From positions 1 to 33,571 of the IMG/VR virus record IMGVR_UViG_3300042338_000284: a stretch of 33,571 bases of DNA; one strand, given 5' to 3'. A program made the position numbers and the translations under genes. The notes under the pieces were generated by a model that saw nothing but the letters and a program-made list of their open reading frames with translations, made no database searches and had not been told where the DNA came from. Each line of letters starts with the position of its first letter. Within the stretch, counting starts at the first letter, position 1. This DNA comes from a virus. Below, piece by piece: positions 1 to 33,571 of the stretch.

Positions 1-408
1 GCTGATGGCTCGATCGACGGCGAACTGAGCTATGCGGCCCTGACGACGACCTCCAGCGCGCAGGACATCCTTCTCGAAGCCGCGCTGATGTCCGCGACTT
101 GGAGCGCGATCCAGACCAACACGGGCACGTATTCGTGCACCTCGGGCGCTAGCACCATCACCGGAACTGGCATCGGGACTAGCATCACCGCCGGTCAGTG
201 GGTGCGCTTCAAGGATGGCGCGACGCTCATCGGCTACTTCCTAGTCACGAACTCGGCGAGCGGCACGCTGACGGTCACGCCGACGCTGCCCTCTAGCGTG
301 ACTGGTGGCGGCAACGAAGAAATCGAAGCCGGAGCAGCGATCAAGAACGGCACTACCGAGCGCAGCTTCTCGATCGAGAGGTCGCACGCGGACCTGAGCA
401 ACACCTTC
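1..408. repeat. Terminal overlap, left copy (matches 33164-33571)
   Basis: Bases 1-408 align without gaps to 33164-33571 at a constant offset of 33163. About 31 substitutions are seen, 29 of them between 149 and 281. Bases 1-41, 49-148 and 282-408 are identical between copies. Both copies lie in the tail tube reading frame. The simplest reading is an assembly overlap of a circular or circularly permuted genome in which two alleles were captured. A real tandem partial duplication is less likely because the frame continues seamlessly from one end to the other. Confidence 0.9.
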
Positions 409-981
409 GAGCTCTACACGGGCATGAAGGTCAACAGCTTCTCGCTGAACGTCGCCGCGGGCTCGATTTCGCGTATCTCGTTCGGCATGGTCGGTCAGGA
501 CGAGGAAAGCAAGGCAGCGACCTCGGGCGACGGAAGTGTGACTGCGCACGTCGCCAACGCGGTCATGAACGGCGTGGATAACGTCTACTCGGTGCGCGAA
601 GGCCACGTCTCGCTCGGCACGATCGTTCGGGCGTTTTCGATGCAGGTGCTCAACAACCACTACGGGCGCGAAGCCGTCGGGCAGCTCGGCCCGATCTCAA
701 TGGGCAGCGGCACCTGCACCGTCACCGGCACGCTCACCGTCTACTTTGAGAACAACACGCTGCTCGACGACTTCCGCAACTGGGTGACGACGAACCTGAC
801 GTTCATCATGCAAGACAGCGCTGGCAACGCGTACTGCTTCGCCATCCCTGAGTGCAAGCTGACGCTCGGGCGCGCGAGCACGCCTGGCTTGAACCAAGAC
901 GTGACTGCGGAACTGAGCTTCCAAGCCTTCCGCGACGCTACGCTCAACGAGACGATCCGCATCACGCGCTGGGATGCCTGA
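1..981 (+). CDS. Major tail tube protein, 3' part (5' end cut by contig start)
   Basis: Open from base 1 in frame 1 to TGA at 979-981 (326 codons). It has no start of its own because the contig begins inside the gene. The gene starting at 32975 enters this sequence after exactly 63 codons, so the intact protein would be about 389 aa. It is rich in Thr, Ser, Gly and beta-strand patterns, with a small inserted beta domain at about bases 130-310 and a C-terminal half typical of phage tail tube proteins. This protein would polymerise into the tail tube through which DNA passes. The call rests on protein character and on its place between the tail terminator and the frameshifted chaperone pair, the standard siphovirus order. 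The next gene overlaps its stop (TGATG). An internal ATG at 88 is not the real start. Confidence 0.85.
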   Translation, partial: ADGSIDGELSYAALTTTSSAQDILLEAALMSATWSAIQTNTGTYSCTSGASTITGTGIGTSITAGQWVRFKDGATLIGYFLVTNSASGTLTVTPTLPSSVTGGGNEEIEAGAAIKNGTTERSFSIERSHADLSNTFELYTGMKVNSFSLNVAAGSISRISFGMVGQDEESKAATSGDGSVTAHVANAVMNGVDNVYSVREGHVSLGTIVRAFSMQVLNNHYGREAVGQLGPISMGSGTCTVTGTLTVYFENNTLLDDFRNWVTTNLTFIMQDSAGNAYCFAIPECKLTLGRASTPGLNQDVTAELSFQAFRDATLNETIRITRWDA

Positions 982-1409
982 TGGTGAAGCTGAAGTCGAT
1001 CGCGGTCGATCCTAAGGCCGAGGCCGAGGGCGTCTGGCTGGAGTACGTCGTGGGCTTCAGGGTCAAGGTCGCCAGCACGGCGACTCGGGCTTTCCGCGAT
1101 GCGATGGAGGCGGCGATGCTGCCCTATCGGGAGCTCATCCGCGCCGACCAAGGCAAGGAGAAGGGCGAGCGCAAGTTCACCGACGAGATGCGTACGCAGG
1201 TGCTGCGCGAGGTCGTAGCCAAGCACGTGCTCGTCGGCTGGGAAGGGCTCGAAAACGACGACGGCGCGACCATCCTGTATTCGCCTGAGCGCGCGCTTGA
1301 GCTCCTATCGGATCCGGCGATGCACCGCTTGGTTTCGTGGCTGGAGACGGCTGCGGCGAGCGAAGAGGTCTACCGAGCCGAACGGCTGGAGCGTGACCGA
1401 AAAAACTAG
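981..1409 (+). CDS. Tail assembly chaperone (lambda G-like, zero-frame product)
   Basis: A 142-aa protein starting at the ATG that overlaps the tail tube stop (TGATG), so it is translationally coupled. It is mostly helical and charged, with no membrane segment. It sits between tail tube and tape measure and ends in a slippery heptamer followed at once by a stop codon. That is the hallmark of the siphovirus G/GT chaperone pair, which coats the tape measure during tail assembly. The name comes from position and the frameshift signal, since these proteins diverge quickly in sequence. A longer open frame running upstream to 852 lies inside the tail tube gene and is not used. Confidence 0.8.
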   Translation: MVKLKSIAVDPKAEAEGVWLEYVVGFRVKVASTATRAFRDAMEAAMLPYRELIRADQGKEKGERKFTDEMRTQVLREVVAKHVLVGWEGLENDDGATILYSPERALELLSDPAMHRLVSWLETAAASEEVYRAERLERDRKN

Positions 1410-1438
1410 TAGCCGCGCTGCGGTGGTCGCTCCACTAC
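1400..1438 (+). promoter_or_regulatory. Programmed -1 ribosomal frameshift site
   Basis: The zero frame reads CGA AAA AAC TAG, giving the canonical slippery heptamer A AAA AAC at 1400-1406 directly before the stop at 1407-1409. Slipping back one base continues in the frame reading CTA GTA GCC from 1406. Downstream sequence can fold: CCGC 1413-1416 with GCGG 1420-1423, GTGG/CCAC around 1423-1435, and an outer GTAG 1409-1412 with CTAC 1435-1438. Not all of these pairings can form at once. The structure starts close to the slip site, so its stimulatory role is uncertain. Confidence 0.8.
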
Positions 1439-1801
1439 GGCGCGGAGGCCGAGCTGCACAGAAGGAAGGAGACGCGGGCATGGAAAGAGCGAACCGAGGT
1501 GCACGCGGACCTCGCATGGGTGCTAGCGGCTTTTGGCGCGCTTTCCTCGACGCGAAAGGCAAACGGGCTCGGTGCAGTCTCAGGAATCGCTCCAAGCGAG
1601 GTAGTGGCTTGGCTCGACCTGCGCGTTATCCTCGACGCAGAGAAGCGTCGGGAGTTTGCCTTGTTGATCGAGGCGCTCGACGCCGAGTTCCTGAGCTTCG
1701 CGGAGTCCAAGGCTAGTCATGGTGCGCAAGGTAGCCCTCCAGCTAGAGATCGACGCGCGCCAGATGCAGCAGGGCGCGCAAGAGGCAAATCGCGCGCTTG
1801 A
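1406..1801 (+). CDS. Tail assembly chaperone C-terminal extension (T-like part of GT fusion)
   Basis: This frame is open from the slip site to TGA at 1799-1801 and would add 131 residues to the 142 encoded upstream, giving a fusion of about 273 aa. It has no convincing start of its own near 1406; the first in-frame ATG is at 1499 without a clear ribosome binding site. The T-like part is helical with Trp and Leu patches up to about base 1716. Beyond that it overlaps the tape measure start (1719) and becomes low-complexity, as in other phages where T runs into the tape measure gene. In lambda the GT fusion bridges the tape measure protein and tail tube subunits; the same role is inferred here. 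Confidence 0.72.
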   Translation, partial: LVAALRWSLHYGAEAELHRRKETRAWKERTEVHADLAWVLAAFGALSSTRKANGLGAVSGIAPSEVVAWLDLRVILDAEKRREFALLIEALDAEFLSFAESKASHGAQGSPPARDRRAPDAAGRARGKSRA

Positions 1802-3320
1802 TGTTGTCGGTCAGAAGGCCGCCAAGGTTGGGCAGGATGTTGACCGTCAAGCCAAAGCCGTCGAGCGCGAGATCGACACGATCGTCGATGGCGTGAAGGC
1901 CGAGCAGAAGGCGCTCGACGAAACGGGCCGAAAGGCTACTGACTCGCTGGTCAAGACCGAGAGGGCTCTAGTTGGCGCGTCCAAGCAGACGGCGAACTTC
2001 CGCGAGGAGATGAACAAGACCGGCGGCATTATGGGCGCCGTCGAGGAGAAGTTCCGCGGGCTCGGCAAGGCGGCTGTCGGCATCTTCGCCGCCGATGTTG
2101 TGGCCAAGGTGTTCGGCTTTACGTCCGCGATGGACGTGCTCCAGAAGGCGAGCAACGCGGTCGCCACAAGCATCAAGTCGATCGGTGTCGAACTGCTCGG
2201 GCTCAAGAACATTCAAGACCAAGAGCAGGTGCTCGAGAGTCTTACCGAGCAAATGCGCAAGCTGGAGGAGATGCGCAAGGCGCAATTCCTGACGGTTGCT
2301 ACGGCTGGAGGTGCTGTCGAACTTGCTCGCCCTGATCTCGGCGGCAACATCGAGCTCCAGATGGAGATGCTGAAGCTGGTAATGCAAGCCCAGCAGCGCA
2401 TCGCCAACATCGAAGCGGGCCTTACGCCTGGCCAAAATGGCTTTGCGATCTTCGGCAATCGCCGCGCGATGCAAGCGGGCGGACTTCCTCCGCAGCTACC
2501 TCAAGAGGCTGTCGAATCGCAATACACCGTGCAGGGCGTTCTTGCCGAACTGCGCGACTCCCTGCGCTACTTGGCCGACGAGGCCTCGCTTGCTGCTCGA
2601 GGCACGACCAGAGCGGCAGAAGCTCTTAACGGCATCAGCGTCGCGGCTCAGGGCGGACAGATGTTTCCCGTGCAAGCCTTTGAGATGCGTCCTTTCGTGG
2701 GCGACATGGAGCGAGCACGCGAGCAGCAACGGATCGAACGCGCTCGCCTGCTTCAGGAGTCGCGTCGTGGCGGCATGGGAATCAACGCGGGCTACACCGC
2801 ACAGACGATGGGCTTTGGCGGAATCCCTGAGCCAATCTTCCAGCAGCCGACGGGCGTGCAGGGCATTGGCATGGACTACTTCCTGCCGCCGCCGTCGGGA
2901 GTTCCGAGGCTTGCTGCAAGGCCGCTTGAGCAGCCGTCCGCGCTCGAGCAGCGGTACTCTGTCGATAACATCGCGCAGGACTTCACATCGCAGTTCTACG
3001 GCGCGATGAAGAACAGCCTCATGACCGGCGACTTCAGCGACTTCGGTCGGCAGGTCACGACGATGATCGGGAGCTCGCTAATCGATGCTTTAATCGCGGC
3101 TCCCTTCCAAGAAGCCATGAATGCTTTGGTGTCCGCTCTCTTGGCAGGTATTCGTGGCGCGATGGGCGGCCCTGCGGCCGCTGCGGCCGCTGCGGCTCCG
3201 GCTGACTCAGGTCAAAGCGCACCTGCTGCGATGCGCGCGAGCACGGCGAGCACATCGAACGCGGGATACCGCAGCCAGCGCCAAGCGGCTGATGACTACA
3301 ACAGGCGACGCATCGTATGA
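1719..3320 (+). CDS. Tape measure protein (short)
   Basis: A 533-aa protein whose first 110 or so residues are strongly helical and heptad-rich (Gln, Lys, Glu, Ala). A hydrophobic stretch follows around residues 115-135 (AAVGIFAADVVAKVFGF), then more helix and a Gly/Pro/Gln-rich region, and an Ala-rich hydrophobic stretch near 470-495. The tape measure fixes tail length and helps DNA delivery through the envelope. It lies directly after the chaperones and before the distal tail protein. At 533 aa it is short and predicts a tail well under 100 nm by the usual proportionality. An alanine run near residues 486-493 is encoded by tandem GCGGCCGCT units around 3170-3200. Confidence 0.82.
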   Translation: MVRKVALQLEIDARQMQQGAQEANRALDVVGQKAAKVGQDVDRQAKAVEREIDTIVDGVKAEQKALDETGRKATDSLVKTERALVGASKQTANFREEMNKTGGIMGAVEEKFRGLGKAAVGIFAADVVAKVFGFTSAMDVLQKASNAVATSIKSIGVELLGLKNIQDQEQVLESLTEQMRKLEEMRKAQFLTVATAGGAVELARPDLGGNIELQMEMLKLVMQAQQRIANIEAGLTPGQNGFAIFGNRRAMQAGGLPPQLPQEAVESQYTVQGVLAELRDSLRYLADEASLAARGTTRAAEALNGISVAAQGGQMFPVQAFEMRPFVGDMERAREQQRIERARLLQESRRGGMGINAGYTAQTMGFGGIPEPIFQQPTGVQGIGMDYFLPPPSGVPRLAARPLEQPSALEQRYSVDNIAQDFTSQFYGAMKNSLMTGDFSDFGRQVTTMIGSSLIDALIAAPFQEAMNALVSALLAGIRGAMGGPAAAAAAAAPADSGQSAPAAMRASTASTSNAGYRSQRQAADDYNRRRIV

Positions 3321-4303
3321 CCTTCCACGACATCGAACTCGACCGCGCGTACAGCTACGGATCGGTCATCACCGAGCAGGGCAACACGGCGGTCGTGCAG
3401 CTTTCCTCGGGTCAAGAGGAGCGCATCCAGCGTTGGAACGACACGCAGCTGGTGGCCAACCTCGGCTATGCGGTCAAGACCTACGCTGACCTGCAAGCGA
3501 TCCTGAAGTTCAAGCGCGCTCGCGGGCATCGCGCGCACAGCTTCCGCTTCTGGAACCCGCTCGACTACTCAACCAACGCCGCCAACACGCCAAACGACAC
3601 CAGCACGGCTCTCGTCAGCGAAACCGATCAGCTGCTCGGCACGGGCAACGGCACGACTACGACTTTCCAGCTTGTGAAGCGTTACGTCAACGGCTCGCAG
3701 ACCGTCGTGCGCAACCTGCACAAGCCGATCTCCGGCACGGTCAAGGTCGCGCTCAACGATGTGAACCAGACAAGCGGCTGGAGCGTCAACCTGAGCACGG
3801 GCATCGTGACCTTCACCTCTGCGCCTGGCGTCGGTGTTTCGGTCAAGGCTGGGTGCCAGTTCAACGACGAGGTGCGCTTTGAGAGCGATGATTCTGGGGT
3901 GTCTCTACAGAACTTTGAGCGCGGCGAGGTTGTTGGCGGTCTGCGCGTCGTCTCTGTGATGAACCCGACGCTGGTGAACGATGACTTCGTGTATCGCGGG
4001 AGCTCGCGCCCGACGTTCTCGGCCACCATGGATCTCACGCCGCAGATGGGGGTGCTCGTTTCGCTCTCGCCTACGACCGCTGGCCTGTCGCTGAAGCTGC
4101 CGCAGACGGCGGGCTTTCAGGAGGGCGGGCCGCATTGGAAGCTGCGCAATCTGAGCGGCAGCAACACTTTCCTCGTGACGGACAGCGCCATGAACACGCT
4201 GTTCACGATGCAGATCGCCGGCGATGCGAACCGACGCGACTCGTGCGAGATCTGGTTGAGCGACAACGGCCTTGGCGGCGTGGAGTGGATCGCGCTCACA
4301 TGA
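3317..4303 (+). CDS. Distal tail protein, DUF2460 family (GTA gp12-like) with extra C-terminal domain
   Basis: A 328-aa protein starting at ATG 3317, overlapping the tape measure stop (ATGA). Residues 1 to about 215 resemble the DUF2460/TIGR02217 family: an early aromatic and Gly-rich segment, a repeated-strand core, an RFWNPLDY-like segment near residues 74-81 and an FNDEVRFESD segment near 180-190. In GTA particles this family is the distal tail protein joining tube to baseplate hub. The family is usually near 200-215 aa. Here about 100 residues follow, forming a beta-rich domain (about 225-328) that resembles the whole next protein. The extension is probably a surface-exposed adhesion or decoration domain. 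Confidence 0.85.
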   Translation: MTFHDIELDRAYSYGSVITEQGNTAVVQLSSGQEERIQRWNDTQLVANLGYAVKTYADLQAILKFKRARGHRAHSFRFWNPLDYSTNAANTPNDTSTALVSETDQLLGTGNGTTTTFQLVKRYVNGSQTVVRNLHKPISGTVKVALNDVNQTSGWSVNLSTGIVTFTSAPGVGVSVKAGCQFNDEVRFESDDSGVSLQNFERGEVVGGLRVVSVMNPTLVNDDFVYRGSSRPTFSATMDLTPQMGVLVSLSPTTAGLSLKLPQTAGFQEGGPHWKLRNLSGSNTFLVTDSAMNTLFTMQIAGDANRRDSCEIWLSDNGLGGVEWIALT

Positions 4304-4659
4304 TCACGCAGGACACATTTTTTGGCGGCTCGCACATACAGTCTCTAAGCAGCAACTACACGCTGCACGTGCAGTTCGCGCGCCTGTATCAACTTCGAGG
4401 CACCGTTTCTGGCGTTGAAGTGACGCTGCCGAACTACACGCTCTCTGGCTTCGTTTGGAAGAGCGGGTCGCCGTTCTTTCTGATCTACAACTTTGGCTCG
4501 ACCTATGCTTTGACCATCAAGAAGCACGACGGCACGACGGTCTACACGCTCGCTGCTGGCGAGGTTGTAGAGATCGACCTCGAGAACACATCCACCGACC
4601 CGAACGCTGGCAGCGCAAGCTGGGCGTGGAGCACGCGTAAGCGGCTCAAGATGACCTAA
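4300..4659 (+). CDS. Small beta-rich virion protein, paralogous to the C-terminus of the preceding gene
   Basis: A 119-aa protein with its ATG overlapping the previous stop (ATGA at 4300). It shows alternating hydrophobic strands and the pattern V-LP----G--W--GSPFFLIYNFGS-Y-LTI, then D-T-YTLAAGE-VEIDL and a tryptophan pair near the end. The last 100 residues of the gene before it follow the same order (a LPQTAG-like strand, W-LRNLSGSNTFLV, -MNTLFTMQIAGD, and a closing WIA), so the two look like duplicated domains. This type of jelly-roll-like domain is common in virion accessory proteins. Exact function is unknown; placement inside the tail-tip set suggests a tail decoration or adhesion subunit. 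Confidence 0.7.
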   Translation: MITQDTFFGGSHIQSLSSNYTLHVQFARLYQLRGTVSGVEVTLPNYTLSGFVWKSGSPFFLIYNFGSTYALTIKKHDGTTVYTLAAGEVVEIDLENTSTDPNAGSASWAWSTRKRLKMT

Positions 4660-4661
4660 CC

Positions 4662-7600
4662 ATGCCGACGATCGTCACCGGTATCGGATCTCTGAACCTG
4701 TCCGTCACGGGCGGTACGCGTTCTGGCAACCTGATCACGCTGACGTTTGCGAGCGTTCCTGCGAGCGTGGAGTTTGGCCAGCGCATCAACGTTTCGGGCG
4801 TCGGAGGCTTCACGGGTGTGAACGGCGAGTGGACGGCCTCAACCGTCACTAGCACCTCCATCCAGTTCACCGTGACTTCCGCGGGAGGCACGTACACTTC
4901 TGGCGGCACTGTTGGACGACTCTATGCAACGCCGGACGCGTGGAACACGGCGACGCAGGGCGCGATCGGCATCGGCAACATCAAAGTCGGAGAGATGTAC
5001 GCAGACGGCACCGGCGTGTTCGAGCAGCTCACGCCGACCGTGCTTGCGTTTGGCGGTGCAACAGGTACGACGACGGCACAGTATCGAATGCTGCGCGCGT
5101 GGGGGACGCACTACTACAAGGCGCGCCTCGACTCTGGAGTGAAAATCCGCCGAGCGATCAACAACACCACGAACCCGCACGCTATTCGTATTTCGGAACC
5201 GTTCTTCAGAATCCAAGGTGTCGGCGTTGAGCTTGTGGACACGTACGTGTCTGGCGGATGGACGACGAATAACGTCATCAACTGCGAGGTCAACAACGTC
5301 ACGATCCTGTCCTGCACGGTCATCAGCGGTGCCTATCACACTGCTGCCGCAGGAACTGTGAATGGCATCGTGGCACAGTCTGGAAGTTCGATCGCGTACA
5401 CGACCGTCATCGGCCCGCAAAACCAGCTGGCGCGCGTTGGAAACGGAATCTTCTTTGGCGGGCTAGCAGCTGGCGAGATCACCAACTGCACCGTGTATGG
5501 CTGGGATTACAGCCTCGACGCGTTGTCGGGCGGGATTCGTTCGGCAAATACTCAGCTGCTAGTGACGAATACAGCGGTGTTCAAGCAGCAACGCATCGAC
5601 CAAGCGTTTGCTGTTACTAGCGGGCGCGACATCAACGTGCCCTCAGGCCGCGCGTTTAACTGCATCACGAGCGACATCGGATGGTCGCTTGGCTTGTCCA
5701 TCGGATGCGTGCAGGGCTTGCAAGCTGTTGAGGAGCTGGCCTACCCAGAGTTCCTCGATCTTCGACCTGTCGAGGGCTCGCAGTCCACGACGCAAAAGGT
5801 CGGTCAGGTCAATCAGACAACGTTCACAAAGGATGCCGAAGGCAACGCTCTTCCGACTGGCGCGGAAGGCTTGGTAAACATCGGAGCGTACAACCAGACG
5901 ACCGTGCCGCAGTCGGTCGCGCCGATCACCGTGGTCGAAAAGACGATCGGCACCGGAGGCGACTACGCGACGATCGCAGCTTGGGAAGCGGACACCGACA
6001 ATCACCTTGTCGGCTTGCAGCAGGTACAGCGGGGCTTCCTCCTTGACTCCTCGTACAACGAACAGATCACCATCAGCGGTGCAATCACCGATAAGCGCCG
6101 ATACCGCGAGCTCCGATACGCTGGAGGCAATCGCTACGACGCGCTGAACAACACGGGCGCGTACGTCTACAGCGCGGCTGCGACTGGCGCGGTCATCAAG
6201 CTGGATGAGAAGTATGCGCGACTGACCGGCATCAAGGTCGAGAGCACGTACACGGGCGCAGCTGGAGCTTCGGGTCCAAACGTAGTTGAAGTCTCAAAGT
6301 CTGACTGCATCGTGGATGCCGTCGTGGCAGAGCAAAACAGCGTCACGGGCTCTTCAACGGCGACAACGTGCTTCCTTGTGTCAAGCGCCACGGCTGACCG
6401 CGTGCGCTTTCGCAACTGCATCGCGCTTGGGAATGGCAACACCGCTGGCGCGTCCGTCGGCTTTTCCCTGAACGGCATCGAGACGCGTGCGCAGAACTGC
6501 CTATCAACGCGTATGCGCCGCACGACTACCGGCACCTGCTTCACGTCTGCGGTATCGACCGTGCGCTTTGAGAACTGCTTTGCTGGCAACGGCGACGTAG
6601 GTTTCAACACTCCCGCTGGCACTCAACGTTACAACGGCTCCGTCGATACTACGGCGGCGGGCGTCGGCTCTCTTACGAGCGTAGTCGTGGCCGACACGTT
6701 CCAAGACGCGACGAACGGCGACTTCAGATTGAAGGCCGGATCTGTCTTGATCGACGCGGGCGTGCCGCTCGACCTTGAGTTCACCGCAGACGTGACGGGC
6801 GCGAAGTGGACGCGGCCTTGGAACATCGGACCGTTTGTGGCCTTTGTCGCGCCGCCCATGTATCCCGCGGCCAAGACCGCGCGCACGCATCGGTACTGCC
6901 CGATCTGGAAGATCCAGACAAACCTAGGCGACGAGCTGCGCATCGCTGGGCACGACTCGAACCTCTATCACAACGGCGAGCTCTACGAGGCTCAGAGCGG
7001 CCTCGACACGACGGCGTACCGCGCCGAAGGCGGTCTGCGCGATCACCAGCTCGAGGCGTTCGGCTTCATTAGCAGCGACCGCATCACCTACGCGGACCTC
7101 GACGCTGGGGTGTACCAGAACGCCAAGGTCACGATGTTGCTGGTTGACTGGAAGTACCCGTACCTCGCGCCGGTCCACAAGGCAGTCTTTTTCCTGCGGC
7201 GAATCCGCTTTGACGGCGAGCAGTGGCGCGCCGAGGCCGAGGGCTTGACGAGCGTGCTGAAGCGCACCGTCGGGCGCGTCTACTCGCCGCTGTGCCCGTA
7301 CCAGCTCGGCTCACCGAATCCGCTGCCGAACGGGCGCGCGGGCTGCGGCGTGGACATCTCGCAGTTCACGGAATACGACATCGAAGTGGCTTCGGTCAGC
7401 GACGATCGACGCGTATTCCGCGCGAAATCCGCAGCACCTAACGAACTGCCGAGCTTCTCCGATCACTATTTCAATCAGGGCGTCGTGACGTGGACCACGG
7501 GCGCAAACATCAATCGCAGCGCGGATGTCGTGGCATACACCGACAGTACGCGTGAGCTTACGCTGGCGATCGAGCAGCCATTCCCGATCGCGGTCGGTGA

Positions 7601-7727
7601 TCGGTTCAACATCGTGCACGGCGACGATCACACGATCAACACGTGCAAGACGCGCTTCGGCAACGAGGACAACTTCGGCGGCGACCCGTACATTCCTGGC
7701 TCCCAGCGCGCGTATCAAACACCGTGA
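4662..7727 (+). CDS. Tail hub protein: DUF2163 (GTA gp13-like) domain with a giant N-terminal beta-helix region
   Basis: A 1021-aa protein from ATG 4662. The last 290 or so residues (from about 733) match the DUF2163/TIGR02218 hub family: a YCPIWKI start, GHDSNLYHNGELY, a GLTSVLKR segment, a CPYQLG...AGCGVD cysteine pair and a terminal NTCKTRFGNEDNFGGDP motif. In GTAs this hub is normally a free protein of about 300 aa. Here it follows a small beta domain (residues 1-90) and two tandem regions with right-handed beta-helix character (about 95-415 and 425-730). They are full of N-C, N-V and G-x repeats and end with NIGAYN and DFRLKAGSVLIDAG..NIGPF motifs typical of beta-helix caps. The second opens with TIGTGGDYATIAAWEAD. 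The fused region is probably receptor-binding or glycan-active; no catalytic residues can be assigned. The frame is intact throughout. Confidence 0.83.
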   Translation: MPTIVTGIGSLNLSVTGGTRSGNLITLTFASVPASVEFGQRINVSGVGGFTGVNGEWTASTVTSTSIQFTVTSAGGTYTSGGTVGRLYATPDAWNTATQGAIGIGNIKVGEMYADGTGVFEQLTPTVLAFGGATGTTTAQYRMLRAWGTHYYKARLDSGVKIRRAINNTTNPHAIRISEPFFRIQGVGVELVDTYVSGGWTTNNVINCEVNNVTILSCTVISGAYHTAAAGTVNGIVAQSGSSIAYTTVIGPQNQLARVGNGIFFGGLAAGEITNCTVYGWDYSLDALSGGIRSANTQLLVTNTAVFKQQRIDQAFAVTSGRDINVPSGRAFNCITSDIGWSLGLSIGCVQGLQAVEELAYPEFLDLRPVEGSQSTTQKVGQVNQTTFTKDAEGNALPTGAEGLVNIGAYNQTTVPQSVAPITVVEKTIGTGGDYATIAAWEADTDNHLVGLQQVQRGFLLDSSYNEQITISGAITDKRRYRELRYAGGNRYDALNNTGAYVYSAAATGAVIKLDEKYARLTGIKVESTYTGAAGASGPNVVEVSKSDCIVDAVVAEQNSVTGSSTATTCFLVSSATADRVRFRNCIALGNGNTAGASVGFSLNGIETRAQNCLSTRMRRTTTGTCFTSAVSTVRFENCFAGNGDVGFNTPAGTQRYNGSVDTTAAGVGSLTSVVVADTFQDATNGDFRLKAGSVLIDAGVPLDLEFTADVTGAKWTRPWNIGPFVAFVAPPMYPAAKTARTHRYCPIWKIQTNLGDELRIAGHDSNLYHNGELYEAQSGLDTTAYRAEGGLRDHQLEAFGFISSDRITYADLDAGVYQNAKVTMLLVDWKYPYLAPVHKAVFFLRRIRFDGEQWRAEAEGLTSVLKRTVGRVYSPLCPYQLGSPNPLPNGRAGCGVDISQFTEYDIEVASVSDDRRVFRAKSAAPNELPSFSDHYFNQGVVTWTTGANINRSADVVAYTDSTRELTLAIEQPFPIAVGDRFNIVHGDDHTINTCKTRFGNEDNFGGDPYIPGSQRAYQTP

Positions 7728-8182
7728 CCCAAGCACAAGTCATCGCGTGCGCTCGCACATACCTTGGGACACCTTGGAAGCATCAGGCGAGGCGTAAAGG
7801 CATCGCTGTGGATTGCATCGGCCTTCTCGTTGGAGCTTTCAACGAGGCGGGCTACGCGATCAACGACGTGACCGACTACGGGCGGAACCCGAATCCTCGC
7901 CGCCTCATGGAGCACCTCAACCTCTACTTCAAGCGGATGGCGCCGACGGGTGCGGAGCTCAAGGCTCAGGCAGACCGCGACGCATGGGAGAACGCTGGAG
8001 TTGGTGACGTGCTGTTGTTTAGTTTTGTGGGTATGGACGTTCCGCAGCACGTCGGAATCTGCACGGGCAGCAACTTGCTGCACACGTATCAGGGCGCAGG
8101 TATGGTCGTCGAGCACGCCATGACCGCGGACTGGCAGCGCGCCCTGCATAGCACGTGGAGGCTGCGCGAATGGCAACGCTAG
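7724..8182 (+). CDS. Tail-associated NlpC/P60-family peptidoglycan peptidase (GTA gp14-like)
   Basis: A 152-aa protein starting at GTG 7724, which overlaps the hub stop (GTGA). NlpC/P60 features are visible: the nucleophile in a VDCIGL motif (Cys31), the base in QHVGIC (His109) and a third polar residue in LLHTYQG (His120), with a GDVLLF strand between. The family cleaves peptide bonds in the peptidoglycan stem. Its position between DUF2163 hub and large tip protein is exactly that of the GTA gp14 peptidase, which sits in the tail tip and opens the wall during DNA entry. It is therefore a virion entry enzyme rather than an endolysin, although a lysis role cannot be excluded. Confidence 0.88.
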   Translation: MTQAQVIACARTYLGTPWKHQARRKGIAVDCIGLLVGAFNEAGYAINDVTDYGRNPNPRRLMEHLNLYFKRMAPTGAELKAQADRDAWENAGVGDVLLFSFVGMDVPQHVGICTGSNLLHTYQGAGMVVEHAMTADWQRALHSTWRLREWQR

Positions 8183-11142
8183 TCGTCGCTGCGCTGTCCG
8201 CGGCTGGCACGTTTGGCACAGCCGGTGCGGTATCTACCGCCGTCTACACCGCCGCGGCTTACGCAGCTGCTGCCTACGTGGATTCGCTTTGGATCAGCCG
8301 CATCTCGCAGCCGGATCCGATCGAAGGCCCCAAAGCTGGCTCGGTGCGGCTCAACACGACCGAGGAAGGCGATCCGGTGCAGGAAGCCTACGGGCGCGAG
8401 TGCCGCGTCGCCGGTCACGTGCTCGACGTGTCCGAGCTCATCGAGGCGCAGAACACGACTAGCGCAAACGGCAAAGGCGGCTCGGGCGCAGAGTTCACCG
8501 AATACACCTACTCTTGCCACGCGATGATCTCCTTTGGCCTCGGGCCCGCGGAGGACATCACGCGCATCCGAGCCAACGGCAAGACGATCTGGGCCAAGTA
8601 CCCAAATGTCTCGATCAACAGCACGTTGATCGCTGGAGTGGTGACGCGTGTTTCCAACGCGTACTACACGCAAGGCACTACGTTCGCGTCCAACAATGCG
8701 ACGTGGAATAACACGGCAAAGACGCTGACCTTCAGTACCACGACCGTCATCGAAGGGTACTACTCAAGCACTAACAACCCGCAGCCGGTCACGGACCTGA
8801 TCGGGCGCATTGTTACAGTGCTAAATCCGAGCGCCGTTGGATTGAACGGTGCCAGCTTTGCGATCACAGCCGCTTCGGTAACCGTCTCCGGAGGTGTTCG
8901 TACTTACGTGCTGACTATCGGGTCCGCGACCGGAGTATCGAACGGCACGCTGTCGATCCAGATCGACTCTGGAACGCCAACGAACGCTGGCACGGTGTGG
9001 TATCTGACGATGACCTCCACATCGACGCTGGCAGATCTCTCAGAGATCCAGATCGGCGGAAACTATCTTCAAATCACTGCGCCCGCAGGAGCGGTCGGAA
9101 ACTATCAGGTCGTGGACTCTGGCACGAACGCTGATAGCACGACCTTCTGCAAAGTGAGAGGCACGGGTGCGAGCGCGCCGTTTGCTGCGTTCAGTAGCGG
9201 CACGACGGTCACCTTGTTTCAAAACAACCCTAGCTTCTCGCCTAAAAAGATGGCCGAGGCTCCAAACTTCCACCGCGGCGGCGTCAGCGGATTGCTCGGT
9301 GCGGAAGATGCTCCGGTGGATGAACTCTTCGCCAGCCTTCGCGCGCCGAATCCCGTGCCCGCTTATCGCGGGAAAATCGTTGTCACGTTCAAGGGCTTGC
9401 AACTCTTCGACTACGGCAACACGCTGCCGCAGTTCGAGGCCGACATCGTGCAGAGCAGCACCGCCGAGGTGAAGGATTACATCGGGCAGGTGTGCCGCGA
9501 TGCAGGCCTTGGCGACGAAGAGTTCGAGGCCGACGCGATCACGAACACCCTGCTCGGCCTCCCGATGCGCGGACCCAGCGACGCCCGCGACCGAATCGCT
9601 CCGGTGCTCATAGGATACGAGCTGGTGACGAGCGAGAAGGACGGCGTGCTGCGCTTCTCGTATCGCAAGGACGTGCCGACGGCGACGGTCGATGCGCAGG
9701 ACTTGAGCGCGCGCGAAATCGGCGCAGAGACAATCCGGCCTGTGACGTTCGCGGACCTCGGCGACGAACCTGCGGACTGCATCGTGGTCACGTATCGGCA
9801 GCAGCTGCGCGACTACACGGTGAGCGTGGCGCAATACAACCGCCGCGCCGAGGCTCCGCGCACGACGCAGCGCATCGACCTATCGCTCCTTCAGATGGAG
9901 GACGAGGACGCGCAAGCCGTCGCCATGCACACCGCGCTTCTCGCGCCCGTGAACCGTCGACAGGTTGAGCTGACGCTGCCGCTTTCGTACGTCGATTCGG
10001 TCTACGAAGGCGTGCGCATCTCGGTGCCCGTGAACGGTCGCACGCGCGAGATCCTCGTAATGGGCGTGACGCGAGGACCGACTGGCGTCCTCGAGGTCAT
10101 GGGCATCATTGAGCAGTCGAGCATTTTTGATCTCGCCGTGAGCACGTACACGCCGCTCACGCCTGGCTTTGCGGCTCTCGGGCAAGATCCTGGGACGTTT
10201 GGCAACACGCCGATCAGTTTCAGCCTTTTGGACATCGCGCCACTCCGCGACGAGCACCGCAACAAGGTTGGCTTCTATCTCGCGGCGTGCTCTGAGTCGC
10301 GCTCGACGCGCTTTCCCGCCGCGATGCTGTATCAGGCTGTCGATGAGAACGAGGAAGAGTGGCGCCCGATCTCGCGCATCCATGTCGATTCTGTGATGGG
10401 TCGATGCACGACGACGCTTGGCGATGCCGTCATCGGTGTCTGGGATGAGATCAACACGCTGGACGTAGAGCTCACCTCTGGAGAGCTGGAAAGCGTTACC
10501 GAGCTTGCGTGCCTGAACGGACGCAACCGAGCGATGGTCGCGCGCGAGATCATCGGCTTCCGCACAGCCACGCTGATCGGGACGAACACCTATCGCCTCT
10601 CAGGCCTGTTGCGCGGATTGCGCGATACGGGCTCGCAGATGGAGCAGCACGTCGCGGACGAGCCCTTCATCCTGCTCACGGGTAAAGGCTTGGAGTTCGT
10701 CGAGCTAGAGGCGGCGGCAGTTGGGATGTCGCGCTCCTACAAGATGCTGACGCCTGGAATGCGCCTGCCTGAAGCGGAGACGTTCCAGTTCACCTGCTCG
10801 GGTGCCAGTAGCACGTGTTTCGCGCCGGATCACATCAAGGGCACGCGCGACGTGTCGAACAACCTGACGATCGAATGGACGCGCGTTTCGCGCGCAAACG
10901 TCCGACTGCTTTCGACGCAAGCGATCCCGATCTCTGAGCCGTTCGAACGCTACGAGCTCACGGTGAACAACGCGACGACTGGCGAGGCGATTCGGACCTT
11001 TGTCGTGGCGCAGCCCTCGGTGCACTACTCGGCAGCGCAGCAGACCGCCGACGGGCTGACGCTAGGCCAGAAGGTCTACGTCACGTTGCGGCAGCTTGGC
11101 GACCTTGTGCACGGCGGAAACGCTAGAACGGCGGTCGTATGA
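8170..11142 (+). CDS. Large tail tip / host-specificity protein (Phage-tail_3, GTA gp15-like) with an inserted beta region
   Basis: A 990-aa protein. ATG 8170 is preferred because GGAG at 8157-8160 lies upstream at good spacing; GTG 8155 would add five residues. An Ala-rich N-terminus (residues 4-35) could insert in or cross a membrane. Next come family features: a GDPVQEAYGRE segment, YSCHAMISFGLGPAEDITRIRANG-KTIW, then NFHRGG, NPVPAYRG and DYGN-LPQFEADIV, matching the Phage-tail_3 core of GTA gp15 and related tips. Between KTIW (about 140) and NFHRGG (about 362) lies some 200 residues of Thr/Ser/Gly-rich beta sequence that looks inserted. No N-terminal TIM-barrel of the GTA kind is present. 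It caps the tail and probably contacts the envelope. Confidence 0.83.
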   Translation: MATLVVAALSAAGTFGTAGAVSTAVYTAAAYAAAAYVDSLWISRISQPDPIEGPKAGSVRLNTTEEGDPVQEAYGRECRVAGHVLDVSELIEAQNTTSANGKGGSGAEFTEYTYSCHAMISFGLGPAEDITRIRANGKTIWAKYPNVSINSTLIAGVVTRVSNAYYTQGTTFASNNATWNNTAKTLTFSTTTVIEGYYSSTNNPQPVTDLIGRIVTVLNPSAVGLNGASFAITAASVTVSGGVRTYVLTIGSATGVSNGTLSIQIDSGTPTNAGTVWYLTMTSTSTLADLSEIQIGGNYLQITAPAGAVGNYQVVDSGTNADSTTFCKVRGTGASAPFAAFSSGTTVTLFQNNPSFSPKKMAEAPNFHRGGVSGLLGAEDAPVDELFASLRAPNPVPAYRGKIVVTFKGLQLFDYGNTLPQFEADIVQSSTAEVKDYIGQVCRDAGLGDEEFEADAITNTLLGLPMRGPSDARDRIAPVLIGYELVTSEKDGVLRFSYRKDVPTATVDAQDLSAREIGAETIRPVTFADLGDEPADCIVVTYRQQLRDYTVSVAQYNRRAEAPRTTQRIDLSLLQMEDEDAQAVAMHTALLAPVNRRQVELTLPLSYVDSVYEGVRISVPVNGRTREILVMGVTRGPTGVLEVMGIIEQSSIFDLAVSTYTPLTPGFAALGQDPGTFGNTPISFSLLDIAPLRDEHRNKVGFYLAACSESRSTRFPAAMLYQAVDENEEEWRPISRIHVDSVMGRCTTTLGDAVIGVWDEINTLDVELTSGELESVTELACLNGRNRAMVAREIIGFRTATLIGTNTYRLSGLLRGLRDTGSQMEQHVADEPFILLTGKGLEFVELEAAAVGMSRSYKMLTPGMRLPEAETFQFTCSGASSTCFAPDHIKGTRDVSNNLTIEWTRVSRANVRLLSTQAIPISEPFERYELTVNNATTGEAIRTFVVAQPSVHYSAAQQTADGLTLGQKVYVTLRQLGDLVHGGNARTAVV

Positions 11143-12056
11143 CCTACACAGTCAGCGTTGGAAACCTTGACGGAGACTACTCAGGCGCGCAGAACCTTTC
11201 GCCGGCGACTCTCGCCGCTGCGCTGAACATCGTCTCGGGCTTGTCGGTTAAGTCGCGCTCGGTCACCTCGCCGCCGCGCTTGCCCGCCTTTGGCGATCGG
11301 TACATCGTCGCAGTTCCTGCAATCAAGGGCTGGCTTGGCAAGGACAACCTTATCGCGGTCTGGGTCGGTGACGCGTGGGCGTACGTCACTCCGTATGACG
11401 GGCTCGAGGCTTGGGACGAGGAGCTCGCGGAGAGCGTGCGCTATGACGCAGGAGCTTGGATCGTCCTCGCCAGTAGCGACACGGTTATCAACCTTGCGGC
11501 GAAAAACACCTCGGGCGGCACGCTGCTGATCGGCACGCCCGTGTATGTGACGGGCGCGGTCGGCGCTTCCGGTGAAGTTGAGGTCGCGGCTGCGGATGCG
11601 GCAAACTCCGCCAAGATGCCCGCCATCGGCATCCTCACAGCCACGCTGCTGAACAATGCACATGGAACGGCGCGCGCGATGGGTGTGATCCGCAACCTCG
11701 ACACCAGCGCGTACTCGATCAACTCGCCGGTGTTTGTCGCTTCCGGCGGCGGATTGACGGCCACGCGGCCTACGACGAGCACGGTGCTTGTGCAGAACAT
11801 GGCGCGCGTGATTCGCGTGCACGCTTCGACCGGAGAGATCTTGGTCATGGGGCCTGGGCGCACCAACGACGTGCCGAACACCGCGCAGGGTGTGCTCCTC
11901 GGGCGCGGCTCGACGAGCGGCTCAGGTCCAGCTGAAGCGATCACCGTCGGCAGCGGCCTGTCGCTCTCGGGCACTACGCTTTCCGCGACCGGCGGCGGCG
12001 GCGGCGGTGGTGTGTCCTTGGCAAGTGTCCGGAAGTCTGTGAGTCTACGCCTATGA
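11139..12056 (+). CDS. Tail fibre-like protein with DUF2793-like N-terminus and C-terminal polyglycine
   Basis: A 305-aa protein with its ATG overlapping the previous stop (ATGA). Residues about 40-110 resemble DUF2793: a PPRLPAFGDRYIV start, a GWLGKDNLIAVW segment and a GDAWAYVTPYDGLEAW segment, known from alphaproteobacterial phage and GTA-like tail regions. Residues about 115-250 form a repetitive beta region (NTSGGTLLIGTPVYV..., a capsid- or fibre-decoration style fold). The end is a seven-glycine run at residues 285-291 encoded by five GGC and two GGT codons (11991-12011), followed by only 14 residues. Such glycine linkers usually join to another fibre domain, so this gene looks shortened or rearranged at its 3' end. 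Confidence 0.7.
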   Translation: MTYTVSVGNLDGDYSGAQNLSPATLAAALNIVSGLSVKSRSVTSPPRLPAFGDRYIVAVPAIKGWLGKDNLIAVWVGDAWAYVTPYDGLEAWDEELAESVRYDAGAWIVLASSDTVINLAAKNTSGGTLLIGTPVYVTGAVGASGEVEVAAADAANSAKMPAIGILTATLLNNAHGTARAMGVIRNLDTSAYSINSPVFVASGGGLTATRPTTSTVLVQNMARVIRVHASTGEILVMGPGRTNDVPNTAQGVLLGRGSTSGSGPAEAITVGSGLSLSGTTLSATGGGGGGGVSLASVRKSVSLRL

Positions 12057-13237
12057 TTCTTCTCACCGCGACTACCCACGCTCTGGAACTCGGCACGAGC
12101 TCCACGAGTTCGACCGACTGGACGTGCTCCTACGTGGACATGACGTCCACCGATACTACGCCTGGATCGGAGCACGGTAACGTCGCCAGCGCGACCACGA
12201 CGACTATCGCGGCAGCTCCTGCGGCTTCGACGCAGCGACAGATCAAGCACATCAGCTTGCGCAACAAGAACACGGCATCGCAGACCGTGACGATCAAGAA
12301 GGATGTCAGCGGCACCGAATACGTGGTGTTCCGCGCGACGCTCGAAAGCAACGAGGGAGCCGAATACAACGACGGCAAAGGTTGGACGTGCTTTGATGCG
12401 CAGGGCCGCGCAAAAACGATGGAGCCCGCGTCGTTGAGTCAAACCGGCGCTCGCCCCCGTTCGATCTACAAGACTGGAACGGCGGCAGAAGGCACGGCTT
12501 ACTGGTACGGGTACTGGAAAGACGCTGGCTTTCCTGGCGCTTGGTCGCCTAACACGTCCGGCATCAACGGTCGGGCGACTGACGGAATGGCGGCTGGCGA
12601 TGTCGGCTGCTTGGAGCTTTGGACGCCGACCGGCGCGCTCTATTTGGAAGCGGCGACTTCAGCCGTTACCGCAACCGCATTTCCGATGCTGTTCGATGTC
12701 CTGTGGGTGAATAACGGCATCGTGGTCACGACCACAACGGCACAGGCAATCACGACGCCGACTTTGCCCGCGCGTGACGACAACGGCGCGACGATCGGCG
12801 AAGGCTGCATGATTGGCCTGATCTGGACCGCTGCAAGCACAAACGCAGCGGCGATCACAAACTCGACGGTCACCTATACCAACTCCGCAGGTACGGGATC
12901 TCGCACCGCAACCTTGGTGGCGGTCGCTGGCGATCAGATCCCTCCGACTCCGGTCATCGGCACCGTGGTTTGGTTTCGGCTTGCTGATGGCGACACCGGC
13001 GTGAGATCCATTCAGTCGATCACACTTGGCACGTCGCTCGTGACGGGCTCGGTGTCTCTGATTATTGCTCGCCCGCTCACGTCTTGGGCAAACTCGACTG
13101 TGAACGTCGGCTTCAGAAATGAATACAAGGCGCCAGGTCTGCGACTCTGGACTGGCACTTGCGCTTTGATGTTCCACAAGAGCGTCAGTAGCTCGGCCAC
13201 CACCATCCACGCTACGTTTGAGATCTCGGAGCGATAA
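12053..13237 (+). CDS. Putative tail fibre / receptor-binding protein
   Basis: A 394-aa protein, ATG overlapping the previous stop (ATGA at 12053). Residues about 60-125 form a compact beta domain (IKHISLRNKNTASQTVTIKK... then a Gly-Trp-x-Cys stretch) seen in small virion accessory proteins. The middle holds aromatic-rich segments (AYWYGYWKDAGFPGAW near 160) and the remainder is Thr/Val/Ala-rich beta sequence. No enzyme motif is visible. Position after the tip protein and within the fibre cluster suggests a receptor-binding or adhesion subunit. The family could not be named with confidence. Confidence 0.6.
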   Translation: MILLTATTHALELGTSSTSSTDWTCSYVDMTSTDTTPGSEHGNVASATTTTIAAAPAASTQRQIKHISLRNKNTASQTVTIKKDVSGTEYVVFRATLESNEGAEYNDGKGWTCFDAQGRAKTMEPASLSQTGARPRSIYKTGTAAEGTAYWYGYWKDAGFPGAWSPNTSGINGRATDGMAAGDVGCLELWTPTGALYLEAATSAVTATAFPMLFDVLWVNNGIVVTTTTAQAITTPTLPARDDNGATIGEGCMIGLIWTAASTNAAAITNSTVTYTNSAGTGSRTATLVAVAGDQIPPTPVIGTVVWFRLADGDTGVRSIQSITLGTSLVTGSVSLIIARPLTSWANSTVNVGFRNEYKAPGLRLWTGTCALMFHKSVSSSATTIHATFEISER

Positions 13238-13239
13238 GC

Positions 13240-14025
13240 ATGGCGACGACAACCTATCTCGGTCTTACGAAGCTCACCGCCGGTCAAGCCAGCGCGGAGA
13301 TCACCGTCAACGGCGCGCTCACGGCGCTCGACGAGCAAGCCGACCGCGCTGAGACGCTGGTGCTGGAGGACGACTTCACGGGCGGGATCGGCACCAGCTC
13401 GCAGCCTTTCATCGCGGCGAGCTCGGGTACGGGCGCGAGCGTCTCCAACTCGGGCTACACGGGCGAGCAGAATCGCGTCGGCGTGGCGGTTCTTGCGACG
13501 GGCACGACGACCACCGGCTATGCATCGGTGCACACGGCCTCGGCTGCGCTTGTGAGGCTGGGCGGCGGCGAGTGGCGCGCTCGAGCGATCTTTCGGCTTG
13601 AGGATCTCAGCGACGCCACGGACACGTACACGCTGCGGATCGGCCTCGGAGACTCGCAGGTCGCTGGCGAGCCGACCGACGGCTGCTTCGTGCGCTACAC
13701 GCACGGCACGAACTCTGGCAAGTTTGAAGCGGTCACACGGTCCAACGGCACCGAGACTGCGACGGACACGACGGTCGCAGCCGTGGCGGACACGTGGTAT
13801 CGGGTCGAGATCATCGGCAACGCGACGAGCTCGGAGGTCGCCTTCTGGCTCAAGGAAGGCACCGACGACCTCACCCTGCGGGCGACCAACACGACGAACA
13901 TCCCGACGGCGGCGGGGCGCGAGACCGCGGTTCAGGCGTCGATCATCAAGAGCGCAGGGACCAACTCGCGCAGCTGCTACCTCGACGTGCTTGCGCTGCG
14001 GCTGGCGTTTACGACGGCGCGTTAG
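13240..14025 (+). CDS. Putative tail fibre protein with concanavalin/LamG-like C-terminal domain
   Basis: A 261-aa protein from ATG 13240, two bases after the preceding stop. The N-terminus (YLGLTKLTAGQASAEITVNG, then ALTALDEQAD) has the helical look of fibre attachment regions. From about residue 45 the sequence DDFTGG..., ARAIFRLEDLSD, YTLRIGLGDS and DTWYRVEIIGN, with a closing YLDVLALRLAF strand, matches the strand order of concanavalin A-like/LamG lectin folds that bind carbohydrates. It is the last gene of the rightward structural run and is followed by a convergent terminator region. It is probably the distal host-recognition protein, although a minor structural role is possible. Confidence 0.65.
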   Translation: MATTTYLGLTKLTAGQASAEITVNGALTALDEQADRAETLVLEDDFTGGIGTSSQPFIAASSGTGASVSNSGYTGEQNRVGVAVLATGTTTTGYASVHTASAALVRLGGGEWRARAIFRLEDLSDATDTYTLRIGLGDSQVAGEPTDGCFVRYTHGTNSGKFEAVTRSNGTETATDTTVAAVADTWYRVEIIGNATSSEVAFWLKEGTDDLTLRATNTTNIPTAAGRETAVQASIIKSAGTNSRSCYLDVLALRLAFTTAR

Positions 14026-14107
14026 TATGATCTGAAACGAGCTCACGAGAGTCTACCTCGGGGGCGTTGAGGAGCTTGCGACGCTGGTAACGAAGCGAGC
14101 TCAAGTG

Positions 14108-14158
14108 AAGGCTGCAAATGGTCTGGCGGGCTCAACACCGCCTGAACGTTGCAGCCTT
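14108..14158 (+). terminator. Nested hairpin downstream of structural genes
   Basis: A perfect 10-bp inverted repeat, AAGGCTGCAA (14108-14117) with TTGCAGCCTT (14149-14158), encloses a second perfect stem GGCGG (14125-14129) with CCGCC (14138-14142). There is no clean U-tract after it, so it may act as a Rho-assisted stop or a 3' end stabiliser rather than a textbook intrinsic terminator. Confidence 0.55.
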
Positions 14159-14174
14159 TGCGCTTTCAAAAGGC

Positions 14175-14210
14175 AAGAGGACCGACGCCCCCCCGGGTAT
14201 CGGCCCTCTT
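14175..14210. terminator. Possible bidirectional terminator hairpin
   Basis: AAGAGGaCCGA (14175-14185) pairs with TCGGcCCTCTT (14200-14210) as an 11-position stem with one mismatch. The loop holds a run of seven Cs. Read on the minus strand the stem is followed by a T-rich stretch (CTTGCCTTTTG), which fits the end of the leftward SSB operon. Read on the plus strand the stem ends in CTCTT. Confidence 0.5.
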
Positions 14211-14262
14211 GGAGGGCGATCTCTGGCAAGTCACCCTCGGCGAGCTCCTCGTCGCCCTGCTA

Positions 14263-14280
14263 CGCGTGTGGATACACGCG
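14263..14280. repeat. Short perfect hairpin after the SSB gene
   Basis: CGCGTGT (14263-14269), loop GGAT, ACACGCG (14274-14280), located 17 bases beyond the SSB stop codon. It has no adjacent T-tract, so it may protect the leftward messenger's 3' end. A chance palindrome cannot be excluded. Confidence 0.35.
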
Positions 14281-14296
14281 CTGCGCCGCGCTTGAG

Positions 14297-14665
14297 CTAG
14301 AAGTCGACGCTCTGGTCATCCTGCGGTTTCGTCGATTGTGGGCGCTTGTAGGCGTCGCCGCAGAACTCCCAAGAGTCTGCGACCATCGTCAACCGCACGC
14401 GGTCCTTGCCATCTTGGTCTTTCCAGTTGTGCTGGTACAACCGACCCGTGCACAGCACCGTCGAGCCCTTGCGGTGAAAGCGGTGAAAGCTCTCGGCCAG
14501 CTGGTCGAAGCAGGTGATGTCGAGGAACACGACCTCGTCTTCGCCGCCCTTGCGCTTGCGGTTGATTGCCATCGAGGAGCGGCAGACGGGACGCCCGTTC
14601 GCGCCAGTCTTGAGCTCAGGGTCGCGCGTCAGCCGTCCGCCGACGATCAGGATGTTGATGTTCAT
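14297..14665 (-). CDS. ssb: Single-stranded DNA-binding protein
   Basis: A 122-aa protein with an OB-fold N-terminus: MNINILIVGGRLTRDPELK, then a SMAINRKRK segment, VVFLDITCFDQLAE, KGSTVLCTGRLYQHNW and VRLTMVADSWEF, the normal SSB order. The linker is very short and the C-terminus is DDQSVDF, an acidic tip ending in Phe like those that recruit partner proteins. It is shorter than cellular SSBs (about 170-180 aa), as phage versions often are. It is the last gene of the leftward early operon containing Exo and Bet, so it probably serves replication and annealing-based recombination. Its ATG overlaps the stop of a tiny upstream gene (ATGA). Confidence 0.92.
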   Translation of the reverse strand: MNINILIVGGRLTRDPELKTGANGRPVCRSSMAINRKRKGGEDEVVFLDITCFDQLAESFHRFHRKGSTVLCTGRLYQHNWKDQDGKDRVRLTMVADSWEFCGDAYKRPQSTKPQDDQSVDF

Positions 14666-14760
14666 GCGTCGTCTTTCGGGTCAGGCCCGTTCAGCTGTTC
14701 GTCTACCCACCATAGCACGGCGATGATGAGGGCGAGGAGGCAGTAGCCGGTCGCTTTCAT
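14662..14760 (-). CDS. Very small membrane protein (32 aa)
   Basis: ATG at 14758-14760 and TGA at 14662-14664, overlapping the SSB start as ATGA. The product starts MKATGY, has one hydrophobic segment (CLLALIIAVLWWV, about residues 7-19) and ends in a charged tail (DEQLNGPDPKDDA). The Lys2-then-hydrophobic-then-acidic order predicts N-in, C-out topology. Tight coupling to SSB and intact coding support a real gene, but no homologue is recognised. No strong Shine-Dalgarno is present, so translation may depend on the gene before it. Confidence 0.55.
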   Translation of the reverse strand: MKATGYCLLALIIAVLWWVDEQLNGPDPKDDA

Positions 14761-14772
14761 GTTGTGCTGCTT

Positions 14773-15024
14773 TCACCATGCGTCCCTAGGGTCTGCTTCG
14801 ATCGGCGCGTCCTTGTCGGCAGAAAGCAACGCGTCGTGCTTTGCGCGTAGATCCGCGATGCGTTGATCGAGAAAACGCAAGACGCCTTGCACCGCTTCGC
14901 TGTCTTGGCTTGGAAAGCTGGCCCCAGTCCCAGCACCAAGCCACAGGCCGCGCAGCTTGTTCTCACGCGCTTGCATCGTCAGCCGCAAGTGACGAGCAAC
15001 TTCAAAAAGTTCGTCACTTCGCAT
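14773..15024 (-). CDS. Hypothetical helical protein, 83 aa
   Basis: ATG at 15022-15024 overlaps the end of the preceding gene by 11 bases. The product starts MRSDELFEVARHLRL and ends in an acidic segment (ADKDAPIEADPRDAW). Two helices are likely (residues 1-28 and 45-70), separated by a Gly-rich loop (GAGTGASFPSQ). No membrane segment or known motif is seen. Position between Bet and SSB in the leftward operon suggests a link to DNA metabolism or host takeover, but this is context only. Confidence 0.6.
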   Translation of the reverse strand: MRSDELFEVARHLRLTMQARENKLRGLWLGAGTGASFPSQDSEAVQGVLRFLDQRIADLRAKHDALLSADKDAPIEADPRDAW

Positions 15025-15337
15025 TGCGGTCGTGTTTTCTTTCCATCATTGCCTGATAGTACCCATCAAAACAATCATTTTCATCTTTGAAAACGATGTC
15101 TTGAAGTTTTGCCATCGTATGGGGATTGTTTTTTACGATGTGATGCAAGATGAACAGACGTACATACTCGTCGTTGGAAATTTCTTCACAGCGCGTCACC
15201 AACGCATCAATCCGTTCGGCAAGGGTGGAGTCGCCATCATTGGGTTCGCAAATAGCCTCCCAACATTTTTCAATCGTGTCTTTCAGTTCTGCGTTTTCCC
15301 TTTTGAGTTCGTTCAGCTCAGACCATAGCGACTTCAT
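15014..15337 (-). CDS. Hypothetical coiled-coil protein on an AT-rich island
   Basis: A 107-aa protein whose ATG overlaps the Bet stop (ATGA at 15334-15337), with GGAG just upstream. The first 25 residues (LNELKRENAELKDTIEK) have clear heptad spacing of a coiled coil. The rest is helical and charged with many Asp and Glu and a Lys/Arg-rich tail. The coding DNA is much richer in A and T than its neighbours (about 40-45 percent GC by eye against 60 or more), with A- and T-ending codons, which suggests recent transfer. No family is recognised. Confidence 0.65.
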   Translation of the reverse strand: MKSLWSELNELKRENAELKDTIEKCWEAICEPNDGDSTLAERIDALVTRCEEISNDEYVRLFILHHIVKNNPHTMAKLQDIVFKDENDCFDGYYQAMMERKHDRNAK

Positions 15338-15990
15338 TGGATCTCCTTTTCGGTTTCAACCTGCGCTTGCGCCTCCAGCGTATCGGTCAAGCTCGATAGC
15401 GTCGTGGCGCTCGCCTCGATCACGCGCTCGCGCTGCTGCGCTTCGACGATGCGCTCGGCTTCGTCGGGCTCGTAGATGCCGCTGAAGCCGAAAGCGACGC
15501 GCAGCCCTTGGATCAGCGCCTTGTGACGCAACATCCGCCGCGGCTGCGTGCGCCAAGGATCGGTGCCGCGCGCGCACTCTGCGTAGTACTCGGTGACCGT
15601 GATAGGGTGCGTGCGATCCTTGCGATGCACAGTCGCGGTCACGCTGACCAGCGCGCCCTTCTCGTCGTTGTTCTCGACGAGCTGCACGCCGTCGGCAGCA
15701 GGGTGTTCGTTCATGAGCTTGATCCAGCCGTCCACGCCGACGACCGGCACGATGCCGCCGCCCTTCGACGGGAAGGCATAGATCTCCTTCGTCAGAGGGT
15801 TCAGGTGGTACTGGTCAGCGACCAGCAGCACGGCAGCGACCTGCTCGGGCGTCGCCTTTCCGCCAGGCACGACGGTCGCCATTAGGGTGCGCTCGAAGGC
15901 CTGTCGATCCATGCCGAAACGCTCGGCCATGCGGATCATCACGGAGTTGCTCTTCGTGCGTTCAATCGGTGCGGGCAAGTTCTGAGTCAT
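15334..15990 (-). CDS. bet: Phage recombination protein Bet (lambda Red beta-like annealing protein)
   Basis: A 218-aa protein. The start at 15990 (MTQNLPAP) is chosen because AAAGGAG lies at proper spacing; longer frames run into the Exo gene. It matches lambda Bet in order and wording: RMAERFGMD, LLVADQYHLNPLTKEIYAF, then IVPVVGVDGW, HRKDRTHPITVTE, and RRMLRHKALIQ followed by RVAFGFSGIYEPDEAERIVE. Bet binds single strands and anneals complementary DNA, working with the 5'-3' exonuclease encoded just upstream. It is slightly shorter than lambda Bet (261 aa) and lacks part of the C-terminal domain. The stop of Exo overlaps its start. Confidence 0.95.
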   Translation of the reverse strand: MTQNLPAPIERTKSNSVMIRMAERFGMDRQAFERTLMATVVPGGKATPEQVAAVLLVADQYHLNPLTKEIYAFPSKGGGIVPVVGVDGWIKLMNEHPAADGVQLVENNDEKGALVSVTATVHRKDRTHPITVTEYYAECARGTDPWRTQPRRMLRHKALIQGLRVAFGFSGIYEPDEAERIVEAQQRERVIEASATTLSSLTDTLEAQAQVETEKEIQ

Positions 15991-16832
15991 TGTTGTGCGC
16001 TCCTTTGCGCGTTTCGGATCTTGGTCTTCGCTTCCATCCAACTCTTGGCGCCGGTGATCTGAACCAAGCGGTTCTGACGGTCACCGACCTGCTCTTCTAG
16101 TTCGCTGATCTGAGCCTGGAGCTCGACGACCTGCGACATGGTGTCTTGTACCTCGCCGCTCAGGCTCCATTCAATCGGAGCGGCCAGTTCTTTCAGCACG
16201 GCCTTGTCGGCCTCGCCAGCGCGCGCAATCGGCGGGATGTCGCGGGCGACGTGGTAGTCCAAGAAGTGCTGGATGCGCTCGAGCGCGGCATCGATGAAAC
16301 GCTGGTCGCGGAGCACGTCGAAGTGCTTGATGCCTGGCCAGATCAGCGCGCTGAAGCTCGCGGCCTCGGCGCCGATCACTTCCATGCCGATCTGCGCCTG
16401 CACTTGATACTCCAGCGGGATCGCTTCCTGCCAAGCCTCGGCCTTCCACGGCGCTGGCGCTTTCATCTCGAAGACAGCGCCGAGCGGCAGCTGGTCGCTC
16501 AAGTCCGCGCTGACGATGAGTCCGTCGGGAGTGTACGCCAGCCAGTCAAGGCGTTCGTGTTGGACGATGCCGTCGAGCATCTCAACGCCGCGGCCCGTGG
16601 CGAGCTCGTACAGCTTGCGGTTGAAGGGCTCGCTGTGAATGCCCCACAAGTGCCACGGCTCGACCTTGTTCGGCGGCGCGGCCTTGTTCGTCAATCGCGC
16701 CCACTCGGTCAGCGGGCTCGACCACTTGGGATTCGACACACCAAGGATCGCGGCGGCGGTGCTGCCCGTCACGCGCGAGCGGCGGTATTCGAACCACTCA
16801 GGACTGAGCGGCGCGGCTTTGATCAGCTTCAT
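15987..16832 (-). CDS. exo: YqaJ/lambda Exo-family 5'-3' exonuclease
   Basis: A 281-aa protein starting at 16832, with GAGGAG upstream. Motifs of the YqaJ/lambda Exo fold: an EWFEYRRSRVTGSTAAAILG-type N-terminal substrate segment, the metal ligand Asp in TPDGL (Asp103), then FEMKAP with Glu122 and Lys124, and a Gln-rich helix near EYQVQAQIGM. The last 60 residues are a predicted coiled coil absent from lambda Exo (226 aa). It degrades 5' strands of double-stranded DNA to give 3' tails for the Bet protein encoded next. The gene before it overlaps its start by 35 bases, so translation is coupled. Confidence 0.92.
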   Translation of the reverse strand: MKLIKAAPLSPEWFEYRRSRVTGSTAAAILGVSNPKWSSPLTEWARLTNKAAPPNKVEPWHLWGIHSEPFNRKLYELATGRGVEMLDGIVQHERLDWLAYTPDGLIVSADLSDQLPLGAVFEMKAPAPWKAEAWQEAIPLEYQVQAQIGMEVIGAEAASFSALIWPGIKHFDVLRDQRFIDAALERIQHFLDYHVARDIPPIARAGEADKAVLKELAAPIEWSLSGEVQDTMSQVVELQAQISELEEQVGDRQNRLVQITGAKSWMEAKTKIRNAQRSAQQ

Positions 16833-17085
16833 CGGTCATCTCCTCGTCGTTGGTAAGGTCTTCGATCGTGTTCTCGTCGGCTTCTTGCCAGCCGTCGTCC
16901 CAGCCAAACGCAGCGTTGATCCGCGCTCGCTGTTCGTCGCTCATCCGGCGACGCCCGTAGAGGATGGCGTCGATCGTGCTCTTCGGCAAGCCGGAGTGCA
17001 CGGCGAGGTGCTCGACGCGCCAGTTGCGCGCGTTCATGCCGCCGCGGATGACCCGCGCGTGCATGTGCTTCAACGTCTCCTTCAC
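16798..17085 (-). CDS. Small helix-turn-helix DNA-binding protein
   Basis: A 95-aa protein starting at GTG 17083-17085, overlapping the previous stop (GTGA) and preceded by GAGGAGGTG at good spacing. Residues about 22-60 (EHLAVHSGLPKSTIDAILYG, then RRRMSDEQRARINAAF) have the helix order of lambda-repressor-like HTH domains. The C-terminal 30 residues are very acidic. It is too small for a CI-type repressor and has no cleavage or oligomer domain, so a Cro- or Arc-sized transcription regulator of the early region is more likely. It sits immediately before Exo in the leftward operon. Confidence 0.72.
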   Translation of the reverse strand: MKETLKHMHARVIRGGMNARNWRVEHLAVHSGLPKSTIDAILYGRRRMSDEQRARINAAFGWDDGWQEADENTIEDLTNDEEMTDEADQSRAAQS

Positions 17086-17492
17086 GACTGCACCTCCTCG
17101 GCCTCGACCTCGACCTCGATCGGCAGCTCGACCCACGCTTGCAGGTACACGATGCGCGGCAGCGGCATCTGCTGCTCGACACAATCTTGTTGCAGCCAGC
17201 CGATGCGCTCATGGAACTCATCGGTCTTGACGACATCGTTCACGCCTTCGCTGGCGAGCTGGAACGTGGTCCACGCGCCATTACCGCCGACGATCGCGGG
17301 CACGCGAATCTGGACCTTGCACGGCGCAGGGATGGAAAAGCGCGACTCGCGGATCGCCGCCGAGCGGATCTGCGCGCCGAAGCAAACGAAGCACAGGTTC
17401 CGGATCGTCTCGTAGAACAGATCGCCGCCATCACGCATCGGCACGGCGAGGTCGCGGCAGTTGTCGTTCTTGGCACACTCACAGCACTTCAT
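17082..17492 (-). CDS. Hypothetical Cys-rich protein, probable zinc binder
   Basis: A 136-aa protein starting at 17492, with GAGGAG upstream. The N-terminus MKCCECAKNDNC has Cys at 3, 4, 6 and 12, and a second CxxC (CFVC) lies near residues 34-37, so two half-sites for a metal are present. The middle (residues 50-90) is a beta segment and the end (LPIEVEVEAEEVQS) is acidic. No family is recognised. It belongs to the coupled leftward early operon: its stop is shared with the HTH gene's GTG and its start lies within the end of the gene before. Confidence 0.68.
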   Translation of the reverse strand: MKCCECAKNDNCRDLAVPMRDGGDLFYETIRNLCFVCFGAQIRSAAIRESRFSIPAPCKVQIRVPAIVGGNGAWTTFQLASEGVNDVVKTDEFHERIGWLQQDCVEQQMPLPRIVYLQAWVELPIEVEVEAEEVQS

Positions 17493-17793
17493 TGGCAATC
17501 TCCTCAGGTAGGTAAAAGGACATGGATTCAATCCCACAGCGTTCAATGTGATCGTAGACCTCGCGGTCACTTTTGGCGAGGCGAATGATCTCTTCGCCGT
17601 CGCCAAGGCCGATCACGTAGCCTTGCTCTTTCAACATCCCCAGCCAGTCGATCTCGTCGAGGACGCAATCGCCTTCCCACGCAAGCCACTCGCGCTGGCG
17701 GTACGTCAGGTTGTCGTCGAGCCACAGGCGGAACCAGTTTTCGTCGCGCAGCGGCAGCTCGACGGTCAGTTGCAGGGGGAATTGATACTTCAC
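17479..17793 (-). CDS. Hypothetical acidic protein, 104 aa
   Basis: Start GTG at 17791-17793 overlaps the previous stop (GTGA); no other start fits. The product opens with a strand (KYQFPLQLTVELPL), continues with Trp-rich helices (ENWFRLWLDDNLTYRQREWL, then AWEGDCVLDEIDWL) and ends in a Glu/Asp-rich helix. It is strongly acidic and cytoplasmic by appearance. No motif is recognised. As an early, small acidic protein it could be a host-takeover or anti-defence factor, but this is inference from place and charge only. Confidence 0.62.
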   Translation of the reverse strand: MKYQFPLQLTVELPLRDENWFRLWLDDNLTYRQREWLAWEGDCVLDEIDWLGMLKEQGYVIGLGDGEEIIRLAKSDREVYDHIERCGIESMSFYLPEEIANEVL

Positions 17794-17918
17794 TTTGTCA
17801 CCGCCTCGACGATGCCGACCACGAAGGGCTCGAGCAGGTCCGCCACGTGCATGGCAAAGAAGAAGCATCCCGCGACAAAGATCAGCGCCACGGGCGAGTC
17901 GTCCTTGCGGCGCTTCAC
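17790..17918 (-). CDS. Very small membrane protein (42 aa)
   Basis: GTG at 17916-17918 overlaps the previous stop (GTGA) and its own stop overlaps the next GTG. The product starts VKRRKDDSP, then has one long hydrophobic segment (VALIFVAGCFFFAMHVADLL) and a short tail (EPFVVGIVEAVTK). The basic N-terminus predicts N-in topology. With the 32-aa protein near SSB it is one of two single-pass peptides in this operon. A holin-like or superinfection-exclusion role is possible, but nothing in the sequence fixes it. Confidence 0.6.
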   Translation of the reverse strand: MKRRKDDSPVALIFVAGCFFFAMHVADLLEPFVVGIVEAVTK

Positions 17919-18283
17919 GAGACACCGCCTTCGTCGTACGCGTCGGCGAGGTTGCGGAAATAAGCGAGGCGATCGGCTGCGGCGTCGATCGCGTCGTCGC
18001 AAGCCTCGTCAAGCGCGCGCTGGAACGCGGCCTGATCGCCGCTATCGACCCACGCCTTCGCCATGTTGGCGATGTGGCAGTTGTAGGACTGGTTGCGCCA
18101 CACGGCGTCGCCGAACCTTTTGGGTTTCACCGAAAAGCCCTGCGCCGCCATGCCCGCGACGATGTTCTCAACGAGCAAATCCGAAATGTCGTCGAAGATG
18201 TCGGCGTCGTAGAGGTCGCGCGCGTCGAGCCGCTCGGCGAGGATGCTGTCGGGGGCGAGGAATACGGTCGTCGTGTTGATCAT
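17915..18283 (-). CDS. Hypothetical acidic protein, first gene of leftward early operon
   Basis: A 122-aa protein. The start at 18283 (MINTTTVF) is chosen because AAGGAG sits 7 bases upstream; an ATG two codons earlier would touch that site. It is helical and markedly acidic (runs such as ARDLYDADIFDD and DEACDDAIDAAAD). As the promoter-proximal gene of a divergent early operon it is a good candidate for an early host-modifying protein, for example a DNA-mimic or inhibitor. No homologue is recognised and this role is inferred from charge and position. Confidence 0.62.
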   Translation of the reverse strand: MINTTTVFLAPDSILAERLDARDLYDADIFDDISDLLVENIVAGMAAQGFSVKPKRFGDAVWRNQSYNCHIANMAKAWVDSGDQAAFQRALDEACDDAIDAAADRLAYFRNLADAYDEGGVS

Positions 18284-18523
18284 GGTCATCTCCTTGTCGT
18301 TGTACCGCGCCGCGATGTGCTGCGCTTGTGACTGTGTATACGGCACGTTTCGAGGTTTAGTTCACCTGTTTCTCGCTTTTCGTCCAACTTCCCGCCTTTG
18401 GGAAAGCGTTGCAGGGCTGGAAAAGGGCCTCGCAGGACCGTACGAAGGCACCCGCAGGGCAAAGAAGAAGGCCAGCGGGGGGTCCGCCAGCCTTCGAGGA
18501 ATCGCCCCGCCACAGGGTGAGAG
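18284..18523. promoter_or_regulatory. Divergent early control region
   Basis: About 240 bases separate the leftward operon (start 18283) from the rightward operon (start 18524), so divergent promoters must lie here or read through it. A TGTATAC palindromic patch around 18334-18340 gives a TATACA on the minus strand that could be a -10 element, but no good -35 lies at 16-18 bases. No rightward promoter could be picked with confidence. A clear stem-loop (18467-18495) lies in the rightward leader. No gene is seen in this stretch. Confidence 0.55.
18467..18495 (+). promoter_or_regulatory. Leader stem-loop of the rightward early operon
   Basis: GAAGGC (18467-18472) pairs with GCCTTC (18490-18495) and GCGG (18475-18478) with CCGC (18484-18487), around a symmetric CA/CA internal loop and a GGGGT apex. 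It ends 28 bases before the first ATG. It may influence transcription or translation of the replication operon; no U-tract follows. Confidence 0.45.
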
Positions 18524-18838
18524 ATGACGAAGCGATCTAGGGCCAGCATAGCGGGCTGGCAGGTTCCCAACAAACTCCCGCAGGGCTTCCGCCTGCACGT
18601 CGAGGCACGGGCATCGCAGCCGCTGACGGCGCTGCCTGATGAGGTGACCGTCGAGGCCACGGCTACGCTCTCGCGCGGCGAGGCCGTCGGGCGCGCATAC
18701 ACCGTGCTGCTGCGGCTTTCGGCAAGCGACGAGCAAGCGTGCATCAGCCGCCTTCTGCACCTCGCGGACAGCGGGGCGATGCGCGACCTGCCGGTGCTGT
18801 TGAAGGTCGGCTGGAAGTCGCTGGAGGTGCTGCCGTGA
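18524..18838 (+). CDS. Hypothetical protein, first gene of rightward replication operon
   Basis: A 104-aa protein from ATG 18524, with GGTGAGAG just upstream as a weak ribosome binding site. It is basic at the N-terminus (MTKRSRASIAGW), with alternating strands in the middle (FRLHVEARAS, EVTVEATATLSRGE) and a C-terminal helix pair. No motif is recognised. Its stop overlaps the next GTG (GTGA), so it is coupled to the following genes. Position at the head of the replication operon suggests an early accessory role. Confidence 0.65.
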   Translation: MTKRSRASIAGWQVPNKLPQGFRLHVEARASQPLTALPDEVTVEATATLSRGEAVGRAYTVLLRLSASDEQACISRLLHLADSGAMRDLPVLLKVGWKSLEVLP

Positions 18839-19155
18839 CTACGCCCAGAAAGCTCTCGAAGGAGCAGCGCAAGCGCAACACCGCTGTGCAGCTCGCGCGC
18901 GACGCGCGTCTGCGGGCCGAGATGTCAGACCTGCCCTACCAAAGCGAGCTCACGATTGCTCGCCGCCTCGCAGCCTTGCGCCAAGCGACCAAGGCCTTCG
19001 GCGATGCGCAGCAAGCCATCGTGGCCGCGCAAGACCTGCCGACCATTCAGCGGATCACCGCGGAGCTCCCGCGGCTCCAGCTCGAGGTCGTGCGCTGCCG
19101 CGTCGCCCTTGGGATGCCCGCGCAAGCTCAGATGCCGCTTGGACGGAGGTCGTAA
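18835..19155 (+). CDS. Hypothetical helical protein, 106 aa
   Basis: Starts at GTG 18835 within the GTGA overlap and ends in a TAATG overlap with the initiator gene. The N-terminus is strongly basic (TPRKLSKEQRKRNTAVQLAR) and the rest forms long Ala/Arg/Gln-rich helices, so a nucleic-acid-associated helical bundle is plausible. No family is recognised. It lies directly before the replication initiator and has a good GGAGG near its 3' end that serves the next gene. Confidence 0.62.
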   Translation: MTTPRKLSKEQRKRNTAVQLARDARLRAEMSDLPYQSELTIARRLAALRQATKAFGDAQQAIVAAQDLPTIQRITAELPRLQLEVVRCRVALGMPAQAQMPLGRRS

Positions 19156-20030
19156 TGAGCCACCCTTATGATCGGTACATGCCGTTCTTCGGAGCCGACT
19201 TCTACGAGTCCGAGAACGTGCTTTGCATGAGCCTTGCGGGGCAAGCCGTGTATCTTCGCGCCCTGTGGTATCAGTGGAAGCACGAGTCGCTGCCGACCGA
19301 GCTTGAGCGCCTTGCGCGCGTACTCGGCATCGGCCTCGACGAGATGCAGCGGCTCTGGCCTGAGATCCAGCCCTGCTTTGAGGTCGTGGACGGTCGCCTT
19401 CTCAACGTTCGATGTGCCGTCCAACGAGAGCGCATCCTCGTTACCGCTAAGGCAGCGTCCAAGGCGGGAAAGGCAAGCGCCGCCAAACGCTCGTCCAACG
19501 CAGAGGCAACGCCCGTTGAACGCCCGTTCAACGCTCGTTCAACGCCCGTTCAACCAGAAGAGGAGAGGAGAGGAGAAGAGAGAAGAGAAATACAAGAACC
19601 CCCTCTTCCCCCTACGGGGGATGCCCCCGCAGACGAAGCCAAGCCCGCCAAGCGCCGCAAGGCCGAGACGTGGCAGGCCGTCCTCGAGCAGCCGGAGTTT
19701 GCGACCCTCAAGGCTGATCCCGCCTTCGCCCTCGCGTGGCAGGACTGGGTGAAGCACTGCCGGACAGCTGGAAGCAAGGCCAAGGAGCCGCAAGGCATCC
19801 GCGCTGCCAAGATCTTCCGCGAGGCGATGCGCGAAGGATCCGCGCGCTACGCTCGAGCTATCGAGCAAGCCATCATCCACAACTGGCAGGGCATCTGGGT
19901 GCGCGACGACGCTCGCCCAGCCCAACAGGCCGCAGCGCAGCCGCGAAACGCCTCGCAACGCAATCTCGACATCCTTCAATCGAGCTTTGAAAAGCTCGGC
20001 ATCATCGGAACGCAGGAGCGCCTACTATGA
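19155..20030 (+). CDS. Replication initiator-like protein (DUF1376 N-terminus, lambda O-like organisation)
   Basis: A 291-aa protein from ATG 19155 (TAATG overlap, GGAGG upstream). Residues 1-90 resemble DUF1376: YMPFFGADFYES, LAGQAVYLRALWYQWKHES, LPTELERLARVLG and a CFEVVDGRLLN close, a winged-helix-like module common in phage replication proteins. Residues about 105-155 form a low-complexity linker (SSNAEATPVERPFNARSTPV, then a Glu/Arg run) whose DNA carries an iteron array and a purine tract. The C-terminal part (about 165-291) is a helical domain with QDWVKHCRTAG and AARIF-like segments. DNA-binding N-terminus, origin in the linker and a C-terminal partner domain match the plan of lambda O. 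The following gene may be the helicase loader. Confidence 0.82.
   Translation: MSHPYDRYMPFFGADFYESENVLCMSLAGQAVYLRALWYQWKHESLPTELERLARVLGIGLDEMQRLWPEIQPCFEVVDGRLLNVRCAVQRERILVTAKAASKAGKASAAKRSSNAEATPVERPFNARSTPVQPEEERRGEERREIQEPPLPPTGDAPADEAKPAKRRKAETWQAVLEQPEFATLKADPAFALAWQDWVKHCRTAGSKAKEPQGIRAAKIFREAMREGSARYARAIEQAIIHNWQGIWVRDDARPAQQAAAQPRNASQRNLDILQSSFEKLGIIGTQERLL
19486..19590 (+). other. Putative replication origin: 11-bp iterons plus purine tract inside the initiator gene
   Basis: Units of the form AACGCCCGTTC repeat at an exact 11-bp period from 19486: AACGCTCGTCC, AACGCAGAGGC (degenerate), AACGCCCGTTG, AACGCCCGTTC, AACGCTCGTTC and AACGCCCGTTC, ending at 19551. CGTTGAACG (19514-19522) and CGTTCAACG (19525-19533) also form a perfect 9-bp dyad. 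Then comes an uninterrupted 35-base purine run (19556-19590). Eleven is not a multiple of three, so the repeat is not an amino acid repeat; it matches about one DNA turn, placing sites on one face. In lambda the origin also lies in gene O, as iterons followed by a strand-asymmetric purine-rich region. Confidence 0.78.
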
Positions 20031-20416
20031 CCGACAAGAGCAAGATCATCTCTCAGTGCCTCGCCCTCATCTCTGCAACCTACGCCGCGAAGTTCCCGAC
20101 GAACGAATACACCGCTGGCGTTTGGATCGTACTGCTCGACGACATCCCGCCCGACGAGCTGCAGGCCGTGGTGATCGACTGGTGCCGCACAATGGACTGG
20201 CCGCCGACTCCAGCCGAGCTACGCAAGCGATGCCCGTCTCAATGCAAATGCGGGCAGTGCATTTCGTGCAAGCGCAAGATCGCGCAACAGATCATCCAGC
20301 GCGGCGCAGCCAAGCGACTGAACGGCAGCGGGTCGTACGGCATTGAGCCGAGCGACTGGGCGCTTTTCCGCGATTCGCGCAACCGACTCGGGCCCGCGCA
20401 AGAGGACGGTGAGTGA
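20027..20416 (+). CDS. Putative helicase loader-like protein with Cys cluster
   Basis: A 129-aa protein whose ATG overlaps the initiator stop (ATGA). Residues about 8-68 (LALISATYAAKFPTNEYTAG, VWIVLLDDIPPDEL, VVIDWCRTMDWPPTPAELRK) resemble the N-terminal helical domain of the SPP1 gp39/G40P helicase-loader family, which has the same position after an initiator. A cysteine cluster follows (Cys69, 73, 75, 78, 81), probably binding zinc. It is placed directly after the lambda O-like gene, where lambda has P, so loading of the host DnaB helicase is the likely job. Similarity is by pattern only. Confidence 0.62.
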   Translation: MTDKSKIISQCLALISATYAAKFPTNEYTAGVWIVLLDDIPPDELQAVVIDWCRTMDWPPTPAELRKRCPSQCKCGQCISCKRKIAQQIIQRGAAKRLNGSGSYGIEPSDWALFRDSRNRLGPAQEDGE

Positions 20417-20664
20417 TGTACGAGCAAACGAAGTACCGTCATCGGCTCGAGCTTTCGCGCCAGCTGTTCGATCAGCTGCTCGGCAGCAAGCGCAAGATGT
20501 TCCGCGCTCGTCTCAGCAAGTATCGCAGCGACTACATCACCCTCGACGGCGGCGAGGTTGTGCGCTCCATCTGGAGGAGCTGGAAAGCGCATAACTGGAT
20601 CTACCAAGTGGACGGCGAGCTCTGGGCAATCACGCATCCGGCGGACAGGCTGAAGTGGGAATGA
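20416..20664 (+). CDS. Hypothetical basic protein in replication operon
   Basis: An 82-aa protein starting at ATG 20416 in a TGATG overlap (GTG 20413 would add one residue). It is rich in Arg, Lys, Trp and Tyr (KYRHRLELSRQLFDQLLGSK, RKMFRARLSKYRSD, SIWRSWKAHNWIYQVDGELW). The high positive charge and short length suggest a nucleic-acid-binding accessory protein. No family is recognised. Its stop overlaps the RusA-like gene start (ATGA), so the two are translated together. Confidence 0.62.
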   Translation: MYEQTKYRHRLELSRQLFDQLLGSKRKMFRARLSKYRSDYITLDGGEVVRSIWRSWKAHNWIYQVDGELWAITHPADRLKWE

Positions 20665-21098
20665 TGCGCAACCACAAGTTCTTTGTCGTCGGCAAGCCCG
20701 AAACGCAGGGCTCTATGCGCGGCTTCGTCGTGAACAACCGAGCGATCTTGACCTCGACCAACAAGCGACTCAAAAGCTGGCGCTTCAATGTGGCCGAAAC
20801 TGCGCTGGCAAACGGCTGGGGCCATGAACTCATTGACGGGCCCGTGCGTCTCGACCTCGACTTCCGCGTGCGCCGTCCGCTCGCGCACTACGGCAAGGCA
20901 GGGCTCAAGGCCAACGCGCCAAAGCACCCGCACACCCACGTCGGCGACCTCGACAAGCTGATACGCGCGATTGGTGATGCGCTCACCGACGTAGTTTGGA
21001 CCGACGATCGGCGCATCGTGGACATCCTCGCGTGCAAGTCGTACGCCGAGCACAAGGCCAGCGAGGGCGTCTACATCATCATCACGGAGCTTGAATGA
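20661..21098 (+). CDS. RusA-family Holliday junction resolvase
   Basis: A 145-aa protein starting at ATG 20661 (ATGA overlap; ATG 20664 is an alternative). It matches RusA in order: FFVVGKPETQGSMR at the N-terminus, RLDLDFRVRRP in the middle, then HVGDLDKLIRAIGDALTDVVW and TDDRRIVD. The acidic metal-binding residues are Asp96, Asp98 and Asp115/116. RusA cleaves four-way junctions, resolving intermediates made by Bet and Exo or branched DNA before packaging. Length is normal for the family (about 120-145 aa). It lies just before the terminase genes. Confidence 0.92.
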   Translation: MMRNHKFFVVGKPETQGSMRGFVVNNRAILTSTNKRLKSWRFNVAETALANGWGHELIDGPVRLDLDFRVRRPLAHYGKAGLKANAPKHPHTHVGDLDKLIRAIGDALTDVVWTDDRRIVDILACKSYAEHKASEGVYIIITELE

Positions 21099-21379
21099 CC
21101 GAGAACAAAGATGCGCTCAAGCTGGCTTTCCTGCTCGACCTTCTCGACGGTCAGCACAAACGCCGCCGCGAGTTCTTCTGGCTCGCGCGAATCGACACCG
21201 ACTGGATGCATGTTGAAGGAACCAAGCTCGACGTGAGCAGCTCGCAGCTGCGCAAGTGGATCTCCTCGCTGTGGATCGAGTACCGCCGCGAGGGTGATAG
21301 GATGCGAGTCCAGATCCTCAACGAAGGCCGCGACGCGGCAAGGAACGCTCTCAGGCAACATGGCAAGACCGCGAAGTGA
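21095..21379 (+). CDS. Hypothetical protein between resolvase and small terminase
   Basis: A 94-aa protein, ATG overlapping the RusA stop (ATGA). It is helical with a conspicuous RREFFWLARIDTDWMHVEGT segment near 29-47 and a basic C-terminus (ARNALRQHGKTAK). The 3' end overlaps the small terminase start by 20 bases. No motif is recognised. It may be the last gene of the replication run or an accessory to packaging. Confidence 0.6.
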   Translation: MTENKDALKLAFLLDLLDGQHKRRREFFWLARIDTDWMHVEGTKLDVSSSQLRKWISSLWIEYRREGDRMRVQILNEGRDAARNALRQHGKTAK

Positions 21380-21743
21380 AATGACCGACGAGGTGATCGA
21401 GCGCATTTTGGCGGCGATCAGGCTTGGTCTACATCCACAAAGAGCAGCCGAAGCGAATGGTGTCGCTGCTTCAACACTGAAGTCGCACAAGAAGCGTCAC
21501 CCTGAGTTTGCGTCCTTGATAAAAGAGGCCGAGGCCATCGCTGAGAGCACCTTCCTCGGCAAGATCATGCGGCACACCGACGACCAGTGGACCGCGTGCG
21601 CTTGGATGCTCGAGCGCCGCTGGCCCGAGCGTTGGGCCAAGCGTGAAGCCCCGATCACCTCCAACGAGGCGCGCGACATGGTGAACCGGCTGCGCGCCGC
21701 TGCCCAGTTCGTCAACGACACGATCCCGAAGGAGCCGAGCTAG
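21360..21743 (+). CDS. terS: Terminase small subunit (HTH, DNA recognition)
   Basis: A 127-aa protein. The start at 21360 (MARPRSEMTDE) is chosen because it opens like many small terminases; an upstream frame to 21294 lies inside the previous gene. An HTH is visible at about residues 8-50 (TDEVIERILAAIRLG, HPQRAAEANGVAASTLKSH, KKRHPEFASLIKEAEA), followed by WMLERRWPERWAKR and a C-terminal helix for ring assembly or contact with the large subunit. It would bind the packaging site and deliver DNA to the motor encoded at 22068-23426. Two tiny genes lie between the subunits. Confidence 0.82.
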   Translation: MARPRSEMTDEVIERILAAIRLGLHPQRAAEANGVAASTLKSHKKRHPEFASLIKEAEAIAESTFLGKIMRHTDDQWTACAWMLERRWPERWAKREAPITSNEARDMVNRLRAAAQFVNDTIPKEPS

Positions 21744-21907
21744 TGGAAGACTACAACACTTGGACCGACGCTCAGTTGTTTGAAGAGATTGATCGTCTCA
21801 TCACTTCGATCGCGTCTGGCACTTCGCAAGATCCGACCGTGACCGCAGCCGCGATGCGCACGGTGCATGAAATGTTCGCGGTCATCAACGCGAGGCACAA
21901 TCCATGA
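21743..21907 (+). CDS. Small hypothetical protein between terminase genes (54 aa)
   Basis: GTG at 21743-21745 overlaps the small terminase stop, and TGA at 21905-21907 overlaps the next ATG. The product begins MEDYNTWTDAQLFEEIDRLI and has one or two helices with no motif. The perfect coupling on both sides argues that it is a real gene. It may be a packaging accessory; nothing in the sequence defines it. Confidence 0.55.
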   Translation: MEDYNTWTDAQLFEEIDRLITSIASGTSQDPTVTAAAMRTVHEMFAVINARHNP

Positions 21908-22068
21908 AAGACCTGTCCAAAATGACCGAAGAAGAGATCCGCGCTGAGATCTCGCTTCAGGAATACAAGGCCGACGAAACACAGGCGTTGGACATTTCGA
22001 CGCTGTTTCTGATCCTGCGCACGCTTATTGAGCTTTGGCGCGAGCTTGATCGGCGGCGTCAAAAGTAG
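21904..22068 (+). CDS. Small hypothetical protein between terminase genes (54 aa)
   Basis: ATG 21904 overlaps the previous stop, and TAG 22066-22068 overlaps the GTG of the large terminase. The product starts MKDLSKMTEEEIRAEISLQE, then has a hydrophobic helix (LDISTLFLILRTLIELW) and a basic end (RELDRRRQK). The middle could be a peripheral membrane helix or a buried packing helix. No family is recognised. Confidence 0.55.
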   Translation: MKDLSKMTEEEIRAEISLQEYKADETQALDISTLFLILRTLIELWRELDRRRQK

Positions 22069-23426
22069 TGCAGCCGAACCTGCTGCCCGCGCGCTGGAAG
22101 CCCCTGCGCTATCACCCAAAGCAAGCTGCCGCGTTCACCTCGAGCGCGCGATTCATCGTCGTTGAGGCAGGTCGCCGATCGGGCAAGAGCGAGCTCGCCA
22201 AGCGCAAGGGCGTGCAGCTCGCGCTGACGCATCACGAACGCAGCGCGTTCAACGACGGGCTCTACATCTTCGCGGCCCCGACACGCGAGCAGGTCAAGAG
22301 CATCTACTGGGGCGACCTGAAGCGCATGGTGCCGAACTGGGCCGTGCTCAAGATCGCGGAGACGGACCTCGCCATCGAGCTGGTGAACGGCGCGCGGATC
22401 CAGTGCGCGGGAATGGACAAGCCGCAGCGCATCGAGGGCAAGCCGATCGATTGGATCGCGTGCGACGAAATGCAGGAGTGGAAGGCGGGAATCTACGACC
22501 GCAACGTGCGACCTGCGCTCGAAACGCCTGAGCGCGCGGGCGGCGCGTGGTTCTACGGAGTGCCGAGGCCTGGGGCCGAGTTCGAAAAGCTCGTCAAGAT
22601 CGCCAAGAGCGGCAAGCCGGACTGGGCATACTTCACGTGGACGAGCGAAGGTCTGATGACCTCCGAAGCCGTGGACAGCGCGCGCGAGACAATGGACGCT
22701 CGCGTCTTTCGGCAGGAGTTCATGGCCGAGCGCGTGGCGATGCAGGGCCGCGCGTACCACAGTTTCGAACGCGAAGTGCACGGGCGCGAGCAGCTGGCCT
22801 ACAGCCGGTCGGCGCCACTGTGTATCTGCTTCGACTTCAACGTGGAGCCAGGCATCGCGGTGATCGCCCAGCAGCAGCTCTTCCGGCGGTCAGCCGGCGA
22901 GCGCGCCGACCGTCCAGAGGTCGCGGACGAGATCATCGCGGTCGTTGGAGAGGTTTGGATCCCGCACGACTCGCGTACCGAGCACGTCTGCCGCAAGATC
23001 CTCGCGGACTGGGGCCACCACGAGGGCCACGTGCTCGCCTACGGTGACGCGACGGGAGGCTCGAGGCACACGTCGCAGGTCGCTGAGGGCACCGACTGGC
23101 ACATCATTCGATCCATGCTCACGGAGGGATTCCGCGGGTCGGTCGAAGTGCTGCATCACCGGCGGAACCCGCCCGAACGCGATCGCGTCAACGCTCTCTG
23201 CTCGCGGCTGCGATCGGCGGACGGCAGGGTGCATCTCCTAGTCTCGTCGGACTGCCCGAACATGCTCGACGACCTCGACGGCACGATGCTTTTGGAAGGC
23301 GGCGCGGGCGAAATCGACAAGGCCAAAGACCGTCGTCGGACGCACATGACCGACGCGCTTGGCTACATGGTTGAGTACGAGCACCCTGTGCGCTTAGTCT
23401 CGGTGACGGATTCGGAGATCGTATGA
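22068..23426 (+). CDS. terL: Terminase large subunit (ATPase and nuclease)
   Basis: A 452-aa protein starting at GTG 22068 (overlapping TAG). The ATPase has Walker A GRRSGKS (residues 35-41) and a Walker B ending in Asp133-Glu134 (IDWIACDEMQ). The RNase H-like nuclease domain shows Asp256 in CFDFNVEPG, Asp327 in AYGDATGG and Asp429 in HMTDALGY, the expected three acidic sites. It pumps DNA into the procapsid and cuts concatemers. The length is normal. The packaging mode (headful or cos) cannot be read directly; the terminal overlap of the contig is compatible with either. Confidence 0.95.
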   Translation: MQPNLLPARWKPLRYHPKQAAAFTSSARFIVVEAGRRSGKSELAKRKGVQLALTHHERSAFNDGLYIFAAPTREQVKSIYWGDLKRMVPNWAVLKIAETDLAIELVNGARIQCAGMDKPQRIEGKPIDWIACDEMQEWKAGIYDRNVRPALETPERAGGAWFYGVPRPGAEFEKLVKIAKSGKPDWAYFTWTSEGLMTSEAVDSARETMDARVFRQEFMAERVAMQGRAYHSFEREVHGREQLAYSRSAPLCICFDFNVEPGIAVIAQQQLFRRSAGERADRPEVADEIIAVVGEVWIPHDSRTEHVCRKILADWGHHEGHVLAYGDATGGSRHTSQVAEGTDWHIIRSMLTEGFRGSVEVLHHRRNPPERDRVNALCSRLRSADGRVHLLVSSDCPNMLDDLDGTMLLEGGAGEIDKAKDRRRTHMTDALGYMVEYEHPVRLVSVTDSEIV

Positions 23427-23863
23427 CCATCAGCGACAGCTTTGTGACGTTTGCTCCCTTCGCCTTGCTGCTGCCTTTGCTCGGCTGCGCGGGTGCACCG
23501 AAGAACGTGCGCGAGCTCGACGCTATGACGCAGGAAGAGTTCGTGTCTTGGCGCGATCGAACCAGCCTCGCCGCGGAAGAGCTCGCGCTGACCGCGGTTG
23601 AAGCCGAGCCCAAAGCCGCAAAGGTTGTCGAGCAGCTCGCCGCCACGATGAAGCTCGCGGCTGGCGGGCCCGTTTCAGCGCCGCTGCTCGAGCTCATCGC
23701 GGAGGATCCGGCCTACCACGGCGTCCTGCGCCTCGGCTTGCTGGAGCTCGCGTCGCTGCTGCGCGAGAAGCTCGGCGCTGATTCTCACCCGCGCGTCAGC
23801 GAGCTGGTGATGGCATGGGCTGACGGGCTCGATCGCGGCTTGGTTCGCGCACAAGCGAAGTAG
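23423..23863 (+). CDS. Putative small lipoprotein located between terminase and portal
   Basis: A 146-aa protein, ATG overlapping the terminase stop (ATGA at 23423). The N-terminus has a hydrophobic stretch ending in a lipobox-like LLGC (Cys22), followed by AGAPKNVRELD. The n-region before it (MTISDSF) is not basic; an in-frame GTG at 23444 would give a shorter start (MTFAPFALLLP) but also adds no basic residue. The rest is helical and charged, suited to a periplasmic or membrane-anchored domain. Lipoproteins in phages often block superinfection or act as outer spanins. This position within the packaging module is unusual, and no family is recognised. Confidence 0.58.
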   Translation: MTISDSFVTFAPFALLLPLLGCAGAPKNVRELDAMTQEEFVSWRDRTSLAAEELALTAVEAEPKAAKVVEQLAATMKLAAGGPVSAPLLELIAEDPAYHGVLRLGLLELASLLREKLGADSHPRVSELVMAWADGLDRGLVRAQAK

Positions 23864-23872
23864 GAGCACGAC

Positions 23873-25351
23873 ATGAAGGAAGTGGGCATCCCGTGCGGCG
23901 CGTACATGGAGATGGAGGCACGTTGGAAGCTGCTCCACGACCTTCAGGGCGGGACCGAAGCCATGCGCAAGGCCGCGACGGAGTGGCTGCCGCGCGAAGA
24001 GGCTGAAAGCGATCTTTCGTACCGCGCTCGCCTCGGTCGCAGCTTCCTCTACGGTGCCTTCTCGGACACCGTGACCAAGCTCCGAGCCAAGCCGTTCTCG
24101 CGCTTCGTCGATGTCGCGGGCCGCGATGACTTGGAGCCGATGCTTCAGTTGATCGAGGACGACGCAGACAACGGTCGCACCTCGCTCACGCAGTTTGCCT
24201 CGGCCATGTTCGAGGACGCGATCGTCCACGGACTGACCCACGTGATGGTGGACTTCGCGCCCACGACCGGCCAGCAGACGCTGCTCGAGGAGCGCGAGCG
24301 GCAGCTGCACCCTTACTTCGTGCACGTGAAGGCCGAGCAGATGATCGGCTGGCAGTATGAGGTCGATCCTGCCACATCGAAGCACGTGTTGACGCAGGTT
24401 CGCATTCGAACGACGCGCACCGAGAACGACGGCAAGTGGGGCCAGAAGTCGGTTGTCTACATCCACGTCTGGACGCCCGAAGTCGTCGAGGTCTGGCGCG
24501 AGGAGCAGAACGACTTTGCGCTGGTCGAGGTCAAGGCGCACAGCTTCGGCGCGATCCCGCTCTACACCTGCTACTTCGAGCAGACGGGCTACATGGTCGC
24601 GGACCCGCCGCTCGAGGACTTGGCGTGGTTGAACCTTGAGCACTGGCAGAGCAGCAGCGAGCAGCGAAACGTTCTGCACATCGCGCGCGTGCCGATCCTT
24701 TACGAGCGCGGAGCCGTCGCCAGCACCGGCCCTGATGGCAAGCCGCGAGGCGCGTCGATCGTGATCTCGACGACCAAGGCCCGCCAGACGACGCGCACGC
24801 CCGCGGAGGCTGACCTTCAATGGGTCGAGGTCGGAGGCAAGAGCATCGAGGCGGGAGCGCAAGACCTCGCCAAGATCGAAGAGCGGATGCAGGTGCTTGG
24901 GATGCAGCCGTTGGTCGAGAGCGCGGCGAAGACCGCGACCGAGGTCGGCACCGCAGAAGCGCGCACGCACTCCTCGATCAAGGCGTGGATCTCATCGCTC
25001 AATGACGCGCTCTTCGAGGCGTACTACATGGCGGCGAAGTGGATCGGCGCTGAACTGCCGACCGAGTTCGCCGTGCAGGTCTGGGATAAGTTCGAGCTCG
25101 AAGCCCGCAGCGACGCCGACATGATGCACCTGCTTCAGATGCGCGCGAGCGGCGACATCTCGCAGAAGCGTCTGCTGCTTGAGGCAAAGCGCCGCGGCAA
25201 GTTTGGCGACGACTTCGACGTGGAGGAGGAGCTCGAAGCGACGCAAGATCAGGAAATGCCGACCGCGCCCAGCGCGTCAGATTTGGCACTTATCGCTCGC
25301 GTGCGTCGTGAGGAAGCAGCAGAAGAGGCCGCAGAAGAGGTCGAGGATTGA
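23873..25351 (+). CDS. Portal protein (DUF4055-type)
   Basis: A 492-aa protein from ATG 23873, preceded by AGGAG. It follows the DUF4055 portal pattern: an N-terminal region with YRARLGRSFLYGAFSDTVTK, a core with FEDAIVHGLTHVMVDFAP and HPYFVHVKAEQMIGWQYEVD, then ARTHSSIKAWISSLNDALFE, a helical crown and an acidic C-terminus. Portals form the dodecameric vertex ring through which the terminase threads DNA. Length and place after the large terminase fit. It is followed three bases later by a small membrane protein. Confidence 0.87.
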   Translation: MKEVGIPCGAYMEMEARWKLLHDLQGGTEAMRKAATEWLPREEAESDLSYRARLGRSFLYGAFSDTVTKLRAKPFSRFVDVAGRDDLEPMLQLIEDDADNGRTSLTQFASAMFEDAIVHGLTHVMVDFAPTTGQQTLLEERERQLHPYFVHVKAEQMIGWQYEVDPATSKHVLTQVRIRTTRTENDGKWGQKSVVYIHVWTPEVVEVWREEQNDFALVEVKAHSFGAIPLYTCYFEQTGYMVADPPLEDLAWLNLEHWQSSSEQRNVLHIARVPILYERGAVASTGPDGKPRGASIVISTTKARQTTRTPAEADLQWVEVGGKSIEAGAQDLAKIEERMQVLGMQPLVESAAKTATEVGTAEARTHSSIKAWISSLNDALFEAYYMAAKWIGAELPTEFAVQVWDKFELEARSDADMMHLLQMRASGDISQKRLLLEAKRRGKFGDDFDVEEELEATQDQEMPTAPSASDLALIARVRREEAAEEAAEEVED

Positions 25352-25354
25352 TCC

Positions 25355-25708
25355 ATGGAGATGGTGACTTTGAGCTGGGAAACGGTTGTCGCCATCGTCA
25401 CACCGCTGATCGCGGCGGGTGTCTGGATCGTCAAATGGATCGTCGCTCGAAGCGACCGCGACCGCGACGACCTGCTGAAGCGCATGGACGCTGACCGCGC
25501 TGACGCGACCGAGGATCGCAAGATTCTGCGAGATTCGCTGCACGCTCTGCGAAGCGCGGTGCAGGTCGCCAGCAGCGAAGGCGAGATCCTGACGCAGCAA
25601 CTCGCGGCCATGACGCAAGCACAACAACGCATCGTGTGGACGCAGGAACGAATCCTTGCGCACATCGAGGCGAGGGCAAGGAAAGACCTGCATGAAAGCC
25701 AAGGGTGA
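25355..25708 (+). CDS. Small protein with one membrane segment and a coiled coil
   Basis: A 117-aa protein from ATG 25355, GATTGATCC upstream. A single hydrophobic segment (VVAIVTPLIAAGVWIVKWIV, about residues 11-30) is followed by Arg/Asp-rich and heptad-patterned helix to the end. The pattern fits either a holin/XhlA-like lysis factor or an inner-membrane spanin-like protein. Positive charges just after the segment favour N-out topology, against a classical inner spanin. It lies immediately after the portal, which is not a usual lysis location. Function unproven. Confidence 0.6.
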   Translation: MEMVTLSWETVVAIVTPLIAAGVWIVKWIVARSDRDRDDLLKRMDADRADATEDRKILRDSLHALRSAVQVASSEGEILTQQLAAMTQAQQRIVWTQERILAHIEARARKDLHESQG

Positions 25709-25970
25709 CGCGTTCGACGTGAAGACTTGGGCGGAAAACGCTCAAAGGATCAAGAACACCTGCTGCATCTGCGTCGGCAAGCCCCAGCCCGCAGCTGCGA
25801 TCAAGCTGATCGCTGAAATGCGGCTCAAGGGCGAAACTGAGGTCTCGCAGCCGCAGATCTCGCAGATGCTGAAGGAGCGGTTCGGCGTGCGGATCGGCAC
25901 CTCGTCGATCCAACGTCACGTGCGCAGCTGCCTTGGGATTCACTGGGGCAGCGCGACGAGGCTCAAGTGA
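25692..25970 (+). CDS. Small HTH-like protein with Cys pair
   Basis: A 92-aa protein from ATG 25692, overlapping the previous gene by 17 bases. A CCIC cluster lies near residues 19-22. The region KLIAEMRLKGETEVSQPQIS, then QMLKERFGVRIGTSSIQRHV has the order of a helix-turn-helix. The stop overlaps the next GTG (GTGA), so it is coupled to the metallophosphoesterase. It may bind DNA, for example as a packaging or regulatory factor, or partner the phosphoesterase. It is not a second small terminase by any clear motif. Confidence 0.6.
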   Translation: MKAKGDAFDVKTWAENAQRIKNTCCICVGKPQPAAAIKLIAEMRLKGETEVSQPQISQMLKERFGVRIGTSSIQRHVRSCLGIHWGSATRLK

Positions 25971-27028
25971 GCAAGCGCAAGTCGGTCAAGGAGTGGGCGA
26001 AGGACGCACAGTCTGAACCGGCAGCGATCAAAGAACTGCGCCTCGCCAACGAGCAGCTGCGGCGGCGGCTGACCTCGCAGGGCGGGCAGGGTGAGCTAAT
26101 CCTTGAAGCAGTGCGCACCGCTTTCGAGGACTACGAGCCGCCGACAATCCCTGCGCCAAAGGCTCAGTCGAAGCGCAAGGAGCGCGAAATCGCCGTCCTG
26201 CATCTCAGCGACACGCAGTTTGGCAAGGTCACGCGCACGTACGACAGCGAGATCGCAACCGAGCGCGTGCTCGAGTTCGCGCGCCGCAGCCTCGCGTGCA
26301 TTGAGCGGCACCGGAGCTACGCAACGATCGACGAGGCGCACATCTACCTCGGCGGCGACATGATCGAGGGCGAGCTCATCTTTCCTGGCCAAGCTCACCT
26401 CATCGACCAGAGCGTGTTCGACCAAGCCGTGCGCACCTGTCCTGAGGCGATGGCGCGGGCGATTATGGCCCTCGCCGCGGGCGTTAGCCGTGTTCGCGTG
26501 ATCGCGGTCTGTGGCAATCACGGCAGGCCCAGCAGCAAGCACGCGGGATCGCACCCTCGAACCAACTGGGACCGCGTTAGCTACGAGACGGCCCGCATGA
26601 TGGTCGGCAAGAATCCGCGCATTGAGTGGGACATCGCGGACGACTTCTACACCGTTAACCACGTGCTCGGGCACAAGCACCTTGTGGTGCATGGGCATCA
26701 GATCCGCGGAGGGTTCGGCGGCTTCCCGTTCTACGGCGTCGGCAAGCGGGCGTGGGGCTGGATCGACTCGATCGAGGAAGAGTGGCATCACCTCTACTTC
26801 GGCCACTTCCACACAATGACGACGGGCAACCTCAACGGGCGCTGGTGGTTCTGCAACGGCACGACGGAATCGGACAACGACTACGCGCGCGAAGAACTGA
26901 GTGCCTCGGGCGTGCCGGTGCAGCGGCTTCAGTTCTGGAGCGCCGAGCACGGGCTGGTAGCCGACCGACCGATCTACCTGCGGCACGGCCTCAAGGGCAA
27001 GCGTGGCAAGATTGCCTACGACGCGTGA
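25967..27028 (+). CDS. Calcineurin-like metallophosphoesterase
   Basis: A 353-aa protein starting at GTG 25967 (GTGA overlap). All blocks of the family are present: HLSDTQFG (Asp82, where a canonical D-x-H has Gln in place of His), YLGGDMIEG (Asp131), CGNHGR (Asn184, His185), VVHGHQ (His242, His244) and FGHFH (His280, His282). The first 70 residues form a basic, helical leader. Such enzymes cleave phosphodiester or phosphomonoester bonds with two metal ions; SbcD/Mre11 nucleases and some phage proteins belong here. Its place between portal and minor head protein suggests a function during DNA packaging or entry, or protection of phage DNA. The substrate is unknown. Confidence 0.88.
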   Translation: MSKRKSVKEWAKDAQSEPAAIKELRLANEQLRRRLTSQGGQGELILEAVRTAFEDYEPPTIPAPKAQSKRKEREIAVLHLSDTQFGKVTRTYDSEIATERVLEFARRSLACIERHRSYATIDEAHIYLGGDMIEGELIFPGQAHLIDQSVFDQAVRTCPEAMARAIMALAAGVSRVRVIAVCGNHGRPSSKHAGSHPRTNWDRVSYETARMMVGKNPRIEWDIADDFYTVNHVLGHKHLVVHGHQIRGGFGGFPFYGVGKRAWGWIDSIEEEWHHLYFGHFHTMTTGNLNGRWWFCNGTTESDNDYAREELSASGVPVQRLQFWSAEHGLVADRPIYLRHGLKGKRGKIAYDA

Positions 27029-27350
27029 GCAGGTGCTCGGAGTGGCGAGCCTGCTGAGCAAAGAGCTACCGCTCACTCGTCCGGTCAAAGTGCGAGTAGG
27101 CAAGCGGCTAAGTTACGAGTACGGCTACTGCCAGCTGGACCGCCGCGGCTTTCGGGTGGTCGTGAATACGCGAATCGCGGACCCGTGGCATCCTCGAGGT
27201 CGGCCTGTGACCGTCGGTGAGGCCATGGAAACGCTTTGCCACGAATGGGCGCACGCGTTGGCTTGGACATCGAACGTGAGTTCCAAGGATCACGACGCCG
27301 CATGGGGCAAGGCGTATGCGCGCGTCTATCGGGTAGTCTTTGAACAATGA
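27003..27350 (+). CDS. Putative zinc metallopeptidase-like protein (HExxH)
   Basis: A 115-aa protein. GTG 27003 gives the whole frame and overlaps the previous gene by 26 bases; GTG 27033 would be a shorter alternative. The motif CHEWAHALAW (His80, Glu81, His84) is followed by DHDAAWGKAYARVY (His97 as a possible third ligand), as in SprT-like and other small zinc proteins. The beta segment before it (RRGFRVVVNTRI) fits such a fold. It could trim a virion protein or act on peptidoglycan or a host protein. It lies in the head module, so a prohead maturation role is possible but not shown. Its stop overlaps the next ATG. Confidence 0.78.
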   Translation: MARLPTTREQVLGVASLLSKELPLTRPVKVRVGKRLSYEYGYCQLDRRGFRVVVNTRIADPWHPRGRPVTVGEAMETLCHEWAHALAWTSNVSSKDHDAAWGKAYARVYRVVFEQ

Positions 27351-28489
27351 CGGACGGCGACCGATTCGACGGGCCTGTTCGCACGGTCAACGACAAGATC
27401 GTGCGCGACTGGCTGCGTCACGCTCACCAGCTGGAGCGCGTCTCGCAGCATGAGGCGGCGAGGATCGAGAAGTTCCTGCGCTCGGATGTCCTGCCCGACA
27501 TCATGGGCAAGCTGGTATCGCGCCTCGAGCGCATCAACGCGCGCGGATACGACGCTGGCGTGGAAAGCACAAAGCGTTTCAAAGACCTCCGCGAGCAGAT
27601 CATGCAGATCGTGGACGAGGGCGTGCAGCAGGTAGCCAAGACGAACGTCAAGGAGCTTGAGCGCCTGAGCGTCTACGAGGCCCGCTGGCAGAAGAAGACG
27701 ATCGAGGCGGCCATCCCTGAGAGCATCGGCATCAACCTGACGCTGCCCGATCCCAAGGTGCTGCGCGAGCTGGTGAAGACTCGCCCGCTCGCCGGCTATG
27801 GCATCGAGGAATGGTTCGACAAGCTCACCGTGGACACGGCAGACCGAATCGAGCGCGAGGTCCGTATCGGGCTGGCCGAGGGTCAATCCGTGCCGGACAT
27901 CGCCCGCCGCATCCGAGGTACTGCCGAGCTCGACGGCGGCGACGGGGTTTTTGCGATCACGCAGCGGCACGCCCAAGCCATCGCCCGCAACGCCTCGATC
28001 CACGTCAGCAACCAAGCGCGGCAGGAGCTCTTCAAGGACAACGAGGACATCATTGACCGCGAGCAGTGGGTCGCCACGCTTGATACGCGCACCTGCAAGA
28101 AATGCGGCGCGCTCGACGGCAAGGTGTTCCCAGTCGGAGAAGGGCCGATGCCGCCCGCGCATCCGCCTGGCCCGTCCGGCGGTGCTTGTCGCTGCGCTCG
28201 GGTCGCCGTCGTTCGCCCCCTATCGGAGGTTCTTGGGCGCAAGAAGAAGGGCGAAGGGCGTATCACCGAGGGCGAACGGGCTTCGATGAACGGTCGCGTC
28301 AGCACCTCGACGACCTACTCCGAGTGGCTAAAGACGCTGCCGCAGGACGAGCTCGAGGAGGCGCTCGGCGCCACGCGCGCGAAAGCCTTTGCGGACGGCG
28401 AGCTCACGCTTGAGAAGATGGTGGACCAGAGCGGTCGCACGCTGTCGCTCGACGAGCTTGCTAAAGTGGAGGGGCTGGACCTTGAATAG
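27347..28489 (+). CDS. Minor head protein (Mu gpF / SPP1 gp7-like)
   Basis: A 380-aa protein from ATG 27347 (ATGA overlap). The N-terminal half is long helix. From about residue 205 the Mu F-like pattern appears: QRHAQAIARNASIHVSNQAR, then WVATLDTRTCKKCGALDGKV, MPPAHPPGPSGGACRCARVAV, the conserved cysteine pair plus H-P-x-C close. These proteins sit inside or near the portal and are ejected or aid assembly. The C-terminal 90 residues are hydrophilic and possibly flexible. Order after the portal is normal for this group. Confidence 0.85.
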   Translation: MTDGDRFDGPVRTVNDKIVRDWLRHAHQLERVSQHEAARIEKFLRSDVLPDIMGKLVSRLERINARGYDAGVESTKRFKDLREQIMQIVDEGVQQVAKTNVKELERLSVYEARWQKKTIEAAIPESIGINLTLPDPKVLRELVKTRPLAGYGIEEWFDKLTVDTADRIEREVRIGLAEGQSVPDIARRIRGTAELDGGDGVFAITQRHAQAIARNASIHVSNQARQELFKDNEDIIDREQWVATLDTRTCKKCGALDGKVFPVGEGPMPPAHPPGPSGGACRCARVAVVRPLSEVLGRKKKGEGRITEGERASMNGRVSTSTTYSEWLKTLPQDELEEALGATRAKAFADGELTLEKMVDQSGRTLSLDELAKVEGLDLE

Positions 28490-28517
28490 CGTCCGTCCTC
28501 TGTTAGTTATTTTTAGT

Positions 28518-28553
28518 GTCGCTGGGTGATCCGGCGACCAAGGCGTGACGCCT
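28518..28553 (+). promoter_or_regulatory. Two adjacent hairpins before the scaffold gene
   Basis: In the 83-base gap 28490-28572, GTCGCTGG (28518-28525) pairs with CCGGCGAC (28531-28538, one G-T pair), loop GTGAT. Then AGGCG (28541-28545) pairs with CGCCT (28549-28553), loop TGA. An AT-rich patch (TTAGTTATTTTTAG) lies just before, with TTGAAT near 28482 as a possible but weak -35. The pair may be a terminator/attenuator or processing site between minor head gene and scaffold. Confidence 0.5.
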
Positions 28554-28572
28554 AATCACAACACGGAAACGA

Positions 28573-29370
28573 ATGGCAAAACCCAAGACTGTCCTGTCCG
28601 ATTCTGAGTTCGCTGCGCTTCCTGAGAACGTGACGCTCTCACGCGCCGACCTCTACACCAAGACCGAAGATGGCTATGTGCTGAACGTCGAGCCTGTGAA
28701 GGGCTGGGACGTGAAGCCGGTCGAGAAGCTGATGGCGGCTCTTGGCAGCGAGCGCACGACGCGCGCTGACCTCGAATCCAAGCTCAAGGCTCTTGATGGC
28801 CTCGACCCGCGTGCCGCGCGTGAAGCGCTGGCGAAGGTCAAGGAATGGCAGGAGTCGCCGCCGGAAGCGCGCGCAAAGGCTCAGGCCGATGCGCTGCTCA
28901 AGGAGGCGCAGACTAAGTATCAGCAGGAAACGTCGAAGTTGCGCGGGCAGCTTGAGCGCGAGCTCGTCGAAGCGAAGGCCCGCGAGGCGCTTGCCAAGCA
29001 CAAGGGCAACGTCGATCTCCTGCTTCCGCACGTGAAGGGCCGCATCAAAGCCGAGGTCGATACGGACGGCGAACTGCGCGCCTATGTCGTCGATCAGAGC
29101 GGCAACAAGGCGCACGTGATGGGCAAGGACGGCTCGATGCAGCCGATGTCGATCGAGTCGCTTGTCGAGCAGATGCGCGCGCAAGATTCGTACGCTGCGG
29201 CCTTCCAAGGCTCGGGAGCGAGCGGCGCAGGAACGCAGACGGGCCGCGGCGGCTCGACGGGCGCGTTCACGATCTCTGCCTCGCAAGCGCGGAACGATCC
29301 GCGCGCGTACCAAGCGGTGCGCGACCGCGCGATCGCTGCTGGCCAGCAGGTCCAGATCACCCAAGACTAG
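28573..29370 (+). CDS. Capsid scaffolding protein
   Basis: A 265-aa protein from ATG 28573. Residues about 1-45 are a beta-like N-terminus (SDSEFAALPENVTLSRADLY...); residues 55-150 are a long Ala/Lys/Glu helix (SPPEARAKAQADALLKEAQT, YQQETSKLRGQLERELVEAK); the end is Gly/Ser-rich and polar (ASGAGTQTGRGGSTGAF). This helix-rich, charged make-up directly before the coat gene is that of scaffolds, which organise procapsids and leave before DNA enters. It is placed between two hairpin clusters. No protease motif is visible. Confidence 0.8.
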   Translation: MAKPKTVLSDSEFAALPENVTLSRADLYTKTEDGYVLNVEPVKGWDVKPVEKLMAALGSERTTRADLESKLKALDGLDPRAAREALAKVKEWQESPPEARAKAQADALLKEAQTKYQQETSKLRGQLERELVEAKAREALAKHKGNVDLLLPHVKGRIKAEVDTDGELRAYVVDQSGNKAHVMGKDGSMQPMSIESLVEQMRAQDSYAAAFQGSGASGAGTQTGRGGSTGAFTISASQARNDPRAYQAVRDRAIAAGQQVQITQD

Positions 29371-29378
29371 AACACCGA

Positions 29379-29424
29379 CGAGGCGTGTCGCCTCGCGGAA
29401 AGCAGGTAGCGTGATGCGACCTGC
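29379..29424 (+). promoter_or_regulatory. Two hairpins in the coat gene leader
   Basis: The 128-base gap 29371-29498 holds CGAGGCG (29379-29385) with CGCCTCG (29389-29395), loop TGT, and GCAGGT (29402-29407) with ACCTGC (29419-29424), loop 11. The coat gene has a strong AGGAGG site about 14 bases before ATG 29499. The first hairpin resembles the AGGCG-TGA-CGCCT one in front of the scaffold gene. Confidence 0.5.
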
Positions 29425-29498
29425 GCAGCGACCGAGGAGTGATTCCAAAGGCGCTGGGGACATCCACTCAACGCAACAGAAGCAACAAGGAGGGCACC

Positions 29499-30665
29499 AT
29501 GCCCACGAACACTCTCGGTTATTACGATCCGGCGTTCTACGCCAACGAAGCGCTGATCCAGCTGCGCAAGTCGCTGGGCTTCGCCAACACCGTCTACATG
29601 GGCTTCGACGCCGAGCGTCGTGCCTTCGGTCGCGGCGACGTCATCAACATCAAGCGTCCCGCCGCCTTCACCGCGCAAGCGGCTCCGTCGTCTGCGCAGG
29701 ACATGACCACCGGCAGCGTGCAGATCGCGCTCGACCAGTGGCAGGAAGTCAAGTTCAGCCTCACGGACAAGGAGATCGCCTACACGGGCGATCAGATCAT
29801 CCGTGACCACATCGCGCCCGCCGCGTACGCGCTGGCGGACAAGATCGATCAGGACGGCTGCGCGCTCTACAAGCAAATCGGTGCTTCCTCGACCGTGGGT
29901 GCTCCGGCTGTCGTGGACAACCTCCTCGACGCTCGCCGCATCCTGATGACGGCTCAAGCTCCGATGATCGATCCGTCGCGGCTGTCCGTGATGGTGTCGC
30001 CCACCATCGAGCAGCAGCTTCTCAACACGACGAACCTCGCCCAATGGCAGGGCGCTGGTCCGACGGGTGAAGCGACGCAGGTCACCGGCGCGCTCGGTCA
30101 GCGTTTCGGCTTTGGCCGCATCTTCGCCAACCAGAACGTCTCGGCGCACACGGCGGGCACGTATTCCGGTTTGACCAGCCCTGTCTGCACTGCTACCGCA
30201 GGCGCAACCAGCGTGACGATCACTGGCGGCGGCTCGGGCTCCGGTACTCTCAAGGCTGGCGACATTGTGACCATTGGTGGTCGTACTTACGCGGTAACCG
30301 CTGACGTGACCGGCGGTGCGGCGGCGATCACCGTCAGCATTTCTCCGGCTCTTGAGGTTTCGGTCACGGGCGCGGTGTGTTCGTTCAACACGACGACGGT
30401 CATCGCCGAAAACCTCGCGTACCACCGCGATGCGTTCGGCCTTGCGATGGCGCGTCTGCCCGACTTCAGCAACACGGGGCTGTTCGGCACCGCGGCGCTG
30501 GGTGCTCAGGTTGCGTCGGTGCAGGATCCGGTCACGGGCCTCGCCGTTCGCTCGCGCATCTACTACGTCGGCAACAGCTCGGAAGTTCACGTCGCCCTCG
30601 ACGTGCTCTACGGCTGGAAGTGCCTGAACCCGCGCCTCGCCACGCGTCTCCGCGACGCGAGCTAG
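29499..30665 (+). CDS. Major capsid protein (P22 coat / gp5-like)
   Basis: A 388-aa protein. ATG 29499 is chosen over an upstream in-frame start at 29439 because AAGGAGGGC lies at proper spacing before it. Features of the P22 coat family: FYANEALIQLRKSLGFAN at the N-terminus, FGRGDVINIKRPAAF, a LTDKEIAYTGDQI block, LADKIDQDGCALY, RLSVMVSPTIEQQLLN, then an inserted beta domain (about residues 225-297), and C-terminal VTGLAVRSRIYYVGNSSEVH with a closing LDVLYGWK. It forms the HK97-fold capsid shell with the scaffold upstream. Good ribosome site and a strong 3' hairpin fit high expression. Confidence 0.9.
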   Translation: MPTNTLGYYDPAFYANEALIQLRKSLGFANTVYMGFDAERRAFGRGDVINIKRPAAFTAQAAPSSAQDMTTGSVQIALDQWQEVKFSLTDKEIAYTGDQIIRDHIAPAAYALADKIDQDGCALYKQIGASSTVGAPAVVDNLLDARRILMTAQAPMIDPSRLSVMVSPTIEQQLLNTTNLAQWQGAGPTGEATQVTGALGQRFGFGRIFANQNVSAHTAGTYSGLTSPVCTATAGATSVTITGGGSGSGTLKAGDIVTIGGRTYAVTADVTGGAAAITVSISPALEVSVTGAVCSFNTTTVIAENLAYHRDAFGLAMARLPDFSNTGLFGTAALGAQVASVQDPVTGLAVRSRIYYVGNSSEVHVALDVLYGWKCLNPRLATRLRDAS

Positions 30666-30681
30666 TCTCGGAGTGAGTGAA

Positions 30682-30716
30682 AGCCGAGCGGCGGTGACTG
30701 CTGCCGTCGCTCGGCT
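30682..30716 (+). terminator. Strong hairpin downstream of the coat gene
   Basis: AGCCGAGCG (30682-30690) pairs perfectly with CGCTCGGCT (30708-30716); inside, GCGG-CTGC can pair further with a G-T. It lies in the 78-base gap after the coat stop. No T-tract follows (TCAACCC), so it may be a partial terminator or a 3' stabiliser for the coat messenger, letting downstream genes be made at a lower level. Confidence 0.65.
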
Positions 30717-30743
30717 CAACCCTTAGCAGTCGAGGTTCAGCAC

Positions 30744-31253
30744 ATGGCGTTCGTGGTCGAAGATGGCAGCGGACTGACGACGGCGACGAGCTACGTCTCG
30801 ATCGCTGAGGCGGACGCCTACACGTCGGAGCTCGGGCTCACGGCTTGGACGGGCACGACCAGCGCCAAGCAGACGGCGCTCATCAAGGCGCAGCGGTACA
30901 TCACGCAGGTCTATCGCGGCGTCTGGAAAGGCGTGCGCAAGACCGAGCTGCAATCGCTCGACTGGCCGCGGCTCGATGTGATGGACGTTGACGGCTACGA
31001 CGTGGACAGCGAGTCGGTGCCCGCGCCGATCAAGGAAGCGCAGATCGAGCTCGCCGTGAAGGCGCTGACTGCCGAGCTTCTCTCGGATGTGGCGACGGAC
31101 GCAAGCAACATCGCCTCGGAGACAAGCACTGTCGGTCCCGTGAGCTACGCGGTCAGCTACACCGGCGGCAAGGCGTCGCAGAAGTCGTACGCCACCGTGT
31201 CGCTGCTGCTTGAACCGTACATCGTTGGCGCTGGCGAGATCGTGAGGGGCTGA
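30744..31253 (+). CDS. Head-tail adaptor (annotated elsewhere as DnaT-like)
   Basis: A 169-aa protein from ATG 30744, with GAGG upstream. N-terminal FVVEDGSGLTTATSYVSIAE-ADAYTSELG matches the DnaT_2 family, whose name is misleading; members sit just after coat genes and have the helical fold of head completion adaptors. QTALIKAQRYITQVYRGVWK and a W-P-R-L segment support this. It would bind the portal ring after packaging. The stop overlaps the next ATG (TGATG). Confidence 0.82.
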   Translation: MAFVVEDGSGLTTATSYVSIAEADAYTSELGLTAWTGTTSAKQTALIKAQRYITQVYRGVWKGVRKTELQSLDWPRLDVMDVDGYDVDSESVPAPIKEAQIELAVKALTAELLSDVATDASNIASETSTVGPVSYAVSYTGGKASQKSYATVSLLLEPYIVGAGEIVRG

Positions 31254-31618
31254 TGACGGGCGCGCTTGATACCAAGATGCGCGCTGTCGCTGAGACGCTC
31301 ATCGAGCGTTTTGGCAAGTCTGTGCAGTGGACCACGTACACAGATTCCGTGGACCCGATCGCTGGCACGGTTACGCGAACTCCTAGCGCGAGCACGGTGA
31401 CGATCTCGCCGCCGGTCGGGCCAAACAGCGCATACGAGCCGAACCAGCTGCTCGATCTCGGTGAGTTCGAGGTCATGCTTGCCGCCTCGGCTATCAACTT
31501 CACGCCGAAGGTTGGTGACGAAGTGGGAATCGAAAGCGTTACCTACACCTCGATCGCCGTGGATAGCATCTACAGCGGATCGCAGATCGCGGCGTTTCGC
31601 GTGAGGCTGCGTCGCTAA
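31253..31618 (+). CDS. Head closure (stopper) protein
   Basis: A 121-aa protein with beta-rich sequence (VQWTTYTDSVDPIAGTVTRT, NFTPKVGDEVGIESVTYTSI, FRVRLRR). A GEF-VMLAAS strand and a KVGD turn are typical of stopper/neck proteins. It is placed second after the coat gene, between adaptor and gp10-like protein, the normal head-completion order. It would close the portal and accept the tail. Assignment is by position and fold pattern, not a named motif. Confidence 0.7.
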   Translation: MTGALDTKMRAVAETLIERFGKSVQWTTYTDSVDPIAGTVTRTPSASTVTISPPVGPNSAYEPNQLLDLGEFEVMLAASAINFTPKVGDEVGIESVTYTSIAVDSIYSGSQIAAFRVRLRR

Positions 31619-32106
31619 TGGGCAGCGCCGAGCGCACCGCCGCGTTCGCCGAGCAGCTGCGCAAGGAGGCGCGGCGCTTCACCGAGGAAGAGATCCCGCT
31701 CGTCGTTCGTGCCACAGGCATCAAAGCGCTCGAGCTCGTCGTCAAGGGCACGCCGGTCGATACGGGTCATGCGCGCGCGAACTGGCAGGTCAGCTTGGAC
31801 GTGCCGACCGATAGCGTCCTTGACGCCCGCGACAAAGCAGGGCAAAAGACCGTGCGCGACGGCACGCGCAGCCTCGCGCGCGCGAAAGCCGCGCCGCACA
31901 TCTTCCTGACCAACAACGTGCCATACATCGAGGTGCTCGACGATGGCAGGGTCGAGCGCGGCAAGCAGGAAACAGACCTCACGGGTGGATCGGACACGCC
32001 GCGCCCGCGTCGTCGAGGCGCATCGGGCAGCATCCAAGCGGCGCAGGGCATCCTGAATCCTGCCTTTGACGGCCTCTTGGCCTACATCGACGAGGCATTG
32101 GAATGA
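31618..32106 (+). CDS. HK97 gp10-like neck / tail completion protein
   Basis: A 162-aa protein starting at ATG 31618 (TAATG). It has the HK97 gp10-like pattern: helical start (FAEQLRKEARRFTEEEIPLV), VVKGTPVDTGHARANWQV, then NNVPYIEVLDDG and a C-terminal helix after a basic low-complexity stretch (TPRPRRRGASGS). The TPVDTG-ARANW motif is characteristic of this family. It helps join tail to head. Next gene overlaps its stop (ATGA). Confidence 0.88.
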   Translation: MGSAERTAAFAEQLRKEARRFTEEEIPLVVRATGIKALELVVKGTPVDTGHARANWQVSLDVPTDSVLDARDKAGQKTVRDGTRSLARAKAAPHIFLTNNVPYIEVLDDGRVERGKQETDLTGGSDTPRPRRRGASGSIQAAQGILNPAFDGLLAYIDEALE

Positions 32107-32975
32107 TCGTCGCGGCATACGATCGCCTCGCGCCGCTGCTGGAAACGGCGCTTCTGTACGCAGCCGAGAACGAGTTTGGCGTGCAGCCGCTCGACACGCT
32201 CGACTATGTGGCGTGGGAAAACGCGCCATTCGTCGTTCCGCCGCCCGTCGGCACCTTCTCGGGCTTCTGGGCAAAGATCGAGATCGACTGGCGCGGGCTC
32301 GAGCAGATGAGCTTTGGCGCAGGAAATCGTTACAAGCTCGCCGGCGAGGCCGTCGTCACGCTCTTTGCTCCCGTCAACAACGGCGACGCTTTTACTTTGA
32401 CCAAAGCGGGCATCCTGATCACGTGGCTGACAAACAAGACGAGCGGCATTGTGCGCACGTTCAACGCCTCGCACAGGCCGATCCTGCGTGATGGCGCGTG
32501 GTGGTCGGTCGAGGTCGTGGTGCCTTTCGAGGCCATCGACAGCTTCGCACTTCCCGCATCGTCGTACTCGGGCACGGCTGATCTGCTGAACTGGCACAAC
32601 GCGATCCGCAGCCGAGTCAATACCGTCTGCAACATCGAAAACGTGCCTGTGGCCTACGACAACGCACCCTTCACTCCAGCGGCGAACACTCTGTGGGTCA
32701 ACTGCTTGGTGATCGACCGTTCGACGACGCAGCAAAAGGGCGGAAGCTCGCCTAAGAAGCGCGAGCAGGGCATCGTGCGACTGGTGCTAAACGCGCCGAT
32801 CAACACGGGCGTCCGAGCGACCTACACGCTCGCGGACACCCTTGCTTCGTCGTTCCGTGCGGTTAGTGTTTCCAAGGTCAGGTACGGGGTGCCGCAGCTG
32901 TCTGCGCTTGGTAGGTCCGGCTCCTACCATGTCGAGCAGCTCGACGTGCCCTACACCGTCGAAGAGGTCATCTAA
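32103..32975 (+). CDS. Tail terminator protein with two fused copies of the domain
   Basis: A 290-aa protein. The family is usually near 130-150 aa. Two halves align: residues about 32-140 (VAWENAPFVVPPPVG..., WAKIEIDWRGLEQMSFG, KLAGEAVVTLFAPVNNGDAF, IVRTFNASHRPILRDGAWW) and about 175-285 (VAYDNAPFTPAANTLWV..., GIVRLVLNAPINTGVRATYT, VSVSKVRYGVPQLSALG, SYHVEQLDVPYTVEE). A linker with basic KKRE lies in the second copy. Terminators form a hexameric ring on the tail end that stops tube growth and joins to the head. A fused dimer could form the ring from three chains. Confidence 0.8.
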   Translation: MIVAAYDRLAPLLETALLYAAENEFGVQPLDTLDYVAWENAPFVVPPPVGTFSGFWAKIEIDWRGLEQMSFGAGNRYKLAGEAVVTLFAPVNNGDAFTLTKAGILITWLTNKTSGIVRTFNASHRPILRDGAWWSVEVVVPFEAIDSFALPASSYSGTADLLNWHNAIRSRVNTVCNIENVPVAYDNAPFTPAANTLWVNCLVIDRSTTQQKGGSSPKKREQGIVRLVLNAPINTGVRATYTLADTLASSFRAVSVSKVRYGVPQLSALGRSGSYHVEQLDVPYTVEEVI

Positions 32976-33571
32976 TGGCAAACAGCAATAGCGTCGGGCT
33001 CGCGCTTGCGACTGAGGTCACGTACGGCACCTGTCCCGCCTCGGCGGACATGAAGGAGATCCGCTTCACTGCTGAGTCGCTCGCCAAGACGACCGGCAGC
33101 ACAACCTCGGCAGAGATCCGAAGCGATCGTCAGATCACCGACGTGGTGCGCGTGTCGGCTGGCGCTGATGGCTCGATCGACGGCGAACTGAGCTATGCGG
33201 CCCTCACGACAACCTCCAGCGCGCAGGACATCCTTCTCGAAGCCGCGCTGATGTCCGCGACTTGGAGCGCGATCCAGACCAACACGGGCACGTATTCGTG
33301 CACCTCGGGCGGTACGACCATTACCGGAACTGGAGTCGGGACTAGCATCACCGCCGGTCAGTGGGTGCGCTTCAAGGACGGCACGACGCTGATCGGGTAC
33401 TTCCTTGTGACCGTGGCCTCCGCAAACTCGCTGACCGTCGCGCAGACGCTGCCCTCTAGCGTGACTGGTGGCGGCAACGAAGAAATCGAAGCCGGAGCAG
33501 CGATCAAGAACGGCACTACCGAGCGCAGCTTCTCGATCGAGAGGTCGCACGCGGACCTGAGCAACACCTTC
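32975..33571 (+). CDS. Major tail tube protein, 5' part (3' end cut by contig end)
   Basis: ATG 32975 overlaps the terminator stop (TAATG). It runs open to the last base (199 codons) and continues as 1-981. The start MANSNSVGLALATEVTYGTC, then DMKEIRFTAESLAKTTGSTT and RSDRQITDVVRVSAGADGSI, is the N-terminus of a phage tail tube family. The allele here differs from the contig start mainly at residues about 113-157, a small beta domain. Joining the ends gives a protein near 389 aa. Confidence 0.87.
   Translation, partial: MANSNSVGLALATEVTYGTCPASADMKEIRFTAESLAKTTGSTTSAEIRSDRQITDVVRVSAGADGSIDGELSYAALTTTSSAQDILLEAALMSATWSAIQTNTGTYSCTSGGTTITGTGVGTSITAGQWVRFKDGTTLIGYFLVTVASANSLTVAQTLPSSVTGGGNEEIEAGAAIKNGTTERSFSIERSHADLSNTF
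33164..33571. repeat. Terminal overlap, right copy (matches 1-408)
   Basis: Partner of 1-408. Both copies are open in the same frame. Substitutions are concentrated at 33312-33444, where several adjacent codons differ but the frame and most glycines are kept. Confidence 0.9.

Follow-up and report, generated by a model that had tools for sequence, protein, structure and literature searches.

The segment 19486-19590 of the window (the whole stretch of 33,571 bases analysed here, from a virus record) is the predicted replication origin of the phage, located inside the gene for its own initiator, and this reading, together with the stepwise mechanism proposed for it, is given a probability of about 0.86. 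The predicted origin is best read as one of the theta type, planned like the lambda O/ori region and plasmid pSK41 rep, with different iterons and with an initiator that does not belong to the lambda O family. Its two elements, an iteron array at strict 11-bp phase and the tract that follows it, are real and selected as DNA. They occur mostly in initiator genes and in a fixed order and polarity, and the half-site varies among relatives with the 11-bp plan kept. The features of the region, all on the + strand, are the following:

19155-20030, +: initiator-like gene of 291 aa, with a DUF1376-like winged-helix N-terminal domain, a linker and a C-terminal part
19176-19418, +: part coding for the DUF1376-like domain, residues 8-88 (PF07120, E 1.5e-5; predicted winged helix, pLDDT above 90)
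19486-19551, +: iteron array, six 11-bp registers (AACGnnCGTT plus one base) starting at 19486, 19497, 19508, 19519, 19530 and 19541
19552-19555, +: terminal half-site AACC, touching the tract (in relatives, the last unit is most often followed by CAACC)
19556-19590, +: all-purine tract of 35 nt, near-periodic at 5 bp, directly after the array; likely DNA unwinding region
19569-19952, +: C-terminal part, residues 139-266; matches O-like replication initiators weakly (phrog_678, E 9.3e-5)
20027-20416, +: helicase-loader-like gene, directly downstream in the position of lambda P (phrog_2289, E 4.3e-7)

Iteron array and purine tract

Array and tract are positioned between the DUF1376-like domain and the C-terminal part of the 291-aa ORF, within the linker, as a sequence-only reading of the same DNA had proposed. 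That reading had also described six repeat units with an 11-bp period. The six registers are indeed exactly 11 bp apart, but only four of the units, at 19508, 19519, 19530 and 19541, match AACGnnCGTT perfectly; register 19486 (AACGCTCGTC) has a single mismatch, and register 19497 (AACGCAGAGG) is degenerate, its right half being missing. The dyad noted earlier is present at two levels, since AACGnnCGTT is itself a palindrome and CGTTnAACG is one as well.

The array was compared with 5000 shuffles of the gene that permute synonymous codons and thus keep both the protein and the codon usage. The 11-bp self-match of the array is 35/44 (shuffles: mean 23.7, maximum 34) and the motif score of its four units is 32/32 (mean 23.6, maximum 29); none of the shuffles reached either value, and the best scores elsewhere in the window are 21 and 19, respectively. 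As no shuffle regains the array, selection acts on the DNA, and the earlier claim to this effect, as opposed to selection on the protein, holds. The all-purine run that follows is the longest purine or pyrimidine run of the window, the runner-up having 15 nt and the longest runs in 50 shuffled genomes not exceeding 20 nt. Its 5-bp period is stronger than in all 300 synonymous shuffles. About half of its bases are A, so that it is purine-rich rather than AT-rich.

The initiator protein and its relatives

The window protein is likely to be a divergent DUF1376 member. It scores 25.7 bits against PF07120, under the curated Pfam cut-off of 30.1, and, searched as a whole, matches phrog_9327, annotated as 'primosomal protein' (E 1e-9); the top Foldseek matches of its N-terminal domain in a viral library are DUF1376 proteins. 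The AlphaFold model of this domain (pLDDT above 90) is a winged helix, made up of helices, a wing of two strands and a long helix. A Foldseek search of the PDB gave no significant match to the model; the best, weak folds include the N-terminal domains of RepA_N plasmid Rep proteins (4pql, 4pta and 5kbj; Z 5.0-5.4) and of DnaD, with 5.4 as the highest Z. Neither did DUF1376 match solved structures by sequence (best E 0.12), and Pfam reports no RepA_N domain in the window protein. The modelled fold would suit DNA binding, short of proving it.

Whole-protein searches returned no close relatives in a phage collection or in genome contigs, and among viral contigs the sole match was one near-identical IMG/VR contig (L120), which shares 99.77% identity with positions 9119-22203 of the window (13,085 bases) and has an identical array. 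Comparison was therefore based on two handles, the DNA pattern and the DUF1376 domain. For the latter, the alignment made from 24 diverse domains proved too heterogeneous for use as a search profile, and relatives were gathered blind to the array, with nothing but the N-terminal domains from two DUF1376 subgroups as queries.

Among these domain-picked relatives, at least one perfect AACGnnCGTT is found within the first 220 nt of the linker at 122 of 160 loci. In 40 of 45 non-redundant genes the array scores above 95% of the gene's own synonymous shuffles, and in 37 above 99%, a strongly positive outcome for the conservation of the 11-bp unit as DNA that the sequence-only reading had proposed as a check. 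In 102 non-redundant genes, arrays mostly have 2-5 units and up to 14. Units with a perfect left and a decayed right half (64 cases) outnumber the reverse (16), which makes the arrays directional. Some genes (L050, L114, L089, L095 and L118) carry iteron units outside the linker, inside the part coding for the DUF1376 domain, a location that again points to selection on DNA rather than protein. The gene after the initiator in relatives is often a helicase, a helicase loader or P/DnaC-like. In two rhizobial phages (L288, 1465-1923; L297, 1599-1781), the place of a P/DnaC-like loader after the DUF1376 gene is taken by a gene with a DnaA-like annotation.

A simple-repeat tract follows the array in nearly all domain-picked relatives. 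The median distance from the array to the start of the tract is 5 nt. Of 81 genes, 78 have a tract rich in A on the coding strand, and tracts average 69% AT, against 52% for the genes that contain them. The period of the tract tracks the type of initiator: in one DUF1376 subgroup it is 7 bp (22 of 23 genes), in the other 6 bp (20 of 22), and in the Lin1244_N family 5 bp (9 of 10), the value also found in the window.

Some DUF1376 domains about 70% identical to each other go with AGCAnnTGCT, AGCG-type or AACA-type half-sites on an unchanged plan. Several domain residues separate the half-site classes, a comparison confounded by sequence relatedness, so that no specificity residue is named. AACG arrays are present in Sinorhizobium phage phiLM21, Moraxella Mcat21, Bordetella IFTN2, Pseudomonas PfDIW6, AH02, PfAn1 and Methylophilaceae P19250A; Vibrio 1.003 has other 11-bp units.

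Distribution of the array among viruses

IMG/VR was also scanned with a DNA pattern of two units and a half-site (20 fixed bases) that holds no protein information. The array was found in at least 119 viral stretches, compared with two for a control scan with a scrambled palindrome of equal composition, neither of them in an initiator gene. Among the matches listed, arrays fall in 79 non-redundant ORFs. Likewise among the matches listed, 74 of the host ORFs were scanned for families, giving at least 61 for phrog_9327, at least 50 for DUF1376, at least 11 for Lin1244_N and at least 5 for DnaT, all of which are lower bounds because some ORFs were taken on the wrong strand (as in L109, where the likely initiator ORF lies opposite). 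The array is not peculiar to the window phage; DUF1376 and Lin1244_N initiators commonly have it.

The same AACGnnCGTT iteron is shared by Lin1244_N genes (L064, L067, L079, L032, L082 and others) and DUF1376 genes. The N-terminal domains of the two families are not linked by hhalign (probability 4%), nor is the DUF1376 family linked to lambda O, and for this reason common ancestry is not claimed; the common iteron may reflect convergence, shared ancestry or domain swapping.

Bacterial genomes have the AACGnnCGTT pattern outside initiator genes and between genes too, for example in rumen Bacteroidetes, so that the pattern alone is not diagnostic. In the Bacteroidetes MAG RUG11969 (L308, L312, L315, L317, L319, L330, L334 and L351), the same 11-bp array lies at several places, in none of them within a long ORF, and is there a different repeat.

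Comparison with known in-gene origins

Iteron origins inside the initiator gene are already known from lambda and pSK41. In lambda, semi-palindromic iterons lie in the linker-coding part of gene O (PMC7466680), and order and polarity are as in the window, with an A-rich coding-strand tract (26 A in 46 nt) after the iterons and then the loader gene P. The window has the corresponding features of a lambda-type origin, i.e., tandem iterons within the gene, a strand-asymmetric purine-rich tract and a loader gene directly downstream. The repeats themselves differ: the lambda iterons are 18 bp long, spaced at 20-24 bp and of sequence ATCCCTCAAAACGAGGGA, whereas those of the window are 11 bp long and of the form AACGnnCGTT. 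The proteins differ as well, as PF04492 (Phage_rep_O) is absent from the window protein in Pfam searches, in which lambda O itself scores E 5.7e-36, and hhalign gives the pair a probability of 0.1%. With the window protein outside the lambda O family, the likeness to lambda is one of plan. The earlier description of a lambda-like origin is supported as regards the layout of iterons, one-strand A/purine-rich tract and loader gene.

In pSK41, the winged-helix N-terminal domain of Rep binds boxes in the middle of the rep gene; the protein has a central linker and a DnaD-like C-terminal domain (PMC5703833). Most RepA_N iterons are direct repeats of semi-palindromic form (PMC7145576). RepA_N domains are among the best weak folds for the window N-domain. 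In pSK41 and pTZ2162, the iterons have repeats of 8 and 9 bp that converge on a poly-A tract, unlike the 11-bp phased array of the window. The iteron and its strict phase of 11 bp differ from those of lambda and pSK41, as do the short-period tract and the families of the initiators. The array was not found described in the literature on DUF1376 and iterons, on in-gene phage origins or on oriJ, as covered mostly outside subscription journals, and no overlap was found between papers mentioning DUF1376 and the iteron papers listed. The statement of the sequence-only reading that a DUF1376-type initiator with such an array is undescribed agrees with this search.

The Rac prophage of E. coli has an active origin, oriJ (PMC3945230). 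Rac carries the DUF1376 initiator-like gene ydaU, followed by ydaV, with palindromes of the AACAnnTGTT type in the linker and, after them, the AAAGAT-type tract AAAGATACAGATAAAGAT. It differs from the window in its half-site and in the irregular spacing of 33, 33 and 12. The literature yielded no statement on the position of oriJ inside Rac; the linker palindromes and tract of ydaU are a candidate for it. In E. coli K-12 ydaU (L357, 4120-4977), AGCA/AACA-nn-TGTT palindromes lie at gene positions 353, 386, 419 and 431.

Proposed mechanism and alternative explanations

The steps of binding, melting and loading are modelled on lambda O/ori (PMC7466680) and pSK41 Rep (PMC5703833). The winged-helix DUF1376-like domain would bind the AACG half-sites, one per helical turn. 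Several initiator molecules would then line up next to one another on the DNA and put it under strain, and the adjacent A/purine-rich tract would melt, as in lambda ori, exposing a strand unable to fold on itself. Finally, the C-terminal part of the initiator and the product of 20027-20416 may load the host DnaB helicase, from which theta replication would proceed.

An active oriJ in Rac, the carrier of a DUF1376 gene, is counted for the origin reading, as is, weakly, the presence of plasmid Rep initiators and DnaD N-domains among the best PDB folds. Counted against it are the weakness of those fold matches and the occurrence of the pattern outside initiator genes in bacterial genomes, as well as the cumulative GC skew, whose later minimum is shallow and lies at 21-22 kb, about 2 kb further downstream than the array; as a check proposed on the sequence-only reading, the skew comes out weakly supportive. 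The AT skew of the window goes positive at about 19-20 kb.

The array could instead be an operator, bound by the initiator to control its own transcription, with the origin elsewhere. Initiators often autoregulate, and any array that they bind could serve in this way, but this one sits mid-gene, more than 300 bp into the ORF and not at a promoter, and the simple-repeat tract found after it in nearly all relatives is something that an operator does not need, which makes this explanation improbable.

Still smaller is the probability that the linker residues are what is needed and the DNA repeats are their by-product. The encoded motif N-x-R-S-T-x-V-Q-R does recur across the family; synonymous shuffles, however, keep the protein and lose both the array and the tract period. 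Moreover, the array period of 11 and the tract periods of 5 and 7 are not multiples of a codon, and the residues encoded by the tract vary widely (NQNQ, SPSP, KDKD, TETE and ITNNQEP) on a constant DNA layout. The odd dipeptide-repeat linkers of these proteins (NQNQ, SPSP, KDKD, ITNNQEP) would be explained as DNA signals read as protein.

Equally hard to sustain is a functionless origin of the array by slippage or recent tandem duplication. Slippage is a source of short tandem repeats, and the middle bases are identical in 60 of 111 adjacent perfect pairs; they differ, on the other hand, in the remaining 51. In addition, the array persists in proteins about 20% identical to the window protein. 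Across the 102 non-redundant genes, the half-site bases are conserved at about 0.8-0.98 and the two middle bases are free, a pattern that fits binding sites better than slippage. The least probable explanation is another DNA site (for packaging, partition or recombination) lying in the gene by chance, since such roles are also served by repeat arrays but this one is tied to replication initiator genes of two Pfam families.

The predicted in-gene origin provides a concrete, testable candidate for many phages and prophages, including Rac of E. coli K-12, whose initiators still carry the label 'hypothetical protein' or 'domain of unknown function'. How initiators recognise iterons and open DNA can be approached through the correlation of tract period with initiator subfamily and through the half-site changes among close relatives. 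A wider proposal, tentative and on balance doubtful, is that DUF1376 and Lin1244_N initiators represent a class of in-gene phage origins that is widespread, so far undescribed and marked by a two-part DNA code. Its first part would be an 11-bp phased symmetric iteron, with half-sites alternating about every half turn that might allow a continuous initiator filament, and its second a simple-repeat melting tract with a period (5, 6 or 7 bp) set by the initiator subfamily. If true, a period set in this way implies that the initiator or the loader reads the single-stranded tract in repeated steps.

A further family with an in-gene 11-bp array is seen in an actinophage, the Arthrobacter phage Chickaboom, whose HTH_36 initiator-like gene (L305, 739-1545) contains the unit CTTGAACCGTC three times with an exact 11-bp spacing.
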